From NCBI GenBank assembly GCA_030068145.1, contig JAPJBO010000556.1, forward strand, positions 62,001 to 126,000: 64,000 nucleotides of DNA, read 5' to 3'. Below, one piece after another: positions 1 to 64,000 of the stretch. The position numbers and the translations under genes were made by a program. Every line of letters starts with the position of its first letter. Positions within the stretch are counted from its first letter, which is position 1. The notes below the pieces were generated by a model. That model was not told the origin of the DNA, did no database searches, and saw nothing but the letters and a program-made list of their open reading frames with translations. The stretch comes from Diplonema papillatum. Its lineage: Eukaryota; Euglenozoa; Diplonemea; Diplonemida; Diplonemidae.

Positions 1-189
1 CCTACCTCCATGCACTGGGTCTCCGCCGCCCACTAAATTTACCCTCTTCTGCCCCTTCTTGCCGGAGGTGCCGTCTTCGAAGGCGTCCCACCAGCACGTC
101 CGCCCATACGTGGAAAATACGTCCATCCCCCAGACCTCATCATTGAAGGCGTGCCTGTTCGTCCCCAGCTGCGACTCGAGCACGAGCAT
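1..189 (-). CDS. Partial exon of an uncharacterised protein, cut by the window edge
   Basis: Read on the minus strand from an ATG at 189, this gives 63 uninterrupted codons beginning MLVLESQLGTNRHAFNDEVW and containing FSTYGRTCWWDAFEDG. The frame is open to the edge. The copy at 60544 encodes nearly the same peptide but is shifted by an extra 11 bp after FSTYG, so this copy is the more intact one. A possible splice acceptor (GGGTACAG) lies just upstream near 195, so the ATG may be internal to an exon. In the right copy the sequence continues into a Cys/His-rich region. I do not recognise the family and cannot assign a role. Confidence 0.45.
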   Translation of the reverse strand, partial: MLVLESQLGTNRHAFNDEVWGMDVFSTYGRTCWWDAFEDGTSGKKGQKRVNLVGGGDPVHGGR

Positions 190-438
190 CGTCTCTGTAC
201 CCGCACGACCTCTGGTGGAACGGTTCCTGCTCTCCTTGCCGCAGCGGATCCTGTTGCTACCCCTGTGTCAAACCGTGCCAACCTGTACCTCCCAGTCTGT
301 CCTTCCTTCTCAGCCTCTATCTTCGTCTTCGGGGCATAGCCAAACACGGGACCGCTCTGCGCAAGGTAGGGCCGTAATAGCGTAGCCCCCTCCCCGCCTT
401 CGCCAAGGCCGGCTGCAGGAAAGTGGTCGCCACAAAGG

Positions 439-562
439 AAATACCCCGAAACTCCCCGAATTTCCCCGAAACTCCCCGAAGCACCCCGAAACTCCCCGAA
501 ACTCCCCGAAACTCCCCGAAATTCCCCGAAACTCCCCGAAACTCCCCGATACTCCCCGATAT
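439..562. repeat. 10 bp minisatellite (ACTCCCCGAA)
   Basis: About twelve tandem copies of ACTCCCCGAA with few variants. The matching right arm (60241-60306) has only about half as many units, so the array changed length after the arms separated. Confidence 0.9.
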
Positions 563-581
563 TTTCGTCTGGACCAGGTGG

Positions 582-780
582 TTAGTACTAATTACCGGGA
601 TAGAAGCGCGCCATCAGCGCCCTCGCCGACATGCAGGCGAAGAGGGTATCTACCGTTTTCTTGTTTAGTACTAATTACTGGGGTAGAAGCGCGCATCAGC
701 GCCCTCGCCGACATGCAGGCGAAGAGGGTATCTACCGTTTTCTTGTTTAGTACTAATTCCTGGGGTAGAAGCGCGGGTAA
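582..780. repeat. 83 bp tandem repeat, 2.4 copies
   Basis: Units begin TTAGTACTAATT at 582, 665 and 747 (periods 83 and 82); the third unit is truncated. Each contains GAAGCGCGCATCAGCGCCCT. It starts where the inverted-repeat arm ends. TAGTACTAA also flanks D-type repeats elsewhere. Confidence 0.9.
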
Positions 781-987
781 ACGGCGGGAGTACCTGTGAC
801 TCTCTTAAGGCAGCCGAATTGCCTCGTCTTCTCATTAAAGACGCGCATGAAATGCGGTTTTATCCGTTTCCGGGACCATCTTCCTCCTTCGTTGTGCCCC
901 CGTATCGGGCGTGGCCGTCTTCGGCTTCCGCTTCCGTCCGGCGGCTGGGCACCCGTTCAGGACTTTGGAACGATCGACACTCGTTCG

Positions 988-1737
988 CCGGTGGACTGTT
1001 GCAACCACTTCAAGAGACCGGTGGACTGTTGCAACCACTTCAAGAGACCGGTGGACTGTTGCAACCACTTCAAGAGACCGGTGGACTGTTGCAACCACTT
1101 CAAGAGACCGGTGGACTGTTGCAACCACTTCAAGAGACCGGTGGACTGTTGCAACCACTTCAAGAGACCGGTGGACTGTTGCAACCACTTCAAGAGACCG
1201 GTGGACTGTTGCAACCACTTCAAGAGACCGGTGGACTGTTGCAACCACTTCAAGAGACCGGTGGACTGTTGCAACCACTTCAAGAGACCGGTGGACTGTT
1301 GCAACCACTTCAAGAGACCGGTGGACTGTTGCAACCACTTCAAGAGACCGGTGGACTGTTGCAACCACTTCAAGAGACCGGTGGACTGTTGCAACCACTT
1401 CAAGAGACCGGTGGACTGTTGCAACCACTTCAAGAGACCGGTGGACTGTTGCAACCACTTCAAGAGACCGGTGGACTGTTGCAACCACTTCAAGAGACCG
1501 GTGGACTGTTGCAACCACTTCAAGAGACCGGTGGACTGTTGCAACCACTTCAAGAGACCGGTGGACTGTTGCAACCACTTCAAGAGACCGGTGGACTGTT
1601 GCAACCACTTCAAGAGACCGGTGGACTGTTGCAACCACTTCAAGAGACCGGTGGACTGTTGCAACCACTTCAAGAGACCGGTGGACTGTTGCAACCACTT
1701 CAAGAGACCGGTGGACTGTTGCAACCACTTCAAGAGA
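988..1737. repeat. 30 bp satellite, 25 perfect copies
   Basis: The unit starts CCGGTGGACTGTTGCAACC and is repeated 25 times over 750 bp with no difference that I can see. Because 30 is divisible by three, several frames stay open (PVDCCNHFKR, TGGLLQPLQE, RWTVATTSRD, and two on the minus strand), so the long ORFs here are by-products of the repeat. No spacers separate units, so this is not a CRISPR array. Complete identity implies very recent expansion or homogenisation. Confidence 0.95.
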
Positions 1738-2069
1738 AAGTTCGACGTCTGCCGGGTGCTAGGCAGCCAAGCTCCGACGGTAGAAAGCTGCTTTCTAGTT
1801 TTGGATTTCCGGTGTCCCCCAGTTTGGGCTTCTGCTGTATTTCCTTAAGAAATTGGCTTGTGGAGGTGATTCTGCCTTGTTTCTGCATTCTGGGGCCATT
1901 ATTTCAGCCTAAACGAGCATCCGACCAGTTGTTTTGGATTTCCCGAGCAGTTTAGGACCACCCGAGTAGTAGGTTTCGAGTTTTGGGTTGCAGCCGTCAC
2001 CACCATCGCGATGACGACGGGCTGCCGGTCGCAGTATGCTCGACACACAGGCTGTCGAAGTGTGCCGAA
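1738..2069. other. Spacer between two satellites, no gene seen
   Basis: About 330 bp of unique-looking sequence with short ORFs only. No motif is recognised. Confidence 0.6.
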
Positions 2070-2945
2070 TGCACGGGACCGGTGGCGTGCTGTGGCAGCG
2101 GGCACCATGCACGCAGGGAGCACGGATGCGGTGCTTGCGGTGTCGGGAGCTATCGACCCTGACGCATGCATGCAGGGAGCACGGACGCGGCGCTTGCGGT
2201 GTTGGGAGCTATCGACCCTGACGGACAGAAGGCTGTGGCAGCGGGCACCATGCATGCAGGGAGCACGGACGCGGCGCTGGCGGTGTTGGGAGCTATCGAC
2301 CCTGACGGACAGAAGGCTGTGGCAGCGGGCACCATGCATGCAGGGAGCACGGACGCGGCGCTTGCGGTGTCGGGAGCTATCGACCCTGACGTACAGAAGG
2401 CCGGTGGCGTGCTGTGGCAGCGGGCACCATGCATGCAGGGAGCACGGACGCGGCGCTTGTGGTGTCGGGAGCTATCGACCCTGACGGACAGAAGGCTGTG
2501 GCAGCGGGCACCATGCATGCAGGGAGCACGGACGCGGCGCTTGCGGTGTTGGGAGCTATCGACCCTGACGGACAGAAGGCTGTGGCAGCGGGCACGATGC
2601 ATGCAGGGAGCACGGACGCGGCGCTTGCGGTGTCGGGACCTGACGGACAGAAGGCCGGTGGCGTGCTGTGGCAGCGGGCACCATGCATGCAGGGAGCACG
2701 GACGCGGCGCTTGTGGTGTTGGGAGCTATCGACCCTGACGGACAGAAGGCCGGTGGCAGCGGGCACCATGCATGCAGGGAGCACGGACGCGGCGCTTGCG
2801 GTGTTGGGAGCTATCGACCCTGACGGACAGAAGGCCGGCGGCGTGCTGTGGCAGCGGGCACCATGCATGCAGGGAGCACGGACGCGGCGCTTGCGGTGTC
2901 GGGAGCTATCGACCCTGACGTACAGAAGGCCGGTGGCGTGCTGCC
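2070..2945. repeat. About 84 bp tandem repeat, roughly ten copies
   Basis: Units contain GCAGCGGGCACCATGCATGC, then GGGAGCACGGACGCGGCGCT and GAGCTATCGACCCTGACG. Spacing is about 84 bp, with some units lengthened by CCGGTGGCGTGCT and others shortened. Unit lengths divisible by three keep ORFs open on both strands, but the frame changes between units, so I do not call a protein. Confidence 0.9.
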
Positions 2946-3865
2946 GCAGGGGATATCACAACCCCTCGACAAGTCGGAAGACGAAACGCCGGGACAAACC
3001 GGGGCCACCGAGCATGCCGGTTTCTATCGACGAGGTCTCTCCCGCCGCACGACACAAGCGAAGAAAGCCGCATGCACATTCCTGCCTTTCTTCGTCGAAG
3101 AGCAACCCCCAGTGGTTTTCCTCTTAGCCAACAAATTGAAATTGGTTGGCTGAAAAAAATTACGGTTCACAAACATACATGGCGCTAACCACCACTTCAC
3201 CGATTTTGCGTTTAGTATTATTTTTTTACACCACTTCACCACTTCATCATGGCACTCACTGCTTGCCGCTTCACCACTTCATTCATGCCTTGCTGCGCTT
3301 AGCCACTTCATCGTCATGCCTTACTTCGCCACTTCACCGCTTCACCTCACCACTTCATGCCGTCCTGCGCCTAGCCACTTCAAGAGACGTTGGTCGGCGC
3401 CGGAGACATTCGATCTGGACGAACAAGTGGAAGTGCATTGCGCAGGCTGACTGCGACGGACGGTTGGGTTCCAAGCCAGCTACTGAAAAGCCACACAAGG
3501 TGCTCAAACGTTGATGCTAGTGAAGGCTGACTGGCCCACACAGACAAGCTGCGGGGGAAAAAATTATACTACCTCGGATGGCACCACAGCTCGTAGACTT
3601 TTTTTTTTCACCACTTCTCGAGCGTCTGCCTCGCCGCAAGTTAGCACCATGTATGCTGAAGTTCACAAAAAGAGGTCAAAAAAAAAATCTCAGCCACATG
3701 CAATGTGTGGAAACTGAACCGCCCAAGTACGACCTTCTGATCATGATCATTTGCCACCTGAAACCACGTCCAGGATTTGGGCTCCGGGTAGTGCAGTCAA
3801 CGAAAACTCTAGTTTCCCTTTCTACTTTTTCCTACTCTCGCGGTGTACGGTTTTCTCTCGACCGA
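2946..3865. other. Non-genic stretch with low-complexity CACTTCA runs
   Basis: Positions 3228-3385 are rich in CCACTTCA and TTCACC words. The remainder has only short ORFs without family signatures. CCACTTCAAGAGA near 3375 resembles the end of the 30 bp satellite unit. Confidence 0.5.
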
Positions 3866-3867
3866 TC

Positions 3868-4062
3868 TTTTTAGAGTTAAATTTCGCTTGAAATTCCGGG
3901 GTTTTAGGGTCTCCGTGTGACCGTTCATAATGGGGTCTCTTAGAGCAAGAAAGGGCTATGTGGTTACGGGTTGTATATTTAGTGCACGCTTTCGTTATGG
4001 GTTATGGCTAGCCATGTCCGGGACTGTTTGTGACCGACACCAAGTACGTTCCTTCGTGGAGT
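3868..4062 (+). repeat. Family A interspersed repeat, copy 1
   Basis: It starts near TTCGCTTGAAATTCCGGGG and contains TCTCTTAGAGCAAGAAAGGG and ATGGCTAGCCATGTCCGGGA. Related copies lie at 20566-20790 (same strand) and 34196-34422, 39975-40305 and 56095-56399 (opposite strand). It has no coding capacity. I see no tRNA-type A and B boxes, so it is not an obvious tRNA-derived SINE. Confidence 0.85.
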
Positions 4063-5390
4063 GTTTTTGCATGGTGTTAGAAGGGTCGGCAGGTAGTGGC
4101 TTCCGGCTTGGTGTAGAACTGGGTTGTGAGCTTGCTGAAGAACTGTGTGTAGATTGAATTCCTGTGGCGAAAAATTGTTTTTTTTAGCCAACCCCACTGT
4201 CGTGGAAAAAAACGGCTCGAAGGGAATTAAATTTGTGTTTTTGCTGGCTGTTAGGGAATTAAACTTGTTTTTGCTGGCTCGAAGGGAAATACCCCGGAAA
4301 AAAAAAAAAGCTTTAGGCGAAGAAATATTTCTTAGCCACACAGGAAAAAACACTGGGACTCCCCGCCGGCGACGCCTCCAGCCGGTGCTCCGCCGGGGCC
4401 GCGGGTGCGTGCCCCCAAACCACCGACCAGCCTCGAACACCACGCAACGACAGCCTCCTCAGCGACAAGGGAACTGCGGCAAGAAAGTTCTGGAACCCAG
4501 TACCCTTCTCGAGTTGCAGTCTGTTCCACTCACATTGCCCCGGAGCTTTGCATATTCACTTTCTTAACGTTTCAGCCCATCCCGTGCCAAGAGTTTTGTG
4601 GCCACCCACTGGGCCTAGGCCTGGATATATGGACTGTGGATGAGGACATCGCAATGTATGACCGAAGGCCCCATCTCCGCACGCCGCCGCTCGGAAAGCG
4701 AAGAGGCCGCCGCCGACTCCCGGTACTGGCGAACAACCGATGCGGCGGAAAAGGAGAGGACTCACCCAGCTCAAAGTCCTGGACGGGAGCCCAGCTGCTT
4801 CGCCCGGGTGCTGGTTCGATTCCTGGCGGAGTGGGTTTTCCAAAGTCTGAAGTGCCACCTGGGGATCAGATTTTAGGCTATATCGAGTGTAGAAAAGGTG
4901 CCAATACATGCCAGGGATAGCTCTTTCCGTCCCGCAACGTTTTTGCCAAAATTCCTCCATTGTTAACCCCCAAGTGCCTGTACACCAGACTTTCAGCACC
5001 CAGACTTTTGAAAACCCGGTTTTCTTTAGCCTCCCTCAGTACCACATGTGAGTGTGGGAACCACTGGACCACGTGCTAAAAAAAAGCGGACCATTTCTAT
5101 TCGGGTTCGGGTGGTTCTCAGGAATTCTTGAATCCGAGGAAAATGCCATCGACAGCGAAATCAAGCAGTAAGATTGGACTCCCGGCTTCAGGAGTGTTCC
5201 ACATTGAACTTCTCTCGAAAAAGAAGCTGCTCTCGAGTGGGGAAGCCCGTGGAAACCCCTGCAAACCCCCACTGAGGACAAATAATATTGTATTCCAAGA
5301 CTATGCTCACCAAAACCCCCTTTTCAGCGTACCTATTGTATTTGCCAATTATATTGTATTTGACTACCTACAGTATTTGACCCCCCCCAG
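4063..5390. other. 1.3 kb without a recognised gene
   Basis: It holds A-rich sequence (4150-4320), then a GC-rich segment (4360-4900) with an open plus-strand frame of 171 codons at 4405-4920 and overlapping shorter frames. None shows a domain I recognise. A tRNA-like GGTTCGATTCC occurs near 4812 but does not fold as a tRNA. The segment could be an exon of an unknown gene. Confidence 0.4.
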
Positions 5391-5590
5391 TAACGGCTTT
5401 ATCAGTGCATGCTGACCCATGTGGTCCATGTACTCAAAATCTCCCAGTGCTTAACGGCTTTATCAGTCCATGCTGATCTTTGTGGCCCACGTACTCAAAA
5501 TCATCCAGTGCTTAACGGCTTTTTCCGTGCATGCTGATCATGTGGTCCGTGTACTCAAAAGTTCCCAATGCTTACCGGCTTTATGACGTG
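5391..5590. repeat. 61 bp tandem repeat, about three copies
   Basis: TAACGGCTTT begins units at 5391, 5452 and 5513, and a diverged TACCGGCTTT follows at 5573. Each unit carries GTGCATGCTGA and TGTACTCAAAA. Single related units lie near 47045-47105 and 56500-56550. Confidence 0.85.
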
Positions 5591-5679
5591 GGCGGCCCTG
5601 AGATTACCCCCCTCAGGTGGCACCACTGTTTTATCTTTTATCCATACTTCAACGATGTAAACGTCAAGTTCTTTGCAAA

Positions 5680-6047
5680 ATGCCAAAACGTGCGGAATTA
5701 AAGCCACCCCGAATACCACAGGCCGCTGGCGGTTTTTCCTTCCTTTCCGACCAAATCACGGACCCGGAGCTGATCAAGGAGCGGAAGGTCCGCATGAAGG
5801 ACCTCAACAAGATACCGGACCTCTTCAAAACCGACGGCGCCGGCCGCGGCGCCGGGCCGGCAGGGGTCGGGCTGACGTCGGAGCAGGACAAGAAGTCGTA
5901 CATGCGGTCAAAGGACTCGAAGTTCGGCGTCGAAGAGCCGAGAGTTAACATCAGCGAGCAGGCGGCCGACAACAAGCAGCAGGCAGCACGCGACATCGCC
6001 CTGAACAGCAACCCGTTCAGTGGCCAGAGCCAGTCTCCAGTTTCCAG
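5680..6047 (+). CDS. First exon of an uncharacterised hydrophilic protein (partial)
   Basis: An ATG opens 122 codons starting MPKRAELKPPRIPQAAGGFS and ending near NSNPFSGQSQSPVSR. The exon is GC-rich, lysine- and glutamate-rich and charged, with no signal peptide or membrane segment. A good donor, CCAG|GTGCC, ends it at 6047, and the next 200 bp turn into a family B1 repeat, as in the astacin introns. The frame also extends upstream to an ATG at 5617, but that part is AT-rich and unlike the exon. I could not find the following exon and do not recognise the family. It may also be a stranded or duplicated exon. Confidence 0.5.
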
Positions 6048-6117
6048 GTGCCTTACTTTTTTAGAGTCACAGTCAGTGTACGCGCGAACAGCCGACTTGC
6101 CGGCTGATTAAAATTTT

Positions 6118-6262
6118 CGAGCCTTTTTTTCTTGTACAAGCACGAGACTGCCTGTTGCGATAGATCAAAGGAAATAAATGTGCTGTAGCCCTCACGAAAC
6201 ACAGGTACATCTGGGTTTAGTGGCGGGCGTAAGCGTTCAACAAGTCTCACAACAGACTCGCG
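6118..6262 (+). repeat. Family B1 MITE-like repeat, partial copy
   Basis: CTTGTACAAGCACGAGACTGCC is followed by the B1 core TTGCGATAGATCAAAGGA and GTGGCGGGCGTAAGCG. It lies about 70 bp after the putative splice donor at 6048. The right end is missing. Confidence 0.75.
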
Positions 6263-6477
6263 CAAACAGCCGATTTTCAACAGTGTAAGCTTTGGCTATA
6301 TCATGCAGGGTCAGAACCTTGTGTCTTTTAAAACGCTCCCGCGGGGCCGATGGACCTCCAAAAAAAAGTTGGAAACTTTTTTTTTTTTTGCTCAACTTCC
6401 TCAAAAATTACTGCAAGAGTTTGTTCCAAAATTTAAAAATTCAAAAAACCCAATTTTTCTCTGGAAACTTTTTTTTT

Positions 6478-6736
6478 GTTGAGTGGGATAAACACGCAGT
6501 CTTTTTCCCTCCGAGGTTTTGTTCTCGCAAACGAATCCCCGTGTGCAGCGGGCGGTGCCCACGGCACACGGCACCAAGCATCCATGCGGAGCATCAAGCT
6601 CGTGTAACAGCCAGCGCACACGTATCAGGCTGCCACACAAACCCACATCATCGCACACACACGTATCAGGTTACCACACAACGCACATACACCCTCTCCG
6701 GTAGCTCCGGTCCGCTGACCTCCGCGGCCTTTGAAA
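6478..6736 (+). repeat. 260 bp dispersed repeat, copy 1 of 3
   Basis: Runs from TGAGTGGGATAAACACGC to CTCCGCGGCCTTTGAAAAG. Near-identical copies are at 7640-7901 and 59389-59582. It has GCATCCATGCGGAGCATCAA and CA-rich stretches. The short ORFs in it are not conserved as proteins. Confidence 0.9.
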
Positions 6737-6896
6737 AGACACAAGGTTTTGACCCTGCATGATATGCCCCCCATGGAGCGGACTCAGCTTGACACACAAA
6801 CCGGGCAAGATGTGAACCAGGATGTTGTCGCAAAAACCTTCTGATCGGCAGACCTTCCAAAAATCAGCCGGCTGATGATCAGCCAGTCAGTTTTTC

Positions 6897-7015
6897 GTAG
6901 TAACAATCAATTGTAAACCCGAAAGAGAACGCTGGGCAGCGTGTTTGGGAGAAGATTAGCCTACCGATCATATTCACTCACTATCACTCACTAGCAGGAA
7001 ACCGGCACGTACAAA
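6897..7015 (+). repeat. Family D hairpin repeat (long-stem variant)
   Basis: TAACAATCAATTGTAAAC forms a small hairpin, followed by GCAGCGTGTTTGGGAGAAG, TCACTCACTATCACTCAC and GGCACGTACAAACA. A close copy is at 17325-17455. Confidence 0.75.
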
Positions 7016-7034
7016 CAGACGCACGCCTATTCTT

Positions 7035-7138
7035 TTTTACGGTAACAAGCTTGCTTGTCTATATCGAAAAGTGTCGGATGGCAGCGTGCTGTGTTAAACC
7101 ACTCAAAACAGGGTTTACACACGTACGCACAAACAAAC
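7035..7138 (+). repeat. Family D hairpin repeat
   Basis: GGTAACAAGCTTGCTTGTC is followed by GTGTCGGATGGCAGCGTGCT and ACACACGTACGCACAAACAA. It is nearly identical to the D module inside the 222 bp array at 18030-19140. Confidence 0.85.
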
Positions 7139-7139
7139 C

Positions 7140-7639
7140 GGTTGTTCCCGGCTGAAACCGGCCGCTTTTTTCCTCAGCGCGAACACTGGTTGTAGTTCGC
7201 TTGATAATCCGGGATTTTAGAGTCTCCTGGTGACCATTCGTCGAATGGGTTCTTTTAAAGCGAGCAAAACGAGGCGCGACGGGAGACACCACCCCGTTTC
7301 TGATCAACGGGGGGAATCCGTAGCACGACTGAAGATGCTGGGTAGCAGATTATAGAGTATCGTGACCCAGCGAAACTCAGGTGCTCCCGCTGCGTCACGG
7401 CCGGAGGGCAGCAGTCATAAGGAACTTAGCTAAATGACAGGTTGGGTGACGCCGCCTCCCCAAGCCAGTGAGGGGGAAGGACGTGGTGCGGCTGCTTCGG
7501 CAGTGACCCTGGTGGAGGAAAACCACGCGCACACGCCGCGTGGTACCAAAAGAGGAAAAAAGAAATGGCAGAAAATAAGGCTCTGCATTCCGTGAACAAG
7601 ACTTGATGCTAGCATCAAACACCACGAACCTAACATTTT
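7140..7639. other. Spacer with A/K-type and F-type repeat pieces
   Basis: 7195-7270 matches the end of families A and K in reverse (GTTCGCTTGATAATCCGGG, then GTGACCATTCGTCGAATGGG). GATGCTAGCATCAAACA at 7604 is the family F palindrome. No gene is recognised. Confidence 0.6.
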
Positions 7640-7901
7640 CTTGAGTGGGATAAACACACAGTCTTTTTCCCTCCGAGGTTTTATTGTCGCAAACGAATCC
7701 CCGTGTGCAGCGGGCGGTGCCCACGGCACACGGCACCAAGCATCCATGCGGAGCATCAAGCTCGTGTAACAGCCAAGGCACACGTATCGGGCTGCCACAC
7801 AAACCCACATCATCGCACACACACGTATCAGGTTACCACACAACGCACATACACCCTCTCCGGTAGCTCCGGTCCGCTGACCTCCGCGGTCTTTGAAAAG
7901 T
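7640..7901 (+). repeat. 260 bp dispersed repeat, copy 2 of 3
   Basis: Copy of 6478-6736, differing at a few sites and ending CTCCGCGGTCTTTGAAAAG. Confidence 0.9.
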
Positions 7902-7937
7902 TTGTTAGTTAGAATGCCACCAAAGCAGCAGAACGTG

Positions 7938-8100
7938 CCTAGTGTTCCTTCCGCGTGGAGGCACACGGAAGAGGGCCTCCGCAGGGGTGCTTACCCCCGC
8001 GAGTAATAAGGTGCCTCTTCCAAGGCAGGTTTTATCTAGCAAGGTGGCCGGTGCTTCCTCACGGGCCCCGACGCACGCCGCGTCCTCCTCCAAACCCTAA
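7938..8100 (+). repeat. Repeat shared with 59583-59745
   Basis: Starts CCTAGTGTTCCTTCCGCGTG and ends near CGCGTCCTCCTCCAAACCC. In the copy near 59.6 kb it is fused directly to the preceding 260 bp repeat, so one locus carries a deletion or the other an insertion. Confidence 0.9.
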
Positions 8101-8116
8101 CGACAGTGAGTCTCTC

Positions 8117-8141
8117 CACTCTCTCTCTCTCTCTCTCTCGG
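8117..8141 (+). repeat. CT microsatellite
   Basis: Short (CT)n run. Confidence 0.9.
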
Positions 8142-8345
8142 AAATGTCAGCGCGTAGCGATGACAGCGAGAACACATATAGGTGGGAGGGAAGAGGCCCT
8201 GGGACTGCTAAGGCGTGACAACCCCGCCCCTGTCCCTCCCAGGGAGCCACCCCGAAACTAGCCTGCCCACCTGACGGTGGGGGCCCACTGACGGTGGCCC
8301 ACCTGACGGTGGAGGCCCGCACCCTTTGACTTGTTTTTATGTGTT

Positions 8346-8500
<155 letters not shown>

Positions 8501-8502
<2 letters not shown>

Positions 8503-8840
8503 AAAAGGTCGCGTTGGCAGAAACGGTGAAGATGATAATTGTCACAGGGTTGGTGAAATGAAAGCGAGAATGTGATCTCGCCACCTACTTTCCGATACCA
8601 AATAGATGCTCTATTCAAACTCTCTCTCTCTCTCTCTTCTCGGAAAAGGTCGCGCTGGCAGAAACGGTGAAATAATAAAGGTCGCAGGGTTGGTGAAATG
8701 AAAGCGAGAATGTGGGGTAAGCCCTGATTATTAGATTCACGGTTAAACGTAGCTAGCGCACAAGGTTTGCCTGATCTCGCACCTACTTTCCGATACCAAA
8801 TAGATACTCTATTCAAACTCTCTCTCTCTCTCTCTCTCCG
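8501..8840 (+). repeat. Two diverged units linked by CT tracts
   Basis: GGAAAAGGTCGCGTTGGCAG occurs at 8502 and, with one change, at 8641. CACCTACTTTCCGATACCAA occurs at 8581 and 8781. CT runs (8617-8638 and 8817-8840) separate the modules. A further related piece is at 58820-58860. Confidence 0.85.
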
Positions 8841-9825
8841 CATGTGATACGAAGAAGCTAGGTTCGTCACGGCAGCCATCCCAGTGAAGGGAAATACAAC
8901 CCCCGACTGTAGTAGTTGGAGAAGGTGCAAACATGGAGAGTGCTTCAGGCGCGTGCCTCGCGTAGGGCAGGTGGGCCTGTGACCCGCTTTGAGAACCCTG
9001 GAGTCCGGCATGTGTGCCGTTTACGGGACATGTCGGCTTCCTACCCACCACTGGGGGACCAGGGTAGGCACTCTCACACCTCAAAACCGGACCAACGCAA
9101 CAAGAAAACGCCAAAATGAGAAAAAAGAGGGAAAGAGTACGCACAGCAGCGAGCAGAGAAATTAGCGAGTGCAAAAGAAGTTTTCCTCTCCTTATCCGTG
9201 CCTCGTAACACACAGCCGCCGAGCAACACTAAACCTCCCAGAAGGAAAGCAAGGCACCGGGATCTTCCTGACGAGTACGCAACCCGGTGAACATGATCAA
9301 GAGTCGAAGATTAGCGTCGAAACTTCCTGGCTTTTCACGCCGTAGCAGAACGACCACACCCTACCCAATCCCAAACACCCCCTTAACGCGTTGGGGGGCT
9401 TCACAAGGTTTCACAACGGAACGACACACCAAACGAGCGGCACCCTCTCACTTTCCTCAACCCCCCGCCATACTCAAGCCTCTACGGTCAACCGGAGACT
9501 CCAAAATACCGACCTTCTAATCCACGAATAACGCTAGAAGTTGGCCGGGTAGCACAAACTACCGGGGCCAGCGGAGACCCGCAAAAAAGATTTCTTACTT
9601 TTCCTTGTGTTCACCCTGTGTGTGTGTGTGTGTGTCATTTTCAGGCGAGGAATTCTGATCAACCCATCAAAACACGCTGCCGCTACGTCTTTTTGGCCTG
9701 CACAATGGGGCAACACGCAAGATTTTTATTCCACTAGAAACAGCCGGCCCTCCTCAGGCCAGGCCGCCATCAATCGATAAGGGAGCTTTAGGACACGCAC
9801 ACACAAGTTGAAGTTCGAGTCCCTC
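8841..9825. other. About 1 kb spacer with C- and E-type repeat remnants
   Basis: 9116-9190 and 9535-9620 match family C (GCACAAACTACCGGGGCCAG). 9478-9540 matches family E (GGTCAACCGGAGACTCC). 9625-9650 is a short (TG)n run. 9655-9720 is the reverse of a D-related module (GCCTGCACAATGGGGCAACA). No gene is recognised. Confidence 0.6.
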
Positions 9826-12800
9826 AAAACCAGCACCAATAACAACGACCCCATCCCCACGTTTTCCGCAGCTTTAAACCCCATCCCTACGTTTTCCACA
9901 GCTTTATGAACTAACAACAACCCCATCCCCACGTTTCCACAGCTTCATGAACAAACAACAACCCCATCCCCACGTTTCCACAGCTTTATGAACTAACAAC
10001 GACCCCATCCCCACGTTTTCCACAGCTTTATGAACTAACAACAACCCCATCCCCACGTTTTCCACAGCTTTATGAACTAACAACGACCCCATCCCCACGT
10101 TTTCCACAGCTTTATGAACTAACAACAACCCCATCCCTACGTTTTCCATAGCTTTATGAACAAACAACAACCCCATCCCCACGTTTCCACAGCTTCATGA
10201 ACAAACAACAACCCCATCCCCACGTTTCCACAGCTTTATGAACTAACAACGACCCCATCCCCACGTTTTCCACAGCTTTATGAACTAACAACGACCCCAT
10301 CCCCACGTTTTCCACAGCTTTATGAACTAACAACAACCCCATCCCCACGTTTTCCACAGCTTTATGAACTAACAACAACCCCATCCCCACGTTTCCACAG
10401 CTTCATGAACAAACAACAACCCCATCCCCACGTTTCCACAGCTTTATGAACTAACAACGACCCCATCCCCACGTTTTCCACAGCTTTATGAACTAACAAC
10501 GACCCCATCCCCACGTTTTCCACAGCTTTATGAACTAACAACAACCCCATCCCCACGTTTTCCACAGCTTTATGAACTAACAACAACCCCATCCCCACGT
10601 TTCCACAGCTTTATGAACTAACAACGACCCCATCCCCACGTTTTCCACAGCTTCATGAACTAACAACAACCCCATCCCCACGTTTCCACAGCTTTATGAA
10701 CTAACAACGACCCCATCCCCACGTTTTCCACAGCTTTATGAACTAACAACAACCCCATCCCCACGTTTTCCACAGCTTTATGAACTAACAACAACCCCAT
10801 CCCCACGTTTTCCACAGCTTTATGAACTAACAACAACCCCATCCCCACGTTTCCACAGCTTCATGAACTAACAACGACCCCATCCCCACGTTTTCCACAG
10901 CTTTATGAACTAACAACGACCCCATCCCCACGTTTTCCGCAGCTTTATGAACTAACGACAACCCCATCCCCACGTTTCCACAGCTTTATGAACTAACAAC
11001 GACCCCATCCCCACGTTTTCCACAGCTTTATGAACTAACAACAACCCCATCCCCACGTTTCCACAGCTTCATGAACAAACAACAACCCCATCCCCACGTT
11101 TCCACAGCTTCATGAACTAACAACGACCCCATCCCCACGTTTTCCACAGCTTTATGAACTAACAACAACCCCATCCCCACGTTTTCCACAGCTTTATGAA
11201 CTAACAACAACCCCATCCCCACGTTTCCACAGCTTTATGAACTAACAACGACCCCATCCCCACGTTTTCCACAGCTTTATGAACTAACAACGACCCCATC
11301 CCCACGTTTTCCACAGCTTTATGAACTAACGACAACCCCATCCCCACGTTTCCACAGCTTTATGAACTAGCAACGACCCCATCCCCACGTTTTCCACAGC
11401 TTTATGAACTAACAACAACCCCATCCCCACGTTTCCACAGCTTCATGAACAAACAACAACCCCATCCCCACGTTTCCACAGCTTCATGAACTAACAACGA
11501 CCCCATCCCCACGTTTTCCACAGCTTTATGAACTAACAACAACCCCATCCCCACGTTTTCCACAGCTTTATGAACTAACAACAACCCCATCCCCACGTTT
11601 TCCACAGCTTTATGAACTAACAACAACCCCATCCCCACGTTTTCCATAGCTTTATGAACTAACAACAACCCCATCCCCACGTTTCCACAGCTTCATGAAC
11701 TAGCAACGACCCCATCCCCACGTTTTCCACAGCTCTATGAACTAACAACGACCCCATCCCCACGTTTCCACAGCTTCATGAACAAACAACAACCCCATCC
11801 CCACGTTTCCACAGCTTCATGAACTAACAACGACCCCATCCCCACGTTTTCCACAGCTTTATGAACTAACGACAACCCCATCCCCACGTTTTCCACAGCT
11901 TTATGAACTAACAACAACCCCATCCCCACGTTTTCCACAGCTTCATGAACTAACAACAACCCCATCCCCACGTTTTCCACAGCTTTATGAACTAACAACG
12001 ACCCCATCCCCACGTTTTCCACAGCTTTATGAACTAACGACAACCCCATCCCCACGTTTCCACAGCTTTATGAACTAACAACAACCCCATCCCCACGTTT
12101 TCCACAGCTTTATGAACTAACAACAACCCCATCCCCACGTTTTCCACAGCTTCATGAACTAACAACGACCCCATCCCCACGTTTTCCACAGCTTTATGAA
12201 CTAACGACAACCCCATCCCCACGTTTCCACAGCTTTATGAACTAGCAACGACCCCATCCCCACGTTTTCCACAGCTTTATGAACTAACAACAACCCCATC
12301 CCCACGTTTCCACAGCTTCATGAACAAACAACAACCCCATCCCCACGTTTCCACAGCTTCATGAACTAACAACGACCCCATCCCCACGTTTTCCACAGCT
12401 TTATGAACTAACGACAACCCCATCCCCACGTTTCCACAGCTTTATGAACTAACAACAACCCCATCCCCACGTTTCCACAGCTTCATGAACTAACAACGAC
12501 CCCATCCCCACGTTTTCCACAGCTTTATGAACTAACAACGACCCCATCCCCACGTTTTCCACAGCTTTATGAACTAACGACAACCCCATCCCCACGTTTC
12601 CACAGCTTTATGAACTAACAACAACCCCATCCCCACGTTTTCCACAGCTTTATGAACTAACAACAACCCCATCCCCACGTTTTCCACAGCTTCATGAACT
12701 AACAACGACCCCATCCCCACGTTTTCCACAGCTCTATGAACTAACAACAACCCCATCCCCACGTTTTCCACAGCTTTATGAACTAACGACAACCCCATCC

Positions 12801-13356
12801 CCACGTTTCCACAGCTTTATGAACTAACAACAACCCCATCCCCACGTTTTCCACAGCTTTATGAACTAACAACAACCCCATCCCCACGTTTTCCACAGCT
12901 TCATGAACTAACAACGACCCCATCCCCACGTTTTCCACAGCTTTATGAACTAACGACAACCCCATCCCCACGTTTTCCACAGCTTTATGAACTAACAACA
13001 ACCCCATCCCCACGTTTCCACAGCTTTATGAACTAACAACAACCCCATCCCCACGTTTTCCACAGCTTTATGAACTAACAACAACCCCATCCCCACGTTT
13101 CCACAGCTTCATGAACTAACAACAACCCCATCCCCACGTTTTCCACAGCTTTATGAACTAACAACAACCCCATCCCCACGTTTTCCACAGCTTTATGAAC
13201 TAACAACAACCCCATCCCCACGTTTTCCACAGCTTTATGAACTAACAACAACCCCATCCCCACGTTTCCACAGCTTCATGAACTAACAACGACCCCATCC
13301 CCACGTTTTCCACAGCTTTATGAACTAACGACAACCCCATCCCCACGTTTCCACAG
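9808..13356 (+). repeat. 3.5 kb satellite of about 42 bp units, each with a splice-acceptor-like motif
   Basis: More than 80 units carry ACAACCCCATCCCCACG, then TTTTCCACAG, then CTTTATGAACTA. Units are 40-42 bp because the T run varies. The array begins inside the end of a family C repeat (CCAGCACCAATAACAACGAC at 9831). The last unit ends TTTCCACAG at 13356 and the real exon starts CTTTATGAACTACGTGG. The array therefore looks like tandem amplification of an intron 3' end plus the first bases of the exon. Short minus-strand ORFs (GMGLLLVHKAVENV) are by-products. Confidence 0.95.
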
Positions 13357-14971
13357 CTTTATGAACTACGTGGAGGTGGAGCAGGACTACTTCCAGCGAT
13401 CGCAGCAGCCGCAAGAGTCGATGATGATGGCGCGTGACCGTGCCAAGAGGGCAGCGATGCAGAAGCAGGCTGCTGTTCGTACGACAGAGATGCTTGGGGC
13501 TGAGGTGTGGCTTGCTGTCTTTTTTCTTGAACAGGACCAGGGAAAGCCTGCTACACGGGAGCCAAGCTTCACGTGTTCGGCGGTACTGCAGAGCCACGGG
13601 CCTACGGGTCAAGTGGCTACCGATTTCCCAAACTAGAGCATCAAGGCTTGGTGGACCTTGGGCTTGGCGCTTGCGCTGAACACAAGCTCGTCGAGACGGT
13701 CAGCCGCAGGGCAGAGCGGACGGGGTTGTGGCACTGTGCTGCCTCCGACTCAAGCCTTGCAAGCTGTAGTTGACCGTAAAGACGCATAAAAGGAGAGAAT
13801 AGCCGTAAAAGGAACAAAAAGAAAGATTACCATTTCTTCTCTTCTTCTCCTTCTTCTTCATGGTTAAGAAGACGACTGAAAGCATAGACACAAAGATAGC
13901 TCAAAGCATCTGCAGAATAACACGAAAGTCCTCTGGGCAAAAACCCGTTTTCACACTTCTTCTTCTTGAACCTACCGAAGCACATAAAGGGGGGGTAGAC
14001 CTATTATCCACCCGATTTCTTCCGGAGATTCCGCGAGCATTAAAACTAGTGACAATTGCTATTATCTAGGCTTTATCCAATGGTTATCCAAGGGCTATCC
14101 ATGGGGTTTTTCGATCTTCCTCGAAGAAGACGTGATGCTAGCAGCAACCATGCATGAGAGGCAGTGCTCTGCCTAACATTACACTAGGGTCAACGACAAA
14201 GCGGTTTCTATAAAACTGGATTACGACAAAGTGGATTAATCATCCACTTTGTCGCGACCCCCCCCCCTCTCAAGGTTTCATACCCTACCTGCGGAGTCTT
14301 ACACTCCCTGCGACCTCTTTACCCTTTTCCTTTTTCCCTTTTACACTTTCTTCTTGATGCTAGCATCAAACATGCATGAGAGGCAGTGTCCTACCTATAC
14401 ATTAAACTAAGACCCCCCCCCTCGAGAGGCAAGTAGCGCCTGAACACGAAACTAAGATTTTCCCCCCCTCGCAACAACACAGAGCATCAACACGCTGCGG
14501 TCTGCGAACGGCCAGTACCAGATGAACCCTCTGCTGATCAGCCAGTTCGATATGAACACGTTCACTCTCAGCAACGGCGTGCGTGTGGTCGGTTCGTTCC
14601 TGATGTTCCGCTCGACGTATTTCCTGTGGGACGTGGCATGCGCCGAGGACATCACCATGGAAAAGCTGATGCCCATCGCCCACATGTTCCCTGTGCCCAA
14701 GTTCATCATCCTGGGCACCGGGTCCCAGGTGGAACCCATCCACCCGGACATCCACATGTACCTCCGCTCACGCGGGACGAGGCTCGACATCTGCACGACG
14801 CCTATTGCCATCTCGCAGTACCACCAAGTCCGCACGGACAACTACCCTTGCTGCGCTGCCTTCCTCCCGCTGGAGCCCACCAACGGCTACGACTACTACG
14901 AGTACAACAAGTTCTGGAAGCACCGCAGAGACGTCGCCCACGCAAAGGAGCAAGCTGTTCGGCCCTCGTAG
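13357..14971 (+). CDS. NDUFAF3/Mth938-domain protein (two 3' exons)
   Basis: Exons 13357-13504 and 14483-14971 join in phase 0 (CTGAG|GTGTGG donor, CAACACAG|AGC acceptor), giving at least 210 residues to the TAG at 14969. The second exon has the Mth938/DUF498 fold signature: FTLSNGVRVVGSFLMF, STYFLWDV, FIILGTGSQVEPIHP, RSRGTRLDICTTPIAISQYH and AFLPLEPTNGYDYYEYNKFW. In animals NDUFAF3 helps assemble mitochondrial complex I in the matrix, so that role is inferred here. The first exon encodes a charged helix-rich segment (VEVEQDYFQRSQQPQ) not typical of the family, so joining it is supported by phase only. The first exon starts at an acceptor with one leftover base, so an upstream exon carrying the start codon and any targeting peptide is missing, either left of the satellite or outside the window. 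Confidence 0.75.
13545..13770 (+). repeat. 225 bp repeat inside the NDUFAF3-like intron (partner 38505-38742)
   Basis: GAAAGCCTGCTACACGGGAG to CTCCGACTCAAGCCTTGCAA matches 38.5 kb closely. The 38.5 kb copy has an open frame (TREPSFTCSAELQSHGPTGQ and onwards) that is broken here by TAG at 13634 and a 1 bp deletion. Confidence 0.85.
13855..13965 (+). repeat. 110 bp repeat (partner 34913-35012)
   Basis: CATGGTTAAGAAGACGACTG through GCAAAAACCCGTTTTCACA recurs at 34.9 kb with few changes. Confidence 0.85.
14124..14195 (+). repeat. Family F repeat
   Basis: GTGATGCTAGCAGCAACCATGC precedes AGGCAGTGCTCTGCCT, which forms a six base-pair hairpin, and TAACATTACACTAGGG. Confidence 0.75.
14350..14482 (+). 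repeat. Family F repeat forming the end of the intron
   Basis: CTTGATGCTAGCATCAAACA and AGGCAGTGTCCTACCT are followed by a C-rich tract and the acceptor CAACAACACAG at 14482. The arrangement resembles the F element upstream of the astacin exon at 21984. Confidence 0.7.
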
Positions 14972-15066
14972 GTTGCTTCTCTGCTTGCTAGCTTCGAGAC
15001 TCTTGATGAAGGCTGATAGCTTGCATGAGAGTGTCCTACAGCAGAAGACGTTGCGCGGCGCACATG

Positions 15067-16352
15067 CTTGCAGCGTCACAAGCTAGTGAAGGCACACACT
15101 CTTGCAGCGTCACAAGCTAGTGAAGGCACACACTCTTGCAGGGTCACAAGCTAGTGAAGGCACACACTCTTGCAGCGTCACAAGCTAGTGAAGGCACACA
15201 CTCTTGCAGCGTCACAAGCTAGTGAAGGCACACACTCTTGCAGTGTCACAAGCTAGTGAAGGCACACACTCTTGCAGCGTCACAAGCTAGTGAAGGCACA
15301 CACTCTTGCAGCGTCACAAGCTAGTGAAGGCACACACTCTTGCAGCGTCACAAGCTAGTGAAGGCACACACTCTTGCAGTGTCACAAGCTAGTGAAGGCA
15401 CACACTCTTGCAGCGTCACAAGCTAGTGAAGGCACACACTCTTGCAGCGTCACAAGCTAGTGAAGGCACACACTCTTGCAGCGTCACAAGCTAGTGAAGG
15501 CACACACTCTTGCAGCGTCACAAGCTAGTGAAGGCACACACTCTTGCAGCGTCACAAGCTAGTGAAGGCACACACTCTTGCAGCGTCACAAGCTAGTGAA
15601 GGCACACACTCTTGCAGCGTCACAAGCTAGTGAAGGCACACACTCTTGCAGCGTCACAAGCTAGTGAAGGCACACACTCTTGCAGCGTCACAAGCTAGTG
15701 AAGGCACACACTCTTGCAGCGTCACAAGCTAGTGAAGGCACACACTCTTGCAGCGTCACAAGCTAGTGAAGGCACACACTCTTGCAGCGTCACAAGCTAG
15801 TGAAGGCACACACTCTTGCAGCGTCACAAGCTAGTGAAGGCACACACTCTTGCAGTGTCACAAGCTAGTGAAGGCACACACTCTTGCAGTGTCACAAGCT
15901 AGTGAAGGCACACACTCTTGCAGCGTCACAAGCTAGTGAAGGCACACACTCTTGCAGCGTCACAAGCTAGTGAAGGCACACACTCTTGCAGCGTCACAAG
16001 CTAGTGAAGGCACACACTCTTGCAGCGTCACAAGCTAGTGAAGGCACACACTCTTGCAGTGTCACAAGCTAGTGAAGGCACACACTCTTGCAGCGTCACA
16101 AGCTAGTGAAGGCACACACTCTTGCAGTCACAAGCTAGTGAAGGCACACACTCTTGCAGCGTCACAAGCTAGTGAAGGCACACACTCTTGCAGCGTCACA
16201 AGCTAGTGAAGGCACACACTCTTGCAGCGTCACAAGCTAGTGAAGGCACACACTCTTGCAGTGTCACAAGCTAGTGAAGGCACACACTCTTGCAGCGTCA
16301 CAAGCTAGTGAGGGCACACACTCTTGCAGTGTCACAAGCTAGTGAAGGCGGA
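15067..16352 (+). repeat. 34 bp satellite, about 38 copies
   Basis: The unit begins CTTGCAGCGTCACAAGCTAG and ends GGCACACACT. Variation is almost confined to CAGCGTC versus CAGTGTC, plus one unit lacking two or three bases near 16125. The first recognisable unit overlaps the end of the NDUFAF3-like gene's trailer (CTTGCATGAGAGTGTCC). Confidence 0.95.
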
Positions 16353-16359
16353 AACTCTG

Positions 16360-17035
16360 GCAGCATCACAAGCACTTTTCTGCGGGTGACCGGTGCGAGC
16401 CACCTCACCGGTCCAGTGAGTCTGCAGTGCTAGCTTTTGGCTGCGGAGCGACGACTTGCCTACCGAAAATGGCGGGCATTGCGGCGGGTGAAGGCTATCT
16501 TGCGAAAGTCTGTTTCGTCTGCTATCTCCCGCAGCCGTTGCCGTGCCGTTGACCCTCTTCACAAGTAGCTTTCACTCTTTTGCGGTGCGAGCCGTCTCAC
16601 CCGTCAACTGAGTCTGCAGCGCGAGCTTTGCTGCGGAGCGACGACTTGCCTACCGAAGACGGCGGGCGCTGCGGCAGATGTAGGCATCTTGCGAAGTCTG
16701 TTTAGTCTGCTATCATCCGCAGCCGTTGCCGTGCCGTTGACCCTCTTCACAAGTAGCATTCACTCTTTTGCGGTGCGAGCCGTCTCACCCGTCAACTGAG
16801 TCTGCAGCGCGAGCTTTGCTGCGGAGCGACGACTTGCCTACCGAAGGCGGCGGGCGCTGCGGCAGATGTAGGCATCTTGCGAAGTCTGTTTAGTCTGCTA
16901 TCATCCGCAGCCGTTGCCGCGCCGTTTGCACCTCTTCACAAGTAGCGTTCACTTTTCTGCGTGCGCGAGCCGTCTCACCGATGAGTCTGCAGCGTCAGCG
17001 TTTCCTGCTGCGGGGCGACAATTTGCCTACCCTAG
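16360..17035. repeat. 188 bp tandem repeat, about 3.5 copies
   Basis: GCAGCCGTTGCCGTGCCGTT recurs at 16531, 16719 and 16907 (period 188). Units include GCGGAGCGACGACTTGCCTA and CTCTTCACAAGTAGC. The first and last copies are the most diverged. Confidence 0.9.
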
Positions 17036-17324
17036 CTCCTGCCTCCACCAGGGGGCTCGTTGAAAGATTCTTTCCTTTTCGATGCTTTGCTCAAGTTTCA
17101 CGCTTCCTTTGGTTGACCTGCCCACGTATGTGCTTGTCATAGAATGATGACAATCTTGCAAAGCAGAGGGGAAATAGTAGGACATCGGTTGGGCAGTACG
17201 GTTTGCCTTCCGTGCGCCGCTTGACGCTGGCGGGAAGTCTTCTCGTTGAGTAATCTTAGCACTCGCCCGGCCCCTCGCAGCCCGGCAGGTCGTCGAAGTC
17301 GCCGAAGGACGTGTGCGCGTTTTT
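17036..17324. other. Short spacer, no gene seen
   Basis: No recognisable coding or repeat signal beyond the flanking arrays. Confidence 0.5.
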
Positions 17325-17455
17325 TGTAATAACAATTAATTGTAAACACGAAAGAGAACGCTGGCAGCGTGTTTGGGAGAAGTTTAGCCTGTCGATCATA
17401 TTCACTCACTATCACTCACTAACAGGCTAATCCTCCCCGGCACGTACAAACAAAA
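17325..17455 (+). repeat. Family D hairpin repeat (long-stem variant)
   Basis: AACAATTAATTGTAAACACG, then CTGGCAGCGTGTTTGGGAG. TTAGCCTGT and AACAGGCTAA flank the loop and can pair. Then GGCACGTACAAACAAA. Copy of 6897-7015. Confidence 0.8.
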
Positions 17456-17507
17456 ACATGGTACTAACTCACGACGCTCCTCGGATCCCGAAGGCCAAGC
17501 ACGCCGG

Positions 17508-17590
17508 AACCTCTACTTGTCCGACGACGACGAGCGCATAGCGTGGGCGGTGGCTCACATCGAAGCCAAGACGTGCATTGTACGTGTACT
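17508..17590 (+). pseudogene. Astacin exon-1 fragment
   Basis: CTACTTGTCCGACGACGACG onwards resembles 20140-20205 of the astacin gene (YLSDNDERIAWAVSHIQAKTCI), with an intact reading of LSDDDERIAWAVAHIEAKTCI. Similarity stops at TGCATT. No protease motif follows. It is a detached or diverged fragment, possibly of a second astacin paralogue. Confidence 0.7.
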
Positions 17591-18029
17591 CTCGTCGTTC
17601 TACTCGTGTCACGGAATTGGAGCCGGCGTCTTCTGGCCTCACGCACTGCTGGCTCTATGGGGCTTTTGTTGACCCCTTCCTCCGGTACGGCTCGTGCATC
17701 TCCATCTCAAACAAAAGGTACCACCAAAGCGGATACTTACAAACAAACGAAGGGGAAGAACACCTGACCATGAGGCTATGACTGCCGCCAGGACTCCGTC
17801 ACGTAACCCACCCATTACGTATTAGCTCTAAAAGAACCCATTCGACTTGCCAAAGCAGGTGACTTCCACCAGTGCGCACAAGCAAAAGCCCAGATATATA
17901 TTTCGTCGCCAGCATCAAACATGCATGAGAGGCAGCGTTCTGGCTGCACTAAATTTATAAACCCCCCCTCCCGCGGGGGGGCCCAAGGCCACATTCATTG
18001 CGAATGTGTTGTCGGCCGCAGGAGTCTTT
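17591..18029. other. Spacer with K/D, F and G repeat pieces
   Basis: 17820-17885 carries AGAACCCATTCGACTTGCC and a D-like GTGCGCACAAGCAAA. F lies at 17908-17960 (CATCAAACATGCATGAGAGG). G lies at 17983-18025 (ATTCATTGCGAATGTGTTG). No gene is seen. Confidence 0.6.
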
Positions 18030-19140
18030 TTTATGGTAACAAGCTTGCTTGTCTATATCAAAAAGTGTCGGATGGCAGCGTGCTGTGTTAAATCACTCAA
18101 AACAGGGTTTACACACGTACGCACAAACAAAAAATATGCCGGCTGTGCATACCCTAGAACAAATGGATCTTCCGAACGTAGATTGGGATACCATTCCAGT
18201 CGTACTATATCCGGCGAGCCGCCCGGCTGCTGTGGGACGAAGACAATGCGTTTTTCATGGTAACAAGCTTGCTTGTGTATCAAAAAGTGTCGGATGGCAG
18301 CGTGCTGTGTTAAATCACTCAAAACAGGGTTTACACACGTACGCACAAACAAAAAATATGCCGGCTGTGCCTACCCTAGAACAAATGGATCTTCCGAACG
18401 TAGATTGGGATACCATTCCAGTCGTACTATATCCGGCGAGCCGCCCGGCTGCTGTGGGACGAAGACAATGCGTTTTTCATGGTAACAAGCTTGCTTGTGT
18501 ATCAAAAAGTGTCGGATGGCAGCGTGCTGTGCTAAATCACTCAAAACAGGGTTTACACACGTACGCACAAACAAAAAATATGCCGGCTGTGCCTACCCTA
18601 GAACAAATGGATCTTCCGAACGTAGATTGGGATACCATTCCAGTCGTACTATATCCGGCGAGCCGCCCGGCTGCTGTGGGACGAAGACAATGCGTTTTTC
18701 ATGGTAACAAGCTTGCTTGTGTATCAAAAAGTGTCGGATGGCAGCGTGCTGTGCTAAATCACTCAAAACAGGGTTTACACACGTACGCACAAACAAAAAA
18801 TATGCCGGCTGTGCCTACCCTAGAACAAATGGATCTTCCGAACGTAGATTGGGATACCATCCCAGTCGTACTATATCCGGCGAGCCGCCCGGCTGCTGTG
18901 GGACGAAGACAATGCGTTTTTCATGGTAACAAGCTTGCTTGTGTATCAAAAAGTGTCGGATGGCAGCGTACTGTGCTAAATCACTCAAAACAGGGTTTAC
19001 ACACGTACGCACAAACAAAAAATATGCCGGCTGTGCCTACCCTAGAACAAATGGATCTTCCGAACGTAGATTGGGATACCATCCCAGTCGTACTATATCC
19101 GGCGAGCCGCCCGGCTGCTGTGGGACAAAAACAATGCGTT
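18030..19140 (+). repeat. 222 bp tandem repeat, five copies, with an embedded D module
   Basis: Units repeat every 222 bp (CATGGTAACAAGCTTGCTTG near 18257, 18479, 18701 and 18923). Each has two parts: the D element (GGATGGCAGCGTGCTGTG to GTACGCACAAACAAAAA) and a coding-like part (ATGCCGGCTGTGCCTACCCT to TGCTGTGGGACGAAGACAAT). The period is divisible by three, so one frame is open throughout. Confidence 0.95.
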
Positions 19141-19428
19141 TTTTCCCCATCATGCGACACCGCCCATGATGCCGCCAACGGGCGACACTGTTCGCGTTGT
19201 GGCGGCGTTTGTATCGCCTCATGCCTACGGTCCCGACTCAGGGGCAGGGACAATCGTGACAGATTCGCCTTGCCAGAGGCGCTCAACACCACGTGGGTAT
19301 GTCCCACATGCTGTTGGCTGGTACACAACGGCAGCCCGTTGTTGCCGGTTGAACCGGAAGCCGAGGAGGTACTGCCGCCTGAGTGGGAGGCCAAAGAGAG
19401 TAAAAGAGTGAAAGAGTACGTACAGTAG
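18049..19428 (+). CDS. Open frame over the 222 bp array, ending in a Cys-rich domain (uncharacterised)
   Basis: 459 codons are open. Residues 1-360 are near-identical 74-residue repeats (MPAVPTLEQMDLPNVDWDTI, then VGWQRAVLNHSKQGLH). The D-derived half is unlikely to have evolved as protein. The last part, from about 19024, is more gene-like: after QCVFSPSCDTAHDA it has CSRCGGVCIASC, then WVCPTCCWLV and an acidic tail. That cysteine spacing suggests a zinc-binding module, and WVCPTC resembles the closing half of PHD-like fingers. I interpret it as an exon of a gene or transposon (about 19024-19400) whose 5' part was tandemly duplicated together with an inserted D element. No start or complete structure is certain. 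Confidence 0.4.
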   Translation: MSISKSVGWQRAVLNHSKQGLHTYAQTKNMPAVHTLEQMDLPNVDWDTIPVVLYPASRPAAVGRRQCVFHGNKLACVSKSVGWQRAVLNHSKQGLHTYAQTKNMPAVPTLEQMDLPNVDWDTIPVVLYPASRPAAVGRRQCVFHGNKLACVSKSVGWQRAVLNHSKQGLHTYAQTKNMPAVPTLEQMDLPNVDWDTIPVVLYPASRPAAVGRRQCVFHGNKLACVSKSVGWQRAVLNHSKQGLHTYAQTKNMPAVPTLEQMDLPNVDWDTIPVVLYPASRPAAVGRRQCVFHGNKLACVSKSVGWQRTVLNHSKQGLHTYAQTKNMPAVPTLEQMDLPNVDWDTIPVVLYPASRPAAVGQKQCVFSPSCDTAHDAANGRHCSRCGGVCIASCLRSRLRGRDNRDRFALPEALNTTWVCPTCCWLVHNGSPLLPVEPEAEEVLPPEWEAKESKRVKEYVQ

Positions 19429-19558
19429 TGAGTGGAGAAAAGAACAAGCGTAGAAGAACGGAGGTAGCACCAACTACCAGACCAGCGGAGACCACTGCAA
19501 AAAGACTTCTTCCCTTTTCCTTATCCCTCAAAGCCAGCACCAATAACAACGACCCTCA
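19388..19558 (+). repeat. Family C repeat
   Basis: From GCCAAAGAGAGTAAAAGAG through AGACCAGCGGAGACCACTGC to AGCCAGCACCAATAACAACG. Other full copies are at 49868-50034 and 56628-56802. It overlaps the end of the Cys-rich frame. Confidence 0.85.
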
Positions 19559-19895
19559 CGACGATTCTCAAGCGAACTATGACTCTAAAAACTAGTAGAG
19601 CGTACTACACGGAACTTACCGAACAAAAGCCCAGTTATATATTTCAACACACAACAAAATTTGACGTGGACGGCTTTAGATCTACATCTGAATGACACCT
19701 CAACCACAATATGTTGTCGACAACAAACAAGTAAAAGAATAAAGCAAAACTACGCATTTCTTCGCCAGCATCAAACATGCACGAGGCACCGTCATGGCTA
19801 ATTTTATAAACCCCCCCCCTCCCACCAGTTAAAAGAAGCGAAGCAAACGTAAAAAGAAGAAGAAGAAGAAGAAAAAAAAAAGGAGGGCAGCGAAC
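19559..19895 (+). promoter_or_regulatory. 5' flank of the astacin gene with a purine-rich leader
   Basis: It holds a family F element (19765-19815), a C-rich tract ending CCCACCAG that could be a 5'-UTR splice acceptor, and a GAAGAAGAAG/A-rich leader just before the ATG at 19896. A similar purine-rich leader precedes the ATG at 57659. No TATA box can be assigned with confidence. Confidence 0.4.
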
Positions 19896-22800
19896 ATGCT
19901 CATTCGTGCGTTCCTAGTCGCGGGGGCGCTCGCCGCTTTAGGCAGTGCACTCAACACGGAAGGTCCGACGGGACGCCCGTTTGTGCTCGTAGACGACATC
20001 CAGGTCCCGGTCGACGACTTGCACAGGCACGAGACGCCGCTGGGGTGCCTGACGTTCACGGGGAAGGAGAAGATGTGGCCCGAGGGCAAGCTGCGGTACG
20101 CCATAGCCACCGACTACACGCACGAGGGATACGAGGCTCCCTACTTGTCCGACAACGATGAGCGCATCGCGTGGGCGGTGTCCCACATCCAAGCCAAGAC
20201 GTGCATCCGGTTCTCGAAGTGCGCCAGCCCGTACACCTGCGCCCAGCCTTTCGTCCTGTTCATATCCTCGTCGTTCTTCTGCAGCTCTCCCCTCGGAATG
20301 CAGGGCGGCATCAACCAGATCACCGCCACCAATTGCGACCAAGGTACGCCCCCCCTTTTTTCTTTGTATAAGCACCCGCTTTTGTAGGAAATGCTTGAGG
20401 GAGACTGCCAGTTGCGATAGATCAAAGGAGGAAAATGTGCTGTAGCCCACACGAAACACAGGTAAATCTGGGTTTAGTGGCGGGCGTAAGCGTTCAACAA
20501 AAAAATGCCGAAGCAGCTCGATAGGTCGGGCGGGTGAGCTGGTCGGGAATGGGAGTGGTCGGGACTACGAAAGTTCGCTTGAAATTCCGGGGGTTTAGGA
20601 TGTCCGTGTGACCGTTGTTAAATGGGTTCTCTTAGAGCAAGAAAGGGCTGGGTTGTGTATTTAGTGCACGCTTTCGTTATGGGTTATGGCTAGCCATGTC
20701 CGGGACTGTTTGTGACCGACACCGAGTACATTCCTTCGTGGAGTGTAGTCTTGGGCCCCCCACGTTCTACAAGTTGAGCATTGAGTTCTTTAAGGTGCAA
20801 GTGCCATCAAGGCAGACGAGCACTGCTCACGGGCTACTGCTACTTTATGACGCCCACGAGATTCTGCACACCTTGGGGATCATGCACGAGCAGTCGAGGA
20901 ACGACAGGGACGGCTACGTCTTCGTCAACGAGAGCAACATCATACCGGGGCTGGCGTACAACTTCGCGAAGTCTAGGGCCAGCGGGCGCGACATGGGCGC
21001 GTACGACTACGGGAGCATCATGCACTACAGGAGCGACGCCTTGACGGTAGACCCGGCGTACCCTTCGATCGTGGCCCCGGTCCCGATCGGGCAGCTGACT
21101 GGGCTGTCAAAAAAGGGGCGACATCGACGCAATCTCTTTCCAACAACAACACAACAAGAAACAAGTAAAAGAATAAGAAGCAAAAAAAAAATTACGCCAA
21201 TAAAACAAAGGACAAAGTTCCTTAGGGAATCTCAAGCGAACTTTATCTCTGAAAAAAAGACTTGATACGAGCATCAAACATTACGAGAGAGGGCAAGATG
21301 CTGCCTGAACACTAAACCCGATGCCTTTCCTTATTCCTCAAAACCTCTAAAACCCCCGGAGTTTCAATCTAAAACCAGCACCGGTAACTACGACCCCCTT
21401 CCACACAGGCGGCCTCGCCCACGAGATTCTGCACACCTTGGGGATCATGCACGAGCAGTCGAGGAACGACAGGGACGGCTACGTCTTCGTCAACGAGAGC
21501 AACATCATACCGGGGCTGGCGTACAACTTCGCGAAGTCTAGGGCCAGCGGGCGCGACATGGGCGCGTACGACTACGGGAGCATCATGCACTACAGGAGCG
21601 ACGCCTTGACGGTAGACCCGGCGTACCCTTCGATCGTGGCCCCGGTCCCGATCGGGCAGCTGACTGGGCTGTCAAAAAAGGGGCGACATCGACGCAATCT
21701 CTTTCCAACAACAACACAACAAGAAACAAGTAAAAGAATAAGAAGCAAAAAAAAAATTACGCCAATAAAACAAAGGACAAAGTTCCTTAGGGAATCTCAA
21801 GCGAACTTTATCTCTGAAAAAAAGACTTGATACGAGCATCAAACATTACGAGAGAGGGCAAGATGCTGCCTGAACACTAAACCCGATGCCTTTCCGTATT
21901 CCTCAAAACCTCTAAAACCCCCGGAGTTTCAATCTAAATAACGCTAAAACCAGCACCGGTAACAACGACCCCCTTCCACACAGGCGGCCTCGCCCACGAG
22001 ATTCTGCACACCTTGGGGATCATGCACGAGCAGTCGAGGAACGACAGGGACGATTACGTCTTCGTTAACGAGAGCAACATCACACCGGGGCTGGCGTACA
22101 ACTTCGCGAAGTCCGGGGCCAGCGGGCGCGACATGGGCGCGTACGACTACGGGAGCATCATGCACTACAGGAGCGACGCCTTGACGGTAGACCCGGCGTA
22201 CCCTTCGATCGTGGCCCCGGTCCCGATCGGGCAGCTGACTGGGCTGTCAAGGGGTGACATCGACACCATTGACTTCCTCTACAACGGCTGCTCAGAGGTG
22301 TACGAGGCCCCTATTTGCATCACCAGCAAAAGCCAGGCCATTGTGCACACGATGCTCCGGAAGGATGAGTTCGTCATCGAGTTCGACGCGGAGTGCGTGA
22401 GAGGCGGGACGATGCGGGTCGACTACAGCATCAACCCGTACAGGGTGCGGGAGTCGGTGAGCTTCACCACCAGCGTCGCCGAGGGGCAGAACGTGTCGGA
22501 CAGTGCGAAGGTCATGCTCGTCTTCCACCCGCCGCCAACGCACATCCACACGGAGTACACACTCTCCGCCACGTTCACCGCCAACACGCCGTCGGCACCC
22601 AGCACCACGTGCAGCGTCAGGGTCAAAGTCGAGTCAGGTACAGCCTTCCATCTCCTTTTTTTTTACATAAGCGCCAGCTTGAAAGGATTTGCTCGACGAT
22701 CACGTGTTGAAGGACGCAGGACGTGAGGTCATGCGGGTCTACCCCTACACGACAAATCACACAAACACAACAGGTCAAAGTCCTGAGTGAGAAAACAACA

Positions 22801-25800
22801 CACGGTGGTGTAAGCGAAGAACAAATCAGATTGTGTTTGTATTGTATTTGCCCCTTACCTCTATATTTCCCCCCTTCCATTCGGAGTCGAAGCAGCTACG
22901 TCGAGTATTTTTGTGTTACCTAGCCCCCCCCGTGCATAAGATGGATAGCCAAACCCCCTTGATTAAGATGGATAACGGGCGAGAATGCCAATCCACCTTA
23001 AACACGGGGGTGAGGTACCCCTGTGCAAAGTGACTACACGGTAGTCTACAGTGCCCCCGTGTTTAAGATGGATACCCCCCTTGATTAAGATGGATACCGC
23101 CAAAACCCGAGTTTTTTATCCATCTTATGCACGGGGGGGGCTAGGTAACAATGCATTGCTGGTACGAAAAATTAGTAGTTGGCAGCGTACTAAAAGCAAC
23201 TCACCAAATCAGGTGAAAAGCCGCTAGTGGTGCGCACAAACAAACGGAAGCGCCATACTAATTTTTTTGTCGTATAAGATCGCAGATCTTAGAAGATTAA
23301 TATATCCGACGAATACCTAACACTCGTTACAGGTTGAATAACCCCGTCGCTATCCCGAAAACATCGTAACTTCACCCCTCGCTTGCCCACCCACCCTTGC
23401 CCCCCCTTTTTCTGAAGCCGTGTCCTGAGGCGTCACGACGATTGTGACAAACACACCGAATCACTGCTTGACCTTTCTACTTTCGATTTATGCATCACCC
23501 GCGACGGTGAAGACGATTGTGACAAACACACCGAATCACTGCTTGACCTTTCTACTTTCGATTTATGCATCACCCGCGACGGTGAAGACGATTGTGACAA
23601 ACACACCGAATCACTGCTTGACCTTTCTACTTTCGATTTATGCATCACCCGCGACGGTGAAGACGAAGCAGCAGACGGAGCCAGTATACGCAGTAGGAGG
23701 AGGATGTATTATGTTGTATAAGCACCTGCTTTGTAGGAAATACTTGAGGAGGCTGCCAGCTGCAAAAGATCAAAGGAGGTAAATGTGCTGTAGCCCACAC
23801 GAAACACAGGCGAATCTGGGTTCAGTGGCGGGCGTAAGCGTTCAACAAAAAAGACCCATTTTGTAGTTGTATTGTTTCTCCCCCTCTAGCCTCCTTCGAA
23901 GTAAGCACAAGGCAGCCCCTCGAGTATTTTGTAAGCACCTGCTTCGTAGGAAATGCTTGAGGAGACTGCCAGCTGCAAAAGATCAAAGGAGGTAAATGTG
24001 CTGTAGCCCACACGAAACACAGGCGAATCTGGGTTCAGTGGCGGGCGTATGCGTTCAACAAAAAAGACCCATTTTGTAGTTGTATTGTTTCTCCCCCTCT
24101 AGCCTCCTTCGAAGTAAGCACAAGGCAGCCCCTCGAGTATTTTGTAAGCACCTGCTTCGTAGGAAATGCTTGAGGAGACTGCCAGTCGTGATAGATGAAA
24201 GGAGGTAAATGTGCTGTAGGTGTAACGTCCCGACCCGATGCCCGAGCGCCCGGACCCGTGGATCGGCGGCTCCACGTCCGGGTGGGAAGGGGCGCGGTAC
24301 CTGCGCGTGCCGGACCAGTACGTCGGGGGCCGTTTGGATGGACTCGCCGTGCTTCAACCTGCGGCAGGCGACGACTGTGGTGTACTCGGTCGACATCTGC
24401 ACGTTCGAAGTGTTACACCGACGCCCTCCTTTGAGACTCTTTAGACTCTATATTGGGGGGCAACTGGCATGCTGAAGAGTACCACACTATTACCTCCATT
24501 GCGATTTTGCAACCAAATAGCCTCTCTTTTTTTTAGTACTAACAATCTTGCGGGTTGCCCTTCAATGGATTGTGCAGGCTAAAAAGACGTAGACAGCGTG
24601 TTGTGGTGGTTGATCCGAATTATTCACCTGAATATACGCAGGGTAAATACAAGTGGAAAAACGATCACCCGGCACGCACAAACAAAGCAGTTGGAGGTGC
24701 TTATACAAAATACAAAGGTAAGTTTCCGGGCACATCCCACCCAAAACAAATTAGCAGATAGGACTAGACCAGACAGTCCGACAAGCCTCGGCTGGAGCCT
24801 GACCAGTCTAGTCCGGCTGACCCAGAGTCCGACCAGCCTGGACTGCCTGACCAGACCAAGCCCTGGCGGTTGGTGCTGCAAGATCAACAGAAAGGGCGGG
24901 TCTTCTAGATCCTTGGTCTCTTTCAATGGGAAGAACGGGAACAAAATTAGTTACCCAATGAACAGATGCAGAACCTGTCTCAAATTTCTTTTTACCACAA
25001 GTGCATTGTGTGAAGAAACTCAAGCGCCCGAGTAGGATCTTACGACACCAGAACATACACACACCTACACAACGCAGACAACGGCTGTGCCGGCGGGATG
25101 GCTGTGGGCGTCGACCTCGAGAATTTCGAAGTAAGCCCGTCGATGCTCGACGGGAACGCAGAGTGGGTGTACGGTCCCGACCCGATGCCCGAGCGCCCGT
25201 ATCCGTGGATCGGCGGCCCCACGTCCGGGTGGGAAGGGGCGCGGTACCTGCGCGTGCCGGACCAGTACGCCGGGGGTCGCTCGGTTTGGATGGACTCGCT
25301 GTGCTACAACCTGCGGCAGGCGACGACCGTGGTGTACTCGGTCGACATCTACACGTTCGGGGAGTACGCGGAAACCGGGGTGTTTACGCTGGGGATCAGC
25401 AAGGACGAGACGGCCACGTTCACCACCCTGTGGAACAGTTCGGGTAAACAGCCGGAAGTGTGGCACCGCCTAGAATTCGACCTCGCGGAGTACATCGGCT
25501 ACGGTGTAGTCATGCGACTCGACCGGGCGAGCCTCATGCAGGCGGGGGTCGACGTGGCACGCATGGCTATCGACTACTGCACTGACGGCCTCGCTGGGTC
25601 CCACGAGGAAAGCTTCGAGGCCGGCTTCGGCTTGTGGGAGCACTCCTACGTGAGCGCCGTCCACTGGTCGAGGAACTCGGGGCCCACGCCGACAGCAGGG
25701 ACCGGGCCGTTGGCCGCGTACGACGGGGCCGGGTACATCTACGTCGAATCGTCCGGAAACGGCACCGGATTCCCGCGGAAGTCGGCGTATTTGATTTCGC

Positions 25801-28800
25801 CTTGCTACTACCTGCAAGGCAAAGCCGGCGCCCAGGCGGCGTTCTCCTTCGCGTACCACATGCACTCGGCGGCGGCGGCGGACGTCGGGAGCTTCTCGGT
25901 CGAAATCAGCGAAAACAGCGGGCTTGTGTGGCGTCCGCTGTGGGTCCGGAGCGAGAGCCAAGCCGATGCCTGGCAGGTGGTCAGCATCGACATGACGGCG
26001 TACCTCAGGGTCGGGCTGCAGCTGCGGTTCAACCGCGTGACGGGGAGCGAAGGGCTGGCGGACGTGGCCGTCGACAGAGTCAAGATGCTCGTGCAGTCGT
26101 GCGACGAGCCGGAGCCCATTCCGTACACCGAAAGCTTCGAATCCGGCATCGGCCGGTGGACGCAAGACCAGTCCGACGACATCGACTGGACCCGATTATC
26201 CGGTCCGACCCCATCCACCAACACAGGTAATCCTCGCATCTCTTTCAAACGTTCCGGAAATGTTGCCACCAATATATCTGTTGCATTAGTGTGATTGTCA
26301 GGCCTTCGACTGACAATCACACTATGCCAATCAATCACCAATATGCCGTTAGTACAATAACTATCGTGAAGTCATGCTTTTCAAGCGCAAGTATAAAACA
26401 GAACGACGCATTTCTTTTCGAGTCGTGTAAGATCGAAGGTTCGAGATACGTCGCTGTACTTGGACCCGGGTACTAGCTCTTGGTGGCTTCCCGTCCGAAA
26501 CCCAGTTCTTGCTAAAAGAACTGGCTGAGAACTACTTAAAAGAAAGATAAACGTACGAAATAGCTACGAATACCGGAGCGAGAGCCAAGCCGATGCCTGG
26601 CAGGTGGTCAGCATCGACATGACAGCGTACCTCAGGGTCGGGCTGCAGCTGCGGTTCAACCGCGTGACGGGGAGCGAAGGGCTGGCGGACGTGGCCGTCG
26701 ACAGAGTCAAGATGCTCGTGCAGTCGTGCGACGAGCCGGAGCCCATTCCGTACACCGAAAGCTTCGAATCCGGCATCGGCCGGTGGACGCAAGACAAGTC
26801 CGACGACATCGACTGGACCCGACTGTCCGGTCCGACCCCAACCACCGACACAGGTAATCCTCGCATCTCTTTCAAACGTTCCGGAAAATGTTCCCGTTGC
26901 CACCAATATGCCGTTAGTACAATAACTATCGCGAAGTCATGCTTTTCAAGCGCGAGTATAAAACAGAACGACGCATTTCTTTTTGAGTCGTGTAAGATCG
27001 AAGGTTCGAGACACGTCGCTAGAAGAATGATACTCTCACGATGAGAGCTTGCACTTGTTCTTGGACCCGGGTACTAGCTCTTGGTAGTGGCTTCCGGTCC
27101 GAAACCCAGTTTTTGCTAAAGGAACTGGCTGAGAACTACTTAAAAGAAAAAGAAACGTAAGAATACCGGAGCGAGATGCATGCCGACGAGTGGCAGGTGG
27201 TCTCCGTCGACATGACGGCGTACCTCAGGGTCGGGCTGCAGCTGCGGTTCAACCGCGTGACGGGGAGCGAAGGGCTGGCGGACGTGGCCGTCGACAGAGT
27301 CAAGATGCTCGTGCAGTCGTGCGACGAGCCGGAGCCCATTCCGTACACCGAAAGCTTCGAATCCGGCATCGGCCGGTGGACGCAAGACCAGTCCGACGAC
27401 GTCGACTGGACCCTATTGTCCGGTCCGACCCCATCCACCGACATAGGTAAGCCTCGCATCTCTTTCAAACGTTGTTCCGGCGCTCACGCCGGACCCTTGC
27501 CCCGGCGGGCTGGCGGGGCCCTTCTCCGAAAGCTTCGAGGCCGGCTTCGGCGGCTGGACTCAGTACCCTGCAAGTGTGGTAGATGACACGCAATGTGTTG
27601 TCGACAAACGACAAGCAACAACCAACAACAGCGACGCCCAAAGTACGAAGAACAACACTGTAACCATACCAAGCCACCCCGCGTCACTAGATCTCACCTA
27701 ACTTCACTGCACTTCACTTCACTTCACGTCGTTCTAACAGCACAATGAAACCTTCCTCCCGTCTCACAAGTCAAACGGAGACTTAAAAATCGACCGCTTA
27801 ACACTCGAAACAGTCTAATAGCCCTCGGAAAGTCAAACGGAGACTTCACAAAATCGACCGCTTATAGCCAGAAACAGTCTAAAAGCACCCGCTAAAAAAC
27901 AAAAAAAAGAGTCTCAAGCGAATTTTCAATACGAAACACCACAGGCCCTTCATACGCGAGTGATGGATTGTCGTACATGTACGTCGAAGCCTCGGGTGCT
28001 AACTACCCCTACAAATCGGCGCTGCTGACGTCACCCTGCTTCAACCTCCCGGATGTCGGAATCGTGGTGCTGACGTTCGACTACCACATGTACGGAATCA
28101 CCACGGCTGTCGAATTGGATTACGGGCCGCTGGCCCTGGAACTGAGTGGGGACGGCGGCGTGTCGTGGTCGGAGGTGTGGGCGAAGGAAGCGAACCAAGG
28201 GAACGGGTGGACGCACGCCCTCGTGAGCCTCGAGGGGCGCTCCGGCGACGTCCGCTTTCGGTTCTCCCGCGTGACCGGCAGCTACTGGTCGACGGACGCC
28301 GCCGTCGACGCGTTTCGGCTCACGCCGGACCCTTGCCCCGGCGGGCTGGCGGGGCCCTTCTCCGAAAGCTTCGAGGCCGGCTTCGGCGGCTGGACGCAGA
28401 GCCCCGCGAACGACGTCGACTGGACCCGATACTCAGGCGGCACGCCTTCCACTTCAACCGGGCCGTCGGCCGCCGCAGCCGGCTTCACGTACGTATACGT
28501 AGAAGCGTCAGGCACGGGAAGCCCGTCGAAACGGGCCATTTTGAACTCGCCGTGCGTTAACCTGCACCAGGCGATATCCGCGACGTTTTCGTTCTCGTAC
28601 CACATGTACGGGCAAGCAGCGGAGTTCGGTCAGTTTGCCCTCGAAGTGACGGCGAACGGCGGCGCGTCGTGGGGCGTTTTGTGGAGCGAAGCGGCGATGA
28701 AAGGCAACGTCTGGCTCGTCGCTGAAGTCGACTTGGCGGCGTATCTAGGGCTGGACGTGCAGCTCCGGTTCAACCGGGTCACGGGGAACGGTTGGCAGAC

Positions 28801-29911
28801 CGACGTCGCTGTCGACGACGTGAAAATGGCCGTGTTTTACTACACGGCGGCGGAGTCGATCGTCGCGTCACACAGCGAAAGCTTCGAAGACGAGCACACG
28901 GTGACCAACCTGCCGAAGGAACCGTTCTCCGTCTGGACGCAGACGACCGCCGACGACCTGGAATGGACCAAACGCTCCGGCCCGACCCCCACGGTAGGGA
29001 CCGGCCCCGCTGCTGCGTACAACCACGCGTACTACGCGTACGTCGAAGCATCCGGCGCGGGCGTCGGGTACCCGCGCAAGCGGGCGGTTCTCACGGGGCC
29101 GCGGTACTCCCTCCGCGAAGCGAAATCGGCTGTTTTTTCGTTCGCGTTCCACCTGCATGCGGCGACCGAAGGAGCCGGCGTCGGGTCGCTGACGCTCGAA
29201 GTGAGTGGCAGCGGGGGCGTCGAGTGGGAGGCGGTGTGGAGCGCCGACCAGAACCAGGGGAACGGGTGGGTGCCCGTGTCGGTGGGCCTCGCGGATTTCG
29301 TCGGGTGGGACCTGCGGCTGCGGTTCGTGCGGCTGACCGGAGAACACGAGGTGGCGGACGCGGCGATCGACGCTCTCCAGCTGACGGTATCTTTCTGCCC
29401 CGGCGGCTTTGCCGGCAGCCGGGAGGAGAGCTTCGAGGCGGGGTTCGGGCTGTGGGGCCAGAACGACGACGGCGGCGACCACATCGACTGGCTGCGGAAG
29501 GACCGCCAGACGCATTCGGCGCTCACTGGGCCCACGAACGCGTTCGACGGGGAGTACTTTGTGTACGTCGAGTCTTCGATGGTCAACACGCCGGCCAAAA
29601 GGGCGATCCTCAACTCACCCTGCTACGACCTTCGGGCAGCGAAGACGGCGGAGTTCTCGTTCGCGTACGAGATGCACGGGAGGGGCATCTTCGGAACATA
29701 CGGCCTCGAGATCAGCACGAATGACGGGGCGTCGTGGGCCAGCCTGTGGAGCATCAGCACCTCGCAGGGCGACATGTGGCACACGAAGGTCATCGACCTG
29801 GCATCGTACCTGGGCTCCGTCATCCGCCTGCGGTTCAACAGGGTCACAGGCGCAGCCGGAGACTACGAAACCGACGCCTGCCTCGACATGGTCAAGCTCA
29901 CCGTCACGTAA
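19896..29911 (+). CDS. Secreted astacin metalloprotease with six MAM domains (four exons)
   Basis: Exons 19896-20343, 21984-22637, 25078-26226 and 27945-29911 give 1,405 residues. All junctions are phase 1 with GT-AG ends. Residues 1-18 (MLIRAFLVAGALAALGSA) look like a signal peptide. The peptidase M12A domain starts near MWPEGKLRYAI. HEILHTLGIMHEQSR (about 154-168) gives the zinc-binding HExxHxxGxxH and the family's HEQSRxDRD. SIMHY (207-211) is the Met-turn. Six MAM domains follow from about 370, 535, 710, 881, 1055 and 1235, with repeated SFEAGFGxW, VESSG/VEASG, LNSPCxNL and LRFNRVTG blocks; the first is most diverged. No membrane anchor is seen, so a secreted enzyme is likely. Meprins also pair astacin with a MAM domain, but have only one. 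MAM domains usually mediate adhesion or oligomerisation. Introns 1 to 3 contain partial extra copies of neighbouring exons. The start is the only ATG that gives a signal peptide. Confidence 0.88.
20344..20849. repeat. Astacin intron 1, first part: B1 and A repeats
   Basis: After the donor GTACGCCCCCCC a family B1 copy begins almost at once (TTGTATAAGCACCCGC at 20364; core to about 20505). A family A copy follows at 20566-20790 (ATGGCTAGCCATGTCCGGGA). A segment AGTGCCATCAAGGCAGACGA is shared with 44530-44570. Confidence 0.85.
20850..21372 (+). pseudogene. Duplicate of astacin exon 2, copy 1 (no acceptor)
   Basis: From CCCACGAGATTCTGCACACC it repeats the first 260 bp of exon 2, including the zinc-site and Met-turn codons. 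It lacks the CACACAG acceptor. After CTGGGCTGTCAAAA it leaves the exon for A-rich intronic sequence, then family F. In-frame reading ends at a stop near 21265. Confidence 0.9.
21373..21936 (+). pseudogene. Duplicate of astacin exon 2, copy 2 (acceptor intact)
   Basis: This copy begins CCTTCCACACAG|GCGGCC, the same acceptor and phase as the real exon 2, at 21409. It encodes the zinc site and Met-turn, then runs into the same A-rich sequence as copy 1 and stops at 21830. Spacing between the three copies is about 565 and 575 bp. If spliced in, it would give a short protease without MAM domains; otherwise it is a relic. Confidence 0.85.
22664..22913 (+). repeat. Family B2 MITE-like repeat
   Basis: TACATAAGCGCCAGCTTGAA opens it about 25 bp after the splice donor, and CAGCTACGTCGAGTATTTT closes it. 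The near-terminal sequences AAAT-GCTCGACG and AAAATACTCGACG are inverted. Other copies: 32472-32754, 49237-49528 (minus) and 48034-48145 (partial). Confidence 0.85.
22919..23145. mobile_element. Mariner-like MITE (family J) with TA target duplication
   Basis: The ends CCTAGCCCCCCCCGTGCATA and its inverse TATGCACGGGGGGGCTAGG are near-perfect terminal inverted repeats. Inside are several inverted and direct copies of TTAAGATGGATA. Flanks read TGTGTTA before and TAACAATGC after. Uninserted D copies read TGTGTTAACAATGC, so the insertion duplicated TA. No transposase is encoded. A second copy is at 43962-44180. Confidence 0.9.
23146..23268 (+). repeat. Family D repeat split by the J element
   Basis: CAATGCATTGCTGGTACG, GTAGTTGGCAGCGTACTAAA, CACCAAATCAGGTG and GCGCACAAACAAACGGAAGC are present, closing with CCATACTAATTTTTTTG, which mirrors AAAATTAGTAG near the start. 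Confidence 0.85.
23437..23663 (+). repeat. 75 bp tandem repeat, three copies
   Basis: GACGATTGTGACAAACACAC starts at 23437, 23512 and 23587. The units look identical. The open frames through it follow from the period being a multiple of three. Confidence 0.95.
23714..24222 (+). repeat. Family B1, head-to-tail tandem of about 2.4 copies
   Basis: GTAAGCACCTGCTTCGTAGG-type starts are spaced about 213 bp apart (23717, 23931, 24144). Each full unit has the inverted ends AAATACTTGAGGAGGCTGCC and GGCAGCCCCTCGAGTATTTT. Tandem arrangement is unusual for a MITE. Confidence 0.9.
24222..24440 (+). pseudogene. Fragment of the first MAM exon inside intron 2
   Basis: GTCCCGACCCGATGCCCGAG onwards matches 25171-25370 of exon 3. 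A deletion near 24330 (GGGCCGTTTGGATGG against GGTCGCTCGGTTTGGATGG) shifts the frame, so it cannot be used. It has no acceptor of its own. Confidence 0.9.
24530..24700 (+). repeat. D-related module
   Basis: AGTACTAACAATCTTGCGGG to CAATGGATTGTGCAGGCT, then GGCACGCACAAACAAAGC. ACAATC and GATTGT can pair over a longer loop. Related: 46013-46070, and in reverse 33350-33400 and 9655-9720. Confidence 0.7.
26271..26339. mobile_element. About 61 bp fold-back insertion with 8 bp target duplication
   Basis: Compared with the sister copy at 26893, which reads GCCACCAATATGCCG, this copy has an insert between two copies of ACCAATAT (26271-26278 and 26340-26347). The insert contains ATTAGTGTGATTGTCAG and CTGACAATCACACTA as a hairpin. 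The same arms recur at 63316-63350. Confidence 0.85.
27476..27560 (+). pseudogene. MAM domain fragment in intron 3
   Basis: CGGACCCTTGCCCCGGCGGG onwards matches 28322-28400 of exon 4 (CPGGLAGPFSESFEAGFGGW) but breaks off after the Trp-Thr-Gln codons. It is an isolated exon scrap. Confidence 0.9.
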
Positions 29912-30216
29912 ACACTGCGAACAGCATGTATCGACTGTCATTGAATGAGACTCATTGTGTAAAAAAACTTCCAAAAAAAAGAAGAAATGATCATGGTTTC
30001 AACCTTCAAAATGCCCCAGGCATAAGTAGGTCGTTTTTGTACGCAGAATCATATACTGATTATGTAGGGGGGTCTTTTGCGTCACTGAAAAACGCAAAAA
30101 AAAAAAAGCATACTTTCCTGGGTGGGTTCCTGTGGTGCAGGTATATGTGTGTGTTTACGGATTTACCGTTTTAACACGTGGTGCCTCCCTTCGCGGAAGT
30201 GAGACCGCGCTAAAAC
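29912..30216. other. 3' flank of the astacin gene
   Basis: About 300 bp with an A-rich stretch. No poly(A) signal is clearly identifiable and no gene is seen. Confidence 0.5.
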
Positions 30217-30545
30217 TCGCCCTGCTTCGGGCCTGCAGGCCGCGAAGACGGCGGAGTTCTCGTTCGCGTACGAGATGCACGGGAGGGGCATCTTCGGAAC
30301 ATACGGCCTCGAGATCAGCACGAATGACGGGGCGTCGTGGGCCAGCCTGTGGAGCATCAGCACCTCGCAGGGCGACATGTGGCACACGAAGGTCATCGAC
30401 CTGGCATCGTACCTGGGCTCCGTCATCCGCCTGCGGTTCAACAGGGTCACAGGCGCAGCCGGAGACTACGAAACCGACGCCTGCCTCGACATGGTCAAGC
30501 TCACCGTCACGTAAACACTGCGAACAGCATACGGGGGGTCTTTTT
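30217..30545 (+). pseudogene. Duplicate of the astacin terminal exon end
   Basis: From GCCGCGAAGACGGCGGAG to the stop and CACTGCGAACAGCATA it repeats 29637-29930 almost exactly, keeping the TAA. It is preceded by GGGCCTGCAG, which could act as a splice acceptor. As a separate gene it has no start. Confidence 0.85.
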
Positions 30546-30802
30546 TCGCGTCACTGAAAAACAGGGGTTATCGTTACCGTAATCGGAATATTGTTGAACT
30601 GGACTAGAACTGGATGGAACGGGTGAATGACAGACCGGGTAAAACCTGGGGGTCTCCCAGGTAGTCTCCTGCGTGACTGCACTAGTGGGGGTCCTGCAGC
30701 GGTCGAGCTGAGTATTGAGCACCCCAAGGCGCTGGCAAGCACCGGGGTCGCGATGTTCAGTAAAGTACGCAAAGCACGCAAAGTCGCAAACCCCGAAAGA
30801 AA
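30546..30802. other. Spacer, no gene seen
   Basis: Contains GGTAAAACCTGGGGGTCTCC, which reappears inverted near 31075-31105 (GGTGTCCCAGGTTTTACCC). Confidence 0.5.
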
Positions 30803-30925
30803 ATTAGTATGGCGCTTCCGTTTGTTTGTGCGCACTAGCGGCTTTTCACCTGATTTGGTGAGTTGCTTTTAGTGCGCTGCCAACTACTAATTTTTAGTAC
30901 CAACAATACATTGTTAACACAAAAA
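30803..30925 (-). repeat. Family D repeat
   Basis: Reverse-strand copy: AAAATTAGTATGGCGCTTCC, CACCTGATTTGGTG, then GCCAACTACTAATTTTTAGT and CAATACATTG. The inverted AAAATTAGTA ends are clear here. Confidence 0.85.
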
Positions 30926-31395
30926 TCTTGCACTCTAAAAAATTCTTCTGGTGTCAGTCGCAACACTTACAAACTTGGCAAGCCGTAGTTAAAGTGTAAT
31001 CATCCCTACTGCCTCACAGCCTCAATGGTCAACCGAGACCAATAAACGCTAAACACGCTGACACAGCCCCATTTTGGGGGGGTGTCCCAGGTTTTACCCG
31101 GTTCAACATTAATCCAATTACGGTAGGGGATAATTCCTGTGACCGAGTACTTGGAAAAGGTGTGCATGGAAATACCCCCAAAAACTTCACTCTAAAAAGA
31201 GTGGGTTCACTCCCTGCTCTCAATCATCTCTTGGGTCTTTTTTTTTTTTTTTTTTTTGAAAGTATGCCAATACTGCAGGGAATAGTTGACTAGACCTCTT
31301 GAGTTTGTGCTGACCACGAGTAGGGGAGTCGGGAGAACCTACAAAGCCAAAAGCAGGACCGACCCGCCCGTTCGTGAGAAAAAGCGAAGAATAAA
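30926..31395. other. Spacer with an E fragment and a repeat shared with 36147-36287
   Basis: 31020-31062 carries TCAATGGTCAACCGAGACC (family E). 31236-31390 (GACTAGACCTCTTGAGTTTG to GCGAAGAATAAAAACACC) matches 36147-36287. A 20 bp poly-T run is at 31237-31257. Confidence 0.7.
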
Positions 31396-31600
31396 AACAC
31401 CTGCTTTGTAGGAAATACTTGAGGAGGCTGCCAGCTGCAAACGATCAAAGAAGGTAAATGTGCTGTAGCCCACACGAAACACAGGTGAATCTGGGTTTAG
31501 TGGCGGGCGTAAGCGTTCAACAAAAAAGACCCACTTTGTAGTTGTATTGTTTCTCCCCCTCTAGCCTCCTTCGAAGTAAGCACAAGGCAGGAGTATTTTT
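31396..31600 (+). repeat. Family B1 repeat
   Basis: ACACCTGCTTTGTAGGAAAT to AAGGCAGGAGTATTTTT. The right end has lost the CCCTCG. Confidence 0.85.
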
Positions 31601-32471
31601 GACCCATGTGGCCGGCCACCTTTGACCCAATATATGAGGTGGGCTTGCGGTGTAACTCTGCAGACCAAGCCTGCGGCGTTTTATTGAACACGTCGACCTT
31701 GGCCACACCGTTTTTCTGGGCAGCTTTGGTGTTGTGTCTTGTGAAAGGGGCTGGAAATTGTCACGATCTCTCCTTGTCTTTTGCTTGGTTGGTCAGATTT
31801 ATTTCACCAAATGCTGAGGCACAACACGCATGACCCGGAAGGTGTGACTGACATTCTTTGTTCCTGTTGGTTCGGGCTAGTTGAGGAGTGCTACCTTTTG
31901 CCGGAATATTACTAGTTGTAGAAGCCAGCTCCACCCCGAATTCTCCTGGTGTCGATTCGGGGTGGTCGTGCTCATCTAACCCCTCACAAGTCAAACGGAG
32001 ACTTCAAAAAACCGACCGCTTACTACAAGAAACAGTCTAAAAGAACAGTCCCGAGCATGGCTAGCCATCACTCACAGTGAAGGTGTACACCAAAAGGAAC
32101 AACCCACACCCATAGAGCCCTACTCGCTCGAAGAGAGCCCGACTGTCGACCGTAGACACAAAGCACGGATCCTTAAAACAGTATGGAGCCCTTTTTTTAA
32201 CAAAGATGGAGACCCTCAAAATTCCGGAATCTCAAACGAACTTCAAGCCTAATTTTTAAGCGTGCGCCATAATATTATGTTCAAGGTGAATTTCCCTTAT
32301 AACCCAGAACCATGTAGCCTCTTTCTCGCTCTAAGAGAACCCGTTCATCAACGTCACACAGAGACCCTAAAACCCCGGATTTTCAAGCGAACTTTAACTC
32401 CATAAAAAGACGTGGGGAGCCCAAGAACACTCCCCCAACCTGGTGAGATCTTGGTGTCGGTCACAAATTGT
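31601..32471. other. Spacer with a repeat shared with 59190-59262 and a diverged A copy
   Basis: 31755-31832 (AATTGTCACGATCTCTCCTT to TGCTGAGGCACAACACGCA) matches 59.2 kb. 32044-32410 is a diverged reverse family A copy (CATGGCTAGCCATCACTC and GAGACCCTAAAACCCCGG). No gene is recognised. Confidence 0.65.
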
Positions 32472-32754
32472 TTTACATAAGCGCCAGCTTGAAAGGAAAT
32501 GCTCGACGATGCTGCCCGACAAAGAACAGAAGGGATCCCAAGTGCTGGAACTACCGAACCACGTGTTGAACGGACGTGAGGTCCCTACACGACAAATCAC
32601 ACAACAACACAACAGGTCAAGAAATCCTGAGTGAGAAAACAACACACGGTGGTGTAAGCGAAGAACAAATCAGATTTTGTTTGTATTGTATTTGCCCCTT
32701 ACCTCTATATTTCCCCCCTTCCATTCGGAGTCGAAGCAGCTACGTCGAGTATTT
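32472..32754 (+). repeat. Family B2 repeat, full length
   Basis: ACATAAGCGCCAGCTTGAAA to GCTACGTCGAGTATTTT, about 283 bp, with GGTGGTGTAAGCGAAGAACA and a pyrimidine-rich 3' half. Confidence 0.9.
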
Positions 32755-32755
32755 T

Positions 32756-32935
32756 CAAACCTGACTTGCCAAAGCAAGCAAGTAAAAGTGTACACGAAAG
32801 AAGCCATGCACGCCCCCCCCAAACCCACCCAGTACATATTAGCTGTAAAAGAACCCATTCGACGAAGGTCACCCGGAGACTCTAAAATCCCGGATTCTCA
32901 AGCGAACTAGAACTCTAAAAAAAAACGTGAGAACC
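32756..32935 (+). repeat. Family K repeat (partner 45207-45390)
   Basis: CTGACTTGCCAAAGCAAGC, CACCCAGTACATATTAGCTG and GGTCACCCGGAGACTCTAAA are shared. The tail resembles the tail of family A. Confidence 0.85.
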
Positions 32936-33100
32936 CTTGACGATTCCACAACAAGTTGGTGGCGTGAGGACCCTGCCCCCTCCCCCACCCTCCTTCCTAA
33001 TTATTGCCCGATTATTCTTCCTCCCACACACCATCAACTACACACCTATTCGTACGAAATCACTTCGCGGTTGCAGGTTATTTGCACTATTTGAAGCATA
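32936..33100. other. Spacer
   Basis: Nothing recognised. Confidence 0.5.
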
Positions 33101-33560
33101 CCCATGCTGATGAAGATCCCTAAAGCAATCCTGCCAAGATCTTCACTTTAGAGCCAGGATCAAAAGTGACAATCCCCGTCAAGATCTTCACTTCGGATCC
33201 TGAAGATCTCCGAAGTGAAAATAACACAAATAACGCTTGAACAATTCCCTTAAGGTGAAGATGATCTCAAGAGAAGATGCTGTGTGCGTGCCGGTTGATT
33301 GTTTTCCTACTCGCATATACCCGGTTTCATTTGCTGCTGTCGACGGCTTTTTCGGCCTTCATTGTAGCGCAACCCGCAAGATTGCTCTGCGAACAACGCC
33401 CTGCGCTGGAGGGTCCGTCAAACGGCTTCTGAAGCGGCCAAAGAGGTTGGGTTTGGAGTGAGCATCATGTTTGACTCTAGAGTGAAGATCCTGATTTTCT
33501 GTTCTGAAAGAGATCCCTGAAGCGAAGTCTTTTAGACCCAAAAGTCTTCAATTTTGAAGA
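33101..33560. repeat. Cluster of GAAGATC/GATCTTC words around a D-related core
   Basis: AAGATCTTCACTT, GAAGATCTCCGAAGTGAA, GTGAAGATGATCTC, GTGAAGATCCTG and CTTCAATTTTGAAG are packed on both sides of a segment (33300-33460) that contains the reverse of the D-related CGCAACCCGCAAGATTG. The layout suggests a fold-back element with imperfect arms. Confidence 0.55.
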
Positions 33561-33563
33561 CCG

Positions 33564-33855
33564 TACACCCCGGACTTCAGCAGCCATACACTAAGTCAAT
33601 GCGGGAGTGAAAACGTGCGGGAGCTCCCGCGTTGCGGGAGTGCCACTCCCGCATTGAGGGGGTCCCACTCCCTCATTGTCAAAGTGCCACTCCCGCATTG
33701 ACGGAGTGCCACTCCCTCATTGACAGAATGCCACTCCCGCATTGGTCCCACTCCCTCATTGACGGAGTGCCACTCCCGCATTGAGGGAGTGAGGCCGACC
33801 GCACAAACGACCGCAAAACCACTCCCGCAATCCGGAGTGGGAGTCCGGGGTGTAC
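33564..33855. mobile_element. MITE with internal 23 bp minisatellite
   Basis: Ends GTACACCCCGGACT and AGTCCGGGGTGTAC are perfect inverted repeats 292 bp apart. The interior repeats GCCACTCCCGCATTGA-like units about eight times with alternate CATTGA/TCATTG forms. A related end lies at 49088-49104 (GAAGTCCGGGGTGCA). No transposase. Confidence 0.8.
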
Positions 33856-34195
33856 CTAAAGTAACGATCCTCTGAGTTCAGACCAGCCCTCAGCAAGCTG
33901 GATTTCACCGTATGGCTATTATAAGGCTACAAGGAAAAAAAAAACAAAAAAAAAAAATGAGATGCAGAAAAAAAAAAAAAAAAAAAAAAAAGCTGTCCAC
34001 ACCGATGCTCACCCCCTTCCCCTCCTTTTTTTGAACCAGAACCCATTTCTTTGGACGAAAGCTCACACGCGGAGACTTTAAAATCAAGGAGTCCCAGGCG
34101 AATGTTCGTTCGCCCCTTGGGAGGTGCATGGGCTTGCCTGCCAGGCCCAGCCTCAGAAGCTGGAGTTAAAGAGGGTGCCCAAGTCACACCCGAAA
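33856..34195. other. Spacer with long A tracts
   Basis: Poly-A runs at 33936-33957 and 33968-33991. No gene is seen. Confidence 0.6.
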
Positions 34196-34422
34196 AGGTT
34201 GTAGAACGTGGGGGGCCCAAGACTACACTCCACGCAGGAATGTACTTGGTGTCGGTCACAAACAGTCCCGGACATGGCTAGCCATAACCCATAACGAAAG
34301 CGTGCACCAGAATATACAACCCGTAACCATACAGCCCTTTCTTGCTCTAAGAGAACCCACTCATGAATGGTCACACGGAGACCCTGAAACCCCGGAATTT
34401 CAAGCGAACTTTAACTATGATA
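34196..34422 (-). repeat. Family A repeat
   Basis: GGTTGTAGAACGTGGGGGGC to TTCAAGCGAACTTTAACTAT, opposite in orientation to copy 1. Confidence 0.85.
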
Positions 34423-34461
34423 AACGGCTGGTGCTACAACCGAAGATGCATGGAAACCACA

Positions 34462-34700
34462 CCCTAAAAGCGGGTGTGGCCCCCGTCCTTTTTTTGTGTA
34501 AGCACCCGCTTTGTAGGTTATGCTTGAGGAGACTGCCAGTTGCGATAGATCAAAGGAGGTAAATGTGCTGTGGCCCACACGAAACACAGGTAAATCTGGG
34601 TTCAGTGGCGGGCAACAAAAATACCCACTTTGTAGTTATATTGTTTTCTCCCCCTCTTGCCTCCTTCGAAATGAGCACAAGGCAATCCCTCGAGTATTTT
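34462..34700 (+). repeat. Family B1 repeat with extended left end
   Basis: AAAAGCGGGTGTGGCCCCCG pairs with CACCCGCTTT to form an extra hairpin before the usual start. The GGTGTGGCCCCC-TTTTTTT-GTGTAAGCACC order parallels the first bases of astacin intron 1. Confidence 0.8.
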
Positions 34701-35420
34701 TTAACCCCAGCTTCTGAGGCTAGACTCCACTGTGCACGAAGCTGTCCCCACCGTTTCGAATCAAGACTCCCTTCCACCATTTGAGCCAATTCACCCCCTG
34801 CCCGATCGAATGTTGTCGAGCCTTGTAGTCTTCGGGCCAGAATGCGAAGAAGCTGTGGCGATAATCTGCATCGCCGGCGTCGCGGTTATCTCTTAGTCAG
34901 TCGTCTTCTGAACCATGGTTAAGAAGACGACTGAAAGCATAGACACAAAAATAGCCCAAAGCATCTGCAGAATATCACGAAAAGCCTCTAGGCAAAAACC
35001 CGTTTTCACATCTCTTCGCACGTGATGTGTCATGCTTTCGCCTCTTCAGCTCGTCTTGATCGTCGCGCTCAGGCGCGCGCTTTGGTGCTTCGCTTCTCCT
35101 TCGACTGCTCGTCCAGCTTCATCGGTAGCGCGTCGATAGTTGCTTCCTTACGGTGCTTGGGCGATAGCCGTGTCGTTTTCAATGGAACCGCCGAGGTTGA
35201 TTGCCGCTTCTTCGTCTTTGGCCCCGAGGCCGGGTCCGCAATTCTAGCGTTATTTGGATATAAGCGAAACGACAAAAAAAAAAAAAATTGACTTTTGGAT
35301 ACAAGCGAATTTCCCTTTTTTAAAAAGAAGGTGAAAAGAAACAATCGAGCACCGATACAAAAAGAAGCGGCAAGCCGCCAGTGCCAAAAAAGGCACCCCC
35401 TACACCCACCTACCTGACCC
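34701..35420. other. Spacer with a repeat shared with 13855-13965
   Basis: 34913-35012 is the partner of the intronic repeat at 13.9 kb. 35022-35291 has an 89-codon ORF without recognisable features. Poly-A is at 35274-35287. Confidence 0.55.
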
Positions 35421-35585
35421 TATTTCCGACGGGGCACCTACAGATTGATTCTGGGTGGGGCTGTGGCATGGTCGGCAAGGGCGTACCCCCCAATGATACC
35501 TTGGGTCGATTTTCCAACCGTCATGGGTAACGAATTTTCTGACCTCCAAGAGTGGCAATGGAAGGATACGTCACGAGTTGTTTGC
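35421..35585 (+). repeat. Repeat shared with 46363-46475
   Basis: TTCCGACGGGGCACCTACAG, TACCCCCCAATGATACCTTG and GGATACGTCACGAG correspond to the stretch next to the piggyBac-like MITE. Confidence 0.75.
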
Positions 35586-35700
35586 GTTAACAATGCATTG
35601 TTGGTGCTAAAAATTAGTAGTTGGCAGCGTACTACATGAAACTTACCAAAGCAGGTGAGTTCCGCTAGTGCGCACAAACAAGAAATTAGTATGGAGCTTT
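35586..35700 (+). repeat. Family D repeat
   Basis: AACAATGCATTGTTGGTGCT, TAGTTGGCAGCGTACTACA, CTTACCAAAGCAGGTGAG and GCGCACAAACAAGAAATTAG. Confidence 0.85.
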
Positions 35701-37825
35701 CTACGAACTACTTCTACAAATGTGTCCGGCTCGTCGGAATAGGGTTGAGGGTCGAGATCTCGTTCGTTAACGGAATCGACCTGACAAACCACACCACCGG
35801 AGTGGCCATGCACCACCACACAGTCCATCGAGCACGAGCTCTCAATCTGTCAATCCTTGAGATCGCCCCGACCTAGTAAAATCCCCCGTGTCGAATTCGC
35901 TGAGCTGCATGTTCCACGCCTGGTGGTGCCATTCCGTGGCTTCCTTTAAATTTCAGCCTTGCCAATGTGCGTCCTCCCTGAACCCATACTCTTTGATTCT
36001 TGTTCAGGGAGTGCCGTGGAAGTCAAAATTATTGAAATATGCTGTCATAGAAGACAGTTGAAAACGAGCCGCCAGTTAAGAGGGCGGGTTGGAGAATGTA
36101 GTCATAAAAGGCATTTTGAAAGCATGCCGCCATAAGCGACGTTTTTTTTTTTTGAAAGTATGCCACTCGACTAGACCTCTTGAGTTTGTGCTAACCACGA
36201 ATTGGGAGTCGGGAGAACCTACAAAGCCAAAAGCAGGACCGACCCCCCCGTTCGTGAGAAAAAGCGAAGAATAAAAACACCTTCTTTTTTCCATCTATCT
36301 TTGTCAAGAGCTGCAACTCAACTATTCTTGGATTTATGCTGCCATGAAGACGGAGTGACGATCTTTCGCGCCAAAAGGGAAGAAAAAAAAAAACGAAAGA
36401 AGGTACCGTGGGAAAACCGACGACAACAAACAAGCAAGCAACACGAAGCAATAGTGCTACCGATCGATATTCTCTCCTGCACCCCACTTCCCTCTCCCGC
36501 TCATGATGGTCCGCCTACTACGTCCGCGTCTTAAGACCAGGGGAAAACGAAGCGCCAACGCACGGTGTTTAGAGCGCATTCTTTCGAAAACCTTCCATTC
36601 CAAGCGCGTTCTGGCGTTCCTTGCCCACTCCTCTTTCACTGCCTAACCGGAGACTGAAATACCAGCCATTCGCACACTTTGTCCCCTTGCGGACGATGCA
36701 ACCAAGCCGCGAAGCATTTCGCCTGTTCGGGGGGAACGTTGGAGAAAGAAATTCGTGTGCGCTCGGTTTGCGAAGGCTTGCAACGATCCTTTGCAAACTT
36801 CAGGCAGCAACGGCGTGCATCGTCGACCTCCCCGCGAAGAAACCAACCGAGAAGAGAAGCCTCAATGGTCAACCGGAGACCCGAAACCGCCGAGCTTCTA
36901 AACCACAATAGCGCGGGGGGTCCGAGATCGCTTTACTCGCGGACGTGAACTCCGTGTCGATCGCAAGAACCATCGAGACACATAGGAAATAAGAGCGCGC
37001 GCTAAAATAAGTCGAATAGTTGGCAATAGGCAACAAAGACACGCGCACAAGCACACGTACTGCCACTACAGCAGATACGATGGCCACCCGAAGACTATAA
37101 AACCTCGGATCCCTTAGTGAACTTGCACTCTAAACAAAAAGCTCGTCCAGTTCCGGTTCTTTTTCGACAACAAGCATGCGCGTGGGGGGCCCAAGACTAA
37201 GTTCAAAGCGAATTTCTTCTTGGTGTCAGTCGCAACACTTACAAACCTGGCTAGCCGTAGTTAAAGTGTGTAATCATACCTACTACCCTCATACTACCCG
37301 CCTCACAGCCTCAATGGTCAACCGGAGACCCTAAAACACCGAACCTCTAAACCACAATAAACGCTAAAAATTCAAAGCGACTTTCATCTCGGTGTCGGTC
37401 GCAGCAGTTGCAAACTTGGCTGGCCGTAGTAAAGTGTGTAATTAAGCCTGCATCCCTCACACTACTCGACTCCCAGCCTCAATGGTCAACCGGTGTCCCT
37501 GAAACACCGAACCTCTGAACCACAGTAAGCGTAATAATTTCACCTCTGACGTAGAAGTCGTACGACCGCTGTCCATAGCGGCGAGAATCAAAGGTCGGTA
37601 GAGGTTTGAAGCAAACAATCCAAAGCTTGCAAATCCCTCATCCTCTCAAAGCGCGACACACGTTTTTTTTTTTTTTTTTTTTTTTCGTTTTCTCCTTTTT
37701 CCCCCTTATCATGTCTTTTTTAATGCTATTGTTTGTTTTTGGTTCCTACCGCTCGCCAACCCAAGTGTACTACTAATCTGAAACAATCACCCCTTCTGTC
37801 CCTGCGCATGGGGGTTTTTTTTTGT
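35701..37825. other. 2.1 kb without a recognised gene; E repeats and shared pieces
   Basis: 36147-36287 repeats 31236-31390. E repeats are at 36858-36915, 37308-37372 and 37478-37535, the latter two as a 170 bp tandem with GTAGTTAAAGTGTGTAATC. 36640-36900 is GC-richer with overlapping ORFs on both strands but no motif. Poly-T is at 37665-37685. Confidence 0.6.
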
Positions 37826-38002
37826 AAGGTGACTTTCCCTTGTATCCCACGACTTCAAATTTTGTTCCCTTATATCCCAATAGGACAACAAATTGTGTTC
37901 CCTTATATCCCAACCAACAAATATTTGCCCAAGGCAATCCCATCGGGATAGAAGGGAACAAAATTTCAAGTGTTGGGGGGGGATATAAGGGAATTACACC
38001 TT
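37826..38002. mobile_element. 177 bp MITE-like element
   Basis: AAGGTGACTTTCCCTTGTAT and GGGATATAAGGGAATTACAC are imperfect inverted ends. The interior repeats TTCCCTTATATCCCA. No coding sequence. Confidence 0.7.
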
Positions 38003-38504
38003 CTTTTAAACTTCGAAACACGTGGCATAACATGTGTAAAAGTCAAACATGTGATCACATCAGGGACGTACAGTTAGCAATCTGAACATGATACCTCATG
38101 GAACACCACGCCGTGCTAGTGTCAGTACAAAAAAACCTTATCTCTGAAAAGAAAGCTGGCAGCGTTGGAACCTGCCGTGTAAATACACAAAACAGGTCCT
38201 TCGCATACGCGCACCAAGAAAATACATGACATTTGTTTGTGCGCACTTCCTTCAAACCTGTTTTGTTCATCTAACGGGAGTGAGGATAGTACGCTGCCAT
38301 CGATCTGTTTTTGCTCTTGACAAATTGCATTTGGTAGACACAAAAACAAGCGAACTTTAACTCTAAAAACGTGCGTTCCCATGTTAGCCACATGCCATCA
38401 CTACATAGCCAGTGGGTCGTGTGCCAGACCCACCACTTTTGTTTGCCAAGTCCAAAGTATTGAACTTCTTCGAGACATTGCAATGTGTTCCAAGGTAGGT
38501 ACCA
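38003..38504. other. Spacer with a D-related inverted segment
   Basis: 38150-38300 holds TGGCAGCGTTGGAACCTGCC and, inverted, TTTGTTTGTGCGCACTTCC to GAGGATAGTACGCTGCC; the latter is shared with 44572-44637. No gene. Confidence 0.6.
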
Positions 38505-38742
38505 GGAAAAGCCTGCTACACGGGAGCCGAGCTTCACGTGTTCGGCGGAACTGCAGAGCCACGGGCCTACGGGTCAAGTGGCTACCGATTTCCCAAACTA
38601 CAGTAACGAGGCTTGGCGCACCTTGGGGCTTGGCGCTCGCGCTGAACACAAGCTCGTCGAGACGGTCAGCCGCAGGGCACAGCGGACGGGGTTGTGGCAC
38701 TGTGCTGCCTCCGACTCAAGCTTTGCAAGCTGAGGTTGACCG
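38505..38742 (+). repeat. Partner of the 13545-13770 repeat
   Basis: Carries an open frame to 38733 (NYSNEAWRTLGLGARAEHKL) that is broken in the 13.6 kb copy. It could be an exon of an unrecognised element, but has no known motif. Confidence 0.7.
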
Positions 38743-39974
38743 ACACGTTCCTGGACCCGGTGCGGCCTTTTTCTTCTTCTTCGAGACATTGCAATGTTTT
38801 ACAAAAATGCAAGCCTGAGCAATGAGCGAACCAACACCGTACTGAAGATTATGTCACTGTCACAGTTTGCATGTCCGTGCTTCACATGGAGATCCCTAAC
38901 TCAAGACATGCCAGGTGAAAAAGAAGAAGAACGACCTGAAGAGAGGGCCCAAACTCGGCCTGCTCAAAAAGTGCGGATGCGTCAACGCAACAGTTTTTAG
39001 AGTGACAGTTCGCTTGAAACTCCGGGGTTTTAAAGTAAGGTCACCGGGTGACCTTCGTCGTTAAGGGAAGATATCCTTTGTGCTCTGAGTGTCGTAAGAG
39101 TGGTGGTTACACGAGGTAAGAGGATCGGTGGGTACCTTGGTTGTTGGTCATTGGTGGCTTCGGCCATTGTCCACGTACCTTACTTACGGCAGCGAAAGAG
39201 CGAAGGCATATTTCTTCGAGGCGTTTGCAACGAGCCGTGCCTCTGTTCTTTCGGAAACAACATGGCGCGCGGGAGGGTCGCACCCAATCGGCTCAACTGC
39301 GGTTGATCGAGGGTGACATCAATTGCACTTATCGGTGTATGTCTTGGCTCTGGGAACGATGAAGACCGCGGCCAGACGCGATAGTCAATGGGAATTGCAG
39401 AAGCATAAGACTCATCAGGTCGTCGAACGCATTAGCGGGCTGGGTTCGCCCATGCCCATCAGCAGTTGAGTGTCGCTTGAAAATCTAGTCTCTCAGACTG
39501 CGTTCGACTCTCGATTCGACGATGATTGGCTTGCTGATCATTATCGATCATGTGGAACGTGTTGGTCACCGTCGTTCAAAGGATTCGCTAACAAACAAAT
39601 ATTTTGTCGGTTTGCGGGTTTGCGGGTCACTCTCCCTATTTTGCCGGAATTTTGTGTAAATTGCTGGGAGTCCTGTCTTGATTCATTGTGGTCGAAAAAG
39701 AAATAGAGCATAGGTGGGCTCACCTGCCAGTGTTGCATGTCTTTGCCTCTGCCTCCTCTCCGGCCTCAAACCCTTCAGTGTCGCGGTGGCAAGCAACAGC
39801 AGGATCTGCCGACCGGAATCCCCGGTACTGCGGTTGATTCCCCAGATGAATCTGCAGAAAAGGTAGTACGCGTACTGCTTTCAGCATGTGTACAAAAAGA
39901 AACGAAGAAAATTAACGTGCTGGAATCAGTACGTTCAGCATGCTGAACGTAAGGCCTGAGCACAGCTAGGAAGA
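38743..39974. other. 1.2 kb without a recognised gene
   Basis: Only short ORFs (up to 78 codons). 39000-39060 resembles the A/K tail in reverse (GTTCGCTTGAAACTCCGGGG). Confidence 0.5.
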
Positions 39975-40305
39975 CCACTCGATCACGAAACCCAAGCACT
40001 ACTCTACGAGAAAATACAAAAAAAAACGCGGACAACAGACCGGTACGGGCTACAAGGCAACCCCTGCTCAACTTAAAGAACTCAATGCTCAACTTGTAGA
40101 ACGTGGGGGGCCCAAGACTACACTCCACGAAGGAATGTACTTGGTGTCGGTCACAAACAGTCCCGGACATGGCTAGCCATAACCCATAACGAAAGCGTGC
40201 ACTAAATATGCAACCCGTAACCACATAGCCCTTTCTTGCTTTAAGAGAACCCATTCATGAAGGAGACCCTAAAACCCCGGAATCTTCAAGCGAACTTTAA
40301 CTCTA
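39975..40305 (-). repeat. Family A repeat, long copy
   Basis: Begins GAAACCCAAGCACTACTCTA and ends CTTCAAGCGAACTTTAACTC. With 56095-56399 it defines the family length of about 310 bp. Confidence 0.9.
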
Positions 40306-40520
40306 AAAGCGTGGGTAGCTAGCACAGCTAGGAAGACCACCCAACAAGACGACAGGACCAGCTATACCCACACCCAAGAAGAGAACACAAACCCGCCTTG
40401 GCTGCCGACCGTAGACGTAGAACACGGATCCTTACAACTCGAAACAGTCTGGATAGCTGCATGTAATACGCTCCCAACCTGGTAATGCAACGTGAACACA
40501 GCGTCCTGATGCTTTATTTT
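40306..40520. other. Spacer
   Basis: Nothing recognised beyond a short TAGCACAGCTAGGAAGACCA also present near 39960. Confidence 0.5.
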
Positions 40521-40765
40521 ACACTCGTCGCCACTGGCAGGCTACCTCGAGAATTTCTACGAAGCAGGTGCGTGTACCAAAAAGCAACCGTTCTTTTGGT
40601 ACAAGCGCCTGCTTTGTTGGTACAAGCGCCTGCTTTGTAGAAATTCTCGAGGAGGCTGCCAGTTGAGACGACGCGTAGAAGAATGGAGGTAGCACACGAC
40701 CAGACCGACAGAGACCACCGCAAGATTCCCTTGCCTTTTTCCTCATTCCTTAATAACAGCACACC
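40521..40765. repeat. Inverted pair of B-like ends joined to a C fragment
   Basis: GGCAGGCTACCTCGAGAATT at 40536 faces AATTCTCGAGGAGGCTGCC at 40638, with GGTACAAGCGCCTGCTTTG repeated between. It is followed by a shortened family C piece (GAATGGAGGTAGCAC). Confidence 0.75.
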
Positions 40766-41762
40766 CTGTTCGATGCGGATTCTATTGAAATTAGGGACAT
40801 AAAATAAGCGAATGCAACCGACACCTACCGGGTAGACAGAACCCCAACCAAAGGATTCAACCGCCTCTGGGTGGGTTAGTCTCACATCTGACACTTGCTG
40901 TCGTAGACTTAGAAAAAGGCGAAAAAAACAAAAAAAACAAAAAATAAGTGAGAACCCCGCTTCTGAACACGAAAACAATCCAAAAAAAAAAAAAAAAAAA
41001 CAAAACACAAAAAACAACAAGTGAAACCGCACTCGATTCCAGCTTTTTCGAGCGAGAATCGCCCTGCTCCCCCCCAGGCATCTTGTTAAGAATCATCCAT
41101 CCATCCATCAGCCGGCTAGGCTATTTTCACTGTGGAGGGGGGAGACGCTACCTGTCACACTCTAAGGTGGTCACCACGGTGGGCGGTCAGAAAAAAAAAA
41201 AAAAAGACTTTTGGGCCCAAATACCCCAAATACCACAAAATTTTTCTGGGCCCACTTTGGGCTGACCATTTCACCTTCGAAGAATTTGACCACCCAGCCT
41301 CCAAGGCAACTGCAGAAGGGGGGGAAGGGGGTCTGGTTTATCCGGCCATCCGGCCAAAGTGGCTGATCCTTAACAAGAGCGCTGCTCCCCCCGCCCTTCC
41401 TTCAGATTTTGTACGCCTTTCACCAGAAACATGCAAGTGGGGCAACGGCAAGGTATGGAAGGGCTTGATTGTCCAATTCCTTATTCTCCAAACGTTTCAA
41501 CCCCTTTTCGTCCACTTGCCGCGCCCCCAGTGACTGTCTGTTTGGCGTGGGTATTTAAACAAAGAAACCCCTCAATGGTCAACCGGAGACCCTCAAAACA
41601 CCGAACCTCTAAACCACAATAAATGCTAAAAACAACAACAATAACGGCAAACAATCAACCAACCAACCAATACAAAACTTCTCGGCCGGGAGAGAGAAGC
41701 CCCACCAAGGGAATCGACTGCCTCCTGATGAGCTGGTCCGCCAGTTGCTGTTGTTTTCATTT
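40766..41762. other. 1 kb without a recognised gene
   Basis: A-rich runs at 40980-41000 and 41190-41205. Family E at 41568-41632. A 133-codon plus-strand ORF (41132-41533) has no motif I recognise. Confidence 0.5.
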
Positions 41763-41895
41763 TTTTTGTGTTAACAATGCATTGTTGGTACTAAAAATAT
41801 AGTAGTTGGCAGCGTACGAAAAGCAACTCACCAAATCAGGTGAAAAGCTGCTGGTGCGCACAAACAAACGGAAGCGCCATACTAATTTTTTTGGT
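41763..41895 (+). repeat. Family D repeat
   Basis: TGTGTTAACAATGCATTGTT shows the uninterrupted site used by J at 22.9 kb. Then TTGGCAGCGTACGAAAAGC, CACCAAATCAGGTG and GCGCACAAACAAACGGAAGC. Confidence 0.9.
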
Positions 41896-42047
41896 AGGAA
41901 AAGAAACTTGTTTCTTTGAAGACTAATAATAATCCGAACGACAGGTTTGCCGCTCCCAATCCGTCCAGAGAAACAAAGTAGCTTGCCTCGGGGCGGAGGA
42001 CGGAGCGGAGGACGAGAGTGACAGACACAAGCATAGGAGTGAGGATT

Positions 42048-42475
42048 TTATTATTTGACCACCTACTTTGTAGGAAATACTTGAGGAGGCTGCCAGCTGC
42101 AAAAGAACAAAGGAGGCAAATGTGCTGTAGCCCACACGAAACACAGGTGAATCTGGGTTCAGTGGCGGGCGTAGGCGTTCAACAAAAAGGGCTCAATTTT
42201 TTAATCAGCCGGCAAGCCGGCTGATCGCGTGCCCACTGGGTGCTTATACAAAAATACTCGAGGGGCTGCCTTGTGCTTACTTCGAAGGAGGCTAGAGGGG
42301 GAGAAACAATACAACTACAAAATGGGTCTTTTTTGTTGAACGCTTACGCCCGCCACTAAACCCAGATTTACCTGTGTTTCGTGTGGGCTACAGCACATTT
42401 ACCTCCTTTGATCTTTGCAACTGGCAGCCTCCTCAAGTGTTTCCTACAAAGCAGGTGCTTATACAAAAAAAAAAA
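42048..42475. repeat. Two B1 copies in inverted orientation
   Basis: A plus-strand left half (42054-42190) meets a full minus-strand copy (42239-42475) across AGCCGGCAAGCCGGCT. The minus copy is flanked on both sides by GTGCTTATACAAAA. Confidence 0.85.
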
Positions 42476-42885
42476 AAAAAAGTCCGGGTGTCGCACCCGC
42501 TTTTCAGTGGCACACACGTCTCCACGCGTTTTGGGGCTCGTACCTGATCATCGGACAGCTACGGGACGCTTTTCTGTTGAGTTCGTTTAACCTTTCTATG
42601 AGAGGGCCGTTGTTTTCCAGAAATGTTCGCCTTCACTGCAACAGCACACCCACGGAAAGGAAACGATGAATACGCAAAAAGAAAGAGGAAGCTGAGACTG
42701 ATGAATGATTCTTTGATCCTGCTGGGTTTGGTCTCTTGGTAACGCCAGAGCCGCGGGCCGACTGCCCCCAAGAAACCAAGAAAAAGATTTGGAAAGAAAA
42801 AGATTTGCCCAACTTCATCAAATAGCACCCCAGTATCTGTTCCAGATTTTTTTTCTGTCGTATAAGATCGCAGATCTTAGAAGAT
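42476..42885. other. Spacer, no gene seen
   Basis: Short ORFs only. CGTATAAGATCGCAGATCTT at 42858 also occurs at 23270. Confidence 0.5.
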
Positions 42886-43062
42886 GAGGAGACTGCCAGT
42901 TGCGATAGATCAAAGGAGGTAAAATGTGCTGTAGCCCACACGAAACACAGGTAAATCTGGGTTTAGTGGCGGGCGTAAGCGTTCAACAAAAAAGACCCAC
43001 TTTGTAGTTGTATTGTTTTCTCCCCCTCTGAAATGAGCACAAGGCAGTCCCTCGACTATTTT
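42886..43062 (+). repeat. Family B1 repeat
   Basis: GAGGAGACTGCCAGTTGCGA to CCCTCGACTATTTT, shortened in the right half and abutting a D copy. Confidence 0.85.
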
Positions 43063-43165
43063 ATGGTAACAACCGCGGTTGTCATTATCAAAAAGTGACG
43101 GCTGGCAGCGTACTGTGGAAATTACCATACAGGTGATAGCACATACAGACAAACAAACCCCTGTT
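43063..43165 (+). repeat. Family D repeat
   Basis: GGTAACAACCGCGGTTGTC, CTGGCAGCGTACTGTGGAAA, TTACCATACAGGTGA and ACAGACAAACAAAC. Confidence 0.85.
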
Positions 43166-43961
43166 TACCAAAAAGATACAAGTCGACATGTTTGGTGGCG
43201 CTGGGTTCGTACTCCAGCTCGGAGTTTGGCTTTTTTGACTTACCTACCCTCCCCCGCCTTCACTAAATCCGCGGTTAAATAACCTGGCCTCAGTGGTGCA
43301 AGCACCACGCGCTCTTCAAACCCATGAAACATTTTCCCCCTGATGAGACCTGCCGGCCCTAAAACGGCACAGGACTGGTTCTTCATTGACAAACGCCTTG
43401 CTTAAGCTCGGCACCCGGTTGCTTTGGCAACCTGTCGCTTTTGCGACGCCACAAACTTCGTTTCCCGAGACGTTACCATACGGCCCAACCCCCGAACACC
43501 AAGAGAGGTACAGTTTGGAAGGGACTGCATGTCAAAGCAGGAAAAGGCATATGGAAACGCTCAGAACCGATAAAGAACAAAAAAAGTCGTAACCCAACAC
43601 AGGACGAGAAGGAAGGAGCAGCACCACCAGAACCGAGAAAGAACAAAAAAAGAAGAATACTACGCACCAAACCCACCACCCTCCCCAACCCGGGCTTCCT
43701 TTTTACCCCTGCAAACCCGTGAATAGGTGCTACGGGAGTATCTGGCAACCGCTGCTTAACAGTGCTCACGTGGGCGGTGTCTTCGGACAGCACCTCGTGA
43801 TGTTCGCATCACAAAACAAAGAAGACAGTGAAATGGTCGTTACCTTTTCGGGTTTCGCTCGCGACCGTTTCCTGAAGAATCCTTCACTAAATCCGCGGTT
43901 AAATAACCTGGCCTCAGTGGTGCAAGCACCACGCGCTCTTCAAACCCATGAAACATTTTCC
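43166..43961. repeat. Spacer bounded by an 84 bp direct repeat
   Basis: CTTCACTAAATCCGCGGTTA to CATGAAACATTTTCCCC occurs at 43258-43342 and 43881-43963. Between them are short ORFs with no motif. Confidence 0.75.
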
Positions 43962-44180
43962 CCCGTGCATAAGATGGATGAAGAACTCGGGTTTTGGCAG
44001 TATCCATCTTAATCAAGGGGGGTATCCATCTTAAACACGGGGGCACTGTAGACTACAGTGTAGTCACTTTGCACAGGGGTACCTCACCCCCGTGTTTAAG
44101 ATGGATTGGCATTCTCGCCCGTTATCCATCTTATTCAAGGGGGTTTGGCTATCCATCTTATGCACGGGGGGGGGGTAGGT
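43962..44180. mobile_element. Mariner-like MITE, family J, copy 2 (one end lost)
   Basis: CCCCGTGCATAAGATGGAT to ATCCATCTTATGCACGGGG, with internal TTAAGATGGAT and AATCAAGGGGGGTATCC blocks. It is inverted relative to 22.9 kb. The outer CCTAG of the left end is missing, and the right reads TAGGTA. Confidence 0.85.
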
Positions 44181-44211
44181 ACATGCATATATGCGAATCG
44201 TCACGAGGTGC

Positions 44212-44305
44212 AGTCCGCGGTTGTCATTATCAAAAAAGTGACGGTTGGCAGCGTACTGTGGAAATTACCATACAGGTGATAGCACATACGCACAAACAAA
44301 CCTCT
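44212..44305 (+). repeat. Family D repeat
   Basis: GCGGTTGTCATTATCAAAAA, GGTTGGCAGCGTACTGTGGA, TTACCATACAGGTGA and ACGCACAAACAAACC. Confidence 0.85.
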
Positions 44306-44324
44306 GTTTACCAAAAAGATACAA

Positions 44325-44465
44325 GTCGACATGTCTGGAGGCGCTGGGTTCGTACTCCAGCTCTGAGTTTGGCTTTTTCGACTTACATGTAATATGCGTC
44401 GACATGTCTGGAGGCGCTGGGTTCGTACTCCAGCTCGGAGTTTGGCTTTTTCGACATATATGCGA
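44325..44465 (+). repeat. 75 bp tandem, two copies
   Basis: CGACATGTCTGGAGGCGCTG occurs at 44327 and 44398. A third copy follows the D repeat at 43182. Confidence 0.8.
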
Positions 44466-45206
44466 ATCGTCACGAGGTGCTGTCCGAAGGCACTGCGCAC
44501 GTGAGCACGGTTAAGCATTGAGTTCTTTAAAGTGCAAGTGCCATCAAGGCAGGCGAGCACTGTTCACGGGCTAGTAGCGTACTATCCTCACTCCCGTTAG
44601 ATGAACAAAACAGGTTTGAAGGAAGTGCGCACAAACAAAAAAGAGGACGTAAGTGAGAATGCCCGCCGTTCATCGTGACGACATTGATCTCCGCGCCCAC
44701 GGCGCAACGACTTGCGCCCGCCGTAGTAGTACGGGATAGTAGTGGGGCGACCGGATACTCCTCGGAGAGATGGTCCCTGCACTCGAACTCGTCTCTCTCT
44801 CTCTCTCTCTCTCTCTCTTGATCTTTCTACTGTGAAAATGGAAGAAGTGCGCACAAACAAAGGAAGCGCCAGATCCGAGTTTTTTGGGCTTCCCCGCCGG
44901 CAGCTCTGCCGAGGCTCCGGGGGGGGGGGGGGGGGGCGATCTCGATGTGGACGAGGATGATGACGAGGTGGCAAGGTCGCGCTTTCGCGCCGCGTGTTAA
45001 GCAGTGTGAACTTGAAATGCAGGTACCACAGGGAGTAAGCTTGCATTGTTAAGCAGCGGTTGCCATGGTACTCCCGTAGCACCTATTCACGAGTTTGCAG
45101 GGGTACAAGGGGGCGGGGGGGTTTGTGACCGTTCAGCGAAAAACGTGGGGAGCCCAAGAACACTCCCCTAACCAGGTGAGATCTTGGTGTCGGTCACGAA
45201 TTGTTT
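44466..45206. other. Spacer with CT and G tracts
   Basis: Short D-related piece 44572-44640, (CT)n at 44790-44819, and a G run at 44919-44938. No gene. Confidence 0.6.
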
Positions 45207-45390
45207 CGAACCCGACTTGCCAAAGCAAGCGAGTAAAGGGTACACGAAAGAAGCCCTGCACGCCTCCCCCAAACCCACCCAGTACGTATTATAATACATA
45301 TAGCTTCAAAAGAACCCATTCGACGAAGGTCACCCGGAGACTCGAAAAATCCCGGATTCTCAAGCGAACTATATTTCTGAAAAGCGCCGG
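45207..45390 (+). repeat. Family K repeat
   Basis: Partner of 32756-32935. Preceded by CCAGGTGAGATCTTGGTGTC, also found before the B2 copy at 32445. Confidence 0.85.
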
Positions 45391-46091
45391 ATCCATTCTT
45401 GGACACACCCTCCTTTTTACAATAAACGCCCAAAAATACAAAAAGGAAACAGTGCCAGAAACTACCCACTCCCCCCGTATGCTTACACAACGGTAGTCCA
45501 GCCTCAAAAAAAGAAAATAATAAGCGCTAAAAAGCTGCGGTTACACTCCAGTCCGTAATTAATGGTAAGTAATATCTTGTGGAATTGTATTTTTGTGGAG
45601 AGTTATTTCATTTGTTTTTCAGACGGGCGCTTTTGGGGTTTGTTTTATTTATTCTTGCTGGAGTCTGCTGCCTGGCACCTGCTCGCGCAAAGAGGTCGGG
45701 GGGACGGGCCCTGGAAATGAAGCTGAATTTTAGCGTTTAAAACTTTGTGAATTTCTGTTTCGTGAAGGAATTAATTGTTTTCTTTCACGGATTTTGGCGG
45801 TCTTCGCGAATTAGAAATTGATTAATTACAGACTGGAGTGTAAAGCGAGACATGCCGATTCGCACCCGAAAGTCGGGTGTGCTGCAACCAAAAACGCGTG
45901 TACAACCTGGTCCACAAAAAAGTCAGCGTGGCTACGACGAGCCGTTTTTCTCCAGCTGTACCTCCAGCTTTTTTTTAGTACTCCGGCTGTGCGTAAATAA
46001 TAAGAGCGCACGTCACTTTTTAGTACTAACAATCTTGCGGGTTGCCCTTCAATGTATTGTGCAGGCTGGGCTCAAGACCGTGCGTTGTGGT
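45391..46091. other. 700 bp AT-richer spacer
   Basis: No gene recognised. 46013-46070 is a D-related module (AACAATCTTGCGGGTTGCCC). ACTCCAGTCCGTAATTAAT and ATTAATTACAGACTGGAGT (45544 and 45824) are inverted with each other, suggesting another roughly 300 bp fold-back element. Confidence 0.5.
45545..45842. mobile_element. Possible MITE with 18 bp inverted ends
   Basis: ACACTCCAGTCCGTAATTAA and TTAATTACAGACTGGAGTGT are near-perfect inverted ends about 300 bp apart. Flanking bases were not resolved into a target duplication. Confidence 0.65.
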
Positions 46092-46353
46092 TTAACCCCT
46101 TACCGACCAGCGACCTCCACAGGGGTCGTTAAATAGTCCATTTCTTAGATATGCCGGAAGTTGGAGTGGGTGTGTCGAAAACAGCTTTCGAGGGCTGGAA
46201 TGAAAAGATATGTGCGTACCTCTTTATTCCCGCCCTTGAACCTCTGAAATCCTGCTCCCCCTCGAAGTCGACAAGGTGCCAACCTGCCATGGCCAGGATT
46301 TAGGCCCAAAACCCCGGAAGAAAGTCAATGGTGCCCGGTCGGTAAGGGGTTAA
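46092..46353. mobile_element. piggyBac-like MITE bounded by TTAA
   Basis: TTAACCCCTTACCGACC and GGTCGGTAAGGGGTTAA are perfect 17 bp inverted ends enclosing 262 bp. Cs after TTAA are typical of piggyBac-type ends. No transposase. Confidence 0.85.
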
Positions 46354-46492
46354 CCCCATTCCGACGGGGCACCTGCAGGTTGATTTCTGGGGTTTCTGGG
46401 ACAGGGTCGACGTGGCATACCCCCCACTGATACCTTGGGTTGATCTTCTGACCGTCATGGAACGGTACGTCACAAACGTGTTCCATTCCACC

Positions 46493-46800
46493 CAGGGCTT
46501 ACGCTCCACGTGTGGAACGTGTGGATTTCCACACGTTAATTCTTTTTGGATTTTGTTCCCCCACGTGTGGATCCACAGGTACCACATGTGGATTTTGATT
46601 TATTGGTCCACATGCAGGGGAGTCCAGGCCCACTAGCGGTCAAGGCCGCACAGCCAGGTGTCACCAAGTCAGTAGCGACGCTATTTTTTTTTTTTGCCGT
46701 CGCACATGAGGGGAAAGGTTTTTTTTCCCCTCGAACCTTAAGCGCCCACACGTGGTCCACACGTATTTTCTCTGAGACCGAAAACGGAGCGTAAGCCCTG
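46493..46800. mobile_element. hAT-type MITE with 8 bp target duplication
   Basis: CAGGGCTTACGCTCC and GGAGCGTAAGCCCTG bound 308 bp, flanked on both sides by ATTCCACC (46485-46492 and 46801-46808). The interior is full of CACGTGTGG/CCACACGTT palindromes. A second, diverged copy is at 48725-48958. Confidence 0.93.
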
Positions 46801-48033
46801 ATTCCACCGTTTCTTGGAGTTTCCCGCGAAGTCCAGCGTATCACCCAAAATGGAGTTATTTTGCTTCACCCACTACATCGTGTAGAGCACGCACTTTTTT
46901 TCCCGGCGAGCTTGGAGCCTCTACGAGGGAACATACCAGAAAGAATGCCAACACAACTCTTCCTACACAGTATTTAGTTCGTAATAACCAACCACCTCTA
47001 AAAGCTGTCAGTCGGGATAAGCCGTGCAGCCGCTGCTCAACAGTGCATTGCTGGTCCATGTGGTTTATGTACTTCAAAGTTCCCAGCGCTTAACGGCTTT
47101 AACGTAACTGCAAGCGGGAAACTCTCATCAACCGGCACGCACAACGAAACCGAAGCGCCTGTCTTTTTAGCCGATTGCTGAGACACGGTTGTAGGGGAGG
47201 TTTCCCCCCGCGACGGATTCGCCTGTGCTGTAGCAGCACGGGTGGTCCTGGCTGTGACGAGCTGCGCACAGCCGCCTGACAACCAGACTCACACCGCTGT
47301 CCTTGTCTGCAGACACTCAGGTTCCGCGCTGAATGATGGTCCGCCTTATGCGTCCGTGGCTTAGCAGACGGGACCAGTGCGGTGTTGAGCACATACCCAT
47401 TCCAAGCACGTTCTTGCAATCCCCCCGTTTCCTTTAGACCCCCAGAGTACTGCTTCTTATCGGTATTTCTCCTCTAAGGGTAGTCAAACAGAAAATAAGC
47501 ACTTCCGTGGGTGAGTTTGAGTTTTGCAATGAGCAAGAACAGAGCAGCAAGCGATCAACCTTACACGGTGAGGTCCAGCCCCAGAAGCTGGAGTTAGAGA
47601 GGCGTACCGACAGTCCCACCTGATGATGCATCCGTGGCTTCTCGGACCGTAACACGGCGCAGACGGGACCGGTGCGTCCCCTGACTGCCTGGACACTAAA
47701 CTGAGTTTTCACCCCGGGAGGCGGCGCCTGACATTCATTTTTTTGCGACAACCAAGTTTCTGATTCCCCGGTGCCAGTATTTGTTGCAGCTAAAAGGTCA
47801 CCCGCTCTCTAAAATCCCGGAATTTCAAGGGAATGCCTGTTCTTTTTTTTTTTTTTTGTACCCTCACTACTACACCTCCAGCCTCAACCGTCAACCCGGC
47901 GACTCCACCAGTTCTTTCAACAAAACTACGCATTTCTTTAAAACGAAAAGTATTCCAAAACAACACTCAGACTGACAGAATCGTGTTTTTTTCCCTTTGC
48001 AGAGCACCCAATCTGACAGAGTCCTTCTTTTGG
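46801..48033. other. 1.2 kb without a recognised gene
   Basis: 47040-47105 is a stray unit of the 61 bp repeat (TTCCCAGCGCTTAACGGCTT). 47885-47900 is a diverged E piece. Short ORFs only. Confidence 0.5.
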
Positions 48034-48145
48034 TTCTACGCAAGCGCCAGCTTGGAAGGAAATGCTCAACGACGCTGTCAGACAAAGAACCAAAGGGATC
48101 TCCAAGTGCTGTTGCTACCGATGTTTTGCATTTTGCAAAACATTG
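48034..48145 (+). repeat. Family B2 repeat, left part only
   Basis: ACGCAAGCGCCAGCTTGGAA, ATGCTCAACGACGCTGTCAG, AAAGGGATCTCCAAGTGCTG. Confidence 0.8.
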
Positions 48146-48277
48146 CACGTCAGACGATTTCTTTTCTTTTTTGTATAAGGGCTGACTATTTATTTAATTT
48201 TTGGCTCGCGCTCGCGCGCGCCCGAATTTTTGCGAAACCTCGAAAAAAAAAGTTGGGAAAAAAAAAAATAGTTTGTG

Positions 48278-48722
48278 CAGGGTCGACCTGACAACTGGAC
48301 GACTCCGCCACTTCTGGGTCACCTGGACCACTTCGGGCACTTGGAAATTGGAAACCACAATAAACGCTGGAAAAGTACGTGCGCTCGGCTAAGGCCGGCG
48401 CGTGGCGAGACTGGAGGCAGCAGTTAAAGTTCGGGGAACAGCAAAGTTCGGGCGAAGCTAAGTTCGGGCAATGCTAAGTTCTGGTGAAGCAAAGTTCGGG
48501 CGAAGCTAAGTTCGGGCAATGCTAAGTTCTGGTGAAGCAAAGTTCGGGTGAAGCTAAGTTCGGGCGAAACAAAGTTCGGGCGAAGCAAAGTTCGGGCGAA
48601 GCTAAGTTCGGGCGAGCAAAGTTCTACAGGGTCGACCTGACAACTGGACGACTCCGCCACTTCTGGGTCACCTGGACCACTTCGGGCACTTGGAAATTGG
48701 AAACCACAATAAACGCTGGAAA
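48278..48722. repeat. Minisatellite framed by a 95 bp direct duplication
   Basis: GGGTCGACCTGACAACTGGA to CACAATAAACGCTGGAAAA occurs at 48280-48375 and 48627-48722. Between them, 48424-48625 is a series of AAGTTCGGGCGAAGC-like units of about 16-17 bp. Confidence 0.9.
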
Positions 48723-48724
48723 AA

Positions 48725-48958
48725 AATCTTTCCCCCTATGTGCGGCGGGCAAAAGAATAGTGTCACTTGGCGACACGTGGCTGTGCAGCCGTGGCGACTT
48801 GTGGGCCTAGACACACCCTGCATGAAGCACATGTGGGGGGAAAAAGTAAATTAAAATCCACATGTGGTACCTGTGGATCCACACGTGGGGGAAAGAAAAT
48901 CCGAAAAAATTAACGTGTGGATATATCCACACGTTCCACACGTGGGGTGTAGGCCCTG
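48725..48958. mobile_element. Second copy of the hAT-type MITE (one end lost)
   Basis: Inverted relative to 46493-46800. It shares CCACATGTGGTACCTGTGGA and ATCCACACGTGGGGGAAAG and ends GTGTAGGCCCTG. The other end is not recognisable, and no flanking duplication is seen. Confidence 0.8.
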
Positions 48959-49236
48959 CTTCCCCCTAGGCAGTGCTCTGCCTTAACATTAAACTAAGGT
49001 TTGCCCCCTACAACCCAAAGAAACATTTTCCCCCTGTGACCTTGACAGGCTTATTTTCATTTTGCCACCGACGTAGTAAATGGCTGCTGAAGTCCGGGGT
49101 GCATTACTCGATTTGCCGAGTACTAGAACGGCAGCCGAACAGGAGCGGACCTAATGGTGGTAGTGCTTTGTTTTAGACAACCAGACGGGGTGTAAAACAA
49201 ACTGTTATTATTCGACTCCTCCCCTTTACAACAGTA
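48959..49236. other. Spacer with F and fold-back fragments
   Basis: 48968-49005 has AGGCAGTGCTCTGCCTTAAC (family F). 49085-49105 is an end of the 33.6 kb MITE. Confidence 0.6.
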
Positions 49237-49528
49237 CGGCTAAGAAAATACTCAACGTAGCTGCTTTGACTCCGAATGGAAGGGAGGAAGCATAATACAA
49301 GCACAATCTGATTTGTTATTCGCTTACACCACCGTGTGTTGCTTTCTCACTCAGAACTTTTGACCTGTTGTGTTTGTGTGATTTGTCGTGTAGGGGTAGA
49401 CCGGCATGACCTCACTTCCGGTCAACACGTGGTTCGGTAGTTACAGCACTTGGGATCCCTTCGGTTCTTTGTCTGGCAGTTGTTGTCGAGCATTTCCTTC
49501 CAAGCTGGCGCTTGTGTAAAAAAAAAGA
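49237..49528 (-). repeat. Family B2 repeat
   Basis: Reverse-strand full copy: AAATACTCAACGTAGCTGC to TTCCAAGCTGGCGCTTGTG. Confidence 0.9.
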
Positions 49529-49635
49529 AGCAAAACCCCGGGCGTCGATTGCCCCTCCGCCTTTTCTTCCCCCCCCCCACCCAGCTTCCAACGACCCCCA
49601 CCCAGTGCGAATGTGCTCGTGGTGTCGGTCACAGG

Positions 49636-49862
49636 AGTCCTTTTTTTGTATAGGCACCCGCTTTGTAGGAAATGCTTGAGGAGACTGCCAGTTGCGATAG
49701 ATCAAAGGAGGTAAATGTGCTGTAGCCCACACAAAACACAGGTGAATCTGGGTTTAGTGGCGGGCGTAAGCGTTCAACAAAAAAGACCCACTTTGTAGTT
49801 GTATTGTTTTCTCCCCCTCTAGCCTCCTTCGAAATGAGCACAGGGCAGTCCCTCGAGTATTT
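49636..49862 (+). repeat. Family B1 repeat
   Basis: TTTTTGTATAGGCACCCGCT to GCAGTCCCTCGAGTATTT, preceded by G-type TGGTGTCGGTCACAGGAGTC. Confidence 0.9.
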
Positions 49863-49867
49863 CTGGC

Positions 49868-50034
49868 TAGCCAAAGTGAGAAAAAGAGTGAAAGAGTACG
49901 TACAGTAGTGGGAAGGGAAGAGAACGAGTGTAAAAGAAGTTGGCTGTAGCACAAACTACCGGGCCAGCGGAGACCACCGCAAACATATTTCTAATGTTTC
50001 CTTATCCCTCAAAACCAGCACCAATAACCCCACA
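49868..50034 (+). repeat. Family C repeat abutting the Penelope-like element
   Basis: CTAGCCAAAGTGAGAAAAAG to AAACCAGCACCAATAACCCC. The frame of the downstream retroelement protein is open back to 49909 through this repeat, which has no ATG in that frame. Confidence 0.85.
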
Positions 50035-53000
50035 CCCACCCTAGCATCTCCATCAGCCAACCGGCGTACACCGAAGCAGCATGTTAGTTTTACATACGTC
50101 TTCCCACGCGAACTTTATCGCACACCACCCGTACAAAGACGCGAACCGGCAACCACAAAGTTTCTACAAGACGCACGGCCGCCGGCTGACAACAGACCGC
50201 AGCAACAAACTCCAACCCTATCAGACAAACGCCACACACCGAAAGGGCATAGATCGCCAGACGTTAACCCAGTCGTGCCGCACCAAACTGCTTCTGCAGC
50301 AAGACGCGATCCTACACACTCACAGCGTCGCCAGTCCCGACTACCGCCGACGTCGAGCACCAAACCGCAGCCACACATACCAACGCTACCATCCCCATAT
50401 GACATCCGCTGCACACCGAAAAAGCCTACTAAAGCTGAAGGCGTCGTCCCACTCGAATTGAATCACGCTTACGCCACAGCAAGACACCAGGCGTCATACA
50501 CGCCGTATTGTCAAATTCCACTGCCGCCGACGCCACACACCGGACTGCAGCCACCCACTACATCTTTACCATCGCCATCAGATGACCGCTGCATACCTAA
50601 AGGGCCTCCCAGTCCTTACGTCTTCCCACGCGAACTTTATCGTACACCGCCCGCAGCAGTACACGAGCCTACTTACGCACCATATCACCAGGTACCACCG
50701 CCAACGATGCTGAGCACGCAGACACCTAAACAAACCAGAACCCCCACACAATACCGTAACACCACACCCTCACCCATCATACACGAAATAGACAACACCA
50801 CACCGACCTCCAGCACCATCTCAGAAGCACAATCCAACGATTTTCACGACCACTCACAAACAAAACCTCTTGCCCCCAACTCCACGAGCAGTACGACACT
50901 CGCTACCGACACGCCGATCACACCTACATTCGCACGCCGCATGTCAAACCATACTACTCACGACGCATCCCCTTTACCCACTTACCAGGAAGCGATGACA
51001 CACAGGACGCATCAGACTACACCTCCAAACTCGACGCCGTCCCACCAAACACACCCGCTAGCAAAACCCACACCGCCATCCGCCGAACTTAGCTCACACC
51101 AAAGCGACGCACTCAAACACATACCGACTAACAACACCATGCCCGGGCGCGACACATACAAAGAAAGTATACAAAGGACAACCGAACACCCAACACCTTC
51201 GCCACCGCCTGTCCTCACACCCTTCGTACGCGATAGCCACCGCCATAAACTGCCGCACACCCGAACTCGGGAGACCTACACCCATGTCACCACAGACACT
51301 AACCTACAACAACCCAACCACACTCCATCACAACGACAAGCGACCTACAGCAACTGGCACTACCGACCTACGACTAATGCAACGGAACACACACAAAGTA
51401 CACCAGAAGACATCCCCGCTAATTCCACCAACTCACCCAGCAAAAAGGATTTCCAGAAGCACACAATCGTCCAGAACGCGATAAATTCACAGGACGCACG
51501 AAGGCCGGAGTTTCACAAGAACCCTTTCCTGACATGCTTTCGAACGAAAGCCAAATTCAACTACGGAAAACAGTTTTGGAGTGAGTACGAAGCACGACGA
51601 AAAGAAGCCGAGAAGACGTTTCTCGCCAAGTATCATCGCAAACTGGCAAAAGGATGGAAACACTGCGACGCAGACAAAGCAAGTTATGCCGACAAAGGAG
51701 TCGTGTATGCACTGGTAGACGAACGCGGTAACCCTCGCTACGTCGGCCAGACCAAACACACCGCGCGCGAGCGTTTAGATTCACATTGGTACGCTAGACG
51801 TAACGGCACACCCGTAGCGTCCGCGATGTTGAAAAGAAACTACCCGCTCTTCACCGTCCCCCTAATTAAGATCAAAATTGCCGACGACGCCTCGACGGAA
51901 GACTTCAGACGTCAAGCCCTCCCGCGAGAAAACTTCTGGATTTCGCACCTCAACACCGTCTACAATGCGCAACGATACATGAGAAGCAACACAGGACAGC
52001 ACCGCAGTCGCAACAAGAAGTCAAACCAAGAACGTTTCCGACCTCCGAGTGCACCGTCCAGCACCGTTTGGGCATGGATAACGGACGGCCAACTACTCAT
52101 CAACCAGACCACCGAAGGCCGCGCTTACTCCATACGCAAACAACTCCACCATCTCCTCTCGCTCAACGACAAAGACCTCTTTAAATACGATTTCAGCTCG
52201 ATGGGACGGCCGAGGGCACGACGTCTGCTCAACTGGATAGCATCGAACGCACCAACTAGTAACCTACCGAAGAACGTCATCACGTTGGAAACCCATTTGA
52301 AGGATAGGCTCAGCGAAGTCACGTTGTCGAAAGTCGAGAAGAATGACGGCGCACCAGCACGACTGATCATCACACACGGAAGCGACCACATACACCGACT
52401 CCACCTCAACGACCTACTCCAACAACCACAAATACGCGAAGCATGCCCTAACCGACGCACTCTAGATCGTACCAAGACAACGTTCCGACTAAACCCACCC
52501 CTGTTCCTACGGGTCCAGAACGTCACAGAAGTCAGTAAAAGCCTGCCAGACCTCGCACTCGGTCCACCCGATCAATGCGCGTGCCGACACTACCGCGGCG
52601 ACAAGAACATTCAAGGACACGCGATCGGGCACCTTTTCGATATAACACAAGACAAAGGCCTCACTGAGTGTATCAAACGCGGACGAAAATACCGCTGCTA
52701 CCAGGACCATCACGCACTCGAAGAGGGACTACACACTTCCATAGACGAATACGTAGAAAAATACTACCCGTCGGAACCAAACGCTACCGCTTTTGGAACC
52801 GCGTTGAAGGACGAACTTTCGGGACGCCTAGCCACTTTACCACCATCTGACGAAGAAACTTTGAGCCGTATCGCATCGCAAGAACTCAAGAGACTCAAAC
52901 AAGACTTGGTGATACTGCCCGTAGACAAAACCACACACGACTTCGGGTTTTGTTGCAAGGCGTACTACACAAACACACTACGGGAGCAAATACAAACCAG

Positions 53001-56000
53001 CGCCACATACAAGAAGGAAAATATAACGAAGACGCAGCTTCAACAACAACACAAGCAGCAGCTCGAGCCTTTCAAATTACAAGCACAAGGCGGACTACCA
53101 TACCTCTACGGCAGTCTCAAATTGCATAAAGCCGAACCGAGTTTCCGGTGGATCGCGGGCGTAGCGACAGACATCGTAAGGAAAGACAACAAGGCAGCTG
53201 CGCGCAAGCAGAAACCGAAAGCAACTACTACGAACGCCCACCTAGAGCTGTCCGGTCTGCTGAAGGCGATTATGCGGACGATAAAGGAAAAGGACCGACG
53301 GAACCAACGACAGACGGGAATAAAGAAGGTCTTCTTCACCGAGAGCCCCGACGACATAGCCCTCAACGTCAAACAGCGTCAAACCCATCTGAGATACAAA
53401 ACACCCACCGACCACGACTTCACGACAATGTACACCAACCTACCGCACGCAGATCTCAAGCGCAGGGTTGGTTCAGCTGTCGACGAAGCTTATGAATACG
53501 AGGAGAAGCACGGCAACAACCACCTCACCCGAGGAGCTAAGCAACAGGGCAAAAAGACTTTTAGTTTCGGCAAAGGGGCGAACAACACCAGCCGAAACTA
53601 TACAAAAGAAGAGCTCAAAGCCCTCCTCAACTTTGTCATCGACAATGCCTACATCGAGCAAGACGAAACCATACTACGCCAAACGGAAGGTATTCCGATG
53701 GGAGGCAATGCAAGTTCGGACCTGGCCAACTTGTATTGCTACAGTGTGGAGTCCGAGTACATAGACGGACTGCTCGCAGAAGGCAAAGTCGACGAAGCCA
53801 AAGCCCACGTCGACACATGGCGTTTCATTGATGACTTCCTCCAATGGGACTGCAAACCACCACCTCAATCACTCTATCGTATGGAGTACAAGGAGACGAC
53901 AGCAGCACGCGACGACATCGTCTTCCTTGGAATACGTATACGTATTGAACGACCCGCAGCTCCACACCCGCCACACATAAGACTAAGCGTACACCCAAAA
54001 ACCTTCGGCACACGTTTCACACACTACCAGACCACCGCCCCCAAATCACAGGCCAGCGGCATTTTCAAAGGGTCTCTCATCAGGGCAATTCGACAGACCA
54101 ACCACTGGCAGGACCTTCGCGTCGAGATCCAGCGCAACGTATACGCGATGCTCGAACGGGGGCACCACCCCAGAGTTCTCTACCCCCCTTGGCAAGCTTG
54201 GCTGACGGAGGAGTTCCGTACCCTACCACGACTACACAGCCAGTTAAAACCGTTCCTAGGGTACAGCATTGCGCGTTTCAAGAACGGCAAACCGCGTATG
54301 AAAGAGCCAGATTTCGCCGGAAGACACCAACCCCTTAACTTCAAACCAGCCGAACTGCCAGTAACACCGGAGGATCTCGACTCAACGACAGACAGCCACT
54401 CCACAACAATCCTTGAACACGAGGAAAGACCAACAAACCTCCTTTCACAACCACAACCTCAGTTCACCTTGAAGCACCGAGTAGCCAACCTAGCTGCAAC
54501 CATCACCTTAGCAGCAGCAATCGCAGCCGCCGGAGCGAGGACCATGTCTAAACTCACGAGATACACCACCACAAACTCCTGTTTTCTGCAAGCGGCCCTT
54601 AATTTGATCGCCGCCACAGACATGGCACAACAAGTAGTCACATACCACGACTGCCCAACACACACGAAAGGCGAATGCACGGCAGCCGTACACGCTTGGG
54701 TGACAGGAAAGCGGACGCAAGCAACTCTGCTGCACGTTTTCGCCAACATCGACGGACCGTTCGGCAACGGGCAGCAATGCGACCTCGGGGAAGTTTTAAG
54801 AGCCATCACCACAGCACTTCTTGACGAAAACCTCGCACACCAAACTTGCCAACAACATCGCCCTGACGCTTTCAACGGTCTACGACATACGACGACGACG
54901 ACAACTACTTGTAAAAACTGCAACCACAACAAAACCAACCCACCCGAAGACCACGACATAACCTTCCTACCTCCAATCGACAACTCGATCCAACGGTGCC
55001 TGAACAATCACATCAAACCTGGCCCCGCCGCCGACTACAGATGCGAAGTCTGCAAAATCACCGATACCACCCTCGCAACAACAACATTTCACCGCATTAA
55101 TTCAATGCTGTTGATCCAGCTTCAAAGAGCCCGTAGACGCCAAGCGACGAACCGTACCGCTATACGCGCCGACCACTCTATCACGCTTCCAGGACAAAAC
55201 ACACCACTCATACTCAAAGCCGTAGCAGTACACTCCGGCCACAACAACGCCGGGCACTACGTCATTCACGCCCTCAACGATATCGACGCTAACCAACGTT
55301 GGACTCGCTTCGACGGACTACAGACGCACTCCACTTCGACGCAAAACTACACCGACAACGAAGTATACCTCTGCGTCTACCAGCTCAAAGACAACCCACA
55401 GACAGGTGTCCCTCCACCCATTGACCCATCATACCACAACCACTATGAACCCCCAAAGCCTGCCACGCCCAGAACCACAACACAAGAGCCGGACTCGACT
55501 CAAAGCATACTTAGAGCTATGCGCGGAGACGAGACATCTACCGACACACCCACACAACGACACGACAGCACACCCCCCACACGAACACCCACAACACCAG
55601 GCACGTCACAGACCTCCAGTACCACCGCGGAAACAGAGACCAGCAGTGAAGACGACTTACGATGTCCCCACTGCCACACACGCACAACAACAACCGGCCT
55701 CAAACTGAAGGGAAAACAAGGATTACGGACGCACCTACGTTACTGCAAGAAGAAACCACCCAGAACTAAGTCACAAACAGAAACAACGCTGCGAAGCACC
55801 ACCCAGAAACGAGATAGATGTCCCTACTGCCACAGCGACGGACGAACCGTGGGGAAACCACGCTTCAAAAGTCTACGCCACCATAAACCCTGGTGTAAAA
55901 AGAAGCACTGTAAACGACGCACAGCAACGACGACTACATCAGACGAATAACCTCACTAACCACGGGTACCCAGTGTGCCCAGAGTGCCTTAACTGTGGCG

Positions 56001-56094
56001 AGCAACGAACAGTTTTACCCAGCAAATCTACCCAAAAAAAACCTTATATTAGGGCGGAAGCAACCCGCACTACGTGAAGCACCGCAAATGTCGC
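50035..56094 (+). mobile_element. Penelope-like retroelement with permuted domains
   Basis: The element lies between a family C copy and a family A copy; its exact ends are unproven. It carries one long ORF, described separately. N-terminal placement of the GIY-YIG nuclease matches the Chlamys/Naiad group of Penelope-like elements; classical Penelopes have it at the C-terminus. I found no flanking direct or inverted pseudo-LTR, no hammerhead ribozyme core and no other copy in the window. The plus strand is rich in A and C, unlike the GC-rich host exons. After the stop, AACTGT and ACAGTT can form a hairpin near 55998. Confidence 0.85.
50275..55950 (+). CDS. Penelope-like polyprotein: GIY-YIG, reverse transcriptase, USP-type deubiquitinase, zinc fingers
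   Basis: 1,891 residues with no internal stop. Residues 1-440 are Pro/Thr/His-rich, with a repeated block (YVFPRELYRTPP). GIY-YIG: VVYALVDERGNPRYVGQT (476-493), RERLDSHW, and RENFWISHLNTVYNAQ (about 550-565). A CACRHYRGD...GHAIGHLFD motif precedes the RT. RT blocks are LPYLYGSLKLHK, DFTTMYTNLPHADL (from 1048), EGIPMGGNASSDLANLY, RFIDDFLQW (1183-1191) and FLGIRIRI, with all three catalytic aspartates. A USP (C19)-like domain spans about 1425-1705: NSCFLQAALNLI with Cys1436, CxxC pairs near 1546 and 1589 as in the USP zinc ribbon, and HSGHNNAGHYVIH with His1661 then RWTRFDG (Asp1680). The tail has two C2HC-like fingers (RCPHCHT...THLRYC; RCPYCHS...HKPWC). The RT and nuclease copy the element. 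The deubiquitinase role is unknown but its active site looks intact. The first ATG is used because upstream open frame lacks one. Confidence 0.85.
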   Translation: MPHQTASAARRDPTHSQRRQSRLPPTSSTKPQPHIPTLPSPYDIRCTPKKPTKAEGVVPLELNHAYATARHQASYTPYCQIPLPPTPHTGLQPPTTSLPSPSDDRCIPKGPPSPYVFPRELYRTPPAAVHEPTYAPYHQVPPPTMLSTQTPKQTRTPTQYRNTTPSPIIHEIDNTTPTSSTISEAQSNDFHDHSQTKPLAPNSTSSTTLATDTPITPTFARRMSNHTTHDASPLPTYQEAMTHRTHQTTPPNSTPSHQTHPLAKPTPPSAELSSHQSDALKHIPTNNTMPGRDTYKESIQRTTEHPTPSPPPVLTPFVRDSHRHKLPHTRTRETYTHVTTDTNLQQPNHTPSQRQATYSNWHYRPTTNATEHTQSTPEDIPANSTNSPSKKDFQKHTIVQNAINSQDARRPEFHKNPFLTCFRTKAKFNYGKQFWSEYEARRKEAEKTFLAKYHRKLAKGWKHCDADKASYADKGVVYALVDERGNPRYVGQTKHTARERLDSHWYARRNGTPVASAMLKRNYPLFTVPLIKIKIADDASTEDFRRQALPRENFWISHLNTVYNAQRYMRSNTGQHRSRNKKSNQERFRPPSAPSSTVWAWITDGQLLINQTTEGRAYSIRKQLHHLLSLNDKDLFKYDFSSMGRPRARRLLNWIASNAPTSNLPKNVITLETHLKDRLSEVTLSKVEKNDGAPARLIITHGSDHIHRLHLNDLLQQPQIREACPNRRTLDRTKTTFRLNPPLFLRVQNVTEVSKSLPDLALGPPDQCACRHYRGDKNIQGHAIGHLFDITQDKGLTECIKRGRKYRCYQDHHALEEGLHTSIDEYVEKYYPSEPNATAFGTALKDELSGRLATLPPSDEETLSRIASQELKRLKQDLVILPVDKTTHDFGFCCKAYYTNTLREQIQTSATYKKENITKTQLQQQHKQQLEPFKLQAQGGLPYLYGSLKLHKAEPSFRWIAGVATDIVRKDNKAAARKQKPKATTTNAHLELSGLLKAIMRTIKEKDRRNQRQTGIKKVFFTESPDDIALNVKQRQTHLRYKTPTDHDFTTMYTNLPHADLKRRVGSAVDEAYEYEEKHGNNHLTRGAKQQGKKTFSFGKGANNTSRNYTKEELKALLNFVIDNAYIEQDETILRQTEGIPMGGNASSDLANLYCYSVESEYIDGLLAEGKVDEAKAHVDTWRFIDDFLQWDCKPPPQSLYRMEYKETTAARDDIVFLGIRIRIERPAAPHPPHIRLSVHPKTFGTRFTHYQTTAPKSQASGIFKGSLIRAIRQTNHWQDLRVEIQRNVYAMLERGHHPRVLYPPWQAWLTEEFRTLPRLHSQLKPFLGYSIARFKNGKPRMKEPDFAGRHQPLNFKPAELPVTPEDLDSTTDSHSTTILEHEERPTNLLSQPQPQFTLKHRVANLAATITLAAAIAAAGARTMSKLTRYTTTNSCFLQAALNLIAATDMAQQVVTYHDCPTHTKGECTAAVHAWVTGKRTQATLLHVFANIDGPFGNGQQCDLGEVLRAITTALLDENLAHQTCQQHRPDAFNGLRHTTTTTTTCKNCNHNKTNPPEDHDITFLPPIDNSIQRCLNNHIKPGPAADYRCEVCKITDTTLATTTFHRINSMLLIQLQRARRRQATNRTAIRADHSITLPGQNTPLILKAVAVHSGHNNAGHYVIHALNDIDANQRWTRFDGLQTHSTSTQNYTDNEVYLCVYQLKDNPQTGVPPPIDPSYHNHYEPPKPATPRTTTQEPDSTQSILRAMRGDETSTDTPTQRHDSTPPTRTPTTPGTSQTSSTTAETETSSEDDLRCPHCHTRTTTTGLKLKGKQGLRTHLRYCKKKPPRTKSQTETTLRSTTQKRDRCPYCHSDGRTVGKPRFKSLRHHKPWCKKKHCKRRTATTTTSDE

Positions 56095-56399
56095 GAAACC
56101 CAAGCACTACTCTACGAGAAAATACATAAAAACGCGGACAACAGACCGGTACGGGCTACAAGGCAACCCCTGCTCAACTTGTAGAACGTGGGGGGCCCAA
56201 GATTACACTCCACGAAGGAATGTACTTGGTGTCGGTCACAAACATTCCCGGACATGGCTAGCCATAACCCATAACGAAAGCATGCACTAAATATACAATC
56301 CGAAACCACAAAGCCCTTTCTTGCTCTAAGAGAACCCATTCATGAACGGTCACACGGAGACCCTAAAACCCCGGTATTTCAAGCGAACTTTAACTCTAA
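56095..56399 (-). repeat. Family A repeat, long copy
   Basis: GCGAAACCCAAGCACTACTC to TTTCAAGCGAACTTTAACTC. Near-identical in layout to 39975-40305. Confidence 0.9.
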
Positions 56400-56627
56400 T
56401 AACAACGACGCCACCCTTCCCCAGTGAACATCCCATGAAAGTAACAATGATGACTTAGACCGATACGGGCTACATGGCAACCCCTGCTCAACATGTGTAG
56501 TGCATGCTAATCCATGTGGTTCATGAACTCAAAAGAACACAATGCTCTACATGTATGCACGTGGGGCGGCGCAGGGCCACATTCATTGCGAATGTGTTCG
56601 TGGTGTCGGTCGCAGGAGTCTTTTTTG
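56400..56627 (+). repeat. Spacer with 61 bp unit and family G repeat
   Basis: 56500-56550 resembles the 61 bp unit. 56576-56625 is family G (ATTCATTGCGAATGTGTTCG, TGTCGGTCGCAGGAGTC), shared with 17983-18025. Confidence 0.7.
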
Positions 56628-56802
56628 GCTAGCCAGAGAAAGTAACAAAGAGTGAAAGAGTACGTATGGTAGTGAGTAGAGAAGAGAACGAGTGTAAAAG
56701 AATGGAGGTAGCACGGACTACCTGACCAGCGGAGACCACCGCAAAAAGATTTCTTACCTTTTCCTTATCCCTCAAAACCAGCACCAATAACAACGACCCC
56801 AC
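56628..56802 (+). repeat. Family C repeat
   Basis: GGCTAGCCAGAGAAAGTAAC to CCAGCACCAATAACAACGAC. Copies of this family flank both sides of the Penelope-like element, in direct orientation. Confidence 0.9.
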
Positions 56803-57658
56803 CCGGCCCCCGGCACCGTTCGTTCCCTCCTCCCATTAAAAAATCCAGTGTCCCGAAGGTACCCACAACTGCCCTGTGGCACACTGTGGCGAACTACACG
56901 AGAAGATTGTTGATTTTCTTTCTTCTTTTTTGCGTTGACCATCGTCGTAGAAACACCTTGGTCCAAGCTGGATTGCAGGGCTTGCGCAGCTCTTTTGTCT
57001 TGGAGCTTAATACCTACTGAAAATCAGTACGTAGGATCGGGCAAAAAAGAAACAGAGCATAGGGCGGCTACCCCCCGCAGGCCTTCGACTAAGCGCACCA
57101 GCAGCAAGGCGGGTACCCGCCGGTATGACCAAGCCAGCCAGCGGGAACACTCTAGTGGCACACCCGCATTGACACACTAGTAACACGACACTGCGGTGAC
57201 ACACCCACTGACACACTAGTAACACAACACTCCAGCGACACACGCGCATTGAAACACTAGTAAACCTCTAAACCGCAATATTCGCTACAACCCTGCGGAG
57301 AGTACCCGGCGGTTGTGTCACCTGTACTGACGCACTAGTAGCACAACACTACGGTGACACACCTGTGCTGACACACTAGTACCCACTGCGGCGACAACCC
57401 TGTACTCACACTGCAGTGACACACCTGTCCTGGCAGACTAGTAACATGGCCACGGCACACCTCACGAAACCGTAAAAAAATTTGCTTTATAGCACAAGAA
57501 GCTCTAAGCTCCTTTTTCGCAGCCTGCAGGGAAGCAAAAAAAAATCTTGCCTAAAGGAATCAACTGCCTTCGGGTAGGCTAGTCTGACACTAGTTGTCGT
57601 CGGGAAAAAAAAAAAAAAAAAAGGAAAAAGAAAAAGGAAGAAAAACAGCAACCACCGA
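56803..57658. repeat. 5' flank of the next gene: exon scrap and CACTAGTAACAC repeats
   Basis: 57078-57132 copies 57904-57950 of the gene below (GCGCACCAGCAGCAAGGCGG) but with CGACTAA in place of CGACCAA. 57150-57450 holds about seven degenerate units of 35-40 bp with GACACACTAGTAACAC. 57604-57650 is the A- and purine-rich leader of the gene. Confidence 0.8.
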
Positions 57659-58423
57659 ATGTCCGGGTACCCACCGCCACCGCAGGGCTTCGGCGGAGGC
57701 CAGGCCGGCTACCCGCCCCCGGGCGGGGGCTACCCCCCTCAGGGAGGGGGATTCCCGCCCCAGGGAGGAGGCTACCCACCCCAGGGAGGAGGGTTCTCGC
57801 CTGCAGGCGGGGGCTACCCCCCTCAGGGAGGAGGGTTTCCGCCTCAGGGAGGCGGCTACCCCCCGCAGGGAGGAGGATTCCCGCCCCAGGGAGGCGGCTA
57901 CCCCCCGCAGGGCTTCGACCAAGCGCACCAGCAGCAAGGCGGGTACCCGCCCCAAGGCTACGGCCAGGATCACCAGGGCGGAGGGTACCCGGCGGCACCC
58001 CAAGGGTACGGCGGAAGCGCGCCGCCCGCATACGGCGGCGGAGGGCACGACCAAGGCTTCCAGAGCAGCGGCTACCCGGGGGCTGCAGCGCCGCCTTCTT
58101 CGTCCTTCGGCGGCGGCGACCGCTACGTGCTCGAAGCGCCGGACGGGACGCAAGTCGAGCTGTCGGAGCAGGAAGCCCTGGCTGCCGGCGGCGCCGGGGC
58201 CGAGTACCAGAAGGAAATCCCGACGGAGCAGGCCCGCGGGATGCCCGAAGGATCGCAGGACAGGGGCATCGGCAAGCTGCTCCTCGGCGCCGCAGCGGCG
58301 GGCCTCACCCTGTACCTGATGCGCGGCGTCATCAAGAAGGTCTCCGGCAAGGTGACCGGCAAGGGCGGCAAGAAGGACAAGAAGGGCAAGAAGGACAAGA
58401 AGGGTAAGAAGAAGAAGAAGAAG

Positions 58424-58468
<45 letters not shown>

Positions 58469-58471
58469 TGA
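57659..58471 (+). CDS. Gly/Pro/Tyr-rich repeat protein with a C-terminal membrane segment
   Basis: 270 residues. Positions 1-130 are GYPPQGGG/FPPQGGG repeats followed by GYGQDHQGGGYPAAPQGYGG. A globular-looking middle (YVLEAPDGTQVELSEQEALA) leads to a hydrophobic stretch about 205-222 (LLLGAAAAGLTLYLMRGVI). Then come a Lys-rich segment (KKDKKGKKDKKG) and a poly-Ser end from AGC repeats. Proline/tyrosine-rich repeats with a membrane anchor are seen in lipid-binding and rhodopsin-tail-like proteins, but I do not recognise an orthologue. The ATG follows a purine-rich leader as in the astacin gene. The 3' simple repeats make the exact end prone to polymorphism. Confidence 0.75.
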
Positions 58472-58780
58472 AAACAGCCGGCGAGAAGGCCAAAAAAAGA
58501 CAAGAGCAACAGCAGCAGCAGCAGGAGCAGCTGAAAAACTGCCATAAAAACGAACTTTCACTCTAAAAACGGCGAGAAGGGCAAAAAGGACAAGATTGCA
58601 AGAAGGGGAAGAAGTGCAGCAGCAGCAACTGATACCAGCTGAAAACAGCCAAAATCTTGGCGAGAAGGGCGAAAAGGACAAGAAGGGCAAGAGAAGAAAA
58701 TGAGCAGTAGCAGCAGCGGCAGCAGCTAAAGAAAAGCTTGAAAACAGCCAAAAGCAGCTGAAAACAAAACGGCGAGGAAC
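58472..58780 (+). repeat. Decayed duplicates of the gene's 3' end
   Basis: GGCGAGAAGGGCAAAAAGGA, GACAAGAAGGGCAAGAGAAG, CAGCAGCAGC runs and CTGAAAACAGCC recur three times. They look like slipped copies of the Lys and Ser codon region, now with stops. Confidence 0.8.
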
Positions 58781-59388
58781 CTTATTGACAGCTAAACGAA
58801 GGCAGTGCACGAGATTTGTCTGATCTCGCACCTACTTTCCGATGACAACAGCAGACGCTCTATTCTCTCGCAGCTAGCTTGAAGCGCACCACGACCGAAG
58901 GCTTCTCCTGAACAGCGGGTACCCAGCAGCAGCAAGCAGCAGCACCAGCAGCAGCAGCTAAAAACAGCTAAAACAAACGGGGAGGTAGTGAAGCGACGGT
59001 ATGCGTGTGCTGTGCCTTTTTGTAGCGTCCCTACACTACGTGTACCACGTAGCATTGCTGGCCGCAAAATGGCCGCCAGGCTGACCGTTGTTTGGCAGAC
59101 AGAGAACAGACGCCGGGATTCCTGCGCTTCAGAGCCGTGCAGGAAGAGGGCGAATGCTGTTTTAACTGTTTCAGGGGCGAAAGATAGGGGAATTGTCACG
59201 AACTCTCCTTGTCCCTTGCTTGGTCGGTCAGATTTCACCAAATGCTGAGGCACAACGCGCATGACATCAAAGGGAAAGTGTGGAGCCAATTCAACCTAAC
59301 AACTAACGAACTTGCGAACGGGGTGAAAGGAATGGTTTGGGCGAATCAACGCCCACCAAGACAATCACCTTCCATCCCATTGTTTTTT
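58781..59388. other. 600 bp without a certain gene
   Basis: 58806-58860 resembles 8757-8815 (CTGATCTCGCACCTACTTTC). 58915-58970 is CAG-rich. 59190-59262 matches 31.8 kb. An 86-codon ORF (58988-59248) begins KRRYACAVPFCSVPT but has no complete zinc motif. Confidence 0.5.
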
Positions 59389-59850
59389 CTTGAGTGGGAT
59401 GAGCACGCAGTCTTTTTCCCTCCGAGGTTTTATTGTCGCAAACGAATCCCCGTGTGCAGCGGGCGGTGCCCACGGCACACGGCACCAAGCATCCATGCGG
59501 AGCATCAAGCTCGTACAACAGCCAGCGCACACGTATCAGGCTGCCACACAAACCCACATCATCGCACACACACGTATCAGCCTAGTGTTCCTTCCGCGTG
59601 GAGGCACAAGGAAGAGGGCCTCCGCAGGAGCGCCTACCCCCGCGAGTAATAAGGTGCCTCTTCCAAGGCAGGTTTTATCTAGTAAGGTGGCCGGTGCTTC
59701 TTCACGGGCCCCGACGCACGCCGCGTCTTCCTCCAAACCCTCACTGTCGTTTCTCTCCACTCTCTCTCTCTCTCTCTCTCTCCCCGCATGTGGAAGAAGC
59801 TAGGTTCGTCACGGCAGCCATCCCAGTGAAGGGAAATAAAACTTTATCAC
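59389..59850 (+). repeat. Condensed copy of the 7.6-8.9 kb repeat block
   Basis: Order: the 260 bp repeat without its end (59389-59582), the 160 bp repeat (59583-59745), a CT tract (59758-59783), then GAAGCTAGGTTCGTCACGGC as at 8852. The same modules at 7640-8890 are spread over 1.25 kb. Confidence 0.9.
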
Positions 59851-60227
59851 TACCTGCGGCCTGCTGATGATATGTTATCAAGCAAGTTGAACAATCCGCT
59901 GTGCCAATTTGCTCAGCCTGCTGAAACCTGGCCAAAAAGCTCGTCGCTGCAAACCGTGGCGTTTTCACTTGAGTTCTGGCTGGCCAGCTTTGCCCTGGTA
60001 CTGCAAGAGTTCCAGTACATTGCTCAGTGATCTACTTCGTCTGTAATACCAGGGTCGGGGCAGGGAAACTTCGGAGGGAACCAGCTACTGGATGGTTCGA
60101 TAGGTCTTTCGCCCCTATACCCAGCTTTGGCGAGCGATTTGCACGTCAACACCGCAACGGACCTCCACCAGGGTTTCCCCCGGCTTCGTCCTGTCCAGGC
60201 ATAGTTCACCGTTTTTCGGGTCCCAAC
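59851..60227. other. Spacer with a short unassigned open frame
   Basis: A plus-strand frame up to TGA at 60028 reads LSSKLNNPLCQFAQPAETW and onwards. It may be the end of an exon, but no family is recognised. Confidence 0.4.
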
Positions 60228-60743
60228 CCACCTGGTCCAGACGAAAATATCGGGGAGTATCGGGGAGTTTCGGGGAATTTCGGGGAGTTTCGGGGAGTTT
60301 CGGGGTATTTCCTTTGTGGCGACCACTTTCCCTGCAGCCGGCCTTGGCGAAGGCGGGGAGGGGGTACCTTGCGCAGAGCGGTCCCGTGTTTGGCTATGCC
60401 CCGAAGACGAAGATAGAGGCAGAAAAGGAAGGACAGACTGGGAGGTGCAGGTTGACTCGGTTTGAGACAAAGGTAGCGACAGGATCCGCTGCGGCAAGGA
60501 GAGCAGGAACCCTTCCACCAGAGGTCGTGCGGGTACAGAGACGATGCTCGTGCTCGAGTCGCAGCTGGGGACGAACAGGCACGCCTTCAATGATGAGGTC
60601 TGGGGGATGGACGTATTTTCCACGTATGGGGAGGAAAGGTCCGGAGGTGCTGGTGGGACACCTTCGAAGACGGCACCTCCGGCAAGAAGGGGCAGAAGAG
60701 GGTAAATTTAGTGGGCGGCGGAGACCCAGCGCATGGAGGTAGG
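60228..60743. repeat. Right arm of the split inverted repeat
   Basis: Reverse complement of 1-581, starting at CCACCTGGTCCAGACG. It carries about six units of the CGGGGAGTTT minisatellite (60241-60306). Confidence 0.9.
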
Positions 60744-61134
60744 CGTGCCCAGGCCACCACCAAGGACGAGAGAGTGTGCACGAGACATCACAAAGTGAAA
60801 TGCGAAGAGTGCAAGCATCGGCAAGCGTCGGTAGCGCGCTGCTGCCGAGGCACACCACGCGGCAGGGGACGGCCTCGCCGTGAAGTATTGCGAGAAGCAC
60901 AGGATGACGCAGTGCGGGACGTACGAGGCGATCGCGGGATGCTGCAGGAACTCACACCACGGATGCCTGCAGCACGACATGCCGATGTGCGGAGTCGGCG
61001 GCGAAGAGACGGAAGCGCGGGTCTTCGCCCCCGGGGACCGAAATCGACGCAAGCTGCGACCATCGGCCCAAAGCGCCACAAGGGAAGCGGCGGATGCCGG
61101 CGCCAACACCGCCCGCAGAAGGCGACGACACTAG
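60544..61134 (+). pseudogene. Frameshifted Cys/His-rich gene, right copy
   Basis: ATG at 60544 begins the same peptide as at the left edge. An extra 11 bp after FSTYG shifts the frame; from about 60656 the original frame resumes as WWDTFEDGTSGKKGQKRVNL and reaches VCTRHHKVKCEECKHRQ and SVARCC. A second shift in AGGGGAC near 60865 moves the rest to another frame, KYCEKHRMTQCGTYEAIAGC, CRNSHHGCLQHDMPMCG. The regular Cys/His spacing suggests zinc binding. If the shifts are real the copy is broken; assembly errors or unseen introns are alternatives. Family unknown. Confidence 0.5.
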
Positions 61135-61382
61135 GACGGCCGCTGGCAACGAAGCGGCGGCGTAAGGACTCGCCATCATCGAAGACAGAGACGTGCACTC
61201 CGCGGCGGGCAAAGGTGCAAAATAAGGTACCAGTGACGAAGAGAGGTAGCACGAAGAGGTAGTCATGAAAGAGAGCAGATGCAGATTATCGCCACAGGTT
61301 CTTTGCATGCTAACCCTAGCCACCAGGACCAGGGGCCGTTACGGTCGAAGACGGCAATTCGGGCGAGGAGTAAGGTTGATAA
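61135..61382. other. Spacer, no gene seen
   Basis: Ends in GTTGATAA, the hAT target duplication. Confidence 0.5.
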
Positions 61383-62717
61383 CAGGGGCCGAGCTTGACC
61401 TGGCGAGGTTTTGGCCAAACTCGGTCAAAGTGGTAGTCTAAAATTAGCAAGCAACGTTACCAGCAACGCTTCCCACAGCAGCTGGCAGTAGCCTGCGAAC
61501 CCCAGCTGCACACGCTGCTCTGTTTACGGTGTGCATCAACCCGTCTCAGACCGCAAGACGCCCTGCCACAGTGCTTCATGCGGAAGTGTGGCTTCGGAGC
61601 GCCGGTTCTGCCTGCCGGTGTTGAACTAGGCTGGCCAGATCCGAAAAAGAGGTTGAAAAAAATCTCGGTCAGGGGTCTTTTAAAGAGGGGCCGAGCTTTC
61701 TTTGTCAAGCAAGCGAATTTTAGAGTTACATGCAAGTTTGTTTTTACTGGTTCCGATACTGGGTCACAAAGAGGAAGCAAAAGACGGACACCAAATGTGA
61801 CATAAATCTGCTAAAACACCAGATTGAGAACCAAATCTGCAGCATCAACTTGTGTTGCCTTGCTGGCTTGTTGCTGTCGATCTCCAGTGCTGCACAGCAT
61901 TGCGACAAGCCAATTATTCCTCCAGCGACGCGTAGTGCAGCCTCCTTGGGTTTGCACAGAATTTTGCAATGTATTTTGCCAGTGTCTCTTCGTCAATGCC
62001 TCGTGCCCCCATTTTACACTCCACGCCAACGAAAAGAACAGTTGCCAGATTGTCAGCAGCCAGCTTGCGCAACCTTGTCGACACCAACCGAAGTTTGGAA
62101 AACAAGCGCTCCACTGATGCGGATCCCAGAGGAAGGATGGAGGCAAGCTGGAGAAGTTTGCAGGTTGCCGGGTACTTCACGGACAGGTTCCCTGTTGTGA
62201 AGCGCTGAATCACAGTGTTGAGATCGGAGAGACCCAACTGACGAATCTCGGCACAAACGCTTGCACACTCAGATATGATGGCAGTTTTGTGTGCTTGGAT
62301 CCACTTTGGCGGATGCACTGCCGGCGCTTCAAAATCTGGACAGGTATATTTGTCTGTGATGCCTGGTCCGACTGACATGTAATGGTCAGCAATCGAGGAA
62401 AGGGAATCCTGGACACCTGTCCCTGTCAGGCTCCATCAAGTCCGGTTGAGCAGTTGTTGTGTGGAAGGCCATGAAGGATTCAAATAAATTTGTGAATTTG
62501 CAAAAGGAGCCAAAGTTGTCAGCCAGACCCAACAGGGCTTAGAGGGTCGCCCTCCAGCTCCCAGGCCGAGGTTGCCGGACCCAGTTTCCCCCCCCCCAAA
62601 AAAACCTCCCCAAAAATTCAAAATCATAGTTTTTTTTTTTGCCTGACCGAGTTTTTTCTGGTTTAAAGTGCAAGCTCGGTCAGCTGACCGAGTTTCCATG
62701 CATAAGCTCGGCCACTG
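61383..62717 (-). mobile_element. Internally deleted hAT transposon with 8 bp target duplication
   Basis: CAGGGGCCGAGCTT and AAGCTCGGCCACTG are 14 bp inverted ends with one mismatch, flanked by GTTGATAA on both sides (61375-61382 and 62718-62725). 1,335 bp is too short for a complete hAT transposase, and only its C-terminal domain is present. A second internal inverted pair, CTCGGTCAG/CTGACCGAG, lies near 62674-62690. Confidence 0.93.
61914..62378 (-). pseudogene. hAT transposase C-terminal dimerisation domain (fragment)
   Basis: 154 codons from an ATG at 62378. LQLASILPLGSASVERLFSK followed by LRLVSTRLRKLAADNLATVL is the hAT C-terminal dimerisation signature (the SASVERxFS block). The catalytic core and the BED finger that should lie upstream on the minus strand are absent within the element, so it cannot transpose itself. 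It might still dimerise if expressed, which is speculation. Confidence 0.85.
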
Positions 62718-62725
62718 GTTGATAA

Positions 62726-63355
62726 CCAAAATGAGACGCACGATGGCCATCCTGAAAGCAGGGTTGCAGGATGATGCTTGGCCGAGGATAAGGTTGCTAT
62801 GGCGACTGGGACAGAGAGATAACGCAGGATAGAGAGTCCTCCTTATGGGGTGGTCACGCCTTCGCAGTCCCAGGGCCTCCACCCACCTGCATACGGTCGT
62901 CGACTGACCATTCCCGAGACGAGTTGGAATGCGGGTACCATCTTTCCGGAGATTTCCGGTTCCTCCCGTACTCTTCAACTCCCCTGCGACTCCCTTCATA
63001 AGTGCAAACAACACCCCACATAAGTGAACGTGGGCTCCGAAGTGGACACTCCTTTCAACAGCGAATTCAGAATTCCGGGATGGTTCCAATCATCGAAGGA
63101 GCGGTGCTCGTCGTTCGGGACCAGATAGAGGACGACGGGTCCATCCGACGCGCGAACCGACGCAAACGCGAAGAACGAGCGAAGGGTCATCCAACGATGG
63201 CTCCGGACGGGAGGCCACAACGACACCCACTCGTAGGCCGCCCCCGCGGCGGCGCAACAGACGCGTTCCATCTGCTGTGACGTAGACACGGAGTGTGCAT
63301 CGTGCGTTGCTCAGGGTAGTCGAAGACCTGACAATCACACTAATGCAACAAATTC
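62726..63355. other. GC-rich stretch with overlapping open frames, no family recognised
   Basis: Minus-strand frames at 62996-63289 and 62436-63089 and a plus frame at 63002-63280 overlap. None has a known motif. 63316-63350 repeats the hairpin arm (CTGACAATCACACTAATGC) inserted in astacin intron 3. Confidence 0.4.
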
Positions 63356-63842
63356 TCCCTGGCCCTGGCCCACGCCTGATGCCGCAACCCCTTAACCCGG
63401 GCGGCGGCGCTTTGGCATGAGCCAGGAACCTCAAGGGGAGCAGCGCGAGAGGCATCATCCACGCTTCAAAGGCCCACACACTAATGCAACAAATTTACCG
63501 ACTGGGTCTGCCCGGTTTACACGTGACTGCTGCAGCGTGGTCAGAAGTGGGAAGGTCATCGGGAGATGGCGGGCGAATACTTCTTGTCCAAACCAAAACC
63601 CAAGAGGGAGTTGGAGAGCAAACTCGTGGTACCGAAGGTTGCAACCGCAAACAGAAGAGAGTCAGATGATGGTTGAAACCTGCGCACATGCACAAGACGC
63701 GTCCTGTTCAGACTCTTCCCTGTGTCCTCGGCCTTTGAAGCGTGCCTCTCGCGCTGCTCCCCTTGAGGTTCCTGGCTCATGCCAAAGCGCCGCCGCCCGG
63801 GTTAAGGGGTTGCGGCATCAGGCGTGGGCCAGGGCCAGGGAG
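63356..63842. repeat. Fold-back inverted repeat with about 115 bp arms
   Basis: 63356-63478 (CCTGGCCCTGGCCCACGCCT to CACGCTTCAAAGGCC) is the reverse complement of 63728-63842, separated by about 250 bp. CACACTAATGCAACAAATT flanks the left arm on both sides (63333 and 63476). Confidence 0.9.
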
Positions 63843-64000
63843 GCTGTTCGGAGGGGTCACCACCCACCGTTCGCGGGCTTCGTTACTTCACTACCCCCGG
63901 TTCTCCCCGGCCTTCGTCATCCCGGGGGAGGGTTCCACGGCCCCCCCCGCATGGGGAATGGACTGATGCTGTGCCGCGGGTTCTTCCGTGCGTTCTCGCG
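63843..64000. other. Window end
   Basis: An open plus-strand frame runs to 63966. Nothing recognised. Confidence 0.4.

Follow-up and report, generated by a model that had tools for sequence, protein, structure and literature searches.

A Penelope-like retrotransposon of Diplonema papillatum with a USP-type deubiquitinase domain in its polyprotein

The window analyzed here is a stretch of 64,000 nt from Diplonema papillatum (assembly GCA_030068145.1, contig JAPJBO010000556.1, positions 62,001-126,000, forward strand). It carries a Penelope-like retroelement of a family named W, for which the following features were located (residue numbers refer to the open frame).

49596-50027, + strand: host repeat, left part, outside the element (repeat and locus comparison)
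49640-49865, + strand: dispersed repeat of about 226 bp, nested in the left host repeat
50023-50028, + strand: AATAAC at the 5' junction, occurring again at 56398-56403
50028-56402, + strand: Penelope-like retroelement of family W, 5'-truncated copy of about 6.37 kb, common to loci L039-L043 with differing flanks
50275-55950, + strand: open frame of 1891 aa, with a GTG that is merely the first mechanical start
51694-51954, + strand: GIY-YIG endonuclease domain, N-terminal to the reverse transcriptase (RT), from Pfam residues 474-513 and motifs, with an inferred right border
52918-54333, + strand: Penelope/TERT-type RT with DKG-like motif (882) and thumb, residues 882-1353 (motifs, relatives, and fold)
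54568-55380, + strand: USP (peptidase C19) domain, residues 1432-1702
54580-54582, + strand: catalytic Cys1436, an invariant column of alignment A1
54910-55053, + strand: zinc ribbon of the USP fingers, Cys1546, 1549, 1590, and 1593, invariant columns of A1
55255-55257, + strand: catalytic His1661, an invariant column of A1
55312-55314, + strand: Asp1680, third residue of the triad, which is Asn in family E and lies outside the invariant columns of A1
55663-55746, + strand: C-terminal zinc-finger pattern 1, CPHC...HLRYC (sequence pattern, kept in family E)
55819-55896, + strand: C-terminal zinc-finger pattern 2, CPYC...HHKPWC (sequence pattern, kept in family E)
55951-56402, + strand: 3' untranslated end, where copies finish in TTTAACTCTAA plus a short A-run
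56577-56804, + strand: host repeat, second copy, not a pseudo-LTR (repeat and locus comparison)

An earlier note, made from the sequence alone, had placed the element at 50275-55950. The uninterrupted frame that it described lies at exactly these coordinates, but they bound the frame rather than the element, and the GTG at 50275 is no natural start: the frame is already open from 49909, which lies in flanking sequence, and its first ATG in frame comes at 50707. The element bounds were obtained by comparison with five further loci, L039-L043, at 98.9-99.8% identity, where L042 holds 3.5 kb of the element before a contig end cuts it and L043 starts 17 bases later. The window copy was identified as 5'-truncated because other W copies continue the frame upstream across tandem repeats rich in Pro.

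The AATAAC pair represents either microhomology or a short target-site duplication, and the undisrupted copy of the host repeat reads CACCAATAACAACGACC. Direct repeats that flank the element (49596-50041 and 56577-56804) were considered as pseudo-LTRs and rejected; they are host repeats, as revealed by comparison with the five other element copies and with the element-free loci L030-L033 (four loci of 2.4-3.4 kb that carry the host repeat). When 14 loci of 7-10 kb were each compared with themselves, no head-to-tail copies of the element were detected, where copies past the locus ends would escape detection. This comparison also revealed that the USP part is repeated in L010, and tandem repeats of an unclassified kind in L013, L019, and L020. 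A hammerhead had no Rfam match at E ≤1 in the window stretch and seven loci, a search that a divergent one could escape; the scan returned 23 miRNA-type rows, every one under its gathering score. A single scan of viral contigs found no relative.

The N-terminal GIY-YIG nuclease reported in the earlier note was recovered at residues 474-513 with 17.7 bits, below the Pfam cut-off of 22.6, while the domain exceeded this cut-off in the related proteins P0005 (23.8 bits), P0006 (23.5 bits), and P0012 (23.0 bits), and it was assigned on these matches combined. Its motifs include GVVY 475, RYVG 488, R498, and E552. The RT motifs are conserved, and the RT has a DKG-like motif and intact catalytic residues Asp1048, Asp1186, and Asp1187, in accord with the intact RT of the earlier note. 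Pfam RVT_1 barely detected it (12.7 bits against a cut-off of 29.6) and its sequence had no match among solved chains; it was assigned to the Penelope/TERT type by its motifs, its relatives, and its fold. A Foldseek search with the predicted model (pLDDT 62) returned telomerase in all of the first 17 rows, with a best E-value of 1.6e-11 and a TM-score of about 0.2-0.3 of the query. The GIY-YIG domain precedes the RT, and the element agrees in domain order with the permuted Chlamys/Naiad-like layout that had been suggested. Both C-terminal zinc-finger patterns of the window frame were without a Pfam match.

The USP domain matched Pfam UCH across residues 1432-1702 (E 9.8e-12; score 45.4 bits, cut-off 23.9), spanning profile positions 6-254 of 254, and a profile comparison with solved USPs ranked USP15 best (E 4e-55). 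Its AlphaFold model (pLDDT 79.9, built on only 16 sequences) adopted the USP hand fold when compared with structures, with 15-19% identity to cellular USPs in the structural alignment. The motifs on which the earlier note had based its assignment were all located: NSCFLQ at 1434-1439, CKNC at 1546-1549, CEVC at 1590-1593, NAGHYV with His1661, and RWTRFDG with Asp1680. The catalytic set is complete, with the Cys box (C1436), the QxD motif (Q1501/D1503/E1506), the His box (H1661), and D1680. In alignment A1, which comprises 14 mobile and two host USPs, columns N20, C22, Q87, D89, E92, the four Cys, and H247 were invariant in 16 of 16 rows. The lead of the Cys box in W is TTTNSC, without the classical GLxNLGNTC, and LINE copies are likewise divergent; families A and B retain GLPNLGNTCF. 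In family E, the third residue of the triad is Asn. Deubiquitinase activity, and a purpose for it, is inferred, as it was in the earlier note.

The fusion recurs in the genome. Among the matches listed, a W-type USP was found in the same open frame in 41 of 49 RT matches of at least 77% identity, and the longest W frames reach 2762 aa. The USP and RT share a single polyprotein in all five Penelope families sampled (W, E, A, B, and D), where E and D are represented by one locus apiece. Families W and E are collinear through the RT, USP, and zinc-finger patterns, with E aligning to W residues 1261-1876 at 42% identity, and the alignment has no break near residue 1420. The single-copy fusion broken at that point, or the lack of a C19 match, either of which the earlier note had named as evidence against its reading, was thus not observed. 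An absence of the USP from family E was considered and rejected: the group of RTs at 60% identity had appeared to lack a W-like USP when only scored candidates among the matches listed were used, and L058 of this group has a USP at the expected place. The LINE group at 66% identity was not concluded to be USP-free, because the same effect of candidate listing applies. The related RT protein P0018, an ENA entry, showed no USP. Three D. papillatum proteins that GenBank names ubiquitin carboxyl-terminal hydrolase 16 or 26 (P0012, P0013, and P0020) are retroelement polyproteins. Several D. papillatum gene models in GenBank fuse element pieces with host genes, such as a kinesin-like protein.

Related USPs were also found in R2-like non-LTR elements of D. 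papillatum, where 12 of 45 LINE RT matches of at least 64% identity, among the matches listed, had a W-type USP in one frame with the RT. The USP stretches of P0002, P0003, and P0004 (named SLACS, hypothetical, and SLACS in GenBank) are 49%, 53%, and 58% identical to that of the window, but their RTs are of R2 type rather than Penelope, with P0002 matching the R2 protein best among solved structures (E 5.8e-8). In USP trees, where D and X form long branches, a single origin of all mobile USPs was neither rejected (p-AU 0.375) nor demonstrated, and the groupings that the RT tree predicts were likewise not rejected (W+LINE+D, p-AU 0.149; A/B+X, p-AU 0.11). A transfer of the USP from Penelope to LINE elements is favored by the trees, since LINE USPs group with W to the exclusion of E (support 99/94); a grouping of W+E without LINE was not rejected (p-AU 0.093), and the tree program warns of long branches meeting.

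Purifying selection acts on the USP. With wider USP borders, dN/dS was below 1 in all 14 pairs with an estimate, as the earlier note had expected, and 12 of these estimates fell below 0.3 (0.087-0.297), with values of 0.49 and 0.76 in two pairs of near copies. By domain, dN/dS was 0.087-0.261 for the USP (five pairs), 0.036-0.118 for the RT (four of six pairs yielded a value), and 0.42-0.78 for the linker (three pairs). By these values, the RT is under about two- to fourfold stronger selection than the USP.

We consider it virtually certain that the element is a permuted Penelope-like retrotransposon of D. papillatum, with an N-terminal GIY-YIG and a polyprotein that closes with a USP-type deubiquitinase and, after it, zinc-finger patterns. 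It would copy itself by target-primed reverse transcription, in which the GIY-YIG nicks and the RT extends. The USP, tethered to the ribonucleoprotein through its linkage in the same chain, would deubiquitinate the RT together with its complex, which may thereby escape proteasomal removal long enough for DNA access and integration. Such a cis role is suited to a USP that sits in one polyprotein with the RT in five sampled families. As the main role of the USP, protection in cis is put forward tentatively, at just under an even chance, while the explanation as a whole, comprising identity, copying, and protection, has a slight balance of probability in its favor. Counted against it are the TTTNSC lead in W and the Asn in family E, which may affect catalytic efficiency, the weaker selection on the USP than on the RT and the two near-copy values, the small sequence basis of the AlphaFold model, the sub-cut-off Pfam matches of the window copy, and P0018, in which no USP was seen.

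A chromatin or repair target would give identical sequence evidence. The USP, anchored to DNA through the nuclease and the zinc fingers, might act in trans at the integration site by deubiquitinating histones or repair and replication factors (of the H2B, PCNA, or FANCD2 type), such that the nicked target is opened or repaired in favor of the element. This is possible but rather unlikely; no substrate preference is readable from fold or sequence, because USP46, USP12, USP35, USP1, and USP2 score within 1 Z unit of one another in the structural comparison, and the profile favors USP15. The divergent Cys-box lead of W and the LINE copies, together with the Asn for Asp in family E, could instead indicate a catalytically weak ubiquitin-binding module that recruits host factors, but the invariance of the Cys, His, Q-x-D-x-x-E, and both CxxC pairs in 16 of 16 rows and the classical lead retained in families A and B make this improbable.

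Processing of the element's own polyprotein, as might be expected of a protease inside W frames of such length, is less probable still: USPs cleave after ubiquitin or ubiquitin-like C-termini, and Pfam finds no ubiquitin-like domain in the window frame. The joining of a host USP gene fragment to a single retroelement copy by chance, or an artefact of assembly or gene models, would accord with the GenBank models that merge element and host sequences. However, this explanation is already refuted by the recurrence of the fusion, in unbroken genomic frames of most listed W-type matches and in five families, while the low dN/dS in 12 of 14 estimates and the collinearity of W and E also stand against it, and its probability is negligible.

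The joining of a W-type USP to R2-like RTs indicates a benefit that is independent of any single integration machinery. At somewhat less than even odds, the USP may be a standard, exchangeable module of diplonemid retrotransposons, kept active by selection, passed between Penelope-like and R2-like elements, and countering ubiquitin-based host control of retrotransposition. An intact-looking USP in the element and in each sampled family of its kin suggests that retroelements of this marine single-celled flagellate interfere with host ubiquitin tagging. If the USPs are active, they would offer a naturally occurring fusion of a deubiquitinase with an RT and make a ubiquitin limit on retrotransposition testable in a eukaryote. 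For annotation, counts of host deubiquitinases may be inflated by P0012, P0013, and P0020, since these hydrolase-named entries are retroelement polyproteins.

Permuted Penelope-like elements, Chlamys and Naiad, reportedly described by Craig et al. in 2021, likewise place a GIY-YIG nuclease N-terminal to a Penelope/TERT-type RT within a single frame. In comparison, the D. papillatum element adds a C-terminal USP and zinc-finger patterns, and its window copy has neither a pseudo-LTR nor an Rfam hammerhead match. Cellular USPs (USP15, USP46/USP12/USP1, and SAGA Ubp8) have the same fold, catalytic residues, and zinc-ribbon fingers, whereas the USP studied here is encoded within a retroelement polyprotein and is distant from them in structural alignment. 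No description of a retrotransposon-encoded USP was recognized among the open-licence full-text papers in the matches listed. The nearest case, noted by Bao et al. 2010 (PMC2836005), is a DNA-transposase/C19 fusion, a Trichomonas transposase_11 protein with peptidase C19. The same paper reports OTU or Ulp1 domains in the DNA transposons Ginger1, Mutator, and Helitron, which likewise join a mobile-element protein to a ubiquitin/SUMO-system protease (at the C-terminus in Ginger1) but use other protease families apart from the one C19 case. The D. papillatum elements differ from these DNA transposons in being retrotransposons, in comprising several families, and in the selection data available for their USP.

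A frame of 1891 amino acids without a stop was found at window 50275-55950 (forward strand), as the earlier note had described. Its C-terminal ubiquitin-specific protease (USP) was recovered by the peptidase C19 profile, where Pfam UCH matched residues 1432-1702 (E 9.8e-12) over profile positions 6-254 of 254. The GIY-YIG nuclease at residues 474-513 (E 0.0045) fell under the curated Pfam cut-off of 22.6 bits, but three relatives exceeded it (P0005, 23.8; P0006, 23.5; P0012, 23.0). Similarly, RVT_1 remained under its curated cut-off (E 0.1), but the reverse transcriptase (RT) motifs, with their predicted residue roles, were conserved across families. A Foldseek search with a structure model of the GIY-YIG/RT part returned telomerases in the first 17 rows; group II intron RTs and viral polymerases came next. 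Given a modest model (pLDDT 62, pTM 0.56) and low TM-scores (0.2-0.3 of the query), these matches support a telomerase-like RT but do not prove it.

The element, of a Penelope-like family named W here, occupied window 50028-56402, a segment common to five other loci at 98.9-99.8% identity with unlike flanks; among these, L042 ends with its contig after 3.5 kb and L043 starts 17 bases later. W copies terminated at the 3' end in TTTAACTCTAA and a short A-run. AATAAC was present at both junctions and once in an undisrupted copy of the surrounding repeat, representing either a 5-6 bp duplication or microhomology. The direct repeats flanking the window copy, which had suggested pseudo-LTRs, belong to a host repeat that is present without the element at four further loci. 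In other W copies the open frame reaches upstream of the truncation point across tandem Pro-rich repeats, each ~190 bp long, with similarity reaching ~2.2 and 2.6 kb above this point in the copies on contigs C187 and C149, and the C187 frame measured 2762 amino acids. Since these copies run on upstream in frame, the window copy is 5'-truncated, and GTG 50275 is no natural start. The host repeat also contains a nested dispersed repeat, which is listed below with the remaining features of the window.

Further features of the window
9877-13368: satellite of 42-bp units, ~84 copies, strongly C-rich on the window strand (GC skew -0.64 at 10001-12000)
15067-16373: tandem array, 34 bp x 38
18027-19143: tandem array, 222 bp x 5
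23719-24219: tandem 213-bp unit, similar to the ~226-bp dispersed repeat
25098-26294: open frame with a MAM domain (E 9.6e-22)
27968-29911: open frame with MAM in four stretches (E 3e-60) and a Reelin-subrepeat match
49640-49865: dispersed repeat of ~226 bp, on dozens of contigs, copies mostly 96-98% identical
57659-58471: GGYPPQGG-type repeats (21-bp units, 57665-57937) and then Lys-rich repeats, in one frame

The RT-USP fusion, which the earlier note had described from one copy, recurred in the D. papillatum genome (271 Mb). With 128 of 707 candidates scored, the window USP gave at least 129 matches, of which at least 119 lacked internal stops; those listed fell mainly near 100, 97, 69, 61-65, 54, and 49% identity. 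The window RT gave at least 131 matches (131 of 553 candidates scored). Among the listed RT matches of at least 77% identity, 41 of 49 shared a contig and an open frame of equal length with a USP match, while the remaining eight were short, broken, at a contig end, or without a USP match among those listed. The Penelope RTs that accompany the 69% and 54% USP subfamilies had identities of 85% and 76%, respectively. More distant families also carried the fusion. In family E (RT ~60%, frames up to 2210 amino acids), the one locus read had a USP (E 9.7e-15) collinear with W, as were both zinc-finger patterns. Families A and B encoded GIY-YIG, RT, a USP with the textbook GLPNLGNTCF box, and one zinc-finger pattern, and accounted for ~112 of the 149 scored PF00443 matches (tallied by score column; 16 of them read). 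In family D (RT ~45%, frames near 1513 amino acids), the GenBank model P0020 matched UCH (E 4.6e-18), and the one genomic locus read was stop-free in the RT reading phase with UCH at E 9.3e-16, apart from 380 unread bases between RT and USP. Sixteen of the 20 fetched loci were mobile; 11 of these had RT and USP in one frame, and five had a USP frame without a complete RT. Among ENA proteins, P0017 (1662 amino acids, 6564-base contig) combined UCH (E 3.4e-15) with a related RT that aligned to about half of the query at 45% identity, no USP was detected in the 1091 amino acids of the RT-bearing P0018, and the 2518-base contig of P0019 is too short to show presence or absence.

A variant of this organization was also observed. 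A frame on contig C97 (L010, 2342-6718, minus strand) had two USP domains (residues 148-484 and 1052-1392), ~67% alike in DNA, one on either side of an RT; locus L047 shares a 5.9-kb segment with it at 99.9%, which places this segment twice on C97. Penelope RT pieces also lay inside the D. papillatum GenBank models P0006, P0008, and P0009 (kinesin-like protein 3, UNC93-like protein 3, and STIP1-like); these models are either chimeric or reflect insertions into host genes.

Selection on the USP was assessed by Nei-Gojobori counts for 18 pairs; four proved saturated (W with W54, the 54% subfamily; W with LINE, the R2-like elements; W with A; W54 with LINE), leaving 14 with an estimate. Ka/Ks over the USP, for which the earlier note had proposed a test against 1, lay between 0.087 and 0.297 in 12 of the 14. 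These include 0.157 for A against B, and 0.087, 0.156, and 0.127 for W against the 97%, 69%, and 63% subfamilies. Values of 0.49 and 0.76 came from two pairs of near copies, the first in A and the second in A2, and fit copies that decay after insertion. When parts of the same elements were compared with tighter borders, dN/dS was 0.156, 0.087, 0.176, 0.261, and 0.122 for the USP, 0.036, 0.089, 0.118, and 0.060 for the RT (two further pairs saturated), 0.063 for GIY-YIG (A against B), and 0.42, 0.78, and 0.51, with wide intervals, for the RT-USP linker. In several of the deeper pairs pS exceeded 0.7, which makes their ratios rough. A USP domain that is functional yet evolves faster would produce this ranking, RT < USP < linker.

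A second retroelement class was found to carry the USP. In the protein collection, a length-limited search with the window USP matched solely P0002-P0004 (E up to 0.001), D. papillatum proteins of another retroelement with USP identities of 49, 53, and 58%; the RT of P0002 matched an R2 protein (E 5.8e-8). In the genome, 12 of the 45 listed LINE RT matches of at least 64% identity lay on the contig of a USP match, in a frame of equal length. In the USP tree, two LINE rows grouped with W and left family E outside (99/94), within a W, E, and LINE clade (100/100); a grouping of W and E without LINE was not rejected (p-AU 0.093). The likeliest direction of transfer would be from Penelope to LINE. 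A separate group of R2-like RTs, at 66% identity and in frames of up to 4088 amino acids, was observed at C6:8175-8912, C364:6947-7684, C1171:56034-56771, and other sites, with no W-like USP among the listed genomic matches of the window USP.

What these comparisons establish is a single predicted chain of nuclease, RT, USP, and zinc-finger patterns, retained by selection. The element would be copied via target-primed reverse transcription, which has been discussed for Penelope elements (PMC11167929), and the USP would spare the RNP from ubiquitin-dependent removal. Such a role in cis, independent of the integration chemistry, is favoured because the USP is covalently joined to the RT in every sampled family and is used by two retroelement classes. 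The main rival places the USP target among histones or repair proteins, which the fold neighbours USP1 (with FANCD2) and Ubp8 permit but do not demonstrate.

The D. papillatum genome paper reports about 2500 retroelement-derived gene models and names retrovirus-related polyproteins, LINE-1, SLACS, R2, and jockey; its main text contains neither "penelope" nor "ubiquitin" (PMC10161547). In listings of the open-licence literature, searched for a USP in retroelements and for OTU in non-LTR elements, no retroelement with a USP was recognised. Published counterparts are DNA transposons with protease domains of the ubiquitin/SUMO system, including one Trichomonas transposase_11/C19 protein (PMC2836005).
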